In this document: one piece after another, positions 1 to 47,172 of the stretch
How the letters are laid out: each line of letters begins with the position of its first letter
Numbering within the stretch: position 1 is the stretch's first letter
IMG/VR virus record: IMGVR_UViG_3300020595_000057
Span: 1 to 47,172 of that record
Length of the DNA stretch: 47,172 nt
Origin: a virus
Strand: one strand, 5' to 3'
Notes under the pieces: model-generated
Databases searched by the model: none
The model's input: the letters and a program-made list of their open reading frames with translations, nothing else
Told to the model about the DNA's origin: nothing
Made by a program: the position numbers and the translations under genes

Positions 1-66
1 AAGATCATATGTGCTTCCGCAAGATGTAAGTACTAATACTAGTGTAATAATAATTAATTGTTTCAT
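1..66 (-). CDS. Start of a lipoprotein gene, possible outer spanin (cut by window edge)
   Basis: Twenty-two codons are visible from an ATG at 64-66 to the left edge. The peptide starts with MKQ, has a hydrophobic stretch of about ten residues (LIIITLVLVL), then a lipobox-like TSC-GS at residues 14-18, so Cys16 would be lipidated. Short lipoproteins at the end of phage lysis cassettes are usually outer-membrane spanins (Rz1-like), and this gene follows an amidase and two small membrane proteins. The start lies 6 bases after the upstream stop. The signal peptide is seen directly; the spanin role is inferred from context. It could instead be an unrelated phage lipoprotein. The rest of the gene lies outside the window. 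Confidence 0.65.
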   Translation of the reverse strand, partial: MKQLIIITLVLVLTSCGSTYDL

Positions 67-72
67 GTCTTT

Positions 73-318
73 TTATTTTTTCTTACCTTCTAAATATCCT
101 TTTTCGTATTGTAGTTCTTTTTCTATATCTACTATTCTGTCTTCTAATTTATTGATAACCTTTATCTTTTTATCTAACCTTTCATGTACGGTTGTTAACT
201 CTACTTGAAGAGCAGTAAATTGTGCGAAGATAGTTCCCGCAGTAAATATAGCCGCTAATAAACCTACTACAATTGACCAATTATTAGCCAAAAATTTATT
301 GAGGTTTATTTCACTCAT
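73..318 (-). CDS. Small membrane protein with coiled coil (holin or inner-spanin candidate)
   Basis: This 81-aa protein has one clear membrane segment at about residues 14-33 and then a long charged heptad-like helix (about 36-76) ending in KKK. A short cytoplasmic N-terminus, one membrane helix and a long periplasmic coiled coil is the topology of an inner-membrane spanin (Rz-like), though some small holins look similar. It lies between the amidase group and the partial lipoprotein. Its ATG overlaps the preceding stop by 8 bases (ATGAGTGA), so the genes are probably translationally coupled. The fold is visible; the choice between holin and spanin cannot be made from sequence alone. Confidence 0.6.
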   Translation of the reverse strand: MSEINLNKFLANNWSIVVGLLAAIFTAGTIFAQFTALQVELTTVHERLDKKIKVINKLEDRIVDIEKELQYEKGYLEGKKK

Positions 319-478
319 CGCCTTCCCACCATTTAATGTGAATCATTATGAATATTATATAAATATTCAACTCATAGCAATCTTCTACTTCATCAGGTGT
401 AAAGAATGCCCAACCTAACATTGGACCGATTCTAAATCTTTCTGATATTGCTACAACGTAGCCTAAATTATCGAACAT
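311..478 (-). CDS. 55-aa small membrane-associated protein in the lysis cassette
   Basis: The open frame extends upstream to 595, but that part lies inside the amidase gene. I place the start at the ATG at 476-478, which overlaps the amidase stop by only 11 bases. The 55-aa product begins MFDNLGYVVA and has a C-terminal hydrophobic run (LNIYIIFIMIHI) flanked by acidic residues, ending KWWEGDE. It resembles small C-terminally hydrophobic proteins seen in other phages, but I cannot name a family. By position it may help in lysis, for example as a holin or membrane-associated partner. Function unknown. Confidence 0.55.
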   Translation of the reverse strand: MFDNLGYVVAISERFRIGPMLGWAFFTPDEVEDCYELNIYIIFIMIHIKWWEGDE

Positions 479-893
479 ATTTATCTTGTATTGATTTGTA
501 TTCTTCTTTTGCGTCATAACTAGGACAGGCTTTTGTAGAGAAATCTCTGTGACCATACACCTCTGATCCTGGGTAACTAGCACACAGAAATCCAACCAAG
601 TATTCTAGACTGTCAATTTGAGCATCTGTTCTGGTGTCTTTTGGATTCATATCTGCATCACATCCACCTACATAGGTAATACCTATACTGTATTTGTTAT
701 GTCCTTTTACATGAGCACCTGATATATTTAGAGGTCGCCCCTGATTAATAGTTCCGTCAAGTTGCACAACATAGTGGTAGCCTATTTGTGACCATCCTCT
801 TTGTTTGTGCCATGAGTCAATTTCATCTACTGATACCGGTCTTCCCTCTGGAGTGGCAGTACAGTGTACTACAATCTTATTTATTTTTCTCAT
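468..893 (-). CDS. N-acetylmuramoyl-L-alanine amidase, T7-lysozyme type (endolysin)
   Basis: This 141-aa protein is an Amidase_2/PGRP-family enzyme that cleaves the bond between N-acetylmuramic acid and L-Ala in peptidoglycan. The zinc and catalytic set of T7 lysozyme can be read off: H10 in VVHCTAT, Y39 in GYHY, H115 in GHRD, and K121 and C123 in KACPS. The length matches T7 lysozyme (about 150 aa), and there is no signal peptide and no separate wall-binding domain, so release needs a holin. The start ATG overlaps the stop of the upstream 2559-aa gene by 4 bases. T7 lysozyme also inhibits T7 RNA polymerase; nothing here shows that role. Confidence 0.93.
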   Translation of the reverse strand: MRKINKIVVHCTATPEGRPVSVDEIDSWHKQRGWSQIGYHYVVQLDGTINQGRPLNISGAHVKGHNKYSIGITYVGGCDADMNPKDTRTDAQIDSLEYLVGFLCASYPGSEVYGHRDFSTKACPSYDAKEEYKSIQDKYVR

Positions 894-3800
894 TTTTTCA
901 TTTTTTTGTAACCATCGTAATAAAACAAATCATAAAGAGTATTATCTCTTGCCTCTTTCTTTAAATCTCTAACAGCCAAACCTAATTCTTCTCCTTTAAG
1001 ACCTTTTAGATAACTTGAGTTTTCTCTTAATATTTTACCCACTGCTTTAGCAGATTCCATTTTATAAACCTGATATTCATCGTCATTCAAATATCTTTCA
1101 TCATTTATATCATAATCTTCAATTTTTCTATTAGATGCTTTTCCTACATACACCCCTTCACCTACAAGGTGTTTTGCTAAAGGATCGCCTTTTTCACCCC
1201 ACGTTAAGTCTATTGGAATTAGTTTGCTGCCTTGTTCTGGTATTATTGGGTCCCCATAATTATCTACCATATCGTAAAGACCAGAATTTGCTATAGGAAT
1301 ATCTCTGTATAACTGATCTATTGCACCTGTAAGAGTTCCATTTCTCCTTGCTTTTATAGGGTCATCCATGATTTCCATGTAACCTCTCACTAGTTGTTTG
1401 TGAAAATTAGGCATTGCAACAGCATTTAAAACTCCGAATGTTTTGTTTGCAATTGCTTTAGCAGGATCATTTGAATTTAAAATTCTACCAAGATCTGACA
1501 AACCTTGTAACCATGATTGTTGCAACATACTCATAGCGGTAGTTAATGTTACATAAGAGAATAAATCTGCATTACCTTCTCCGTCTATTGAGTTACCGTA
1601 TTTATCACTTTCATAAAGGGTTCCTGCGGCTGCAAGAATAAAATATAATGGGTGATCTTGATATGAAAAACTTGCTTCTCCTATTGTCACTGTAAAAGGT
1701 TTCCATCCTGCTTTTTTTAACTCATATTTTTTATTAAAGTCTCTCGGACCGGCTGCTGATATTTTAAGAACTGCATCTTCGTCATCTGCATGAGTCATAA
1801 GATATCCAACTAATCCCGCTAAAGTAGAAAAGCCCATAGAAGCCTTTATATATAAATCGGCTTTTTCTTCTGAGGATAGAATTCTTGTTTTACCACTTGC
1901 CATTCTTACCTTACCTCTGGCTGCGGTAACTGCTCCAATAGGTGTATAATGTAAAAACCTATTAAATACATTTGTTAATACTCTAGCAAATGGTATAAAC
2001 GTAGTCATTACAGGACCAACATAATCCATCTGTCTTGATTGCACTATAAAATTATACAAGTAACTCAACCCACCTTCTGGTTCGTAATTAAATGTTGTCT
2101 TTGCAGCAAAGTCCTCTGATTGTCCCTGAACAGTCATGTCTCTATTAGCCTCCATTAATTCATGAACACGAATCTTAAACTGAGTCGTTCCGTCTTTGTA
2201 GTTTTCTAATCTTGCTTCTGCTTTTGCTCTTTCTAAAGACTCTTTTGGAGGATTTATAATTGTTTCTGCTCTTTTTATGTCTTCTGGTGTTGCATTCTTT
2301 CCATTCTTTATTCTATAGGCAAGTGCTCTTGCTTGCATTTCTTTTGCAGAATGAAAAAACAATTGATCTCCTGCAACCATTGCTCTTTGAACATATTTTA
2401 AAAAGTTCGGAGACCAAGGAAGAAATTTAGAATTTAAAAGCCAATCTGCATTGTCTGTTACTTTTTTAGGTAAAAGTTTACCTATAACAGTATTGTTAGT
2501 ACTAAACCTCCACCACTCTAGCAAAGTTGGGTTATCAAACTTATTTGATTTATCTGATTTAACTCCTGTTTCTAAAATATGTTTTGCATTTAACCAACCT
2601 TTACTAAGTCCTTTTATCATCCCTAATGGTGCTTGAAAAATCGCAGCAGGGTTTCCTTTTATTCCTTCTCTTAATGACGTAACAAACAACTCATTACTGA
2701 TAGACATTACATTTGCAAATATGTTTTTTATCTGAGTTGGTACACCTGATAATATACTTGCATAAAAATATGCCACAAACACATCCTTAAAATTAGACCC
2801 TAGTAAATTCTGAATGTATTTATACTCAAGAGCCATTGCCTCAGATTTTGGTAAACCTTCTGCTGCGTTTTCAGAATCATTTTTAAGTCTTTTTAACTCA
2901 GTTTCTTCATCTTTTGTTAATGGTTGTTTGCCCGCTTCTTTTAACTTTTTATTTACTAAGGAAACTGTTCTATCTGCACTTAATGCTTTTAGCAAACTAA
3001 ACGCTTGAATAAATCGACCTGCTTTAGTTCCCTCTTTTGATATCTGCTCTACAATATTATTTATAGATGCTGAAATCAAGTTAGCCTCAGAATCTTTACC
3101 TTCTGTCCTTAGTTTTTGAATTTCTGCTTCTAACGCTGTTATAACTTTATTAGTTAAAGCAATTCTAACTTCTGGAAGTAGCCAATCAGGATTAGACTTT
3201 ATTATAACCACTGAATCCTCTAACCCTAATTTCTCAAACATAAAGTCCGCTTCAGCCTGAGTTATATTATTTCTCTTTGGGATATAAGTTTTTGCTTCGT
3301 CTGAAATCTGCTCAAATGTTTCTTCACTTAATACTTGTTCAAGTCTACTTGTATATTTTCTTTTTTCGGATCTAGGAGAATCTTCTGGAACTTTTCCTGT
3401 GTACATTTCACCTAATTCTTTTACAGAAATATCTGGAAATCTTTGGTTGAAATATTGTACAATCTCTCCTTCAGTAAATTTACCAAGTTCTTTGAATTTT
3501 GTTATAGCATCATAAACCTGTTTTTTATTTGTGTCTCCATCTAATTGGAATGACATTCCAGGGTTTTCTGATTTATTTAATATTCTTACAGGTGCATACG
3601 TTAATCCTACAGTTGTAGGTAGTATTTGAATGTAAGATCTTGCCTTACCATCTTTGTTTCTTGGTCTTCCTAATTCAATATTTGTATCAGTTTCTGGATC
3701 AGCAGTATGATCTCTCCAGTCCTTTCTGTCTTTTAATATATGTAATTTAGTTCTTGAATTAGTTTCTTTAGGATCAACTCCTATTGCTTTAGGGTACGAC

Positions 3801-6800
3801 TCATGTGCATCCGATTTAAATGTACTTAATTTAGTGTCAATCTCTACTACAGCATAAATCTTATTAGTTTCTGCTTCACCTCTAAGTAATGGCTCACCTA
3901 ACATGTATGATACAGCCTCAGTTAAGTTGGCTTTAGAAATTCTTCCACCTGTACCTGTCATTTGATCATAACCAATTGTATCTTTAAAGAATTTAAATAC
4001 CTGTGCATTGGTTTTAGTTATTTTATCAGACTTAATAAACTTCATTTTACCTTTAGCATCTAAGGCTTTAGGATTTACATTTTGTGCAAGCCTATCTAAA
4101 AAAGACTGAACAAATTGTTTTCTATCCTCAAAAGAGGATTTATCGTTTGCTAGTTTAGTTCTAATTAACTTTAAATTGTTCTCAACTGAAAACCTGTTTT
4201 TTGTATTTGCTCTAAGTCCTGTAATTTTATCAATCATCACAGGCTTACCTTTTACTTTTATAATGTTTCCTTCTTTATCTTTTTTCTTAGTCTTTTTAGT
4301 TGTAGTATCATTTGCAGCATTTACCAATGCTCTATTTACTTGTGATTTATTTAAACCTAAACCATCTATAAAAGTTTTAGTTGTAAATATATCAACAACA
4401 GCGTTAGAGGCTGTGGTAGAGGAAAGAAGTTTGCTTGCTTGTGCAGTTACCAATCCCATATATATTTTACCGTCTGGATTCTTTTTAAGAGATTCATTTA
4501 GTGTCTTTACTAGTGAGTCAGCACCTGATTCTGTTGAAGCCCAGAAAAAACCTTTTTCATGAAACTTTATAGGGTAGTACATACCGCCTTTACCCTCTAC
4601 AATTATTTCACCATTTTTAGCACTTATTTGACCAGAGAAAGCAAAATCAGGAGTATGCAAAACCATATGCTTGTCTGCAAAATATTCAAGTTCTTTGTCT
4701 CTTGTGATATCTCCAAAGGCTTCTAATAATTTAAACTTTTTCCCATTCTTGTCATATGAATACAGAAGCCCTGTTTGTGGATCTAAAAAGTTTGCTTGGA
4801 ACAATAATGTTTGTCCATTATCATCTACCTTAACTTCAGGCTCTACCTTAGATTCTGTTGATACGATTTTTTCTCCTGTTAGTATCTCTGTACTAGCAAG
4901 TTCTATAAATTCTCTTAGAGTAAGGTTTTCTATATCACCTTCACTTTTTACATTAAATTTGTTTTTAATAAAATCAAAAAACTCTTTTATCCAATTATCC
5001 CAAATACCTTGGGCTTCTTGACTTTCAAATATCTTAGCCCCACGTTGACCAATAGCAATTGCTAATGCTTCATCTAATATCTTATCCTCTGTATATACTT
5101 TTTGTAAATCAGGGTCTTGTGCTATTTGGTTTCTTAAATTTTTAACTATATCACTATCACCAATCAGAGACATACCTTTGTCCCACAATTCTTTTCTTTC
5201 TTGCTTTGCTAATCTTGTCCACACATGACCAAACTCATGGATAGGTGTATCCTTGTTTGCTGTTTTAGGATTTATTAATACCCTGTTATTTGTGGCATCA
5301 AATACACCTCTTGCAGTTTTGGCTCCTTCTGGTGACACACCTTGAGATAGGGCTAAATCTTCTACCGCTTTTGAATCTACAACCACCTCAACACCAGGAA
5401 AGTTTTCTTTCAATCTTTTTACTAATGGTGTTAAATAATCTCCATCTGCTTTGGCTGTTGTCACCTCTTCTTTAGTGAATAAAGGTTTTGGATTAGTTAC
5501 TTGGTCTCCCTTAACTTTTGGATTAGAGTTAGGTGCTACATCCATGCCTGCTTCTTTACGCTGACGATCAGACATTCTAGACTCTAACTTAGGATTTATT
5601 ACACTCTTTATGTCAACATCTTCAGTTTGTTTAACATCTCCTTCTGTACTAACACTAACATATTCTTCGTTTGTGAGTGTGTTATCTTTTGAAATTGTTT
5701 CCCTAGAAAAAACAGCACCTTTTTCATCTGAAATTTGCACCTTCCTGCTACCATCGAGTTGAGTGGTTACTGTAGCAATGTTTGTTTCCCCATTACCATC
5801 TTCATATGTAATCTTTTGTTGCGATACAGGTACTTGAGAGTCGTTATATCTTTCTTCTTTTGTTTCTGTTTTCTGGTCACCCTCTACTTTTGGGTCTGGC
5901 TTTACAGTTCCATTTAATTCTAATTCAGAATCGTTATCTAAAAAAGAATCCATTTCTGATTTTCTCTCTTCAGTTAGTTCTGTAGGCACTGAACTTTCAC
6001 CTTCAGTTTTTGGTTCTACTTTAGGCTGTTTCTTATTATTTTCTAGTTCTTCAGCAATAGCGTCATTAGTGAGGGCATACTGTGCCTCTAATACTTTCAT
6101 CAACGCAGGGTTTCCTTCTGCATTGTCCATTAATCTTTTTATATTATTAGAACTCTGAAACAAACTAAGTAATTTAGATTCTGACTCTTCACTTAATTTA
6201 TTTGTAGATAGTTTAGCCGCATCTAATTGATTAAACAAACTTGCAAATTCTGCTTTTTTTGCATCTGCTTGTTCTTTTGTATAGGTGAACATTTTTGCAC
6301 CTTCAGGATCCATATATTGTTTACCCACTAAATTATCTAATCTTTCAAAGAATTTTTCTTTTGCTTTATACGAAGCGTATGTTGCTTGTTGCTGTAAAGA
6401 TGACTGAGATGTAATATTCAATGGACCTGTTGAAGTTCCTGCTGCAAGACCAAATATTCCTGACTCTTCTATTTCTCCTCTTGACCATTCTATTTCAAAT
6501 GATTTTTCTGGCGACATTACTTGGTTAAATCCACCACGAACTGCATTAAGAGCAGGTATTTCTGCTAATTCTTCAAGGAATTCTCTTTTACCTGCACCAA
6601 ATACTTCTTTCATAGCATACTTAAATGCTGTGCTTTTAGATTCTTTACCTCCTTGTGCTAAATACGCAATGTATCTTTCTGTTAATTTTGAGGCTGCTTT
6701 CTTTTCACCGATCAAATAGAACTGTGGATTTATCTGAGCCACTGCTGCAACAGCAAGAGATCCAGTAACTGCAAAAGCAGAGGCTTCAGCAGGTGTCATA

Positions 6801-8569
6801 CCTTGTCTTATTGCCTCCCCATAAAGTTGGTTGTGAGTCTGTCCAGTTACAGCACCAGTTAGTGCAATTCTGTTTGCTACAGTAGATTTACTTAAGTAGT
6901 TACCCGCCCTTGTCAATCCTGATCCTTTTGCTAGTGCTCCTGTTGCTTTAACTCCAGTACCTAATCCTTTTGTCCCAATCATTAATATACCTAAGTCAGC
7001 CATAACTCCAACAAATTTTGGTAATGCACCCTCTAAGTTGTATTGTTGTTCAGATTTATATTCTTCAGGGTTTGCTTCGTACTTCTCTATTACTTGTTTT
7101 ACTATTTCATTGTCTTGTACTAAATACCCATCTTTATCTCTAACTGTTTTTGCTGATCTATATTCAGCACCTATGTTATCATCAACAACTAATTGATAGT
7201 CATCAACCATCGCAACTCTCTCAGACAAACCTCTATCCTTATTACTAGATTGTCCAAGTTGAGCAACCATGTTTGGGTTTTTTTCCTTACTAAATATTCT
7301 CTCTGATGCTTCTGCTAATGAATCTGTCCATCCATATTCGTCATTAAATGAAAGAGTTCTAGGAAGAGATAGTATATCATTTACTCCCTTAGCAAGTGAT
7401 GATACTATTGGTTTTGATATATTGTTTTTAAACCATTTTGGCTGTGGCATTTGTCCAGGAATTTCTGCGTCTGGAAGGTCATACTTATCCTTCATATCCA
7501 CATATGCTTGAGCACCCTTTAGGTTTTTTTGATTCTCAACCCACTCAGGGTTTCTAGTATCAAAATTTTCACTTACATCTCTAACATGACCTAATATGTT
7601 TATTGCTCTTTGATAGTTCTTAAATTCAGGTAAACTGTTTAGTTTAGAGAACCTTTCTTGCATATCTTCATATGAACCGTACTTGTATATTTTGTTTGAT
7701 ACACCTGTTTGTGTAGGTTTGTTAGACTTATAGTCTGCACCCTCGGACATTATATCATTTATTTCATCTATAAGGTCTTGTTTCCTTGTTGGATCAGTTT
7801 CTGTACCAAGTTTATCTTGTAGTATTTTTATTTCTTTCCCTTGGGAATTAAGTTGATTTATTAAAAATCCATATTCATCTCCATGATCTTTCCATACCTG
7901 ACTATTTTCTGTATCTTCTACAACAGAAAACATATCCTCTGAAAGAAAGTTAATTGCCTTTTGTTCAAAGTCTCCTTTTTCAACTCCAGTTAATTTATCA
8001 TTGTTATAATCTAATTGACTAGCAAACAATTCATTTCCTGATGCATTAGAGTAGTTTCTTAAAACATCATAAAAATCTGCTTTTTGTGTTACTAAATCAG
8101 AAGTAGTTGCTGCTGCAACTTTTGCTCTTTCTAATGACGCTTGTTTTTTTGCTTCTTCTTTTTTAGACTTGTTAGAGTCTATTATTGCTTGGGTTCTAGG
8201 ACTTACTCTTCTTGAATTTCCTCCAGGTCCAGTACCTCCAGATAGTTTTGGATTGCTTGATTTTCTTGCAACATCTGTTGTTTGATCTACAAAAGTAGAA
8301 GAAGATGCATTAAATCTAGGTAAGTTATCTGCACTTTCAGGAATATTATTTATACTTAAAGTTGGAGTAGGTAAAAACTTGTCAGCATTGAACTGATCAT
8401 AGTTATCATAACCCCAAACAGATTTAGCATTATCACCTAAATTATTAAATACTTTTTTTCTGTATTCACCAGATTGCATTTGAAACTTAAACTCATCATA
8501 AGTTCTTTTTTGAGGACCATATATTTGCCCTATTTTTTCCCAGGCTGCAAGTAACTCTTTGTCTTCCAT
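890..8569 (-). CDS. 2559-aa large polyvalent / internal virion protein with HEFGH metalloprotease-like motif
   Basis: This is the largest gene in the window. Residues 1-500 are polar and helical. Gly/Ala-rich hydrophobic segments lie at about 516-556 and 566-623. A low-complexity Glu/Lys/Thr/Val-rich linker spans about 825-1020. A zinc-protease-like HEFGH lies at 1111-1115 (H1111, E1112, H1115) after a region resembling phage polyvalent-protein peptidase domains. Further hydrophobic stretches occur at about 1935-1970, 2243-2270 and 2303-2320. The size, mosaic make-up and position after the nozzle and before the amidase fit an ejected internal virion protein comparable in place to T7 gp16. Large polyvalent proteins often carry enzymes delivered into the host. 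The third zinc ligand is not identified, so protease activity is inference. Confidence 0.75.
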   Translation of the reverse strand: MEDKELLAAWEKIGQIYGPQKRTYDEFKFQMQSGEYRKKVFNNLGDNAKSVWGYDNYDQFNADKFLPTPTLSINNIPESADNLPRFNASSSTFVDQTTDVARKSSNPKLSGGTGPGGNSRRVSPRTQAIIDSNKSKKEEAKKQASLERAKVAAATTSDLVTQKADFYDVLRNYSNASGNELFASQLDYNNDKLTGVEKGDFEQKAINFLSEDMFSVVEDTENSQVWKDHGDEYGFLINQLNSQGKEIKILQDKLGTETDPTRKQDLIDEINDIMSEGADYKSNKPTQTGVSNKIYKYGSYEDMQERFSKLNSLPEFKNYQRAINILGHVRDVSENFDTRNPEWVENQKNLKGAQAYVDMKDKYDLPDAEIPGQMPQPKWFKNNISKPIVSSLAKGVNDILSLPRTLSFNDEYGWTDSLAEASERIFSKEKNPNMVAQLGQSSNKDRGLSERVAMVDDYQLVVDDNIGAEYRSAKTVRDKDGYLVQDNEIVKQVIEKYEANPEEYKSEQQYNLEGALPKFVGVMADLGILMIGTKGLGTGVKATGALAKGSGLTRAGNYLSKSTVANRIALTGAVTGQTHNQLYGEAIRQGMTPAEASAFAVTGSLAVAAVAQINPQFYLIGEKKAASKLTERYIAYLAQGGKESKSTAFKYAMKEVFGAGKREFLEELAEIPALNAVRGGFNQVMSPEKSFEIEWSRGEIEESGIFGLAAGTSTGPLNITSQSSLQQQATYASYKAKEKFFERLDNLVGKQYMDPEGAKMFTYTKEQADAKKAEFASLFNQLDAAKLSTNKLSEESESKLLSLFQSSNNIKRLMDNAEGNPALMKVLEAQYALTNDAIAEELENNKKQPKVEPKTEGESSVPTELTEERKSEMDSFLDNDSELELNGTVKPDPKVEGDQKTETKEERYNDSQVPVSQQKITYEDGNGETNIATVTTQLDGSRKVQISDEKGAVFSRETISKDNTLTNEEYVSVSTEGDVKQTEDVDIKSVINPKLESRMSDRQRKEAGMDVAPNSNPKVKGDQVTNPKPLFTKEEVTTAKADGDYLTPLVKRLKENFPGVEVVVDSKAVEDLALSQGVSPEGAKTARGVFDATNNRVLINPKTANKDTPIHEFGHVWTRLAKQERKELWDKGMSLIGDSDIVKNLRNQIAQDPDLQKVYTEDKILDEALAIAIGQRGAKIFESQEAQGIWDNWIKEFFDFIKNKFNVKSEGDIENLTLREFIELASTEILTGEKIVSTESKVEPEVKVDDNGQTLLFQANFLDPQTGLLYSYDKNGKKFKLLEAFGDITRDKELEYFADKHMVLHTPDFAFSGQISAKNGEIIVEGKGGMYYPIKFHEKGFFWASTESGADSLVKTLNESLKKNPDGKIYMGLVTAQASKLLSSTTASNAVVDIFTTKTFIDGLGLNKSQVNRALVNAANDTTTKKTKKKDKEGNIIKVKGKPVMIDKITGLRANTKNRFSVENNLKLIRTKLANDKSSFEDRKQFVQSFLDRLAQNVNPKALDAKGKMKFIKSDKITKTNAQVFKFFKDTIGYDQMTGTGGRISKANLTEAVSYMLGEPLLRGEAETNKIYAVVEIDTKLSTFKSDAHESYPKAIGVDPKETNSRTKLHILKDRKDWRDHTADPETDTNIELGRPRNKDGKARSYIQILPTTVGLTYAPVRILNKSENPGMSFQLDGDTNKKQVYDAITKFKELGKFTEGEIVQYFNQRFPDISVKELGEMYTGKVPEDSPRSEKRKYTSRLEQVLSEETFEQISDEAKTYIPKRNNITQAEADFMFEKLGLEDSVVIIKSNPDWLLPEVRIALTNKVITALEAEIQKLRTEGKDSEANLISASINNIVEQISKEGTKAGRFIQAFSLLKALSADRTVSLVNKKLKEAGKQPLTKDEETELKRLKNDSENAAEGLPKSEAMALEYKYIQNLLGSNFKDVFVAYFYASILSGVPTQIKNIFANVMSISNELFVTSLREGIKGNPAAIFQAPLGMIKGLSKGWLNAKHILETGVKSDKSNKFDNPTLLEWWRFSTNNTVIGKLLPKKVTDNADWLLNSKFLPWSPNFLKYVQRAMVAGDQLFFHSAKEMQARALAYRIKNGKNATPEDIKRAETIINPPKESLERAKAEARLENYKDGTTQFKIRVHELMEANRDMTVQGQSEDFAAKTTFNYEPEGGLSYLYNFIVQSRQMDYVGPVMTTFIPFARVLTNVFNRFLHYTPIGAVTAARGKVRMASGKTRILSSEEKADLYIKASMGFSTLAGLVGYLMTHADDEDAVLKISAAGPRDFNKKYELKKAGWKPFTVTIGEASFSYQDHPLYFILAAAGTLYESDKYGNSIDGEGNADLFSYVTLTTAMSMLQQSWLQGLSDLGRILNSNDPAKAIANKTFGVLNAVAMPNFHKQLVRGYMEIMDDPIKARRNGTLTGAIDQLYRDIPIANSGLYDMVDNYGDPIIPEQGSKLIPIDLTWGEKGDPLAKHLVGEGVYVGKASNRKIEDYDINDERYLNDDEYQVYKMESAKAVGKILRENSSYLKGLKGEELGLAVRDLKKEARDNTLYDLFYYDGYKKMKK

Positions 8570-8578
8570 GTCTTGTTT

Positions 8579-10363
8579 TTATTCAGTTGGTTGTCCCAAT
8601 ACTAGCATTCTCATCTCATCTTGATCAATTGTTTTATCAGATCCGTCATTAAATCTTATAACAAACTTATCTCGCCCTGCTCCAAGTAATGCTGCTCCTG
8701 GTTTTATAGATTTAATCGTTTTTGTCGTACTAATACCAGGTACTACTTGACCAGACCATGATGTATTTAATGCCTTGCTCATTTCAGTTACATTATCATA
8801 ATTCTGATTGTCATTATTCATTTGTTCAATAGAAAATCCTTCTATTTGAGCCAACGCTGAACCTGCTGTTTTTTGTTGATTTCTTTCATTACTAGCATTT
8901 TCATCAGTCAATTGATACTTTTGATACTTAGTACCTGCTAGTGATTGGTTTGCAGGTGACCATTTTCCAGACTGTGCTTCAGCAGAAGTCAACTCAGAAA
9001 TATTTTTAGTTGTTGTACCGTCTGTAACCGTTTGTCTGATATTAAATGATTTCGATGTATTATTGTATTCAGGTAGACTATTAGCATCAGTCATATCAAA
9101 CCCATTACCTGCACTTGAAGCCATAATCATTAAGTCATTAAATTGACTCTCGTCATATCTAACAACTCCACGACCTGTATCTATGTAAAGTGCATCTTCG
9201 TTTAGTGGTCTAAATATTTTAGTAGCAGGTCTACCTGGTGATTTTCCAATACCTGGAATAAGTTTAATATCTTTGAACTGACTAGTTACATCAAACCCTG
9301 ATAATTTAGTATTCTCGAACATAATACTACTTTTGGATGTTTTTCCAATAATTGATTGATCACCTAGTAGTGCTCTACTGATTTGTGTTGCTATAAGTGA
9401 TGACGGATTTGGTTTATTGCTAGAGGATCCGCCACCTTGACCTGGTTGGAAACTTTCTCTTGTTTTAGAAACACTTGCGTAATCAGGAATTACTTGTTTC
9501 ATTTGATCTAAAATAAATTCTTGACCTGCTGCCATTTCTAAGGCTTCCATCTCTTCTGGAGTTCCTGTTTTCCCTTTTGTTTTCTTATCAACGTAGGCAT
9601 CTAGCATTGCCATGTGTGCTTTACTTGATGTTCCCCATTTCTCAACTAGGTCTGTCGGAACATCTGAAGAGTTTGTAAAAACAGGAACAGATCTTCCGTC
9701 TTGTAGTTTATACATTTGAGTTTTTTCACCTGCATACTCCCCTTGTTTTAAGGTTGAGAATTCACCAATATTACCTTCTTCAGATTTAGTTGATCCACCA
9801 AACTTATACTTACCTAGTAACTCAACAAAATCCTCTCTTACAACATCTTCATTTATATTTTTTGTAGATTTTAAATAACCTTGGTAGGCTTTATTCATTC
9901 CTGGAGAATCCAAATCTAAAGAAGTGTTGTCTTCTAATAAAGCAAAGAAAGCATCCTTAGAATAATATTTTTTATCTTCATCTCCCTCAAACGCAGCACT
10001 AGTTCTTTCTAGTAGTTTAGTTACCTGTGCTTGTTTTTGTACGGTCATCCCCAACTCAGCGTTAGCCTCATTTAGAACCTTAGAATAGTTCTTACCATTA
10101 GGATTTAATTTAGCCATTCTATCCAATGCACCCTCAACTTGAGTAACCATATCGTCAGAAAAATGTCCTGAAACAATACCATCTCTTAAAACTTGTGCTT
10201 GTTGAAACTTAACTGCTTTATTTCTATTTGTTTGAGCAATAGAGCCTTTTATTGCTGAGTCTAATAATGCATCTCCTGAACTATCATACCCATCAATACT
10301 TGATTTCCCTCCAAAATCTGGAGTTGTTTTTGCTCCCATTAAGCCCGGAGTGAATTTTGCCAT
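8579..10363 (-). CDS. 594-aa putative internal virion protein
   Basis: The product is polar, with no signal peptide or membrane segment. The N-terminus (MAKFTPGLMGAKTTPDF) is followed by a helical region to about residue 140 and a mixed, Gly/Ser/Thr-rich remainder ending in a short beta-looking DKFVIRFNDGSDKTI segment. I recognise no family. It sits between the 205-aa Gly-rich protein and the 2559-aa polyvalent protein, 9 bases from the latter. In T7-like gene order this is the slot of gp15, the middle ejection protein, so a role in the internal core or trans-envelope channel is a reasonable inference. Confidence 0.6.
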   Translation of the reverse strand: MAKFTPGLMGAKTTPDFGGKSSIDGYDSSGDALLDSAIKGSIAQTNRNKAVKFQQAQVLRDGIVSGHFSDDMVTQVEGALDRMAKLNPNGKNYSKVLNEANAELGMTVQKQAQVTKLLERTSAAFEGDEDKKYYSKDAFFALLEDNTSLDLDSPGMNKAYQGYLKSTKNINEDVVREDFVELLGKYKFGGSTKSEEGNIGEFSTLKQGEYAGEKTQMYKLQDGRSVPVFTNSSDVPTDLVEKWGTSSKAHMAMLDAYVDKKTKGKTGTPEEMEALEMAAGQEFILDQMKQVIPDYASVSKTRESFQPGQGGGSSSNKPNPSSLIATQISRALLGDQSIIGKTSKSSIMFENTKLSGFDVTSQFKDIKLIPGIGKSPGRPATKIFRPLNEDALYIDTGRGVVRYDESQFNDLMIMASSAGNGFDMTDANSLPEYNNTSKSFNIRQTVTDGTTTKNISELTSAEAQSGKWSPANQSLAGTKYQKYQLTDENASNERNQQKTAGSALAQIEGFSIEQMNNDNQNYDNVTEMSKALNTSWSGQVVPGISTTKTIKSIKPGAALLGAGRDKFVIRFNDGSDKTIDQDEMRMLVLGQPTE

Positions 10364-10374
10364 TGTCTATTTTT

Positions 10375-10992
10375 TTAATTTTTAACACCTGAGAAAAATG
10401 ATCCTTCTCCAAAGCCTGCTGCATTTCCGGCTGTACCTAAGTTTGTCATACCCGCACCTAGGGCTTTCATTCCACCTGAAATCATTTGTCTAGATGCATT
10501 ATTATTGTCCATTGTCATCTTTACCTTTTGATTATATGGATCTAATTCATTCAACTTAAATGCTTGATCTCTGAAGCCTGCTAAGTTTGATAACGCTTCG
10601 GACATTCCTTCACGTCTTGCTGATCTTTCTTGTGCTCCAGATATCCTGGCTTTCATCAAAGCATCTTGTGATTGTGCGTCTGCTGAAGCACCTACAGCCA
10701 ACATATCTTCTAGTGAACCTGAAGATGACTGCACTCTATTTAAAGAATTTGCTTTATCTGTATTAATGTTATTGACTAAATCTTGTTGCTCATCTAAACG
10801 AGCATTTACAAGGTTTCGTCTCATCTCAACATCTTGACCAACTTCCTTTGGTATCTCGTACTTTGGTCTTTGGGCTATAAGGTCATCGATTTCTCTTTGT
10901 CGTTTCTTTTTACCAAAAAGACCTTGCCCCATTGATATTAAACCACCTAGTGCTTGCGTTCCCGCACCAATCATTCCTGCTGTTATTCCCAT
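10375..10992 (-). CDS. 205-aa Gly/Ala-rich putative ejection (gp14-like) protein
   Basis: A Gly-rich hydrophobic helix at residues 2-26 (GITAGMIGAGTQALGGL...) is followed by a basic KKKRQR patch, a helical, Gln/Asn-rich middle and a second Gly/Ala-rich segment at about 168-197. Amphipathic, Gly-rich termini around a helical core are common in small podovirus ejection proteins that insert in the host envelope, such as T7 gp14 or P22 gp7. The gene lies directly before the 594- and 2559-aa internal proteins, so the three form an ejection-protein block. The role is inferred from composition and position. Confidence 0.6.
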   Translation of the reverse strand: MGITAGMIGAGTQALGGLISMGQGLFGKKKRQREIDDLIAQRPKYEIPKEVGQDVEMRRNLVNARLDEQQDLVNNINTDKANSLNRVQSSSGSLEDMLAVGASADAQSQDALMKARISGAQERSARREGMSEALSNLAGFRDQAFKLNELDPYNQKVKMTMDNNNASRQMISGGMKALGAGMTNLGTAGNAAGFGEGSFFSGVKN

Positions 10993-11005
10993 ATATTTTT
11001 ATTTT

Positions 11006-12502
11006 TTAAGTTGTATGTCCTTTACTAGTTATAAACCCAATGTTAGAATGTTTAACCTCTAAGTCCTCTTGTCTAAAAGCCATAAACACCTTTATGTATT
11101 GTCCTCTTAATTTTGTTCCTCTCATCAATCTGTCTCCATATGTAGAGTTTTCACCTACATTTGGATCATTCGTATCCCCAAACATTTCTGAATAATAAGT
11201 GCCTTCTTTTCTAACATAATCATTAGTGTTTAGGTCACTATTCATTGTCCAGTTATCAACTGTTTCAAATCTCGAAATTGTTGGGCTTGCATTTCCTTCT
11301 ACAGAATGTGTCATAAACACTTTAGGCTGAGACGGTTGTACATTCTCTACATACGATATTTGTGTAGGATATTTACCATTGTAAAAATAATTCTTATTAT
11401 TGGAATCATCATGAATATATAACTGTCCCTTTACAAAGGAAGCAAAGGTTGTTTTATGTGTAGAAAAGTATTCTGGAGTAAATGAGTATCTACTAACCCA
11501 TCTCTGTGCCGCTTCACTCCATGCTATTGTTGTTCTACTTCCTGTTTTTATAACCTCAGCAATTTCTTCAACTTTTTTAAATACCCTAACGTTTGTTTGC
11601 CATGTATAATTACCTGCATTACTATTTGAATAGTTAAAAGATATTTTTGGATTAGATCCATGAGCAGAAGTTATTGTCAACTCAACACCTGAGTTAGAAT
11701 ATCCAGATGCTAAATTATTTTGTGATAATATATTTGTATCTGCATACCCTAATGTAATATCTAAATCTACCTGAGCAGTTGTAGCGGTGTCAGAGTCAAC
11801 TATTTTGTATATAATACCACCACCAAATATATCTCCAACAGAAACATTATCTGTGGTTGTCTGACTTCTAACTGCTCTAACTCTAAAATTATGACTTTTT
11901 TCTCTACCAAACTGTGCCCCTCCCCCAGAATTAGGATTAAAAGACATACTAAAAACTGGTGTTCTTATTTGCAAATAACTTGCTTCAAGTGAAGCCCAGT
12001 AATTTTTTACAATAGCCCAAACATGATTTTTTCTAAGTTTTGAACCTCCGTTATTTGCGATAATAGGGTCTAATACAGACATTAAATTATATAAAACACT
12101 TAACTCATAAACCGTAGGTAGATACCAATCATTATATGTTACTCCATCTACAGTTCTAGATATATCTGATGCAATCTTAGCGGCAGACGATACGTGGTTT
12201 GTTTGGTTTATTATTTGAGTAGTATTGTATGCCCCATCTGAACTTGAAGCCCCCGCATAATAATTTTCATTAGTTTCACCATAACTTCCACGAACATTAC
12301 TCCAATGAATGTTTTCTGATTTAATTGTTTGATAATCACCACTTGTTATGTTTTCCTCTGCAACAGAATGAGGAGTTCCTTCCTGTAAATCAACAATATA
12401 CACTGTTTTATCTGTGGTAGTAGGAACCTCATTACTAATATCAAAAACTATCTTGATTTCGTCACCTGGTTTAAAGTCTGTATCTATAGTAAAATTGCTC
12501 AT
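11006..12502 (-). CDS. 498-aa adhesin-like virion protein with DUF1566 (C-type-lectin-like) domain
   Basis: The DUF1566 signature is visible at about residues 120-212: NDWYLPTVYEL near 124-134, then NYWAS, and a closing FRVRAVRS after an FGRE segment. A VGDIFGGGIIYKI strand follows, as is usual next to this domain. DUF1566/Lcl-type domains adopt a C-type-lectin-like fold used for surface binding. The N-terminal 40 residues look like a beta-sandwich lead-in, and residues 300-498 are beta-rich (WSEAAQRW, YSEMFGD). It follows the nozzle gene by 6 bases, so it may form the tail tip or a receptor-binding accessory. The lectin fold is known for the family; the virion site is inferred. Confidence 0.7.
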   Translation of the reverse strand: MSNFTIDTDFKPGDEIKIVFDISNEVPTTTDKTVYIVDLQEGTPHSVAEENITSGDYQTIKSENIHWSNVRGSYGETNENYYAGASSSDGAYNTTQIINQTNHVSSAAKIASDISRTVDGVTYNDWYLPTVYELSVLYNLMSVLDPIIANNGGSKLRKNHVWAIVKNYWASLEASYLQIRTPVFSMSFNPNSGGGAQFGREKSHNFRVRAVRSQTTTDNVSVGDIFGGGIIYKIVDSDTATTAQVDLDITLGYADTNILSQNNLASGYSNSGVELTITSAHGSNPKISFNYSNSNAGNYTWQTNVRVFKKVEEIAEVIKTGSRTTIAWSEAAQRWVSRYSFTPEYFSTHKTTFASFVKGQLYIHDDSNNKNYFYNGKYPTQISYVENVQPSQPKVFMTHSVEGNASPTISRFETVDNWTMNSDLNTNDYVRKEGTYYSEMFGDTNDPNVGENSTYGDRLMRGTKLRGQYIKVFMAFRQEDLEVKHSNIGFITSKGHTT

Positions 12503-12508
12503 ATTTTT

Positions 12509-15500
12509 TTATGGATTGTTATTCGATGATGATTGACTTACACTTCCAGTTATACTTACAGGTGTTGATTGACCAGTTGCATTTGAAATACCATCAAAAT
12601 TGCTTACTTTAAAATTTATAGTTCTAGAACCTCCTATAAAGTTTCCAGGAACATATACTTGAACAGAATCTATAGTTTGTGTATTTGTGAAAGCAACGTC
12701 TACAGTCTCTGATTCAATAATACTATTACTTGAATCCATAACAATAGTTATCTGTCCTGATGCTGTACCAGTTGTTTGACTTTTACTTACATCTATCTGA
12801 ACATAACCTCCGTTAGCATTAACAGAGTTACTCTGTAATGTAAATCCTCCAATTCCAAAAGATGTGTCTTCTACCGTATAATTGTAAACAGTTCCGTAAG
12901 AAGTTCCAATATCATTTTTAGCGTATGCTCTCCAATAATACGTTGCTCCTTCTGCTAATAATCCTACACTAGCCTGATAATTGTATGGGAATGATGATAT
13001 TGATGTTTGTGATGCGGTGATAGTGGTAACACCAGACTCACCAATTGTTGGAGTAGTATCAGAAATACTATGAACAAACCCTCTTTGAGTTATACCATTT
13101 GTACCTGCTGTAGAACCTCCGTTAGAAGTTATCGATCCATTGTAAACTCCTTGTGCTGATTTATAAAGACCTGTAACTACGGTTGGTGCTGTATTAGTTG
13201 ACGATCCTGTTGACTGACTACTCACAGAACTATATCTTGTTCCAAAATTAGAAATCAAATATGTTTTAGCGTATACTGTTGTATCTGCACTAAGACCTGT
13301 AATACTATGAGACATACTTGTTATATCACCTGTTATTACTTGTTTGGTCACCCCAGATGCTCCAATAACTGGATTTGTATCCGTTGTAGAGTAAACAAAA
13401 CCAAACTCAGTTGCAGTTTCTCTATTTAAACTTATTGATGAATTTAATTCTATTCCTGTTGAAGTAATATTATCAAAATCTACACTTGAAATAACTGCTT
13501 TTTTTAACGGTCTTGAGTCTATGACAATACTGTCTATATCTTCAGTAATTCCTTGTATAACAATATTAAATGATCCAGGTTGGTAACCGACTACAGAACC
13601 AGATTCCTGTATTTCTGTAGCAGATGTTCCTATTCTACTTGATGAAATATCACTACATACTCCTAAAGAGCACTCTGTAAAGTTAGTGGTGTTGTTATTC
13701 GAGTTTCCGAACTGCCATGGTACACTTGAGGAACATGCAATTGTTGCAGACCCATTTGATAAAGAAATTTCTTTCTCTTCAAACATCGGAAAAGTTCCTG
13801 TAGATGCTCCCGTAACTCTTATTGGAGTATTACCATCAGTTTGGGATCCATATAAATAAGATGTATCGTTTTGATAATTAACAACATTTGACACTATGAT
13901 ATCTCCAGTGTTAGATTGTATTTCTCTTGTTAATTGAATTTGAATAACACTGACATCACCAAATACGTTTGATATTGTTAACGAACCTGTTCCTGCTAAA
14001 AACTCACCCTCTGAGTTTGTGCTAAAACCTCCACTACTAGCGTTTACTACTGAAATTGTAGACCCAGAAGGTGATATAACTACATTAGACGGTATTGTAA
14101 ATGTGTACGGACTTGTAAAACTAAATGAACCGACTCCATCAATAACAGTCATCTCATTTATTATACTCCATGGTTTTATGATTGAAACTGACACTACTTT
14201 TGAAGTAGGCTGATCACCTGTATTTATAATATCTATTACAGGTTCATCTGGATAGTAAGGGTCTTCTTGCAATACTACAACTGTCTCACCTGTTTTAGGT
14301 AAACTTAAAATATACTCTGAGTTATAATCATCGTAAGTTCCTATAACAAAACTATTTAAACTATCTGAAGTAATAATGTCAGACTTCTCCTTAAAATAAG
14401 TCTTCATTTTTACATCTCCAATCGCTGTTAAGCCATTAGTGTTATATTTGACTACGGTTTGGTTTTTTACATCAAACCAAAAAGCACTACCCTCATTGAT
14501 TGCAACTGACTCAGGATGTTTAGTTCCGTAAGAACCTTTTAAAGTATTTATTGTACCTATAACACCTGATGAAACTGCCAAAAACTGTCCACCACTTGAT
14601 GACTGCTGTAGTTGTTGCTCTCCTAAGTAAATACTAGATGTTTCGTTTTCTGATATGGCTAACATTACTGTACCAGTTGACTGAGTTTTGCTAGTAACTT
14701 TTAATGACCTTAACGGTCCCGTTGCATCGTCTAACCTCTTCTCATCTAAAGCACTAAACTTAGATAAACCATTTATTTTACTACCTGGTATTTTTGTTTC
14801 ACTGAACACGATACCAGTAGTTTTTATTTGACTACTAACCTCTGAAGGTACTAGATTTGGTTTACCTGTTATTTGAATCCAGTTTAAGAAATAATCAGTA
14901 CTAGGATTCATAGACTCTGCCGCATATAAATACTCATCAGGTAGATCAACTAGAATATCATTATTAGTATCCACCTTTGCCTCAGCGTCAGTGTTTTGAG
15001 TTAAGTCAGATTTCACAATCATATTGACTAAAGTTCCATCTGATTGGCTTACTTGAGTTGGGGTATTGTTATTGAACTCCGAATCAAGTATGTACATTTT
15101 ATTCTTACCATTATCACCTGTAGCATCAATTGTGCTTCTTCTAAAAAATATATGACCATCATTATGTACAGCACAAATTTTTTCTCCAAAATCACTTTCC
15201 CAAAACAATTCTTCTATTGTTGCATAGTTTTTTGTTACCTCAGATTGTTCCATTGTTACGGTCCACTCATGATGTACATCTCCTCCTGCTAGCCATGATT
15301 TATCTTGAAACTCTTTATGATGTACTTTTACTTTACTCCCTGCTTGTATAACACCATTTGGCGGAGATAAATAATGTGAGTATGTTTTACTATTTACATT
15401 ACCTAACCCTGCTCCGTATGTTTTACAATTAATAGCCCATTTATCATTTAAAGTGTGACCCGTTGTTGAATTAAACTGAACAGTTAATCCGTCTGACAAA

Positions 15501-17758
15501 GTTTGTACACCTCCTGTAATAGTAGTTGTATTACCCCATGCATGATTTATCATTCTTTGATTCGCTTGTCTTTTTCTCCATTGAAATTGATCAGCCGAAC
15601 CAGAGGTTGATGTTATTTTTATTTCAAATCTAAGGTCATTATTTGTGTAAGTAAAATTACCTAATCCTGTGTTAGCACTTAAGTCATTTAAACCAACTCC
15701 ATGGTAATATGGAAACCCTATGTACGCTGAATGTCCTGCAAAAGGATCATTATATTTATTCTGGGATCTCGCTGAAGCCGAAAAGAAATGAGGCTCTAAG
15801 TCTGAAGTATCAGCCTTTAAAGATCTTAAATATACATCACCAATTAAATCTCCAGACATATTGGATAAAGTTGGTTGATTATCTTCTTCTCTTATTATTC
15901 TACCATTAAAACATTCGTAATAAAATTCGTTTGGTTGTATTTTGTGTGGACTGTATATCTCATACACAATAGTGTGATCAATATTAGCCAAGGAAGTTTG
16001 TCCTAAATAATTTACATCATTTAAGTTAACTAAGTTTGTTTTTACATATTTTCCTTCTTGCCCTATTATTGCAAATTCAGATACTTTATTAGATGTTATA
16101 AGTTTTATACGGTCACCCTCTTGATAACTATAACCCTGTTTGTATGATGTCAAATCTCCGAGACCAATAGCAATACCCTCATGATTAGTAGAGAAAGAAA
16201 TAAATTCATTATCTGAAAAAGTTCCACTTGGTGTTCCTGATAAAGCCTGAATATCATTTGTGTCATTTACGGGATATTTTTTTTCAACATTTACAGAGAA
16301 TCCTCCGTTAGAGTCTGTTTCAAAATATCTTATCTTATCTGAAAGATTAGAAATAGTAAAATCTTTAGTTAAATTTTTAGTTCTTACTATAGCATAGTAT
16401 TCTGCCCAGTCCGGGATTTTATTTATCAAAGACTGATTTATATTAAACCTTATTACAGAATTATAATTACTTAAATTAAGACCACGCTCAGGTGTTATTA
16501 CTTTTAAACTATCATCTGTCAATACCCCTCCTGTTCTTCCTGCAAAATCATAAAAAGCAATACCTATTTGGTACGCAGAAGAGTGAGCAAAACCAACTTT
16601 ACCTCCCTTATTTCTATCATACTGAGAAAAACTGTCGCTAAAGTTTTGATTTATTATTTCTAAACTTATATCGTTAGAATCTATTTGTTTTGGATTTAAC
16701 CTTCCTTCTTTAATATTACCTAAAAACAATCTGTTTCTGGCTATACTTAATGCCTCAGCCTCATAAGGAACTGTATCGTACAACTTAACAGAATTAGAGT
16801 CATCTACAGAAAAACCTAAAACATCATTGTAAAAGTCTGCTGTAATAACACCCTCTGTACTTTCTTTTTGTCCTTGAAATACAGTAGCATGTGAAACGCT
16901 ATCAAATTCTTTCCAAATAAAATACGATGTGTCTTTATCAAACTTTACAGCAAACTGTATTTTATGTACATCTTGAGATATTCCAGTCGAATCTGCCTCG
17001 TATAAAGGAAAATCTACCTTAATTTTTTTAGATGTTTTATGATTTTCATTATCCATATCCTGGTTAGGATAATGGTGTGATGTTGGTGAAAAAACACTGG
17101 TCTCACCGTCTTTATATACATATCTGTATGCAAAAGTATGTGCCCTAGATTTTAAGAATGACGTATCTCTTGTACTATCTTCTTGAACTGTTGTTTTTAA
17201 AGGTAGCATTGGAGGTTTACGAATCAAAGTAACTACAGACTTTTTAATAGGCTGTACATATGGTTCTGATTCGGTTTGATAACCTAAGTTGTTTGTCGCT
17301 ATACCTCTCTCTACATTTATTCTAAATGGTTCCCTTTCTTCAACACCAGTCCAATACAGTATATCATCTATGTATGCTATACCTGTTATTGGCTTATCTT
17401 TGTTAAAATTTAAACTGTAATTAGATTCTAAGTCATTGTCATTTAAGACTAGATATATATTTTCAGACTCAGGCTTATAACAATATATAGCACAGTTTGA
17501 AGTGACTTTGTTAATTAAAAAATAAAATATATTGTTTGTGGTAGGATCTTCATACGAGCCTATTACCTTTGTATCTTGATTTACTTGATAATTTGGTATG
17601 TTAGTCGTTCCATTTACATTAGAAAGCGAACCAGATTTACCTTCTGATGAAGATATAACTCTTGCGTTTAAGGCATCCAAATTATCTTCACCAGTATGGG
17701 CAAAATTAGAGTCATCAGTATTTAAACCTGCTATAAATGTTTTCTTTGTATTCTCCAT
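12509..17758 (-). CDS. 1749-aa tail nozzle/stabilization protein with C-terminal Fn3-like repeats
   Basis: The N-terminus (KTFIAGLNTDDSNFAH, then DALNARV and NGTTNIPNY) matches the opening of T7 gp12-like nozzle proteins and the crAss-like muzzle/tail stabilization proteins, which fold as a beta-propeller with inserted domains. Most of residues 1-1200 is beta-rich. About 1230-1420 looks Ig-like. Two Bacteroidota-style Fn3-like repeats lie at about 1424-1520 and 1523-1630, each with GFVYS/GFVHS, TxPxIGxSGVT and a Tyr/Trp-Ala-aromatic motif. A last beta domain ends in a Ser/Asn tail. It follows three connector genes, as in T7-like tails. The added C-terminal domains probably project outward and touch the host. 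Confidence 0.7.
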   Translation of the reverse strand: MENTKKTFIAGLNTDDSNFAHTGEDNLDALNARVISSSEGKSGSLSNVNGTTNIPNYQVNQDTKVIGSYEDPTTNNIFYFLINKVTSNCAIYCYKPESENIYLVLNDNDLESNYSLNFNKDKPITGIAYIDDILYWTGVEEREPFRINVERGIATNNLGYQTESEPYVQPIKKSVVTLIRKPPMLPLKTTVQEDSTRDTSFLKSRAHTFAYRYVYKDGETSVFSPTSHHYPNQDMDNENHKTSKKIKVDFPLYEADSTGISQDVHKIQFAVKFDKDTSYFIWKEFDSVSHATVFQGQKESTEGVITADFYNDVLGFSVDDSNSVKLYDTVPYEAEALSIARNRLFLGNIKEGRLNPKQIDSNDISLEIINQNFSDSFSQYDRNKGGKVGFAHSSAYQIGIAFYDFAGRTGGVLTDDSLKVITPERGLNLSNYNSVIRFNINQSLINKIPDWAEYYAIVRTKNLTKDFTISNLSDKIRYFETDSNGGFSVNVEKKYPVNDTNDIQALSGTPSGTFSDNEFISFSTNHEGIAIGLGDLTSYKQGYSYQEGDRIKLITSNKVSEFAIIGQEGKYVKTNLVNLNDVNYLGQTSLANIDHTIVYEIYSPHKIQPNEFYYECFNGRIIREEDNQPTLSNMSGDLIGDVYLRSLKADTSDLEPHFFSASARSQNKYNDPFAGHSAYIGFPYYHGVGLNDLSANTGLGNFTYTNNDLRFEIKITSTSGSADQFQWRKRQANQRMINHAWGNTTTITGGVQTLSDGLTVQFNSTTGHTLNDKWAINCKTYGAGLGNVNSKTYSHYLSPPNGVIQAGSKVKVHHKEFQDKSWLAGGDVHHEWTVTMEQSEVTKNYATIEELFWESDFGEKICAVHNDGHIFFRRSTIDATGDNGKNKMYILDSEFNNNTPTQVSQSDGTLVNMIVKSDLTQNTDAEAKVDTNNDILVDLPDEYLYAAESMNPSTDYFLNWIQITGKPNLVPSEVSSQIKTTGIVFSETKIPGSKINGLSKFSALDEKRLDDATGPLRSLKVTSKTQSTGTVMLAISENETSSIYLGEQQLQQSSSGGQFLAVSSGVIGTINTLKGSYGTKHPESVAINEGSAFWFDVKNQTVVKYNTNGLTAIGDVKMKTYFKEKSDIITSDSLNSFVIGTYDDYNSEYILSLPKTGETVVVLQEDPYYPDEPVIDIINTGDQPTSKVVSVSIIKPWSIINEMTVIDGVGSFSFTSPYTFTIPSNVVISPSGSTISVVNASSGGFSTNSEGEFLAGTGSLTISNVFGDVSVIQIQLTREIQSNTGDIIVSNVVNYQNDTSYLYGSQTDGNTPIRVTGASTGTFPMFEEKEISLSNGSATIACSSSVPWQFGNSNNNTTNFTECSLGVCSDISSSRIGTSATEIQESGSVVGYQPGSFNIVIQGITEDIDSIVIDSRPLKKAVISSVDFDNITSTGIELNSSISLNRETATEFGFVYSTTDTNPVIGASGVTKQVITGDITSMSHSITGLSADTTVYAKTYLISNFGTRYSSVSSQSTGSSTNTAPTVVTGLYKSAQGVYNGSITSNGGSTAGTNGITQRGFVHSISDTTPTIGESGVTTITASQTSISSFPYNYQASVGLLAEGATYYWRAYAKNDIGTSYGTVYNYTVEDTSFGIGGFTLQSNSVNANGGYVQIDVSKSQTTGTASGQITIVMDSSNSIIESETVDVAFTNTQTIDSVQVYVPGNFIGGSRTINFKVSNFDGISNATGQSTPVSITGSVSQSSSNNNP

Positions 17759-17760
17759 TC

Positions 17761-18516
17761 TTAAGATTTGACAGCAGCATACGTATGAGATCTTAAAGAT
17801 TTAAGAACATCATCCATCGACAACTGATAATTTCTACTTCTATATCTTTTGTGGGAATGTATCCACTCCTCTTTTGCCATCAACTTCTGGTTCATTGGTA
17901 TTACTCTGTCGTGTTCTGCAAATCGCCATAAAATATATCTTTCTACAGCCTCTGCCGCATAAGCAGGCATAGTTGTGGCATCTGTACTTGTTTCAGAAAA
18001 ACCTGTTGTTATATAATCTATAACAATCTCTTTTGCCTTATTTAAAGAAGGATCTAACATTATTTTATTTCTTTCTGGTATTACCATAAAAGAGTTTTTA
18101 TATGTCGGCTTATGTCCAAAATGCCCACCAGTATGTTCACCTTGATCGTTTGTATGTGTATCATTACTGTCCGAATAAATTAGACCTTGATCAGTTTCAA
18201 CATCAGGATATGGTATTTGATTCCCATCTGAGTCAAGATTCATTAACCTATTGTAAGAATCTCGTTCTATTAATTTTATTACAAACTGTCCCTTTTCCCA
18301 ACCAACTCGAACATAATCTACAAAGTCATCAGGTAGGGTTATCTCTCTATTTTCGTCTACAGTTAATTTTGTAGACTTTATTTTATAAGGTGAATCGTAT
18401 CCTATTTCTTTAACAGCCTTCAATGCATAGTGTAAGTAATGCATATAATAATGTATAGGCTTTCCTGTTGTCAATAGAGCAGAGCGTACTATCTCATTTA
18501 CTGTGTATATTTTCAT
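17761..18516 (-). CDS. 251-aa head-tail adaptor / tail tubular A-like protein
   Basis: An N-terminal helical bundle (ALLTTGKPIHYYMHYLHYALKAVKEIGYD) is followed by a beta section with EITLPDDFVDYVRVG at about residues 74-88. That LPDDFVDYVRVG-type strand is characteristic of podovirus adaptor proteins related to T7 gp11 and P22 gp4. A helical C-terminal part contains EAVERYILWRFAEHDRV. It starts at an ATG overlapping the upstream stop by 4 bases and ends 2 bases before the nozzle gene, the order expected for an adaptor ring between portal and nozzle. The exact ring position is not determinable from sequence. Confidence 0.65.
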   Translation of the reverse strand: MKIYTVNEIVRSALLTTGKPIHYYMHYLHYALKAVKEIGYDSPYKIKSTKLTVDENREITLPDDFVDYVRVGWEKGQFVIKLIERDSYNRLMNLDSDGNQIPYPDVETDQGLIYSDSNDTHTNDQGEHTGGHFGHKPTYKNSFMVIPERNKIMLDPSLNKAKEIVIDYITTGFSETSTDATTMPAYAAEAVERYILWRFAEHDRVIPMNQKLMAKEEWIHSHKRYRSRNYQLSMDDVLKSLRSHTYAAVKS

Positions 18517-19151
18517 ATCTGACTATTTGAATCTGATACTTTATCTACTACTTTAGGTAGAGCACCAATTAGTGTTAAAACTTCTTTTACTACTGCTTCC
18601 TCCATTTCAACAGGTATCTGTAAATAATCATACTCGCCTTGTATAGTTGGATCAACTATTAATAACTGTATTCTTACTCTTGACTCGTTGTAAGGACTTT
18701 CTGTAATATCTGTTAAAAAATTTATTACATTTCCCTCAACCCAATAACCAACTTGTGTCTCTAAAAACTTCAGTTGATCTTGAGATGATATTAAAGATTG
18801 TTGACCAGTTTGCAATGGAATATATTCGTCTGCACCACTAGGACTTGAAACCGACCATACACCTATATTTCTAGGAAGGGATATCGGAAAAACAGGTAAG
18901 AAAGCATGTACATATGGATTATGAGACGAGTTGCTTGTTAAATCCACAAAGTAAGTTGTAATTAGAGTGTGTGGAGGAAACATCTCCCCTGACTGCATAT
19001 TAACTGCTAAATGTTCAGTTTTTAGTAGTTTATTTATAGTTTGACCTACTAGTAAGTTAATATCATCTCTTGATATTTCTTTCTCATCATTTGTGCTACC
19101 GCCTGAGTATAACCTTAATATTTGGTCTGTTAATTTTCCTTTTGTTATCAT
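18513..19151 (-). CDS. 212-aa connector/ring protein
   Basis: The protein starts with a helical segment (ITKGKLTDQILRLYSGG) and an acidic DEKEISRDDINLLVGQTINKLLKTEHL helix, then a beta-rich core and a C-terminal helix EEAVVKEVLTLIGALPKVVD. This helix-beta-helix build, the SGG turn and its place between two other connector genes suggest a head-tail connector or ring component of the kind found in Bacteroidota podoviruses. Its start overlaps the upstream stop by 4 bases, and it overlaps the downstream adaptor by 4 bases. I cannot assign it to a specific ring. Confidence 0.55.
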   Translation of the reverse strand: MITKGKLTDQILRLYSGGSTNDEKEISRDDINLLVGQTINKLLKTEHLAVNMQSGEMFPPHTLITTYFVDLTSNSSHNPYVHAFLPVFPISLPRNIGVWSVSSPSGADEYIPLQTGQQSLISSQDQLKFLETQVGYWVEGNVINFLTDITESPYNESRVRIQLLIVDPTIQGEYDYLQIPVEMEEAVVKEVLTLIGALPKVVDKVSDSNSQI

Positions 19152-19996
19152 AGTCCTGTTTGATTTTTACCTTCTGTGTACTGAATAACATTAACATCTT
19201 CTAGGTGAACACCTAAAAAGTTTAAGGCTTTATTTATAACATCGTTTATACAATCTTCTGCCCAATTTAATTCTACACTACCTGGTAACGTATATGTTGC
19301 ACCTGCGGAAACTGTTGTACCATCTGGCAATGTCAAAGCAGAACCTGCTGTAAATGTAGCGTTAGAACTAGAAGCATTATGAACTATCTTTCTACCATCA
19401 ACCACATGACTAAACAAAGGTTTAATTGGTCTAGATAAGTACATAATATATCCTGAGTGTTGAACTTCAGGGAACAATTGAATCTTATTTCCAGAGTCGC
19501 CTAAGATACCTATAGGTGATGTTGTAGAGGGTGCAGCAACTTGAGATACTAATCTGTCTGCTAACTGATCCTCACTAACAACTTTAACAGGTTTTGCAAA
19601 AGTTCTATTTGTTGTAGACGTTGTATAGGCTACAGTTCCATCTGTAACAACATAAGAATTATTAGGTGTATTGTTTAAGGTCCCAACAACATATACACCT
19701 AGTAGGTGTAAATATTCTGTTAGACCTGTGAAGTTTATTACTCCTGTTGAGTCGCTAGTAAACTGCTCCCTTTTTTTAAAATACCTTAAGTCATCAGAAA
19801 TTTTCTGTGTTTGACCATAGGCAATAGGTGGAATAGGTCTACCTGGTTGATGTTGTTTAGGGTTGCTGTACAACTCCATAAACTTAGACATCTGACCCCT
19901 ATCAATAGCAGCGTCAATATCTTTATGTGATACATACCCGGTAGTCTCTTTATTTAGAATAAAGACTATATAATCATGAATCTCCTTTATTGTCAT
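19148..19996 (-). CDS. 282-aa connector/ring protein
   Basis: The N-terminus (TIKEIHDYIVFILNKETTGYVSHKDIDAAIDRGQM) is a helical module that I associate with connector or tail-ring proteins of Bacteroidota podoviruses. A beta-rich middle and a C-terminal helix (NWAEDCINDVINKALNFLGVHLED) follow. The gene is the first of three overlapping connector genes (282, 212 and 251 aa) leading to the nozzle gene. The ATG lies 23 bases inside the upstream 94-aa gene. The assignment rests on fold pattern and gene order, so the exact role is open. Confidence 0.55.
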   Translation of the reverse strand: MTIKEIHDYIVFILNKETTGYVSHKDIDAAIDRGQMSKFMELYSNPKQHQPGRPIPPIAYGQTQKISDDLRYFKKREQFTSDSTGVINFTGLTEYLHLLGVYVVGTLNNTPNNSYVVTDGTVAYTTSTTNRTFAKPVKVVSEDQLADRLVSQVAAPSTTSPIGILGDSGNKIQLFPEVQHSGYIMYLSRPIKPLFSHVVDGRKIVHNASSSNATFTAGSALTLPDGTTVSAGATYTLPGSVELNWAEDCINDVINKALNFLGVHLEDVNVIQYTEGKNQTGL

Positions 19997-20258
19997 CTTG
20001 CTCTACATTTTCAGTAGCAGGTTCGATGATTTTACCTGTTTGGATATCAATAGTAACTTCTCCATAAGACTCTTTAAGTCTATCTTGAATTTCTTTTTGC
20101 TTTGCACTCACCTCATTCCAAGAAGCAAGTAACGCTTCCTTTCTTTGATCATACGACTGCTTCGCAATTACTAAATCACCCAGTGCAGATTTAATCTCAA
20201 ATTGCTTCTGGTTATTCTCTTGAACTTCTTTAAGTTCACTTTTTTTAATTGTTGCCAT
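19974..20258 (-). CDS. 94-aa coiled-coil protein
   Basis: Nearly the whole protein is predicted helix: a Lys/Glu/Gln-rich coiled coil at about residues 5-65 (KSELKEVQENNQKQFEIKSA onwards), then a short EVTIDIQTGKI strand pair and an acidic tail. It precedes the three connector genes and overlaps the first by 23 bases. Small helical proteins of this type can bind ring or muzzle proteins or act as assembly factors; that is inference. An 81-base leader separates it from the glycosyltransferase gene downstream of which it lies. Confidence 0.55.
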   Translation of the reverse strand: MATIKKSELKEVQENNQKQFEIKSALGDLVIAKQSYDQRKEALLASWNEVSAKQKEIQDRLKESYGEVTIDIQTGKIIEPATENVEQDDNKGDS

Positions 20259-20339
20259 AATTGTATATATAATTTATGTTTGTTCATACAAATAAAGAGA
20301 AATAATACAGAGTAGTTGTATTTTTTTACTGTTCAGTTT

Positions 20340-21023
20340 TTAAGAGAAAATGAATGTTTTTTCGTGACCTAATTTTACAGACAAATCAAAGTTGATATCG
20401 TAGCCTGCTGCCTTTATTTTTCTAAAGAAAACAACGTCTTCTCCATAGTTTTTATCAGCCTGATCATCAAACCAAAGTGGCGGTGTAAGTTTAGCAAAAA
20501 CTTCTTTTTTTATTAGACACCAACCTAGTCCACCAAAGTCACCTTGTACCATTTGATCTTTATGCTTTTTTACATATTCATCATTAATCCAGTTTCCACC
20601 ACCACCTTCAGAGGGAACTTGACCATCATCACCACCAACCCATGCTGACCATGAGTCATCTGGTTTTATTCTGTATATTCCTGAAACAACAGGAACATCC
20701 CTTGAAAGTAAATTCTCTAAGTCTTTAGGATGAAAGGTCATGTCAGAGTCAATAAGTAACATATAATCAAAATCAAACTTACCATCAAAAGGTTGTGCTG
20801 AATTATGAGACGTACCCATAACCTTGTCTCTTGATGTTTGTATAAGTGAACTGTAATCAATATTAGATGTAAACACATAACCGTTGTCTACTATCCACAT
20901 AATTAGGTTTGTCCAAGAATTTAAAAAATTGTTTGAGAATCTGTTTCCTGGGCACGCAATAAAAATCCTTGGTTTGTTTTCATCCCCGCAATCTACACAA
21001 GGTTCTTCTTTGTTTTGTTTCAT
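20340..21023 (-). CDS. GT-A type glycosyltransferase
   Basis: The 227-aa product reads as a nucleotide-sugar transferase of the GT-A fold. The N-terminal strand FIACPGNRFS (21-30) is followed by SRDKVMGTS (64-72), the metal-binding DxD motif in IDSDMTF (D92, D94), a VVSGIYR segment (112-118), and a C-terminal GEDVVFFRKIKAAGY (194-208) with a late H220. Enzymes of this kind are common in T4-like and marine phages. A Cys-rich N-terminal tag (CVDCGD) is unusual. It lies between two structural genes, so it may glycosylate virion proteins or host surface; the substrate is unknown. Confidence 0.8.
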   Translation of the reverse strand: MKQNKEEPCVDCGDENKPRIFIACPGNRFSNNFLNSWTNLIMWIVDNGYVFTSNIDYSSLIQTSRDKVMGTSHNSAQPFDGKFDFDYMLLIDSDMTFHPKDLENLLSRDVPVVSGIYRIKPDDSWSAWVGGDDGQVPSEGGGGNWINDEYVKKHKDQMVQGDFGGLGWCLIKKEVFAKLTPPLWFDDQADKNYGEDVVFFRKIKAAGYDINFDLSVKLGHEKTFIFS

Positions 21024-21048
21024 TGTTGTTTGTTTTAATTAAAATTAT

Positions 21049-22104
21049 TTATAGAAATTCATCGACAAAGGTGTTTTCAATATTCCCTGGGTCATGAAAA
21101 GCGTTGTAAAAAGCAATGATATTATAATTACTACCACCTGGATATCCATAATTTGTATATGTTGTTGATGGAAAAGCACCACATCTCCAACCAGTTCCGT
21201 TAAAAGCAACTTCAGATCCTGCACTACTGTTTGTTTGATATATCGTGTTTCCTATAGTCCAATTACTTCCTGCACATTGATGAATATAAGCAGTACTCCA
21301 AGAAGAACTATTATATCTTTGAGAATAGCCATTAGACCAAGCACTTTGACTAGTACTCCATTGGTAAGCGGTTGAAGAACCACTTCCTAATATCGGTACT
21401 GCATACATTGTTCCATTATAAGAACAAGACCCGTTAACATAGAACTGATCAAATGAAGCATATCTTGTTGCATTTGCATTTGGGGTTGATCCAAAATATA
21501 TTGTTAAATCTGAACCAGAATTAAGGGTTCCTGTAAACGTTTGGTATCCTGTTGACGTATGAGTATGAACTAATGTTTGATTTATTAAAGTGTATCCTGT
21601 AGTTGAGGTCTGAGTTCCTTTATATATTTTTAATTCACAGTGATCGCTATATTGTCTGTAAACTCTAATATTATAAGTTACTGAACCAGTAGAATTGTTT
21701 CTATACCTACCAAACCTTGAGATGTAATCTAACGAATTTGTAGCACCTGTCATTATTGCTCCGGTCGCCCCCGCAATAGCGGTTGCACTACTACAACCTG
21801 TTTGTGTTCCAGGGGTTAAAAAGGTAGAGTCTATAATTAATAAACATTTACCAGTTGAACCTGAAGCATCGTGATCATAACCGTACCACTCACTCATAGC
21901 GTGAGGTGCAATCGAGTCAGGTTTATTTGCAGAATTTGTATTAGTAGCATCATAATCTTCACCATTAACAGTAGTCGCACCACCCAAAGTAATGTCTTTT
22001 AGACTATACGGACCGTAACTTGTGTCCACATCAGTATAGTCATTTTCTAACTTTTCTGCTGCTAAAGCAGAAATATTTAAGGTTCCACTGCTAGGTACTG
22101 CCAT
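21049..22104 (-). CDS. 351-aa beta-rich fibre or decoration protein
   Basis: The N-terminus (MAVPSSGTLNISALAAEKL, then YSLKDITLGG and HAMSEWYGYDHD) is the pattern of small phage structural proteins that attach to the virion through a conserved N-terminal domain and end in Ser/Thr/Gly/Tyr-rich beta domains. Residues 85-351 are rich in Tyr, Asn, Ser and Gly, with scattered Cys and several N-rich loops (RYNSSSW, IYQTNSS). This composition suits a surface-exposed fibre or adhesin. Start and upstream stop abut directly. No enzymatic motif is visible. Confidence 0.6.
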   Translation of the reverse strand: MAVPSSGTLNISALAAEKLENDYTDVDTSYGPYSLKDITLGGATTVNGEDYDATNTNSANKPDSIAPHAMSEWYGYDHDASGSTGKCLLIIDSTFLTPGTQTGCSSATAIAGATGAIMTGATNSLDYISRFGRYRNNSTGSVTYNIRVYRQYSDHCELKIYKGTQTSTTGYTLINQTLVHTHTSTGYQTFTGTLNSGSDLTIYFGSTPNANATRYASFDQFYVNGSCSYNGTMYAVPILGSGSSTAYQWSTSQSAWSNGYSQRYNSSSWSTAYIHQCAGSNWTIGNTIYQTNSSAGSEVAFNGTGWRCGAFPSTTYTNYGYPGGSNYNIIAFYNAFHDPGNIENTFVDEFL

Positions 22105-22500
22105 TTATTCTTCGTTTTGTGCATTCTGTGCATCTATTTCTTCTTGACCTGGAGGTAATTCTTCCCAAGGCATTTTTTCTGGTTTTAGGTATTTTTGTTG
22201 TTCAATTATATCTATTTGACTATCAATGACTTGATAAATATTTGACTTTTCCTCGTCAGATAACCAACACCAATCTTGTGCTATTTCATAAGTAACATCA
22301 TTATATTGAGTATAATTCTCTAAATTAGGAGAACCTAACATCTTTGTACCTACAAAGTTTGATATAGTTCCTGTTTCAGAAGTTCCCTTTATTCGCCAGT
22401 CAACTTTTGTAACAACATTTATTAATTCTGTTTCTTCACCTAAATCTTGGACAGGCTGAACATATAATTGATCTATTAATAATAAGTAAGTATTTGCCAT
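22105..22500 (-). CDS. 131-aa small tail/fibre-associated protein
   Basis: The protein starts ANTYLLLIDQLYVQP and has strands around VTKVDWRIKGTSETGTI, then a helical acidic C-terminal third with Pro-rich MPWEELPPGQEE. The layout (short beta domain with a VxWxxxG strand, then a helix containing EEKSNIYQVIDSQI) resembles small proteins placed next to fibre genes in marine phages, where they are thought to be minor tail components. It sits 5 bases after the large S74 fibre gene, so a role as a fibre-assembly or capping protein is possible. No firm family assignment. Confidence 0.55.
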   Translation of the reverse strand: MANTYLLLIDQLYVQPVQDLGEETELINVVTKVDWRIKGTSETGTISNFVGTKMLGSPNLENYTQYNDVTYEIAQDWCWLSDEEKSNIYQVIDSQIDIIEQQKYLKPEKMPWEELPPGQEEIDAQNAQNEE

Positions 22501-22505
22501 AATTT

Positions 22506-25500
22506 CTATTTTTTACATTTACATTTTTTAACATTAAACACAGATATTTGTGATTTTAATTCGTCTATTTGTTTTTGCTGTTCTTGCATTGCACCAATTA
22601 GTGTGGATACTAAGTGCTCGTAGTCTACTTGTTTGTACTCTTCACCTTCCTCTTTTTCATCGTGATGTCTAGACTGTACTCTAACTACCTCTGGAACAAC
22701 TTCTTCAACTTCTTGAGCAATAAGACCAATTTCTTTTACTCCCTCTCTAGGTCCTTCTTTCCATGTGTACTCTACAGGATTTAAAGATAATATCTTATCT
22801 AGGTTATTCTCTGTTGTTTTAATATTCGTTTTTAACCTTCTATCAGAAAAACTATAGTATGCAACAACATCACTAGCCATTCTAAGAATACCTGCTGAAG
22901 ATACTGTACCGCAATAACCACCATTACCAGTACCAAAATATATGTTAGTTCCGGCTCCGTAATAATAATTTAAGTATAAAGAATTACCGTCAGCAGAATC
23001 AATGTGTAGATTACCATTTGTTGTTCTTAGTCTAGATTTTTTATTAGCAGTAGATCCATGTAAATATAAATCTCTATTTCCTGTGTCAGCAGCAGACCCA
23101 ACATTAAGATTACCATGAACAGTAGATTCTGCTTTAGTTCCATAACTTAAACTTGCACCACCATAAGTAGATAAACCTGTAGCGGGTGTATCTGCTTCTC
23201 CTTGTCCCCAACCACTTGGATGACCAATACCAACCTTATTATAAAGGTGTATATATTCATTTGTAAAACCTCCTCTTGCTCCTTTAAAACCAATTGACTC
23301 AGAGGCTGTAAACGATATCTTCGAACTTGCTGTGTCAGCAGTATTACTTCTAAGAAATTCTGTACTATCTAGATTATCTAACGTATTTGCATTGTTAGCA
23401 TCAAGACTAGTTGGTAATGATACACCTGATATAACTTTGTTTTGACTACCATTATACCTTATTGGCATATAAACCAGTAGATCCTTTGCTCCAATGTCAG
23501 CATCAGACAAATCTTTCGCTGATACCGTTACATTGTATGAGGTATTACTATTCGTATAAGAATACCATGATCCATTTCCTGTTGATCCAGTAACATAGTT
23601 CGATGCCGAAGTATTGTCGTTAACTTCTATAGATAAGTTTTTGTTTGGTGAATCTATATGGTATGAAGCAGTTCCACCACGAAGCCAAATAACAAATTTC
23701 ATTGTATGTGCAGTGTAAGCCGCACCTCCACAAATTCTAGAGTATATTTCTCCAAAATCATGAACGTTAATCATATTAGGATAACCTCCCCAACCACCTA
23801 CACGAACATCCATATCTAAGGTTAATCCACCTTTGTGTGTTGAGGTATTCCATGTACTTGGTGCAGTTTCAGAATAACTTCTATAAACAGTAAGCCTTGT
23901 CATTCTAGGGCTAGACATACCCGAAATTACAACGGGGTAAAATACATCTGCATTTCCGTTAACAGTGAAGTCGTATTGTTTACCTGCACCATAACTTAAG
24001 TTTGCGTGAGATCCATCAACAGTATCGGCATCTAATCCAGAACCTGAACCATCATTACCTGCATTCCATACTTCATTTCCACCTAAGTACATTTTATTTG
24101 TACCATCAATCCTTGCTATTTCACGATATGTGCCAGTTGTTTTACTTTTGAAGTACCAACCCTCATTTGATTCGTCAGCATGTTCAACAAAAGTTGTTTG
24201 ATGACCACCTGTTATAGTTGTAGTTGATGTATTGGCTACAATACCTCTTACTGAAATAAAGTGATTATCATTTCCTGTGTAACCTTTAAATACACCATAA
24301 CCAGATCCACCTTCAATAGCGGCATCTCCTTGAAAATTTACCTTACCTGCAAAATTACCAGTAGTGCTTACTGTTAATGAGCCAGTAACTGATAACGGAT
24401 TATTTGTTTGTATGCCACCTAAGCCTTCTAGATATAATTTTGAATTACCTGTCGAACCTATACCTATATAACCCACTCTGGTATTTGAAGAGTCTACAAA
24501 ATTAATATAAGGATTTGCTGCAACACCTGCACTATTAGTGTCTTTTAAGACAAGCATTGCACCACCTGTAGTTTGTATATTTACCGCAGTAGTGGAGGTT
24601 ATATTTTGTACATCTCCATCAAATTGAACTGTATCATTAAATAAAACATCTCCAGATATTTCTTGTTCTTCACTAGAAGTTAACTTTACATAAGTAGAAT
24701 CGTGATCATGTGCACTTGGTGCGAACGTAGCAGGCTTATTAAGTATATAAGCATCACTAGTTGTAGTTGTCTCAGTCCAGTCTGCTTGCACATTCGCTTC
24801 AGCGTCTGTAGGTGCGTGGGTTGCTTGTGAGTGAGTATACGCTGTGTTCCAATTGGTGTCATTATAACCACTTGCCGATATAGTTCCTGGGACAGTAAGA
24901 GTGTTTGTGCTCTCTAACCATTTTAAAAATGAATCTGCTCCAAAATAGCCTCTAAGATTATCTGTTCCTGTCTCACCAAGAAAAAGTCTCTCATGAGTTA
25001 CTTGAATATTGTAATTATTTGAATGCCATGTCTTTATTTTAGGCACACTACCTGATATTAAAAACTCAATATGATTTGAACTTGTACCACCTGCAAAAGT
25101 ATTATTACAATACCAGGTTCCATTTTCATTCCAAAAAACAGCCATAGAAACTTGATCTGTCCCTGTCCCTGGTATGTGAGCAGTCATTCTATAAGCACCA
25201 CCTGTTGGCAAAGCAGAACCATCACTTGTTATAAGTGTTGCAATAGTTGTAATGCTTGCTGAGTAAACTCTACCCCATTCTTCTCTACCAACAGATCCTG
25301 CTTGGGTTACTTTACCATTTACAGTTAAATCCCCTGTAACAGTCCCTCCACCTATAGGTAAATACAATCCATCGTGATCGCCATGATCTGTTGGTATAGT
25401 AGGCTTATTTAAAATTAATGCATCTCCTGACGTAGCAGTCCAATCTGCTTGTACATTTGCTTCTGCGTCAGTTGGTGCGTAAGAGTCTGGAACCGTAGGT

Positions 25501-27383
25501 ATAGTAGGTTTATTAAGTATTAGTGCATCTCCTGACGTAGCAGTCCAATCTGCTTGTACATTTACCTCTGCATTATCAGCAACTCCTGTAGCAGTTGAAT
25601 AACCTGCGGCTGTATGCGTTCTATTAGTGAAAGCATTTAAGTTACTAGGTTCTGTCGACTGATCAGTTGTAGTATTTTCATTATACCAAGTAACAGTAGG
25701 ACTTCCTTCTGTAACACTATCTTTTTGTATATAATCAAACTCTCTCCATCCGCTTGTTTTAATCCATATTTCTACAGTGTCTCCTGACTTAGTGTATTTT
25801 ATCCATCCATTAGTTCCTTCTAAGGTTTTAGTTGGATTAAAATCCTCATACCATGCACCATAAACAACTGCTGTGGTGTTGGCATCGCTATGAAGATGTA
25901 TTCCTGCCGTTCCTGATGCATATCTACCTGTCCAGTCAAATGTAGCATTATAGTCAACGTAACTTGACGGAACGACTATAGTAGCAAGTTTATGATATCT
26001 CACTCCTCCACTATTTCCATAACCGACTCTAATCCAGTTTGCTCGATAGTTTGTCTTTAAATAAACTCCATTATGTGCACCATAATCTGGCGGTATTGTA
26101 GGTTTATTAAGTATAAGTGCATCTCCAGATGTAGCATTCCAATCTGACTGAACATTTGCTTCAGCGTCTGTTGGAGCGTGTGCTGCTTGACTATGAGTAT
26201 ATGCTGTGTTCCAATTATCTATCCTACCTGTACTTACATATTTAGTAGTTGATCCTCCAGGATAAATATTACCATCTGTAAAGTAATTTCCATTATCTAA
26301 ATCCAACCACGCTAACTCATCAACACCTGCATGATTATTATTAGTTGCAAAGTTAGCGTTTGCTTTACCAAAAGATATTCTTCTATTACTTTGGTTTGGA
26401 CCATATATCATTGTTGCCCAGTCACCACTAGTTCCGTTACTATTCCAAAGCATCATACCATATGATGTGGAACCAGAATCATAAACTGATATTCTGTGTC
26501 TAGTTGTGTCAGTAGCATCATTAGTCAGCCTTAATAAATCTGCTGTTATAAGAGAATTAGATGTTACGTCTCCTGTTAGAGCACCTCCACCTATAGGTAA
26601 ATACAATCCATCGTGATCTGTTGGTATAGTAGGTTTATTAAGTATAAAGGCGTCACTTGTCGTGGTTGTTTCAGTCCAATCTGCTTGCACGTTTGCTTCA
26701 GCGTCTGTTGGAGCGTAAGAGTCTGGAACTGTAGGTATTGTGGTATTACCAAAAGTTCTAATCTTTTTCCAGGTTTGCCAATTAGAACTATCAGTCCTAG
26801 TTCTTAAATAATAATCCTCACCATTATAATGTGCACCTATTTGTACAACACTAGCACTTCCACCGTTATTAAAAGTATACAAAAATGCACTTGCACCTGT
26901 ATAACTTATTGTACGCATTCCGTTTTCTGCTACCTTGGTTTCTGTATGGGCATCATCAAAAGGGTTGCTATTGCTTCCGCCAGAGGATGTTGTTACATCT
27001 ATACTCCCTCTATCAATAAATAGACTACTGTGTGTATTTGCTGAATTATTACCAGTATTTGTACCTGATAAGTTTGCAGCAGTTATATCTCCAGATGATG
27101 TAATCCCTTGATTAAAATCCCATCTATTATTAGCATTACTCCAACTAATAGTTTTGTCACTTGCTCCCTTTAAAGTTATACCTCCACCGTCAGCAGTTGT
27201 ATCACTAGGAGAACTAACGTTTCCAATAATTATATTTTTATCTTCAACCAAAAGATTGGCTGTATCTAATGTAGTAGTAGTTCCTTGGATAGTTAAGTCA
27301 CCACCAACTACAACATCTCCGTTACTTGTGTAAGTGTCAGAAGTTAAAACTAAATGTCTTTTTGATGATGTAACTGTTGCCAT
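22506..27383 (-). CDS. 1625-aa tail fibre with C-terminal S74 self-cleaving chaperone domain
   Basis: The N-terminus carries a phage-fibre beta module (GDVVVGGDLTIQGTTTTLDT, then ADGGGITLKG). The shaft has at least five copies of a module around NVQADWT..ILNKP and two copies of DGLYLPIGGG. The C-terminal 113 residues are an intramolecular chaperone (Peptidase_S74): S1513-D1514 and K1518 in FSDRRLKTNI form the expected Ser/Lys dyad, followed by LNPVEYTWKEG, IGLIAQEVEEVVPEVV and a terminal coiled coil EQQKQIDELKSQI. Family knowledge says the trimer folds on this domain, which then cuts itself off before S1513. The protein is the likely main receptor-binding fibre. Confidence 0.85.
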   Translation of the reverse strand: MATVTSSKRHLVLTSDTYTSNGDVVVGGDLTIQGTTTTLDTANLLVEDKNIIIGNVSSPSDTTADGGGITLKGASDKTISWSNANNRWDFNQGITSSGDITAANLSGTNTGNNSANTHSSLFIDRGSIDVTTSSGGSNSNPFDDAHTETKVAENGMRTISYTGASAFLYTFNNGGSASVVQIGAHYNGEDYYLRTRTDSSNWQTWKKIRTFGNTTIPTVPDSYAPTDAEANVQADWTETTTTSDAFILNKPTIPTDHDGLYLPIGGGALTGDVTSNSLITADLLRLTNDATDTTRHRISVYDSGSTSYGMMLWNSNGTSGDWATMIYGPNQSNRRISFGKANANFATNNNHAGVDELAWLDLDNGNYFTDGNIYPGGSTTKYVSTGRIDNWNTAYTHSQAAHAPTDAEANVQSDWNATSGDALILNKPTIPPDYGAHNGVYLKTNYRANWIRVGYGNSGGVRYHKLATIVVPSSYVDYNATFDWTGRYASGTAGIHLHSDANTTAVVYGAWYEDFNPTKTLEGTNGWIKYTKSGDTVEIWIKTSGWREFDYIQKDSVTEGSPTVTWYNENTTTDQSTEPSNLNAFTNRTHTAAGYSTATGVADNAEVNVQADWTATSGDALILNKPTIPTVPDSYAPTDAEANVQADWTATSGDALILNKPTIPTDHGDHDGLYLPIGGGTVTGDLTVNGKVTQAGSVGREEWGRVYSASITTIATLITSDGSALPTGGAYRMTAHIPGTGTDQVSMAVFWNENGTWYCNNTFAGGTSSNHIEFLISGSVPKIKTWHSNNYNIQVTHERLFLGETGTDNLRGYFGADSFLKWLESTNTLTVPGTISASGYNDTNWNTAYTHSQATHAPTDAEANVQADWTETTTTSDAYILNKPATFAPSAHDHDSTYVKLTSSEEQEISGDVLFNDTVQFDGDVQNITSTTAVNIQTTGGAMLVLKDTNSAGVAANPYINFVDSSNTRVGYIGIGSTGNSKLYLEGLGGIQTNNPLSVTGSLTVSTTGNFAGKVNFQGDAAIEGGSGYGVFKGYTGNDNHFISVRGIVANTSTTTITGGHQTTFVEHADESNEGWYFKSKTTGTYREIARIDGTNKMYLGGNEVWNAGNDGSGSGLDADTVDGSHANLSYGAGKQYDFTVNGNADVFYPVVISGMSSPRMTRLTVYRSYSETAPSTWNTSTHKGGLTLDMDVRVGGWGGYPNMINVHDFGEIYSRICGGAAYTAHTMKFVIWLRGGTASYHIDSPNKNLSIEVNDNTSASNYVTGSTGNGSWYSYTNSNTSYNVTVSAKDLSDADIGAKDLLVYMPIRYNGSQNKVISGVSLPTSLDANNANTLDNLDSTEFLRSNTADTASSKISFTASESIGFKGARGGFTNEYIHLYNKVGIGHPSGWGQGEADTPATGLSTYGGASLSYGTKAESTVHGNLNVGSAADTGNRDLYLHGSTANKKSRLRTTNGNLHIDSADGNSLYLNYYYGAGTNIYFGTGNGGYCGTVSSAGILRMASDVVAYYSFSDRRLKTNIKTTENNLDKILSLNPVEYTWKEGPREGVKEIGLIAQEVEEVVPEVVRVQSRHHDEKEEGEEYKQVDYEHLVSTLIGAMQEQQKQIDELKSQISVFNVKKCKCKK
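25348..25379. repeat. 32-bp repeat, copy 1 of 3, in the S74 fibre gene
   Basis: A 32-base sequence starting CCACCTATAG is identical at 25348-25379 and 26587-26618 in the 1625-aa fibre and at 30301-30332 in the 600-aa fibre. It codes for the DGLYLPIGGG motif. Identity at the DNA level, not only in protein, suggests recent duplication or recombination. Confidence 0.85.
26587..26618. repeat. 32-bp repeat, copy 2 of 3, in the S74 fibre gene
   Basis: Identical to the copies at 25348-25379 and 30301-30332. It sits at the start of another shaft module in the same gene, followed by a NVQADWT...ILNKP module. Confidence 0.85.
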
Positions 27384-27384
27384 A

Positions 27385-29124
27385 TTATCTTAATCTTTTA
27401 CGTGTTATTTTAAATTTTATGTTGGAGTTTTTAGCAGCGTCATGCATAGAACCGTATGATACAGTTAAATATCCTTTATTACCAACATAATAAGGAGATC
27501 TATCTGGTCTTCCAGTTGCTGTGAATTTAACTCTCAGTTGTGTTCCTGTTGTTGTAAAAACATGTGCGTCATCTGATGTTCTATCATATGTCTCCCAAGA
27601 CGTTCCATTGTTATTTGAAACATAAACTGTTAAAGTACAATTTGCAGGAACCTTAAAATGTTGTGAATTTCCAACGTGTACCATATCTACATTTGCACTA
27701 TTATCTAATGTAAAAGTACCATGAACGAGTTCCCAATCACCAATTAACTCATTAGGGTTATCATCTTCATCCCAAATAGTAAAAGAATGACCATCACCGC
27801 CATAACCCATTTGTATCCAATATTTTGTTCCGTTCGCAGAAGACATTAAAACCATAGGCACTCCGTAATCATCTCTAAATGATCTTCCTCTTCCGCCTGT
27901 TGTTGTGTCTTCAACAGCATTATCGTGTCTTAAAGCAGTTGCTGTCTGTTCATTATCCCAATCTACAAACCCTCTTATGGTTGCCCATCCTCTATCTGCA
28001 ACAGTAGGACAATGTTCAGGGTATCCTGGAGATTTATCCATTGGTGTACCTGTTGTTTTATGATACTTATTTCCAAACCTAAAATGAATTGGGTACTCTA
28101 AATTATTAACCCAGTTGCTTGAAAACGAAACTGTTTTTAAAACTGTTGGTGCGTTACCTGACATACAAGGTGTTATATTTAATTTAAGTAACTGATTACC
28201 ACTTCCAACACAAACAATATTAGGTTCATTGTGCGGATCAGGTATAAAAATACCTGCTTCATATGAATCATCACCTTTTCCTGCATCACCTACATCACAC
28301 CAAACTAACTCAGGAGATGAGGTAGAAGCATCAAGCACAAGGTTAAAACTACCATTGTAAAAAGGCATGTAGAATATTCTATCGTTTACCTCATCATAAT
28401 TAATATAATATCTATATCCGTTTCTATCCATTGCAGCAGTACCAGATTTCATATTGCTAGACGAAGTTGCATCTAGCCTTTCTTCAACTCCTGTATGTAT
28501 ATTTCTTCTCATTACTTTTTTGTAATGATGAGCATCGTGGTCACCTGCATAAAACCAAGATCCTGCTGCACATAAGCCACCAGTGTAAGAAGTCCCGACT
28601 CTATTAACATAACCACCACCAGTATCTTGAGAACCAATAAAAAAATCTGGGTTACTATGAGTGGGTCTTGCGTCCTTAACAAAGGTAGTTCCACCGTTTA
28701 CACAACCACTATAATCAAAAGTTGTATACCCTTCAACATTGTAAGTCATTACAACACCTTTCTGATTTACTTTATCTATAGCAACGGATTGTAAATGGTT
28801 ATATGTTGATGATGTATCTCTGTATAAGAATTGAGTTTCATGATATAGCCTTGTCATAGTACCATCATTGTTAAGTCTACGAACAGCAAAGCCATCTCCC
28901 CAACCAACAGTAAAAAGTAAATCACCATCTATTTCATAACCAGTTGTAAAACCAATAACTCTATCTCCACCATCATAATCACCACCACCAGATCTACTTT
29001 TATAATTAGACATACCTCCCTTATGTACAGGAAGAACACCAAACTGTCCTCGACAGTTAGTTATCATACACCCCACTACGGATATGTCATTATCTTTATT
29101 TAGTAGTTCTGTTTTAAATGCCAT
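27385..29124 (-). CDS. 579-aa beta-rich structural protein, possibly a propeller with C-terminal binding domain
   Basis: The sequence is rich in repeated aromatic-Gly-Asp strands such as GDLLFTVGWGDGFAVRRLN, RNGYRYYINYDEVNDRIFYM and EPNIVCVGSGNQLLKLNI, which suggests a beta-propeller of about residues 30-400. Residues about 410-579 form a separate beta domain (WIQMGYGGDGHSFTIWDEDD, then VYVSNNNGTSWE) ending in basic KFKITRKRLR. The gene lies between fibre genes and overlaps the 53-aa gene upstream by 11 bases. It could be a receptor-binding or carbohydrate-binding decoration protein. I see no catalytic motif. Confidence 0.55.
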   Translation of the reverse strand: MAFKTELLNKDNDISVVGCMITNCRGQFGVLPVHKGGMSNYKSRSGGGDYDGGDRVIGFTTGYEIDGDLLFTVGWGDGFAVRRLNNDGTMTRLYHETQFLYRDTSSTYNHLQSVAIDKVNQKGVVMTYNVEGYTTFDYSGCVNGGTTFVKDARPTHSNPDFFIGSQDTGGGYVNRVGTSYTGGLCAAGSWFYAGDHDAHHYKKVMRRNIHTGVEERLDATSSSNMKSGTAAMDRNGYRYYINYDEVNDRIFYMPFYNGSFNLVLDASTSSPELVWCDVGDAGKGDDSYEAGIFIPDPHNEPNIVCVGSGNQLLKLNITPCMSGNAPTVLKTVSFSSNWVNNLEYPIHFRFGNKYHKTTGTPMDKSPGYPEHCPTVADRGWATIRGFVDWDNEQTATALRHDNAVEDTTTGGRGRSFRDDYGVPMVLMSSANGTKYWIQMGYGGDGHSFTIWDEDDNPNELIGDWELVHGTFTLDNSANVDMVHVGNSQHFKVPANCTLTVYVSNNNGTSWETYDRTSDDAHVFTTTGTQLRVKFTATGRPDRSPYYVGNKGYLTVSYGSMHDAAKNSNIKFKITRKRLR

Positions 29125-29275
29125 TTATTTCGTTTATTTTATTCTGTGCTTCTATGAGACTTTTTTTTAATAATCTATAATGCCGATCATCTGGAGTATC
29201 TATTGCCTCCTCAGCCGCTAAGTCTTGTATTCTATCCTCTTTAATTTTTTTCCAATATTCTAAAGTATCTTCCAT
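29114..29275 (-). CDS. 53-aa charged helical protein between fibre genes
   Basis: A short gene fills the gap between two fibre genes. It starts at the ATG complement at 29273-29275 just after the upstream stop and ends 11 bases inside the next gene. The product (MEDTLEYWKKIKEDRIQDL, then AAEEAIDTPDDRHYRLLKKS) is almost entirely charged helix. The tight spacing on both sides supports translation. Function unknown; by position it may cap or assemble a fibre. It is shorter than the usual cut-off for automatic gene calling and easily missed. Confidence 0.65.
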   Translation of the reverse strand: MEDTLEYWKKIKEDRIQDLAAEEAIDTPDDRHYRLLKKSLIEAQNKINEINGI

Positions 29276-29276
29276 G

Positions 29277-31079
29277 TTATCCTATAGTTGTTTCAACCCA
29301 AAATTGGTGATAATTAACATTGTTCGCACCACTAATCTGATACATGTAACTGGTGTTTAAACCAGAATATATTAGAGTAGCAGAATCTCTATCTAAACTG
29401 CCTTGAGTAGCGTGTTCATGTTTATATACATTGTATGCTGTAATAAACCTTGCGTTTGCACTAGGAGGATCCCATTGAACGTAATATGCTTTGTTTAAAT
29501 TAACTACGCTCATGTTAGTTGGCTCTGCACTAGTTACAGCGAAAGCCTGACTACCTGTAAGTGCTGTTGAGTAAACACCATTTTTAACTGCATAAACTCT
29601 ATACGCTTGCGTACCTGTTGCATCAAATGAGTTGTCAATTACTGACATGGTCGCCCCAAAATCAGTAGGAGGAATCACAGATATCAATCCATAATCTCCA
29701 CCACCTACAGAACTAAATATTAAATAGTAATCTATATTAGTAGTTGTAGATGCTGTAAAACCTACGTTAATAGTACTGTTTACAATTGTTGTTGTAAGAC
29801 CTGAAGGTGCGTTAACTGTTAAAAAATATTTCCTTGTTCCAATATTTGTGTTTCTTGCAAAAGTAATTTCAGTTGAAGAAAATGTTGCGGTAGGACTTGC
29901 ATTATGTGTTGCTCCATTACCTATTTGAACAGTTCCTCCTCCGTTTGTTATATAAAAAGCACCTCTATTCCCATTTAAACCATAACCACTGAATCTAGCA
30001 TTACCAGTTGCAGGGGTGCCATTTGTTACATCAATATCATCAGCAATAAATACGTTAGCGGCTTTTACTTGACCTGTAAAAGATGCATTTCCATTTTCTG
30101 ATCCATCTAAAGTTAAAGCAATTACATTTGTTGAATTATCCTTAACTCTAAATTTTATGTCTTTATTGTTTGCGTTATTTGCAATGTATAAATGATTTCC
30201 AGTATCTTTTTCTATAAAAGAATCTTGGTCACCATTTATATTTAAAACTGCATTTAAGCCTGTAGCGGGTGCTATTGTTAAAGCACCTGTAAGACTTCCT
30301 CCACCTATAGGTAAATACAATCCATCGTGATCTCCATGATCTGTAGGTATTTCTGTAGATAAAGCAAATCTTTTCCAAGTTCCTGAATCGTTTGTAAGGT
30401 CTAAAGTTCTTGCGTATAAATTGCCTTGATCTATATCCCAAGCAAGTTGTGTTGCATAAGAAGAGTCGTAAGTAAGAGTGGTTACAGTTCCATATTCATT
30501 AGACTGACCTGATGCAGGTCTACCTGTAGTTGAAGTATTCCATCTGTGTTTTATAGATTCTGTACCAATAGTATTTATGTTACTAATACTAGTTGTTCCG
30601 CCATCTTGTATATAGTCACCATCGTGATTATGAGTACTTGGCGGAAACGTAGAAGGTTTATTTAAAATAAAAGCATCACTAGTCGTAGTTGTTTCAGTCC
30701 AGTTTGCTTGTACATTTGCTTCTGCATCCGTAGGAGCATGAGTGGCTTGACTATGATCGTATGCTGTTTTCCAATTGGCAGAATTTCCATCTGATCCTGT
30801 TGAAATTGTACCTACAGAATGTAAAGATGTACCAGTACTTCGATTCCAATAACCTACTAATGTAGAAGTTCCTGAAATTAATCCCCAATACTCAAAACGA
30901 TCATTAAGACCGTTGTATCTAAGTTTAAAGTTTTCGGTGTTATCTGCCTCTGAAAAAACAATTTCTCCATTAGGAGTTCCATTGGCTCCAGAGTCATCAT
31001 ACAGGATTATTTTAGGATCGGCTTTTTTGAGTTCTAAGTCCCCTGCTAAGTCAATTCCATTTAAGAATTCTATTGCCAT
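29277..31079 (-). CDS. 600-aa tail fibre/head fibre protein with Fn3-like C-terminus
   Basis: The N-terminus MAIEFLNGIDL matches that of the next upstream gene (MAIEYLHHINL), suggesting that both dock at the same kind of virion site. The body shares shaft modules with the 1625-aa fibre: NVQANWTETTTTSDAFILNK at about residues 121-140 and DGLYLPIGGG at about 250-260. The last 100 residues look like an Fn3 domain (SVVNLNKAYYVQWDPPSA, then TAYNVYKHEH). There is no S74 domain. It is most likely a fibre or decoration protein. Shared modules point to past recombination between the two fibre genes. Confidence 0.7.
   Translation of the reverse strand: MAIEFLNGIDLAGDLELKKADPKIILYDDSGANGTPNGEIVFSEADNTENFKLRYNGLNDRFEYWGLISGTSTLVGYWNRSTGTSLHSVGTISTGSDGNSANWKTAYDHSQATHAPTDAEANVQANWTETTTTSDAFILNKPSTFPPSTHNHDGDYIQDGGTTSISNINTIGTESIKHRWNTSTTGRPASGQSNEYGTVTTLTYDSSYATQLAWDIDQGNLYARTLDLTNDSGTWKRFALSTEIPTDHGDHDGLYLPIGGGSLTGALTIAPATGLNAVLNINGDQDSFIEKDTGNHLYIANNANNKDIKFRVKDNSTNVIALTLDGSENGNASFTGQVKAANVFIADDIDVTNGTPATGNARFSGYGLNGNRGAFYITNGGGTVQIGNGATHNASPTATFSSTEITFARNTNIGTRKYFLTVNAPSGLTTTIVNSTINVGFTASTTTNIDYYLIFSSVGGGDYGLISVIPPTDFGATMSVIDNSFDATGTQAYRVYAVKNGVYSTALTGSQAFAVTSAEPTNMSVVNLNKAYYVQWDPPSANARFITAYNVYKHEHATQGSLDRDSATLIYSGLNTSYMYQISGANNVNYHQFWVETTIG
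30301..30332. repeat. 32-bp repeat, copy 3 of 3, in the 600-aa fibre gene
   Basis: Identical to two copies in the 1625-aa fibre gene more than 3 kb away, so the two fibre genes share sequence and not only protein similarity. Confidence 0.85.
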
Positions 31080-31093
31080 GTTCTGCTATTTTT

Positions 31094-32302
31094 TTATGAT
31101 GCAGCAGAAAGAACGTTTACTGTTATACTATCCGCTACTTGTCCTGATGCAAAAATTACCTTAACATTATTAGAGTCGATAATTTCTAATTCACAATGAA
31201 CAACTTTATTCGATTTATATGTTTGAACAATTATATTAGATGTTGCTAAACTGTGTGTAAAAGTAAAATCTGTATCAGCATCAGACACAGGTCCTGTTCC
31301 GTTTGCTGCCTTGTTTTTTACTGTGTCTAAAGCAATGGATACATTACCAAGGTTTGTCATAGTTCCAGAACCGGTGACATCTCCTGTGAGCGTTATTGTA
31401 GGATCTTTAGTTAGAACAAAATCTAAATTCTTATTTGTAGTATCATACGTTACACTTAATCCTGTTTCCGTATTACTAGAAACCATTCCACCAACAATAT
31501 CCTTGATCTCATTATCGGTTCTAATATCACCATCTAAAGCGATTGTACCATCATCATCTGGAAGGGTTATAGTTCTGTCAGCAGTTGGCTCTCCAATTGT
31601 AAGAGTTGTCTCATACTCATCAGCAGTTGCACCTTCAAATACAAATGCATCTGTAACATTAATTGCTGTTTGGTTAACAGTAACAGTTGTTCCCTCTACA
31701 TTAAGGTTACCTTTAATTGTTACAGTATCACTAGTTGCATTACCTAAAGTAACGTTACCATCAACTGCTAAAGTTCCATCAACAACAAGATTTCCTGCGG
31801 CTTCAATATCTTCAAAAGTTACACTATCTCCTGTACCTACCGCTTGACCAATAGAAATCTCTCCGGCATTATCTATAGAAACTCCTGTACCTTCTGATAT
31901 ATACGCTTGTACATCTGCATCAGTATATTGGGTGATAGTGGTAGCGATTTCACCGTTTGTAATTGTTATACCTGTACCATTTGAAAAGTGTGCTCTTGTT
32001 TCAGCAGCACTAGGTCCTGTATATGTAAATACACCTGTAGCATCATTATAAGCAAAACTACCATCACCGCCTGCATCAGTTGCAGAAATCATTGCTCTTA
32101 CTTCAGACTCATCTAGTTCATCTTGTAGGTTAAGCCAATTACTTCCATCATAAAACTGAAATTTACTTAATGTAGTATTGAAAATAACGTGACCTGCCGC
32201 AGCAGTCATTGCGTCTCTTAGTGCTGTTGTTTTATTATCTAATAAGACATTCTTTAGTTGATTGTCGCTTAGATTAATATGATGTAAATATTCTATTGCC
32301 AT
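31094..32302 (-). CDS. 402-aa fibre protein
   Basis: The N-terminal MAIEYLHHINLSDNQL anchor and the HVIFNTTLSKFQFYDGSNW strand are typical of phage fibre and neck-whisker-like proteins. The middle has repeated beta-solenoid-like modules (VVDGTLAVDGNVTLGNATSDTVTIKGNLNVEGTTVTVNQT, read as several short strands) and a PTADRTITLPDDDGTIAL motif. The C-terminal domain (FTHSLATSNIIVQTY, then VVHCELEIIDSNNVKVIFAS) resembles the C-terminal domain of the 407-aa neighbour. Strongly acidic and Thr/Val/Ile-rich. A long open frame on the opposite strand here is a by-product of this repetitive composition. Confidence 0.7.
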   Translation of the reverse strand: MAIEYLHHINLSDNQLKNVLLDNKTTALRDAMTAAAGHVIFNTTLSKFQFYDGSNWLNLQDELDESEVRAMISATDAGGDGSFAYNDATGVFTYTGPSAAETRAHFSNGTGITITNGEIATTITQYTDADVQAYISEGTGVSIDNAGEISIGQAVGTGDSVTFEDIEAAGNLVVDGTLAVDGNVTLGNATSDTVTIKGNLNVEGTTVTVNQTAINVTDAFVFEGATADEYETTLTIGEPTADRTITLPDDDGTIALDGDIRTDNEIKDIVGGMVSSNTETGLSVTYDTTNKNLDFVLTKDPTITLTGDVTGSGTMTNLGNVSIALDTVKNKAANGTGPVSDADTDFTFTHSLATSNIIVQTYKSNKVVHCELEIIDSNNVKVIFASGQVADSITVNVLSAAS

Positions 32303-32309
32303 AACTTTT

Positions 32310-33533
32310 TTAATTTAAATATACTTTTCCAGATGTAAGGGAATTAAATGTAATTCTAATAACATTCAAATTTACGTATTCTACAGCCCCATACACAATA
32401 TTTTCATTGTCGTCAACGAGTGTTACCGAAGGTTTTTTATTTAAACCATGTGAAACGTCCCATTGTGAAGATGCTGTTGCAAATGTTTTTTCATATGTTA
32501 CAAATGGGTTATAAGTTGGAACATCTTCTAAAGAGTCCCATGTAACACTAATTCCTGTCGAATATATTTGTAGCGATACTGTTGTTATTTCTTCTTGTGT
32601 GTGAGTTCTAGGTACATCGTTTCTTAATATTGCTAATATATCTCTTACAATATCTGTATTGTCATCATCAGATAAACCTGCATCTAATCTTCTAACTAAA
32701 AGATCAAAACTGGTAATTACAAACTCATAGTCTTTTGAGTATTTCTCATACAAAGATTTATTATAACCATCATTTGTTTCGACTAAATTTCTTAATGTGT
32801 TAAAATAAGATATCATCTCTAATTTAGTTGGAACTTTATGAACCTTAACAATATCTCTTTTTATGCTTTTTGATTTGACACTAAACCAACTAAATGCAGA
32901 GTGCTGATGCAGTAAGGTCACCTCTAAATCAACAATATATTTACTATCGTAAAATTTTGATGTCGTATCCGCTAAAGAAAACTCTCTATCGTCACTAGAA
33001 AGACCTATTGTTGTTTGGTTTGATATTGATGAACCAGATTTACTGTTTTGGGCTATAAACAACCTACTTATAGATCCTAAACTATAGTTAGTTACATCGT
33101 AACTTGGTGTTGTGTCTTTAACCTTTATAAGTGGAGTAAATTCATTTATATCTTGAAAAACTGTAAGTTCTATTTTCTTAAATTCGTATGAAATTGTTTT
33201 TACTCTTTTCACAGTGTCATCATCTCCAACTGTAAAACTATATTCAACCTTATATGAACCTTTACTAACTTTACCGTCACTAGGAGATAAGGGTAATGTG
33301 TATTCAAAAACGTTCAAACTTCCAGAATTACCTGTAATATCTGCAACTCCTTCTGCTTGATGATTTCTAACTATTCCATCAGGTCTAGTTATTTTTATAA
33401 AAATTTTAACTCCTGACTGAGAAGAACTATAAGTTGAGTTATCCGTAACCTTCAACTTAGGAGTTGAGGTTAGATCGAATTGAACTAGGAAATCTATAGA
33501 TACAGTTCCTGCATCATTAGTGAATGTGCTCAT
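32310..33533 (-). CDS. 407-aa structural protein, fibre or baseplate-like
   Basis: Residues 1-120 look like a beta-sandwich (VSIDFLVQFDLTSTPKLKVTD, then YKVEYSFTVGDDDTVKRVKT). A helical linker occupies about 235-310 (LEMISYFNTLRNLVETNDGYN). The C-terminal 60 residues (SQWDVSHGLNKKPSVTLVDD, then GAVEYVNLNVIRITFNS, GKVYLN) form the compact beta domain found at the ends of many phage fibres. The start codon lies just 13 bases after the T-tract of an intrinsic terminator, so its expression probably depends on readthrough. The role is inferred. Confidence 0.55.
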   Translation of the reverse strand: MSTFTNDAGTVSIDFLVQFDLTSTPKLKVTDNSTYSSSQSGVKIFIKITRPDGIVRNHQAEGVADITGNSGSLNVFEYTLPLSPSDGKVSKGSYKVEYSFTVGDDDTVKRVKTISYEFKKIELTVFQDINEFTPLIKVKDTTPSYDVTNYSLGSISRLFIAQNSKSGSSISNQTTIGLSSDDREFSLADTTSKFYDSKYIVDLEVTLLHQHSAFSWFSVKSKSIKRDIVKVHKVPTKLEMISYFNTLRNLVETNDGYNKSLYEKYSKDYEFVITSFDLLVRRLDAGLSDDDNTDIVRDILAILRNDVPRTHTQEEITTVSLQIYSTGISVTWDSLEDVPTYNPFVTYEKTFATASSQWDVSHGLNKKPSVTLVDDNENIVYGAVEYVNLNVIRITFNSLTSGKVYLN

Positions 33534-33552
33534 ACATATTAATAATAAAAAA

Positions 33553-33586
33553 AGCCGGTCTCAGTACTTAATTTCCTGCGACCGAC
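33553..33586 (-). terminator. Intrinsic terminator between the 273-aa and 407-aa genes
   Basis: On the minus strand a stem of 7 base pairs (33580-33586 with 33554-33560, one G-U pair) encloses a 19-base loop and is followed at once by seven T (complement of 33547-33553). A-U and G-U pairs extend the stem. It lies in the 75-base gap between two late genes, with only 13 bases left before the next ATG. Confidence 0.75.
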
Positions 33587-33608
33587 CTTTAAACAAACCA
33601 ACAACAAA

Positions 33609-34430
33609 TTATTTAAGCAATTTTACGATTTCTTCATAAACTAATTCCCCATTTTTGTTACTCAAAACAAAGTTAGTGAAGCCTTGTAAATAACTTGTTT
33701 TTGATGACCTTGGAACTTGTACAATAGTCTCACCTGTTGACACCCATATAAAGGTGCTAGAAGCCTTATCGAACTTGATTAATTTCTTGTCTAATGCAGC
33801 CTTACAATTTGCTTGTATAGACTTGTGTTTGTCTTTACTTAACGTGATGAATTCTTGTGGAGTTTTTTCTGCCATAATCTCCAACTCATCTCGTAAAATA
33901 GAAATATCTCTTTTTTCATCTTTATTCATTGAAGCAATAAATTCTCTTACCTCAGCAGCAGAAAGTTCAGCAGCAACATTCATCGCATCTCTACGCAAGT
34001 TTCTTAACTTTCTACTATCAGCAGCATCTTTCTTAGGCTCAACTAATTTAAATAATGGAACAATACTTGTGTCCCTATTTGGATTAGAAGCATTATAGTT
34101 AGACAACATTAAATATTGAAAAATTTCTCTATCCCCTGTTTTACCTCCTCTTAAAGCCATTAAGCCTTTATCTTTTTTGGTAAACTGTATAGTATTAAAA
34201 CTTGGTTTACCTGCAATACCTAAAGACCCAATAGATGCAATATCTATATAATCATCAGCCTCTTTATCATAGACTCTGTCTACTTGTGGAATCATGTGAA
34301 CAGATGGCATTATTACCTTTCCAGGGTTTTGTTTATCCTCTTTCACATTTAAATACTGAAATACCTTTACCTCATTTCTTTTTAATTGAGGAGGGGTTTT
34401 TACGTTGTTGTACTCTTTTGTTTTTATCAT
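33609..34430 (-). CDS. 273-aa protein of unknown function next to the capsid gene
   Basis: The gene lies directly downstream of the major capsid gene, framed by a terminator on each side. The N-terminal half (KVFQYLNVKEDKQNPGKVIM, then GSLGIAGKPSFNTIQFTKKD) is mixed alpha/beta. Residues 130-215 are helical and charged (KLRNLRRDAMNVAAELSAAE). The C-terminal part has STFIWVSTGETIVQVPRSSK and a final helix. No membrane segment or catalytic motif. Its placement suggests an abundant virion or assembly protein, such as a head decoration or auxiliary capsid protein, but I recognise no family. Confidence 0.6.
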   Translation of the reverse strand: MIKTKEYNNVKTPPQLKRNEVKVFQYLNVKEDKQNPGKVIMPSVHMIPQVDRVYDKEADDYIDIASIGSLGIAGKPSFNTIQFTKKDKGLMALRGGKTGDREIFQYLMLSNYNASNPNRDTSIVPLFKLVEPKKDAADSRKLRNLRRDAMNVAAELSAAEVREFIASMNKDEKRDISILRDELEIMAEKTPQEFITLSKDKHKSIQANCKAALDKKLIKFDKASSTFIWVSTGETIVQVPRSSKTSYLQGFTNFVLSNKNGELVYEEIVKLLK

Positions 34431-34444
34431 GATTGTTGGTTTTT

Positions 34445-34481
34445 AAAAAAAAGAAGGGAGGGATTACCTCCCCTCTTCTTA
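34445..34481 (-). terminator. Strong intrinsic terminator after the major capsid gene
   Basis: The minus strand carries a GC-rich hairpin: GGGAGG (complement of 34468-34473) pairs perfectly with CCTCCC (complement of 34457-34462) around a 5-base loop, with purine/pyrimidine runs extending the stem. Nine T follow (complement of 34445-34453). It begins 14 bases after the MCP stop codon and ends 14 bases before the next start codon, too little room for a separate promoter. Confidence 0.85.
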
Positions 34482-34494
34482 AGGTTTATTATTA

Positions 34495-35808
34495 CTAAAA
34501 TCCTGTTACAAGTGCACAGTGTTCTTTTCCTAATACTTCTAGACCCATAATAGCCTGGTAGTTTACGTCAAGAATTGAATCAGCACTAGTTGGAGTTGGA
34601 GCAAGTCCACCTGTCAAAGTTTCTCTGAAAGAGTAGTTGTTTCCATCTCCTTCTAAGTAACGTACTTGTAGGTAATCTTGTGATCCACCACCTCCGGCAG
34701 TTTTAACTTGTCCTGTTGGTACAAGGTAAATCTCTCCAGATCCAGTTACTGTAGAACCTAGTTCATTGTGATCTAAGATTGATAATTGCTTCTTGTTCCA
34801 AGTTCTTCCGTATAGGCTAAACTTGTCAACACCTAAGTCAATGCTCTTTCCATCTACTGAAAATCTAGCACCAGTTAAACCAGTTGAATTCAACCCGTTT
34901 AAAGCGTTGTCAATAGCAATGTTAGCAGAAGTACCTAACCACATCCAGTAGTCTTTTGGTGCTCTTGCTTTGTTTAATGCAGCAGTCAAAGTAGATAACG
35001 TTGCTAATACATCAGATGCATGATCGTAAGGTGATCCAGAATTTAAAATACCACCTGCCTGAAGTTCTTGCTTAAGACCGTTAGTAGTTTGTACTGCATT
35101 TCCTCCAATATTCATATCTCCTACAGATGCTCCTGCATAGAAATCTCCTGAACCTTTACCAAACATCAATGAGTTAGAGATATCACCTCTAAAACGTTGT
35201 AACGCTTCGTAAGTACCTTTGTACATAAAGTAAGGCTTACCTTTATACTCAACAGTGATTTTAGACGCTTTTGCAACATCAGAAATTCTGTATTTGTTTT
35301 TAAAGATTTGCACTCTGTTTGACTGTTTTGTCAATCCATACTTGATTGGGTCTGGAGATCCAGATCCTTCACCTTGTGCATTCGAGAATACAACAAATTT
35401 ATCAGCACTTGCATCATAATCAGTTGCAACACCTGAACCATCTACTGGTACGAAATCAATCTCATTAGATCCAGAGATTGCAGTGATTAAGTATACATTT
35501 CCTGATACACCCATCATTAAGTCACCTACTCTTGCATTTCCAATTGCAGAAGTTGAGATACCTGATTGTTTTCCAGTACCTGAACCTGCTTCAGAAATGG
35601 TGATAGTGTTATCCTTATACAATGCTTCATTTACAAAAGCGTGGTATACTGGTTGGCTTACAGGCTTTAATTTGCCTAATGCCTGCATTACGTCAAGGAA
35701 TCCTTCCTCTTCGTTCTGTACGTCTAAGACGCTTGATAAGATCTCTCTTCCTTGTACAAATGAATGTTGTAGGAATGATAGAGAACTAATATAACTTGAA
35801 TTTTCCAT
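34495..35808 (-). CDS. Major capsid protein (HK97 fold)
   Basis: The 437-aa product has features of HK97-type capsid proteins: an N-terminal arm (SYISSLSFLQHSF), a DVMQALGKLKPVSQPVYHAF segment, a beta-rich insertion rich in Gly/Ser/Asp, a long spine helix region around KGTYEALQRFRGDISNSLMF, and the A-domain-like LGTSANIAIDNALNGL. The C-terminus reads DVNYQAIMGLEVLGKEH. It follows portal and acidic scaffold-like genes and is closed by the strongest terminator in the window, consistent with the most abundant late product. Family placement by eye; no alignment was run. Confidence 0.85.
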   Translation of the reverse strand: MENSSYISSLSFLQHSFVQGREILSSVLDVQNEEEGFLDVMQALGKLKPVSQPVYHAFVNEALYKDNTITISEAGSGTGKQSGISTSAIGNARVGDLMMGVSGNVYLITAISGSNEIDFVPVDGSGVATDYDASADKFVVFSNAQGEGSGSPDPIKYGLTKQSNRVQIFKNKYRISDVAKASKITVEYKGKPYFMYKGTYEALQRFRGDISNSLMFGKGSGDFYAGASVGDMNIGGNAVQTTNGLKQELQAGGILNSGSPYDHASDVLATLSTLTAALNKARAPKDYWMWLGTSANIAIDNALNGLNSTGLTGARFSVDGKSIDLGVDKFSLYGRTWNKKQLSILDHNELGSTVTGSGEIYLVPTGQVKTAGGGGSQDYLQVRYLEGDGNNYSFRETLTGGLAPTPTSADSILDVNYQAIMGLEVLGKEHCALVTGF

Positions 35809-35849
35809 TTTAAATATTTATTTTTTTAATTAACGAATTATTTTTACAT

Positions 35850-36968
35850 CTAGTCACCTCTACTCAGAGCACCAAATAGTCCTGAAAAAGGGCTTTCTGG
35901 TGTTTTATAATCTCTTGAACCTTTTGTAGGAGTAGTAGGATTCTTTAAATCAGCAACTACTTTTTCTTGTCCTAGTTCTTGTCCATGAGAAATAAGGGAA
36001 GAGTCATAAATTTCAGGGTCTGTAGCGTAAGCCAATACACGATACCACTTGTCAAAATTAACATCACCTTTATCATCTTTGAATAAATCAAAAAACTTGT
36101 CGTTATCAATAGTCATTTCTTGTAGAGATTCCGGGTTTTCGACTTCATAAGAGAACTTATCATCACCATAAGAAATTAAAATACGCTTGTTCTCCAATAC
36201 GTCTTTAGTTATTTCATGAGATGATACAGTATCTGTCCATTTAGAAAGTTGTTCTTCTTGGTTTACAGTTTCAGCACCTTCAGTTTCTTCTTTGACAGGT
36301 TGAGTAAAGTTTTTCTGTTCGTCAACATACTTATCTCTTAGTTTGGCTGCATCTGCTGACAGAAGTTCCTTACCAAGTTCTACCTCATCCTCATCAAATT
36401 TGTCTTCGTCTAAAGAGTACTTGTCAACTATATCCCTAGTATACAATCTCTCGATTGCTTTTTTTGAAAGTGTAGGGTTAGCCTGTTCTAGGTCACGTCT
36501 CATGACCTGTTCGTCAGACATTTCTGAATAGTTAACTGAAGTTGCCTCTAGATACGGAGTCAAGTTTCCAGTTTTATTGTAATATTCGACTGCATTTTTA
36601 ATGTAGTCATCTTTAAATTGAGCATCAGATGAATCTCTCATCCTTTTGTACTCGTCAAAAAAGTCTTCTAAGGTTTCCGCTTTTCCGTTGCTTAAATCCT
36701 TAGATATAGCGTCAAGTTGACCAAACAACTCGTCTGGTTTTCCAACCTTTTCTTCTGTTTCTTCTTCAGTTTCATTTACCTCTGTTTGCTCTTCGGAGGT
36801 ATCTTTTACCTCTGTTTGCTCTTCAGGTGTAGTTTCTACCTCTGGTGTTGGGACATCTTCAGTTTCTGAAGTCTCTAATTGTGTTTCTTCTTGTGGAGTT
36901 TCCACAGGTTGAGCCTCACCATTGTCGTCAATAACTTTGACCTCTGATAAATCAAATTGTTCTTCCAT
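35850..36968 (-). CDS. 372-aa acidic scaffolding-like protein
   Basis: The first 100 residues are very acidic and low in complexity, with EEQTEV repeats (about residues 49-72) and many Glu/Thr/Pro. Residues 100-230 are charged helix (DELFGQLDAISKDLSNGKAE), and the C-terminus holds a PESPFSGLFGALSRGD tail. Between portal and MCP genes this is the standard place and composition of a scaffolding protein, which is helical, acidic, and binds capsid protein through a short C-terminal segment. Scaffold proteins show little sequence conservation, so the call rests on position and composition. Confidence 0.7.
   Translation of the reverse strand: MEEQFDLSEVKVIDDNGEAQPVETPQEETQLETSETEDVPTPEVETTPEEQTEVKDTSEEQTEVNETEEETEEKVGKPDELFGQLDAISKDLSNGKAETLEDFFDEYKRMRDSSDAQFKDDYIKNAVEYYNKTGNLTPYLEATSVNYSEMSDEQVMRRDLEQANPTLSKKAIERLYTRDIVDKYSLDEDKFDEDEVELGKELLSADAAKLRDKYVDEQKNFTQPVKEETEGAETVNQEEQLSKWTDTVSSHEITKDVLENKRILISYGDDKFSYEVENPESLQEMTIDNDKFFDLFKDDKGDVNFDKWYRVLAYATDPEIYDSSLISHGQELGQEKVVADLKNPTTPTKGSRDYKTPESPFSGLFGALSRGD
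36778..36824. repeat. 30-bp tandem repeat inside the scaffold-like gene
   Basis: The 17-base word beginning ACCTCTGTTTG occurs at 36778-36794 and again at 36808-36824, exactly 30 bases apart, so the repeat unit is ten codons. The protein shows it as two EEQTEV blocks spaced ten residues apart. The units are otherwise only partly identical. This looks like a local duplication within an acidic, disordered stretch. Confidence 0.7.
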
Positions 36969-37010
36969 AATTATAATCTGTTTTGTTGTTTGTTAATTAT
37001 ACTCTTATTG

Positions 37011-39290
37011 CTAAACTCCTGGCTGATCCATCATCTTCACACCCATTTCTTTAGTAGGAAGATTATCCATTGCGTTTCTCTCTATGTTTGATGCCTGTCT
37101 AATACCTTCTATCTCTAGTTCGTACTCGTACTTTTCTTTCTGTAACTTAGACGCTAACTCAGCCTTTATTTTCTCCATCTGCATCTTCATTTCCATTTCC
37201 ATTTGCAAAGTCTGTTGTTTAGACTGTTCTGCTGCTTGAGCAGACTGCTGTTGGATTTGACCATTCATTTGTTGTTGTCTTTCAGCATTAGCCTGAGCCT
37301 CTTCTCTTTTCTTTTTCATCCTGTAAGCAAGAACTTGTTGTGCCTGCTTTAGATTTGTTATTTGCTCAATATAAACAGCATCCTCAAAGTCTACTTGCCC
37401 TTGTGCAACGCTTCCCTGAAGAATTTGCATTAATCTTTGCTTCTGCTCTTCTGTTGGTCTATCTTCAATTTTTACTCCAAACTCATGTTTTCCAACAGAG
37501 GGTGACATTTTAAAGAATTCCATAGATTTATTACCTAAAGATCTTATATAGCCTTGTATTGGATTTTTCTTCACGCTGTCTTGCAACCTTATAATTACAG
37601 ATGCTGCTAAATTTTCCAGTAAATATCTTTCACCTTGTTCTATATGTGCTAAAGCATTATTAGTTGCTTGTGCAGCAAGTTTTGCAGTTGTAGTTAAAGA
37701 TCTTGCATCAGGTGTTGAACCATCCGTAAATTCATTAAGTCCAGTTATCTGCCTGATCATTTCAATATTATTCTGGATTACCTGATAATATGTCATAGCA
37801 TCCCTTCCTAATCCATTCTCTAACTCCTCTATTGGTTTATAGTTAGTTGCCTTTCCACCAATATCATTTTTTCTGTAAACTAACGTACCCGTTTTATTAA
37901 ACAAGTCAATCACATCCATTGGCTTCATTTGTTGTCCACCAGATCCTAAAGGAATATCTTCCAAAGCACCGAGTTCGATCATAATACCTTTAGGTCTCGC
38001 TTGATTGATTGTATTCTGAAGTCTATACCATGATATCTGTATTTGATCTGCAATAGGTATTAATTGTTCCATTATACCTAATGGCTTCATATTATGAAAA
38101 TCAGGTGAAAATAAATGATAAGAAAGATCAGTGTCCATCAACTTAGATTTAACTCTCTTCATATCATTACATAAACCATAATCATAACAATAATCAGAGT
38201 CAACAATCCATGATATTTTATATACAGTTTTGTACGAAGACCTTACATATTTGTTTTTTCTTTTGTTTTGGCTATTGTAACCTGCTCTACCAAATCTTTT
38301 ATTCCCTCTTTTATCTGTTCTAGACTCATGTACCATTTGATCAACAGAAAAGAATTCCATCTCCAATACAAGTATTTTACTGTCATCGTAATCCTTTGAA
38401 AATGATTTATTAGATGTATTCATCCTTACAGAACCTTTTCTGCCTGAAAATCTTTCAGCAATATCCTGGTATTCTTTCTCATCAAATTGATTACCTGCCC
38501 TTTGCTTCAAATCAGAAATAGACATTTCCGTAATCTCACCTATATGTATCTTGTCAGAAAAATCTCTTTTGTTACAATGAGATATTAATAACTTAGAAGG
38601 GTTTACTACTCTAATTTTAACAGCACCATTACTATCTATGTATTCTTTATATCCCGCAGCACCAAAATCAAATAAATATTCCATTACTTGTTTTCGCTTT
38701 TCATCCATTCCGTTTGTATGAAACACAAGGTCAATACCTTGCTCCATTTCAATAGAGGCATTATGCTTAAAAGTATAGTTCATGTGCATCTCAAGTTCCT
38801 CATCATTTTCAGGATCTTTTGGAGATTTCTTTAACGCACTAAATTCTTCCATTCCTGGAACAGTCTTGGATAAAGATTTTCTTAAATCCATTTTTGCTTT
38901 AGTACGCTTATAGTAGTCTTCTATGTCTGCTTGTGCTATGGCATCAATTGGAGTTGCTGTAATATTGTATTCTGTCTTATTTAATTTACCTAGTGCTATT
39001 CTTCTGAATTTTGGGACTATAGGAAGTACAGTCCAATCAATAGCAAACCAACTTTCATTATCAGATTCATCAACATTTAATAGTTGTTTGTACTTGTTTA
39101 CTGACTGGTTCCCTTGTGCATAATCTTTAATCTTAGCATAAGACCCACGATTATTATTAAATGACTGTGTACCATGATTTGTATAATCAAACCATGATGC
39201 TTTTGCATATGACAAACACCAATCCTTACCCTTTTGACTAGGGTCTAAATTATGGTTTGGATAATTTGCTTTACTCTCGTTTTTTATCAT
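37011..39290 (-). CDS. Portal protein
   Basis: The 759-aa product lies between TerL and the scaffold-like gene, its ATG overlapping the TerL stop by 4 bases. It has the mixed wing/stem composition of a podovirus portal: an N-terminal region with SWFAIDWTVLPIVPKFRRIA, a central part with KPLGIMEQLIPIADQIQISW, RQITGLNEFTDGSTPDARSL (about residues 515-534, a common portal motif region), and a C-terminal Gln/Lys/Glu-rich coiled coil (about 640-735, AEQSKQQTLQMEMEMKMQME) that suits a barrel or crown. It forms the dodecameric DNA channel. Length and order fit crAss-like and Cellulophaga podovirus portals. Confidence 0.82.
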   Translation of the reverse strand: MIKNESKANYPNHNLDPSQKGKDWCLSYAKASWFDYTNHGTQSFNNNRGSYAKIKDYAQGNQSVNKYKQLLNVDESDNESWFAIDWTVLPIVPKFRRIALGKLNKTEYNITATPIDAIAQADIEDYYKRTKAKMDLRKSLSKTVPGMEEFSALKKSPKDPENDEELEMHMNYTFKHNASIEMEQGIDLVFHTNGMDEKRKQVMEYLFDFGAAGYKEYIDSNGAVKIRVVNPSKLLISHCNKRDFSDKIHIGEITEMSISDLKQRAGNQFDEKEYQDIAERFSGRKGSVRMNTSNKSFSKDYDDSKILVLEMEFFSVDQMVHESRTDKRGNKRFGRAGYNSQNKRKNKYVRSSYKTVYKISWIVDSDYCYDYGLCNDMKRVKSKLMDTDLSYHLFSPDFHNMKPLGIMEQLIPIADQIQISWYRLQNTINQARPKGIMIELGALEDIPLGSGGQQMKPMDVIDLFNKTGTLVYRKNDIGGKATNYKPIEELENGLGRDAMTYYQVIQNNIEMIRQITGLNEFTDGSTPDARSLTTTAKLAAQATNNALAHIEQGERYLLENLAASVIIRLQDSVKKNPIQGYIRSLGNKSMEFFKMSPSVGKHEFGVKIEDRPTEEQKQRLMQILQGSVAQGQVDFEDAVYIEQITNLKQAQQVLAYRMKKKREEAQANAERQQQMNGQIQQQSAQAAEQSKQQTLQMEMEMKMQMEKIKAELASKLQKEKYEYELEIEGIRQASNIERNAMDNLPTKEMGVKMMDQPGV

Positions 39291-41272
39291 CCGACCTTAA
39301 ACTTTTTAAACATTGTTTTCGCTTCTACAAGATTTCCTTTTGCGTGAAAATTCCTTAATAGAATATTTTTATCTGCTATAAGAGTGTACCCTGCTGCCAT
39401 TGCCGCATCAAATTTTGTTGTTTTACTTATATCAAATTCTAACCAGTCTTTTAATAATTCTGGAAAGCAAACTCTTTCTATATTATTCTCTATATATTCT
39501 TCTGTTACTTCTGCTATTTGTTGATGTGTTCTCACAGATCCACTCATACCAGGCTTACCACTTCCAGGTAAATACATTAAAAAAGAAGCATAACCTCTAT
39601 CTTCAAAGTAATTTTTTATACCAATCTTGTTGTCTTCAAAAAGAAGTTGACAAGAATAATAATGACAGCACTTTAAAACATCTTCATAAAATTGTCTTGC
39701 GGTACTTGGTCGGTAAATGTATTCAACTATGAACGAACTGTCATAAAAATTTGATACTGAGTTGTGCTTCTTGTATACATAAAAGGCTCCATTAGATCTT
39801 CTTTGGTCTACAGTACTATCGTGATCATATGGATCACATCCAATAACAAACTCATTTTTTCTTGTAGGTAGATAATTTTTACCTCTTTTTAACACAATAT
39901 TTGCGTCTTTTTCATCATCAAATAAGTAAGTAACATTGAACCTTCCGTTTGACATTGGTTTAAATTCTACATGACCTGTTTCTCTATCTCCAACCCACTC
40001 AAAATTACCTTTAGTGTATAAGTTGTCGTTCCAAGATATACGATCAATTTGATCATTTAGTTTCATTGCATTAAATAAAGACCTTTCTCCATCTATCCGA
40101 AAAGCCTCTTCAATAGTGAATGGATTCCTTCTAATAATGCTAGATAAAGCACGATCATCATTGATAAGATTTGCACGTTCAGCCAAATAATAGTCCTTAG
40201 CACGTTCTTCATCTGCATGACCATATTTATCGAAGTATAAGGTTTTATATGAGGGAGTAAAGAATCGAAATAATCCACTGGGAGTTCTACCATGAACATT
40301 TCTATCTTCTTGATTACTGTTGTCCCAAAGTCTTTTAAATGACTCACCACCTGATTCCATTTCCTCAACAGTGGTTGTGTAAAGTAATTTTCCAATATAC
40401 TCACCATCCAGTTCCGAACAGAAACGTACAACGTTATGCCTTTCCCAGACATCCACTTCCATAGTTTTTCCAACCTCGTCACCAAGGTATCTGTGTAATT
40501 TTGTTCCATCATATCCATATTTTTCTGAACTCTTCCAATCTATTTGGCTTTCAAGTTCTGGTTTACCTAAATCTTCTAACGATTTCTTTCCTCTTTTTGT
40601 AGTTCTATAAAATCTTAATTCCGATGTTGGGGTGACCCCTTTTGACTGATCATATACTGGTCTAAAAAAGTCTGGTAGTTTCTTAAAAGGTCCTACTATA
40701 GACTTTGCAAAAACATTGTTTTTAGCATCACTTGCAGTTTTGGACTGTATCCCACCGTTTTTATTTTTAGATCTTGATATAAGGTCAAACATAAACACAC
40801 CTGCTCTTACTGTCTTACCCTGTCTACGTTTTGTTAACTCTATCATTCCTAAAGAGTTAGGATCGTCTATAGTAGCCTGTAAAAAATAAAAGTATTCTTG
40901 ATCTACTTTCCTGAAACTTGGATATCCAATATCAATTTTCCACCAGTTTAAAAATAAGTAATGCATTCCTGTAAGATATTCAGCCTTACCATTATTCATA
41001 AACCACACACCATTCAGTCTTCTATCCCACTCCTGTGATCTAAAGTTTTCTAACTCTACGTCAAAGTAATCTTTATCTTCAGCCTGTCTAATTAATTCCT
41101 CTTTTCTCTTATAGTTATAACTTTCGGGGAGTGTAGTCCTAATCCAAACTTGATCTACCTTTTTAGATGCACTAGTTATAATAGGTCTTTTCTCAAACTC
41201 CTTAGATATAACATTATAAACCTCCCCTTTTGGAGGCAATGTAAAATCTACTCCTTGTATATTTACTGTCAT
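39287..41272 (-). CDS. Terminase large subunit (ATPase and nuclease)
   Basis: The 661-aa protein contains a TerL ATPase: a Walker A-like KRRQGKT at residues 148-154 after GMIELT, and a Walker B-like YLGDEVG with D265-E266. The C-terminal RNase-H-like nuclease is marked by GCDPYDHD (D480), LLFEDNKIG (E546, D547) and KTTKFDAAMAAG (D622). The N-terminal GMHYLFLNWWKIDIGY and the TKRRQGKT form resemble TerL of crAss-like phages. It binds the portal and packages concatemeric DNA, cutting it at each headful or site. The ATG overlaps the upstream stop by 4 bases. Confidence 0.93.
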   Translation of the reverse strand: MTVNIQGVDFTLPPKGEVYNVISKEFEKRPIITSASKKVDQVWIRTTLPESYNYKRKEELIRQAEDKDYFDVELENFRSQEWDRRLNGVWFMNNGKAEYLTGMHYLFLNWWKIDIGYPSFRKVDQEYFYFLQATIDDPNSLGMIELTKRRQGKTVRAGVFMFDLISRSKNKNGGIQSKTASDAKNNVFAKSIVGPFKKLPDFFRPVYDQSKGVTPTSELRFYRTTKRGKKSLEDLGKPELESQIDWKSSEKYGYDGTKLHRYLGDEVGKTMEVDVWERHNVVRFCSELDGEYIGKLLYTTTVEEMESGGESFKRLWDNSNQEDRNVHGRTPSGLFRFFTPSYKTLYFDKYGHADEERAKDYYLAERANLINDDRALSSIIRRNPFTIEEAFRIDGERSLFNAMKLNDQIDRISWNDNLYTKGNFEWVGDRETGHVEFKPMSNGRFNVTYLFDDEKDANIVLKRGKNYLPTRKNEFVIGCDPYDHDSTVDQRRSNGAFYVYKKHNSVSNFYDSSFIVEYIYRPSTARQFYEDVLKCCHYYSCQLLFEDNKIGIKNYFEDRGYASFLMYLPGSGKPGMSGSVRTHQQIAEVTEEYIENNIERVCFPELLKDWLEFDISKTTKFDAAMAAGYTLIADKNILLRNFHAKGNLVEAKTMFKKFKVG

Positions 41273-41865
41273 AAATTGGCTATAAATTCTGGAGTTAATC
41301 TTTTATCTGCTTTTATAGTTTTTAACAACTCTTGATCCTCTCCATAAAGTTTCATGTAGTAAGAATCTAACCTGTCGTTTATAGTATTTAAGTCATCCAT
41401 TATCTTAGACTTTATTTGCAAAGCCTGTAGTATATCTTTATCTCTTTCTCCTTCAACAGGACTTAATAATTTAGTCTGATATTCAAAAAAAGTTTGCTCA
41501 TTAGAAACTATCATTGACCAAATTCTATTATTTTGTTTTCTAAGAAATTCATCAACCATCTCAACTAATTTAGAGTTGGTAAAGAAAAATATTTGATTTA
41601 ATGCCTCAGCATCCTTTGTCAAATTATATCCTGACAACTCTGCTGCTTGCTCTTTTCTTATTTTTAAATCTGGAAACTGTTCTTTTAGTGGAGTATTCTG
41701 GTCGTACATGTAGAGCACATACGCAATTAACTGATCCTCAGCAGTTTGAAATGTACTAAACATTTTCATCTTTGGATACTTTTTTTTCAATGAACCTCGA
41801 ACCTTAAAAGGATTAAAGATCATCTTACTAAAGTCTTCAGAATTGAAGATTTCGGATAAAGACAT
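41269..41865 (-). CDS. 198-aa protein upstream of TerL, possible small terminase
   Basis: This is the first gene of the late operon and overlaps TerL by 4 bases. It is largely helical: SLKKKYPKMKMFSTFQTAED, LKIRKEQAAELSGYNL (residues about 67-82, loosely helix-turn-helix-like), and a C-terminal coiled coil around QIKSKIMDDLNTINDRLDSY. TerS proteins are typically small, helical, DNA-binding and encoded just before TerL, so that role is likely by position. There is no sequence motif that proves it. It could instead be an assembly factor. Confidence 0.5.
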   Translation of the reverse strand: MSLSEIFNSEDFSKMIFNPFKVRGSLKKKYPKMKMFSTFQTAEDQLIAYVLYMYDQNTPLKEQFPDLKIRKEQAAELSGYNLTKDAEALNQIFFFTNSKLVEMVDEFLRKQNNRIWSMIVSNEQTFFEYQTKLLSPVEGERDKDILQALQIKSKIMDDLNTINDRLDSYYMKLYGEDQELLKTIKADKRLTPEFIANL

Positions 41866-42008
41866 ATTGTTGGTTTTGCGTAAAAATATATCAATTATCT
41901 TGAGGTGTTGTCAAATTTTACAATCCACTTTTACCACACTATTTTGGGTACTGAATTTTTAGTCCATTTTTATAGGTAACAATTATATTTACCCTTTAAT
42001 ACATTGAC
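41866..42008. promoter_or_regulatory. Divergent promoter region between late operon and small-gene operon
   Basis: These 143 bases separate the late minus-strand operon from the plus-strand small-gene operon and must hold promoters for both unless transcription enters from elsewhere. The sequence is A/T-rich. A hairpin-like inverted repeat GGTAA/TTACC lies at 41975-41979 and 41989-41993, just before the plus-strand start. I found no clean Bacteroidota TAnnTTTG element, although the minus strand has a near match (TAAAATTTG). A phage-encoded RNA polymerase or sigma factor could use other sites. Confidence 0.5.
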
Positions 42009-42254
42009 ATGGCATTGTATCAAGGTAAGAACGTTACGCTTAATAAAATTATGAAGTCGGAACGAGCAGCAAAAAAAAGTAAGGTTTACGTAAAAAAACC
42101 TAACGGAAAGGTTACTGTCGTTCACTTTGGTGATCCTAACATGAAAATTAAAAAAAACATCCCTAGCAGAAGAAAATCTTTCAGGGCTAGACATAAATGC
42201 GATAACCCAGGTCCAAGATGGAAAGCAAGATACTGGGCTTGTAAAACATGGTAA
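42009..42254 (+). CDS. 81-aa conserved basic phage protein
   Basis: A small, basic protein with VKKPNGKVTVVHFGDPNM, then RRKSFRARHKCD and NPGPRWKARYWACKTW at the C-terminus (residues about 53-81). The two Cys and the RKSFRARHxCDNPGP..KARYWxCK pattern recur in small proteins of many marine phages, in my recollection; their role is unknown. It is the first gene of the plus-strand operon and overlaps the next gene by 7 bases. Possible nucleic-acid or virion association follows from the basic charge only. Confidence 0.75.
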   Translation: MALYQGKNVTLNKIMKSERAAKKSKVYVKKPNGKVTVVHFGDPNMKIKKNIPSRRKSFRARHKCDNPGPRWKARYWACKTW

Positions 42255-42547
42255 AAGAAAATATGACACAGAAAATCAGTGAATCAACAGAGGTAAAACT
42301 TGACTTAAAGACTATTGGAATTATAATTGGGTTTGTTATGAGTCTTGCAACAGTGTTTTTCACTTTAAAAGCAGATATTGCTTTAGCGAAAGAACTGCCT
42401 AAACCTCCAATAACAAGATCAGAATACGACTTAAAAGATCAGTTAGTAAGAGAGCAAATAATGAATACAGGTGCTCAAGTACTAGAAAATGGTAAGAAGT
42501 TGGATCTAATAGAGGAAAGATTATATGAACTTAGTATAAAAAAATAA
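42248..42547 (+). CDS. 99-aa single-pass membrane protein with coiled coil
   Basis: One membrane segment lies at about residues 22-40 (LKTIGIIIGFVMSLATVFF), followed by a charged, helical C-terminal half (YDLKDQLVREQIMNTG, then KKLDLIEERLYELSIKK). The ATG at 42248 overlaps the upstream stop; a second ATG at codon 6 would give a 94-aa version without overlap. The topology is like that of the 81-aa protein in the lysis cassette, although the two sequences do not look alike. Function unknown. Confidence 0.65.
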   Translation: MVKENMTQKISESTEVKLDLKTIGIIIGFVMSLATVFFTLKADIALAKELPKPPITRSEYDLKDQLVREQIMNTGAQVLENGKKLDLIEERLYELSIKK

Positions 42548-42553
42548 TTTATT

Positions 42554-42904
42554 ATGAAAAATGTATTCTTTAGCATTTTATTGCTATTCTTCCCCTTAAA
42601 CTCTAACTCCGTAAAAAGTGATATAGTTAAAAGCAAGATTTTTAGTAAAATTGTAGTTTATCAAATAAACTCTGAGTGGAATGAAAGGAATATGATAAGA
42701 AACCTAGATGCTTTAAGAGGTTGTAAATATGTATATGGATATTTAGAAGATCAACCAGATGTTTTTAAAGAAAAAATTAAATCTGTTCCTGCTGTTTTTA
42801 TTACTAATAACGGTAAAATTGTTTACAAGTATCAAGCAGGTCTATCATTAGTTCCAACTATTAAAAGAGCAGAAATTCAAGAAATTGTAAATAAACATAG
42901 ATAA
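42554..42904 (+). CDS. 116-aa exported protein with thioredoxin-like C-terminal half
   Basis: Residues 1-18 are a signal peptide-like stretch (MKNVFFSILLLFFPLNSN). The mature part has KIVVYQINSEWNE, an RGCKYVYGYLED segment and KSVPAVFITNNGKIVYKY, which resembles the cis-Pro and final strands of thioredoxin folds. Only one Cys is present in the mature part and no CxxC, so redox activity of the usual kind is unlikely. The protein may act as an envelope binding or scaffold protein. The fold call is a weak visual one. Confidence 0.6.
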   Translation: MKNVFFSILLLFFPLNSNSVKSDIVKSKIFSKIVVYQINSEWNERNMIRNLDALRGCKYVYGYLEDQPDVFKEKIKSVPAVFITNNGKIVYKYQAGLSLVPTIKRAEIQEIVNKHR

Positions 42905-42908
42905 AATT

Positions 42909-43184
42909 ATGGATGAAGAAAAAATTAAAAGACTCAAGGAAAAAATTGCATACCTACGAAAAATGGGTAAAGAAGATAAAGCCATGAATCTTGAAAGAAG
43001 AATCAAACAATCTAAAATCAAAAAAGATTATAGAGAAAACAGGACACCTTCTAAAATTGGTAAAATATTAAGAAAAGCAAAAAAGGCTGTTGTTAATACC
43101 GCAAATACTGTAGCAAACGAAGTTAAAGAGACTGTTGATACAGTAAAGAAGGTTAAAGAAATTAAAAAATCTAAAAAAAATTAA
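42909..43184 (+). CDS. 91-aa Lys-rich helical protein
   Basis: The protein is highly basic and helical: MDEEKIKRLKEKIAYLRKMG, then LERRIKQSKIKKDYREN, a TPSKIGKILRKAKKAV stretch and an amphipathic Val/Thr/Asn helix ending KEIKKSKKN. The composition suits nucleic-acid binding or condensation, or membrane association. It starts 4 bases after the previous stop. I know of no family and infer no specific function. Confidence 0.65.
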   Translation: MDEEKIKRLKEKIAYLRKMGKEDKAMNLERRIKQSKIKKDYRENRTPSKIGKILRKAKKAVVNTANTVANEVKETVDTVKKVKEIKKSKKN

Positions 43185-43186
43185 TC

Positions 43187-43258
43187 ATGGCATATTCAAA
43201 AATTAAAAAGAAATGTAAGTGTGGCAAACCATACAGTAAATGTAAGAAGTGTAAATAA
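43187..43258 (+). CDS. 23-aa Cys/Lys-rich micropeptide
   Basis: The gene reads from ATG at 43187 to TAA at 43256-43258, in a 76-base gap with its neighbours 2 bases away on each side. The peptide contains four Cys in CKCG and CKKC within a basic MAYSKIKKKCKCGKPYSKC-type chain. A CxC plus CxxC arrangement could bind one zinc ion. The fit in the operon supports translation, but with only 23 codons the evidence is thin. Function unknown. Confidence 0.55.
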   Translation: MAYSKIKKKCKCGKPYSKCKKCK

Positions 43259-43260
43259 GC

Positions 43261-43497
43261 ATGGCAGCCAAAAGAGACTACAAAGCAGAATATAAGAAGT
43301 TTCAGTCATCTCCCGCTATGATAAGATATAGAGCACTTCTTAATAAGTACAATCGTAAGAGGGGTACATATGGGAATGGTGATGGTTTAGATGCATCTCA
43401 TAAAAACGGTAAAATAGTTGGTTTCGAACCTTCTAAAATAAATAAAAGCAGAAAAGAAAAAAGTAGATTAAAAAAAACAAACACCAATTTAGCATGA
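43261..43497 (+). CDS. 78-aa HNH-like degenerate small protein
   Basis: The sequence DYKAEYKKFQSSPAMIRYRA, then RKRGTYGNGDGLDASHKNGKIVG and EKSRLKK resembles a family of small phage proteins with an HNH-like core, in which GDGKDVDHKNG precedes an Asn-rich tail. Here the core reads DASHKNG, so one His is kept but the full HNH triad is not evident. It may have lost nuclease activity. The gene overlaps the next start by 4 bases (ATGA). Confidence 0.65.
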   Translation: MAAKRDYKAEYKKFQSSPAMIRYRALLNKYNRKRGTYGNGDGLDASHKNGKIVGFEPSKINKSRKEKSRLKKTNTNLA

Positions 43498-43643
43498 GTA
43501 ATACTATAGAATTAAGAAAAACAACAAAAAAGGATCATTTTAGACTTCTTTTAAATGGAACCGATGTAACCGGAGAACAAGAAAAAGGCACATTTAGACA
43601 TATATTAGAAGTAATTGATAAGGGTATTGATTCAGGTTCTTAA
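43494..43643 (+). CDS. 49-aa small protein
   Basis: ATG at 43494 overlaps the upstream TGA in an ATGA junction, a common sign of coupled translation. The product (MSNTIELRKTTKKDHFRLLL, then NGTDVTGEQEKGTFRHILEV) has a short beta segment, a turn and a C-terminal helix. Charged and soluble; no known family. The spacing on both sides supports it as a real gene. Confidence 0.6.
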   Translation: MSNTIELRKTTKKDHFRLLLNGTDVTGEQEKGTFRHILEVIDKGIDSGS

Positions 43644-43655
43644 TAAAAAATAAAT

Positions 43656-43826
43656 ATGAGTCAAGAATTAAATAAAGAAGTAGAAGAATTAGAAATATTG
43701 AAATCTATGACTTCTGATTTTGGGGAGCAAATGGAAATAGCGGATAAGATTCATAATATAAAAATGAAGATTAACGGAGTTAAACCAACAGATTCATATA
43801 TCGACTGTGTTGGATGTGGCTCATAA
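43656..43826 (+). CDS. 56-aa helical protein with C-terminal CVGCGS motif
   Basis: Acidic helices (MSQELNKEVEELEILKSM, then GEQMEIADKIHNIKMKINGV) are followed by KPTDSYIDCVGCGS at the C-terminus. I have seen this final CxxC-type tag in small proteins of marine phages; its function is not known. The two Cys may bind metal in an oligomer. It begins 12 bases after the previous stop. Confidence 0.65.
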   Translation: MSQELNKEVEELEILKSMTSDFGEQMEIADKIHNIKMKINGVKPTDSYIDCVGCGS

Positions 43827-43836
43827 ATAAAACTGT

Positions 43837-43977
43837 ATGAGTAATATGATAAAACGTGCTGATGGTAGTTACTCTCAAAGAGGTCTTTACGATAATATTC
43901 GTAAGAATAAAGGATCAGGTAAAAAACCATCAAAAGAAATGATCAAACAAATTAAGAAAATCAAAAAAGAAGAATAA
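43837..43977 (+). CDS. 46-aa basic small protein (SQRGLYDNIRKNKGSGKKPS family)
   Basis: The product reads MSNMIKRADGSYSQRGLYDN and then IRKNKGSGKKPSKEMIKQIK plus a basic end. The GLYDNIRxNKGSGKKPxKEM core is familiar from small proteins in many marine and Bacteroidota phages, though no function is established that I know. Basic and probably unfolded at the C-terminus, so it may bind nucleic acid or a virion protein. Confidence 0.7.
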   Translation: MSNMIKRADGSYSQRGLYDNIRKNKGSGKKPSKEMIKQIKKIKKEE

Positions 43978-43978
43978 T

Positions 43979-44155
43979 ATGGCAGATCAAATAGTTTCTA
44001 TAACAGATCAACAAACCGTTGATGTATTAGCAATAAGAAAAATAGAAGTACTATTAGATGTAATGGCTGCATTAGAAAATTCAAATGCACCAGAACTTTA
44101 TGGTGTTAAAATTACTGTTATAGATAAGATCGAACGAGCAGTAAGTAATCTATAA
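43979..44155 (+). CDS. 58-aa helical protein, last gene of the plus-strand operon
   Basis: The product MADQIVSITDQQTVDVLAIR, then KIEVLLDVMAALENSNAPEL, ends in a VIDKIERAV helix. It is soluble, mixed charged and mostly helical. The ATG follows the preceding TAA by one base. Its last two codons, including the stop, overlap by 6 bases with the end of the minus-strand gene at 44150-44314, so transcription of the two operons converges here. Confidence 0.6.
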   Translation: MADQIVSITDQQTVDVLAIRKIEVLLDVMAALENSNAPELYGVKITVIDKIERAVSNL

Positions 44156-44314
44156 TAAACTATCTAATAAATTTTGTAGTCCAGGTATACTAGGATGATA
44201 TGGGTGTTCTAACTTAAGTGATAATATTAAGAGCATTATCTCTTCTTTAGTCAATTTTTCAACAGGTATACTAGTTTGAGTTCCAGGTTTTATAGATTTG
44301 CTTGAGTCTTTCAT
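44150..44314 (-). CDS. 54-aa protein closing the minus-strand small-gene operon
   Basis: The ATG at 44312-44314 lies 44 bases inside the end of the HNH gene, and the TAG stop at 44150-44152 overlaps the opposite-strand gene by 6 bases. The product MKDSSKSIKPGTQTSIPVEK, then LTKEEIMLLILSLKLEHPYH and a final LLDSLL helix is plausible as a small helical protein. The 44-base overlap with HNH is larger than usual, which lowers confidence. No family is recognised. Confidence 0.45.
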   Translation of the reverse strand: MKDSSKSIKPGTQTSIPVEKLTKEEIMLLILSLKLEHPYHPSIPGLQNLLDSLL

Positions 44315-44546
44315 GGTGCATAGTTGTTAGCATTCTTTTAAATTGTTTTTTATCTCCAAAGTAACTGTGACATTCTCTACATAACGCTTGTAGATTTTCT
44401 GGGGTGTCCTTTTTATTTGACCCTCCCATACCTCTGGGGTTTATATGATGAATATCTACAGCAGTTCTATCACATACTTCGCATCCAATCCAATCTCCTG
44501 GATCTAGACAAAACGCATCGTGATATACCTTTGTGTGATTTTTCAT
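44271..44546 (-). CDS. HNH endonuclease
   Basis: The open frame extends upstream to 44609, but that part overlaps the membrane-protein gene, and ATG at 44544-44546 gives a 4-base overlap with it. The 91-aa product has CEVC (C22, C25) and CREC (C56, C59) as zinc ligands and the HNH core DIHHINP (H33, H34), N51 and H60. Short HNH proteins in phages often assist terminase cleavage in cos-type packaging, while others act as homing enzymes. This one lies in a small-gene operon away from terminase, so the target is unknown. Confidence 0.85.
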   Translation of the reverse strand: MKNHTKVYHDAFCLDPGDWIGCEVCDRTAVDIHHINPRGMGGSNKKDTPENLQALCRECHSYFGDKKQFKRMLTTMHHERLKQIYKTWNSN

Positions 44547-44806
44547 TGTGTAATTAAATATATTAGGTAACCAAGAATAACATTCAAATTGACAGCAACT
44601 ATATTCCATTGCTTGGCTACAAAAACTTGGGGTAGAGATAAGATGCCACCTATTACATATGTAATCGCTCCCATGCTGTCGTACTTTAACAGATAGGGTG
44701 ATATCATAATAAACGCTGTTCCCATGTATCCCAGTCGTTGGGAAATTTTTTCTATGGGGGTAAGTCTTCGTGTTTTTACTAGACGCTTTAAAAAGTCTTT
44801 AATCAT
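44543..44806 (-). CDS. 87-aa membrane protein with two or three helices
   Basis: After a basic N-terminus (MIKDFLKRLVKTRRLTPIEK), hydrophobic segments lie at about 27-41 (MGTAFIMISPYLLKY), 45-60 (GAITYVIGGILSLPQV) and 68-85 (NIVAVNLNVILGYLIYLI). The GGILSLPQVFVAKQWN turn is reminiscent of small transporters of the PnuC or SWEET type, but the protein is too short for a firm call. It overlaps its neighbours by 4 bases on both sides. Confidence 0.65.
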   Translation of the reverse strand: MIKDFLKRLVKTRRLTPIEKISQRLGYMGTAFIMISPYLLKYDSMGAITYVIGGILSLPQVFVAKQWNIVAVNLNVILGYLIYLITQ

Positions 44807-44967
44807 AAATTAACGATTTCAATAATGACAACAAAAATCAACACCGCACCTATCATAGTCAATAAAAGAATATCAGAGTCCTTTAGGGTGTACTCCTTCT
44901 TCTTATTACTTATTCTGTTGATCCACTCGTTTAATGTTTCGTCTGGCTTTCTTTTTAGTCTACTCAT
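44803..44967 (-). CDS. 54-aa single-pass membrane protein
   Basis: ATG at 44965-44967 leads to a TGA at 44803-44805 that overlaps the next ATG (ATGA). The product has a basic N-terminal half (MSRLKRKPDETLNEWINRIS) and one C-terminal membrane helix (ILLLTMIGAVLIFVVIIEIV). The ATGA junction and compact placement support translation. The orientation is likely N-in. Function unknown. Confidence 0.65.
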   Translation of the reverse strand: MSRLKRKPDETLNEWINRISNKKKEYTLKDSDILLLTMIGAVLIFVVIIEIVNL

Positions 44968-44994
44968 TTTTAAAAAATTTTTATTTGGGGGTAT

Positions 44995-45231
44995 TTATAT
45001 ATCCCAACACCATATAGGAGTCTTCTCACCCACATAACCTCCACTTACATTGTATGTAAAGTATTCCATCGCATCAATCTCATTCATTTCATCTTTAAGT
45101 ATCTCAATACATAAGTGAACTGAATAAATAAGTCTCATTGAGTTTTCTTCAATACCTATCACAGCATCGTCAAAACCGTCAGCGATTAGTATTTCTTCTT
45201 CACTATAATTATCTAAAATTCTTTCTAACAT
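44995..45231 (-). CDS. 78-aa conserved acidic phage protein
   Basis: The start is the ATG at 45229-45231; an upstream TTG at 45244-45246 would add five residues but overlap the neighbouring gene. The product contains LIADGFDDAVIGIEENSMRL and ends with NVSGGYVGEKTPIWCWDI. The pattern ADGFDxAxIGIE...FNVSGxYVGEKTPIWC belongs to a widespread small protein family in phages of unknown function, known to me only from recurring sequences. Acidic, soluble. Confidence 0.75.
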   Translation of the reverse strand: MLERILDNYSEEEILIADGFDDAVIGIEENSMRLIYSVHLCIEILKDEMNEIDAMEYFTYNVSGGYVGEKTPIWCWDI

Positions 45232-45236
45232 AACTT

Positions 45237-45332
45237 CTATTTCCAATCTTCTGGGAAGAATATTTTTGCTACCTGCTTACTAAATACTGTAATAATTACA
45301 GCGATCATAATCCATCCTAACGACTCTATCAT
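45237..45332 (-). CDS. 31-aa membrane micropeptide
   Basis: ATG at 45330-45332 to TAG at 45237-45239, 5 bases before the next ATG. The peptide MIESLGWIMIAVIITVFSKQ then VAKIFFPEDWK has one membrane helix and a basic, aromatic C-terminal end. The spacing fits the operon, but a 31-aa product cannot be proved from sequence alone. Confidence 0.5.
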   Translation of the reverse strand: MIESLGWIMIAVIITVFSKQVAKIFFPEDWK

Positions 45333-45350
45333 ATTATTTTACATTTTATA

Positions 45351-45368
45351 GTAAACATGTGTGTTTAC
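45351..45368. promoter_or_regulatory. Inverted repeat in the 74-base gap downstream of the nuclease gene
   Basis: Perfect 7-base arms GTAAACA (45351-45357) and TGTTTAC (45362-45368) flank a 4-base spacer. It sits 39 bases downstream of the PD-(D/E)XK gene stop and 19 bases before the next ATG. It could be a regulator operator or an RNA hairpin. The T run follows on the plus side, opposite to local transcription, so an ordinary terminator is not favoured. Confidence 0.4.
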
Positions 45369-45406
45369 ATTTTTTGATTAATGTTGCTTTAACTGTTGAC
45401 AAAAAT

Positions 45407-45955
45407 TTAAGTTGTAACTGTATCGGGGGTGACATATCTATACTGTCGCTTATCAATCTTAAATTCATAGTACTTATTTCTTTCATTGATAGTAACAACA
45501 TTCCAATCCTTTATCTCTTCCTTTTCAAACTGTTTTAAGATATACCTCCGATCAGATAAGAATAATACAAACAATACAAAGTCTACTTCCAACTTATCTA
45601 TTGTGAACATATTTACCTTTAAAGATCTTTCACAACCTTTAACATCAATCTTTTTCCCGTCTACAATTAAATCTGGGTCACTAACACCTTTCTCTTTAAC
45701 AAATGCTGAGGTTGTATAATTAACCCCTTTTAAATCAAAATGATGCCTTACTAAAAGTTCTCCCAATATCCCTTTGAAGTCTGTGTAGAACTCATTGTCT
45801 ACCGGCTCATCAAATAAAATAGGGTGTTTGTACTTGTAACTTCTAGACTTCCAATAAAGTTTTTTGTAATGGTCTCGGTTTGCCATGACACGAGTGTCAA
45901 CGTATAATCTTGCGTGTTCAAAAATACACTGAGGTATTTTATAGATCTCCTCCAT
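45407..45955 (-). CDS. PD-(D/E)XK nuclease-like protein
   Basis: The 182-aa product carries the conserved core of PD-(D/E)XK nucleases: a helix with E66 in GILGELLVRH, then D95 in SDPDLIV, and D104-x-K106 in KKIDVKG. The following strand runs VDFVLFVLFLS. The family includes restriction enzymes, resolvases and phage recombination exonucleases, so the specific role is unknown. Its length suits a stand-alone nuclease. The ATG lies 17 bases inside the GroES-like gene. The nuclease call rests on motif pattern and is fairly firm. Confidence 0.75.
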   Translation of the reverse strand: MEEIYKIPQCIFEHARLYVDTRVMANRDHYKKLYWKSRSYKYKHPILFDEPVDNEFYTDFKGILGELLVRHHFDLKGVNYTTSAFVKEKGVSDPDLIVDGKKIDVKGCERSLKVNMFTIDKLEVDFVLFVLFLSDRRYILKQFEKEEIKDWNVVTINERNKYYEFKIDKRQYRYVTPDTVTT

Positions 45956-46538
45956 TTAGAATCTTTCCTAATATATCGTCTTGTTTCATTACGTAATAAT
46001 CCTTACCCTCGATTGTATTAAGAAATGCATTCCTTTCATGAAATCGTACAGTGTCTCCGCTAATTAAACCTAGTTTGTCCTCTCCAAGAGTGGGTGTACC
46101 TATAAAACATAGGTTACCCTCAACTTCACTACGAGTGGGTACCCCTACGTAAATAGAACCAATCTTCTCCTCGATCATAATAGGCTCAATTAATACATGA
46201 TTGGAAATAGCGGTTAAAACTCCGCCTCTTAAAAAACAGAAGCATTCTTCTAAATCAACTAAATAAATGTCTTTTTCGCCAAATACTAGATTGTCCTCCT
46301 GCACTGTCAAGTAGTTGAAGTAGACTAAGTCGTCTAACTGCAATTCTTGCTTCAAAAACTGTCCTCTTGTATTTTTACACCATTCCCCTCTAGGTAAAGC
46401 CACGACACTTCCGCATATGGTAACGTGCTCTTCCGGACTCCAAGTAACATCTAAATAAAGTTTTCCTGTAGAAAACTCAACTTCGTCATTATATTTCTTT
46501 GTGATCTTAACCGCTATTTTTTGACCAATCATATCCAT
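45939..46538 (-). CDS. Tandem GroES-like co-chaperonin (two GroES domains in one chain)
   Basis: I start at ATG 46536-46538; a GTG at 46572 would add 12 residues that look non-homologous. The 199-aa product reads as two GroES-like halves. The first (about 1-100) has IGQKIAVKI, CGSVVALPRG, LQLDDLVYFNYL and DIYLVDLEEC. The second (about 108-195) has ISNHVLIEPI, GNLCFIGTP, ISGDTVRFHERN and YYVMKQDDILGKI, matching the GroES end (xGDxVxF..., EsDILAxI). GroES family members cap GroEL for folding of capsid proteins. Phage co-chaperonins such as T4 gp31 usually have one domain, so two in tandem is unusual. Confidence 0.65.
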   Translation of the reverse strand: MDMIGQKIAVKITKKYNDEVEFSTGKLYLDVTWSPEEHVTICGSVVALPRGEWCKNTRGQFLKQELQLDDLVYFNYLTVQEDNLVFGEKDIYLVDLEECFCFLRGGVLTAISNHVLIEPIMIEEKIGSIYVGVPTRSEVEGNLCFIGTPTLGEDKLGLISGDTVRFHERNAFLNTIEGKDYYVMKQDDILGKILNGGDL

Positions 46539-46559
46539 CTGGTTGCAATATAAAAACAA

Positions 46560-46573
46560 TGAACGATTGTTCA
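46560..46573. promoter_or_regulatory. Operator-like palindrome upstream of the GroES-like gene
   Basis: TGAAC (46560-46564) and GTTCA (46569-46573) are perfect inverted arms around GATT. The centre lies about 29 bases before the ATG at 46538, where a repressor or activator could act. Regulatory role is inferred. Confidence 0.35.
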
Positions 46574-46623
46574 CTCAAAATGTATGACAAGTAATTCACA
46601 GAGATATCCACTGATGGACACAT

Positions 46624-46653
46624 TGGCTAGCATGGGTAGACAAAATGGCTAGC
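46624..46653. repeat. Paired TGGCTAGC repeat spaced two helical turns apart
   Basis: TGGCTAGC occurs at 46624-46631 and 46646-46653, start to start 22 bases, about two turns of DNA. Each copy contains the palindrome GCTAGC, and the second extends to GGCTAGCC. This spacing puts both sites on the same face of the helix, as for a dimeric binding protein. The adjacent A/T tract begins one base after the second copy's extension. Confidence 0.6.
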
Positions 46654-46654
46654 C

Positions 46655-46721
46655 TATATAATATATAATATATATATATAATATATAATATACTAGTATT
46701 ATAAATTAAATTAATATAATA
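46655..46721. repeat. A/T-only tract with TATAATATA repeats
   Basis: Only two of 67 bases are G or C, both in the ACTAGT word at 46692-46697. The left 38 bases are an imperfect TATAATATA repeat. Such a tract melts easily and could serve as a DNA-unwinding element or promoter region. The origin role is inference. Confidence 0.6.
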
Positions 46722-46868
46722 CATCTTTTTAGTAGTTGCATTCTTTTTTTAAAGGATCTAAGGCACTATAAAAAACGCTCCGGAATATTACTATATAATT
46801 TAGATTAAAATTGCTTAGATTTGCTCAGAATGTCATTGTAGGTGTTTTTGTGGGTTAATACATATACA

Positions 46869-47091
46869 ATGGTGTACCGAACGCAAAAAGGGAAGTGGAT
46901 TTTGGCAAGTGGGTAGGGTGCAAAAAAAGGTTTCTGAAATGGGATTTAGTCCACTTAGGACTAGCAACTCTACCTATAACACGTTCACAATCAGTACAAT
47001 ACAATATGACTTGTCCAGGTGTTTGGACATTTTGCGTCCTGGTAACACGAAAATGGGAAACGATGCAACAAATTCAGACCCAAAGAAATAA
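46869..47091 (+). CDS. Possible 73- to 74-aa protein read across a +1 frame change (uncertain)
   Basis: ATG at 46869 opens MVYRTQKGKWILASG and stops at TAG 46914-46916. Skipping one T there joins a second frame, from about 46915 to TAA at 47089-47091, reading RVQKKVSEMGFSPLRTSNST and on to NDATNSDPKK. The joined protein reads as one coherent sequence (charged start, then a beta-like SNSTYNTFTISTIQYDLSR segment). It could be a decayed gene, a programmed +1 shift at GGG-TAG-G, or chance. The second part alone could start at GTG 46909 or ATG 46939. Arg codons are mostly AGG, unlike the AGA-rich neighbours, so a non-coding structured RNA is also possible. Confidence 0.3.
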
Positions 47092-47154
47092 TTTCAACGT
47101 CCTTAAAGAGATGGAGTAATACAATGAAGCAAACCAATTAAAAACAATTAACAC

Positions 47155-47172
47155 ATGAAAGTCGGTAACAAA
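47155..47172 (+). CDS. Start of a plus-strand gene, cut by the right edge
   Basis: ATG at 47155-47157 follows an A-rich leader (ACAATTAACAC), the usual start context in this window, and gives MKVGNK before the edge. There is not enough sequence for any function. It is probably the first gene of a rightward operon. Confidence 0.45.

Follow-up and report, generated by a model that had tools for sequence, protein, structure and literature searches.

A conserved cluster of ten small genes divergent from a phage terminase operon: a candidate late unit with two envelope genes

The viral DNA analysed here, from an uncultured marine phage (IMG/VR record IMGVR_UViG_3300020595_000057, positions 1 to 47,172; 47,172 nucleotides, hereafter the window) carries, next to its terminase operon and on the opposite strand, a run of ten small genes. 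What are these genes for, and when during infection would they act? A first-pass annotation, made from the sequence, proposed host takeover. We favor another reading, to which we give a probability of about 0.55: the stretch would be one late unit of small accessory genes, two of which, g2 and g3, would have their role in the cell envelope as infection ends. The ten genes are as follows.

42009-42254, plus strand: g1, 81 aa, basic (+20), DUF5754-like (phrog_7595, E 6.3e-11; dN/dS 0.03)
42248-42547, plus strand: g2, 99 aa, one transmembrane helix on the N-terminal side and a hydrophilic helix-like tail (dN/dS 0.05)
42554-42904, plus strand: g3, 116 aa, signal-peptide-like start, predicted thioredoxin fold without CXXC (dN/dS 0.21)
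42909-43184, plus strand: g4, 91 aa, basic (+18) (31 loci; dN/dS 0.35)
43187-43258, plus strand: g5, 23 aa, basic, four Cys (dN/dS 0.06)
43261-43497, plus strand: g6, 78 aa, basic (+15) (phrog_6437, E 2.9e-12)
43494-43643, plus strand: g7, 49 aa (9 loci; dN/dS 0.11 from 14 pairs)
43656-43826, plus strand: g8, 56 aa, acidic, 2 Cys, C-terminal C[VI]GCGS (dN/dS 0.11)
43837-43977, plus strand: g9, 46 aa, basic (+9) (16 loci; dN/dS 0.19)
43979-44155, plus strand: g10, 58 aa, acidic, last gene of the cluster (37 loci; dN/dS 0.19)

The ten genes are genuine. All are ATG open reading frames of 23-116 aa, separated from g1 to g10 by -7, 6, 4, 2, 2, -4, 12, 10 and 1 bases. Together they cover 98.8% of 42009-44155, compared with 37.3% for the opposite strand and a mean of 21.6% (maximum 46.5%) in 1000 Markov-1 shuffles, so that the packing described by the first-pass annotation holds. 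Median dN/dS ranges from 0.03 to 0.35 (pairs with 60-99.5% protein identity and dS < 2), with single pairs reaching 0.83 for g1 and g4. Relatives were found for every gene, from 9 loci for g7 to 42 loci for g1, in 49 regions including the window. The 48 relatives are those with enough upstream DNA among 80 of the 226 TerL loci found; since these loci are related and many are nearly identical, the counts are not independent. The first-pass annotation had named a lack of homologues and of codon-level constraint as what would speak against it; neither was found, because each gene has homologues and a low median dN/dS.

The protein types noticed at first pass were all identified: strongly basic proteins (g1, g4, g5, g6 and g9; pI 9.9-10.8, net charge +9 to +20), one membrane protein (g2), one exported protein (g3, also basic, pI 9.7) and two Cys-rich ones (g5 and g8). 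A DNA search of phage records with the whole region gave no match, and Pfam and PHROGs searches with the ten genes matched only the families of g1 and g6, both without function. g4-g10 stay without assignment; two genes can be placed in families, g1 as DUF5754-like and g3 by its predicted thioredoxin fold.

Comparison with relatives shows that the cluster is conserved as a unit with a modular interior. The gene lists compared were bounded at g1 and g10, and a separate check found no cluster-family gene outside these limits: none beyond g10 in the 37 copies ending in g10 (window included), and none before g1 in the 32 of them that have g1. Inside, one slot holds either g2-g3 (23 of 37 clusters) or another family, F12 (14 of 37), never both and never neither. 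DUF5872 genes also occur in relatives' clusters, and a lipoprotein, F21, in three relatives only. Some of the cluster families lie in line with late genes in distant relatives.

The timing of the cluster can be addressed from the 143-bp gap from which g1 and the terminase operon diverge. The features concerned are:

41954-41991, plus strand: g1 promoter, AATTTTTA, 22 bases, TATATTTA; conserved in relatives
41881-41919, minus strand: promoter-like site of the terminase-side operon, same architecture as the g1 promoter
41269-41865, minus strand: putative small terminase subunit (TerS), upstream of TerL, assigned by position alone
39287-41272, minus strand: terminase large subunit (TerL), 31-32% identity to TerL proteins annotated in phage records

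Both promoters of the gap have one architecture, AAATTTTTA, 22 bases, TATATTTAC, and the g1 and TerS sites have in common AAATTTT, 22 bases and TATWTTTAC. The g1 pattern has its sole exact match in the window at this site and none in 100 shuffles. Matrices were built from 10 of 17 listed loci, with the window's near relatives excluded. In four genomes, the matrix of one strand ranks the site of the other strand 2nd to 12th among 94,000-128,000 positions. With a joint matrix, three sites per genome score above the best of 10 shuffles: the g1 site, the TerS site and one inside TerL. The likeness of the g1 and TerS sites is moderate, the TerS site of the window scoring 18.1 where shuffles reach 17.5 at most, and the site pattern missed 2 of 17 minus-strand sites (L047 and L048). 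Seven more distant relatives (L064, L067, L069, L072, L074, L075 and L076) have a divergent gap of just 13-53 bp, which confines the promoter pair to the closer group. Scanning for generic sigma-70 promoters was uninformative, and the canonical TTTG/TAHHTTTG pattern gave one match for 2.2 expected.

From the architecture held in common with the terminase operon, we infer that g1-g10 are expressed late. The first-pass annotation had described the cluster as opposite to the late operon. This is right for the strand; by the promoter evidence, the timing is probably not opposite. The divergent pair thus offers a testable late-promoter model for this phage group. The -7-like box of the promoter fits a Bacteroidota host, as judged from an excerpt of PMC6847099. 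TerL relatives, found in Flavobacterium and Cellulophaga phages and all below 60% identity, fit it as well, in agreement with the host proposed at first pass.

g2 is a bitopic membrane protein, with one clear transmembrane stretch (Kyte-Doolittle 2.23). The window copy has no significant holin match; one relative weakly matches the holin/anti-holin family phrog_10340 (0.11), and a g2 paralogue in relative G001 matches phrog_1296 (0.0048). g3, the sole exported gene of the ten by prediction, has no lipobox Cys. Its profile matches thioredoxins of the PDB at E ~1e-6 (thioredoxin-1, 1.3e-6). The AlphaFold model (mean pLDDT 77, about 80-95 in domain blocks) retrieves thioredoxins as top Foldseek matches (best E 6.9e-4, TM-score about 0.45). 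Pro79, invariant in 21 sequences, equals the cis-Pro position by alignment to thioredoxin. Profile, model and fold search therefore all liken g3 to the thioredoxin superfamily, from which it differs in being phage-encoded, predicted to be exported and devoid of the CXXC redox motif in all 22 distinct members. Because CXXC is absent, g3 is best described as a predicted thioredoxin-fold protein and not as a thioredoxin enzyme.

In relatives, g2 and g3 belong to a fixed trio with a third gene, F11, that the window does not have. The order g2-g3-F11 is nearly exceptionless: g3 lies upstream of F11 in 75 of 79 loci and g2 in 71 of 79, and the loci without one or the other have at most 600 bases of upstream DNA (L215, with no F11 open reading frame, was left out). 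F11 has a signal-like start. Its model (mean pLDDT 71) contains about 12 long strands, and the 50 Foldseek matches listed are outer-membrane proteins (best E 2.7e-6), with TM-scores by query length of only 0.2-0.36. On this modeling, F11 resembles an outer-membrane barrel. The type of g3 also follows F11: all 9 clusters with a window-like g3 (at least 64% identity) are without F11, and all 14 with the other type of g3 have it. In the searches made F11 is virus-only, with 126 stretches in viral contigs and no relative in genome contigs among 32 candidate stretches. F11 and g3 were expected in cultured phages of Cellulophaga or Flavobacterium, but neither was found there, and the 50,697 records of sequenced phages gave no match to either. 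The literature searches made brought up no paper on the trio, which does not prove that none exists.

Lysis genes are frequent neighbors of the trio. Among 62 F11 loci without g10, 35 have a gene of this sort nearby. In 26 it is an M15 or amidase endolysin, a holin, or both, within 3 kb; in another 9 it is a u-spanin-like gene directly after F11. These counts include L191, a truncated member of the group to which the window belongs, and the M15 and holin models used were partly built from the same loci. Independent library matches to F11 neighbors gave holin 9, endolysin 7 and amidase 4 of the 82 scanned (of 130, from 31 of the 79 loci chosen as less redundant), and these matches were checked individually. 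In relative G006 (locus L065) an amidase is located inside the cluster, after g2, g3 and F11. In G001 the g2 paralogue is flanked by amidase and holin and occupies the place of the Rz-like gene of the window and G002. F12, the family that replaces g2-g3, weakly matches a holin family (E 0.22), and in phage elemoA an F12 relative overlaps the endolysin gene by 26 bases. The window's own group departs from this picture, with no lysis gene within 3 kb in its 17 F11 loci by the models used. The window cluster contains no endolysin; the window amidase is 41 kb away, in the following pair:

468-893, minus strand: amidase endolysin, far end of the late operon (phrog_822, E 1.3e-61)
73-318, minus strand: 81-aa membrane protein, weakly Rz-like spanin (phrog_739, E 3e-4)

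Judged on sequence, g2-g3-F11 appears to be an undescribed membrane-to-outer-membrane gene set, in uncultured phages often beside lysis genes. In the reading that we favor, the cluster would be transcribed from the gap that also serves the packaging operon, by a promoter of the same type. g2 and g3 would then act late on the envelope, aiding or timing lysis, g2 spanning the inner membrane and g3 serving as a periplasmic binding rather than redox domain. In relatives that have it, F11 would extend this bridge as far as the outer membrane; this phage and its nearest relatives would have lost F11, and g2-g3 would work without it. The remaining genes, g1 and g4-g10, five of them strongly basic, would be late accessories.

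The likeness to holin-endolysin-spanin cassettes lies in the inferred late expression, in a small membrane and a predicted exported protein, and in the endolysin (M15 or Amidase_2), phrog_3427 holin and u-spanin-like genes that adjoin in relatives. Such cassettes do not as a standard include a thioredoxin fold predicted to be exported or a protein resembling an outer-membrane barrel, both of which belong to this set; the window version is moreover separate from the endolysin and without F11. An excerpt on flavobacterial phage lysis cassettes names holins, endolysins and spanins and, within that excerpt, mentions neither thioredoxin nor the outer membrane (PMC8776804). The layout of g2, an N-terminal helix followed by a hydrophilic tail, recalls the two-component spanins. 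These Rz/Rz1 pairs consist of an inner-membrane subunit and an outer-membrane lipoprotein partner, and the window cluster has no such lipoprotein. A simple spanin role for g2 was also considered and rejected: in 9 loci u-spanin-like genes are present in addition to the complete trio, which is thus not simply a spanin. In T4 lysis inhibition, a membrane protein (T) and a periplasmic partner (RI) act on lysis timing. By analogy, this is one way in which g2-g3 could work; RI is not known to have a thioredoxin fold.

A bolder version, which we find rather unlikely, would see in g2-g3-F11 an undescribed device spanning the envelope, with which uncultured Bacteroidota phages time or complete lysis. 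Its parts would be an anchor in the inner membrane, a periplasmic adaptor with a redox-dead thioredoxin fold and a barrel in the outer membrane. The device would either sense the outer surface or breach the outer membrane; in the window it would have been slimmed, with g3 diverging after loss of the barrel. Outer-membrane opening and lysis timing by marine Bacteroidota phages are poorly known. A common envelope system may have gone unnoticed, since the 50,697-record collection holds no phage carrying the trio.

The same components, placed in the inner membrane, periplasm and outer membrane, could instead serve superinfection exclusion or surface remodeling. g2-g3, with or without F11, would alter the envelope of the infected cell and block other phages, and would lie near late or lysis genes only through late expression. 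A virus-only F11 and the 27 of 62 F11 loci with no recognized lysis neighbor (some truncated, others among head-tail genes) suit this explanation. Nevertheless, the trio adjoins endolysin, holin or u-spanin-like genes repeatedly and in separate phage groups, and the g2-g3 slot is exchanged with the holin-like F12; we therefore find exclusion rather unlikely.

The families of g1 and g6 bear on a further possibility, that the cluster is a detached part of the structural operon encoding virion components or late-packaged assembly helpers, the basic ones with DNA. The promoter type in common with the packaging operon and the high positive charge of the small proteins are consistent with it, and nucleic-acid binding by the basic proteins is a guess that this charge allows. 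g6 has homologues in 101 phage records (Flavobacterium, Synechococcus, Prochlorococcus). Its relatives lie by annotated terminase genes in cyanophages S-RIP1 and S-B28, in the latter between those for the terminase small subunit and endonuclease VII. g1 has homologues in 30 phage records (Pelagibacter, Roseobacter, Methylophilales, Flavobacterium and others), some near head genes in Kolga and CRP-901; the motifs said at first pass to recur in small marine-phage proteins are thus borne out for g1 and g6. In larger phages, however, the surroundings of g1 are mixed: the domain has glycosyltransferase, cytidyltransferase and DNA polymerase genes in its vicinity rather than lysis genes. The 71 neighbors scanned (of 150 listed, from 52 of 80 loci), with a single portal family and a single virion protein family among them, did not support a virion role for g1. 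g3 is predicted to be exported, which is unusual for structural proteins of this type. We find a structural role for the cluster rather unlikely as well.

Early host takeover, for which the many short unassigned genes, several of them basic, and the rapid turnover of gene content between relatives speak, may still apply within g4-g10 but seems very unlikely for the cluster given the terminase-type promoter, two envelope genes whose relatives often adjoin lysis genes, a g1 nearly invariant in the group (dN/dS 0.03) and the cluster families that distant relatives keep in line with late genes.

g1 connects the cluster with a family of small proteins common to algal viruses and phages. PF19058 (DUF5754) is matched by 7 of 13 members of the g1 alignment (best 1.3e-13), and the window g1 alone reaches 10.7 bits against a cut-off of 27.4; a search of the PDB with g1 gave no usable match. 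DUF5754 and DUF5872 are both listed as unassigned proteins of Chrysochromulina parva virus BQ1 in an excerpt of PMC12085832, and one phage locus (L147) encodes the g1 domain and DUF5872 fused into one protein. Finally, two of the smaller proteins keep their cysteines: the g8 C-terminal tail is retained in 13 of 14 distinct members, and the pattern C-x1or2-C-x6-C-x2-C, found in all 9 distinct members of g5, suggests a zinc-knuckle-like protein.

In this virus record of 47,172 bases, the region 42009-44155 (+) is tiled by ten small ATG ORFs, g1 to g10 in order, with intergenic gaps of -7 to 12 bases. These ORFs cover 98.8% of the region, a value that 1000 shuffles did not approach (46.5% at most). 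All ten genes are kept in relatives and their median dN/dS ranges from 0.03 (g1) to 0.35 (g4). Thus, the packed plus-strand genes described in the first-pass annotation, including the 23-aa g5, were confirmed, and the ten-gene cluster is real and conserved. The end of a 54-aa ORF of the opposite strand (44150-44314) overlaps g10 by 6 bases (44150-44155), leaving virtually no room between the two convergent units. The terminator scan found no plus-strand terminator at this end of g10.

g1 starts at 42009 (+) and the first gene of the divergent terminase side at 41865 (-), leaving 143 bases between them. Within the close group, the gap measures 132-174 bases, L037 and L038 deviating only through a more upstream called start. 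Each of the two starts has, ahead of it on its own strand, an AT-rich element followed after about 22 bases by a -7-like box.

Putative promoters of the divergent gap
g1 side, (+): AAATTTTTA ... TATATTTAC
Terminase side, (-): AAATTTT ... TATTTTTAC

The box is similar to the Flavobacterium -7 element, TANNTTTG in the available text of PMC6847099, the window having A in place of G. When the window and three relatives were scanned with a matrix built from the sites of one strand only, the site of the other strand ranked 2nd-12th of 94,258-128,000 positions. With a joint matrix, the g1 site of the window scored 26.7, a site inside the terminase gene TerL 21.9 and that of TerS (the gene upstream of TerL, named by position only) 18.1, the best of 10 shuffles reaching 17.5. 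The three relatives have these same three sites and none besides above shuffle level. From these sequence matches, we read a single late promoter class that would drive both sides of the gap. The cluster is probably late, and its earlier interpretation as a possible host-takeover island is not borne out on present evidence. The gap narrows to 13-53 bases in 7 more distantly related loci, and therefore the promoter pair is not universal. The copy within TerL (39287-41272) lies at 39721 (-), at the same place in the related genomes G001, G002 and G003. This copy could serve the portal side as an internal promoter, or it may reflect only coding conservation.

A search with the window TerL gave 226 relatives in viral contigs, of which 80 were kept; the 48 with enough DNA and the window itself made 49 regions, surveyed with profiles of the ten genes. 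g1 occurs in 42 regions, g10 in 37, g4 and g6 in 31 each, g2, g3 and g8 in 27 each, g5 in 24, g9 in 16 and g7 in 9, counts that are not independent because many loci are nearly identical. Genes of the cluster families were found neither beyond g10 (0/37 regions having g10) nor ahead of g1 (0/32 having both g1 and g10). Between these two genes, the content is exchanged among relatives.

Gene families in relatives' clusters
F11: about 366 aa, exported
F12: 57 aa, one helix
F18: interior gene
DUF5872 proteins: PF19197, 1.7e-12
F21: lipoprotein
F9: charged, 300 aa

In one relative, L034, two separate small genes match the DUF5872 model, one its first part (5693-5848; E 0.0072, under the cut-off) and the other its later part (4290-4547; 1.7e-12), as if the family were split over two genes in this phage group. 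The cluster of another, L065, holds a CxxCxxCC metal-binding-type protein (2151-2441; PF03692, 5.6e-8).

The interest of the cluster lies in g2 and g3 together with F11, a partner absent from the window. This envelope gene set was not found in the sequenced phage records searched. g2 is a membrane protein made of one helix followed by a hydrophilic tail. g3 has a signal-peptide-like N-terminus. Thioredoxins are matched in the PDB by a profile built on 21 g3 sequences (thioredoxin-1 at 1.3e-6) and in Foldseek by the g3 model (mean pLDDT 77; best 6.9e-4, TM about 0.45). CXXC is found in 0/22 distinct members; P79 and G87 are invariant. The F11 model (pLDDT 71) is strand-rich, with about 12 long strands, and the 50 Foldseek matches listed for it all come from outer-membrane proteins, the best at 2.7e-6, with TM-scores that are low.

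F11 follows g3 and is adjacent to it in 13 of the 14 clusters with F11; a lipoprotein separates the two in L047. F11 is absent from all 9 clusters with a window-like g3 (64% or more) and present in all 14 with the other g3 type, which suggests that g3 was altered upon F11 loss. A wider search gave 126 F11 relatives in viral contigs (80 kept); none was confirmed among 32 candidate stretches of genome contigs. Upstream of F11, g3 is found in 75/79 and g2 in 71/79 loci with an F11 ORF; the 8 loci lacking one or both have 600 bases or less of upstream DNA.

The slot right after the g1 position is occupied by g2-g3 in 23 of 37 clusters and by F12 in the other 14, never by both or neither. F12 is similar to gp39 (3.2e-10) from Flavobacterium phage elemoA and weakly matches a holin family (0.22). 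In elemoA, gp39 shares 26 bases with the overlapping gene gp38, which is annotated as a carboxypeptidase and classed by PHROGs as an endolysin (4.9e-43).

An M15 endolysin, amidase or holin lies within 3 kb of F11 in 26 of the 62 F11 loci without g10 (including L191, a truncated locus from the window's group). A u-spanin-like gene directly follows F11 in 9 further loci, and 27 have neither. The M15 and holin models were built partly from the same loci, and therefore 82 F11 neighbours were re-tested with the PHROGs (holin 9, endolysin phrog_894 7, amidase 4) and Pfam (M15_3 7, Amidase_2 4) libraries; one-by-one checks were consistent with these results. The explicit order g2-g3-F11-endolysin-holin is seen in L196, L198, L200, L206 and L227, and an amidase (PF01510, 2.9e-9) lies within the L065 cluster. 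None of the 17 F11 loci in the window's own group has a lysis gene within 3 kb of F11; in this group, the endolysin gene occupies the distal end of the late operon. There, G001 carries a g2 paralogue between the amidase and a phrog_3427 holin, at a position occupied by an 81-aa Rz-like gene in the window and G002. A short frame overlapping the amidase gene end (311-595, -) is conserved in G001, G002 and G003 and probably represents a genuine small gene that begins at an inner Met. The 2559-aa protein encoded at 890-8569 (-) is strongly conserved in G003 (2785 bits), whereas in G001 (77 bits) and G002 (65 bits) it can hardly be recognised, even though its neighbours are conserved there.

Two interior genes are marked by cysteines: g5 (43187-43258) has four in 9/9 distinct members, and g8 (43656-43826) a C[VI]GCGS terminus in 13/14. 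By sequence, g1 is DUF5754-like: 7/13 family members match this model (best 1.3e-13), the window g1 being below cut-off. DUF5754 and DUF5872 are both listed for an algal virus in the available part of PMC12085832, and one phage protein (L147:7353-8258) fuses DUF5872 with the g1 (phrog_7595) domain. The g1 domain also occurs in larger phages, where it frequently forms the end of a longer protein and has mixed neighbours. In the distant relatives elemoA and MW202828, the terminase genes are preceded on the same strand by g1 relatives, with an M15-type endolysin between, an arrangement that would fit a late module turned round in the window's group.
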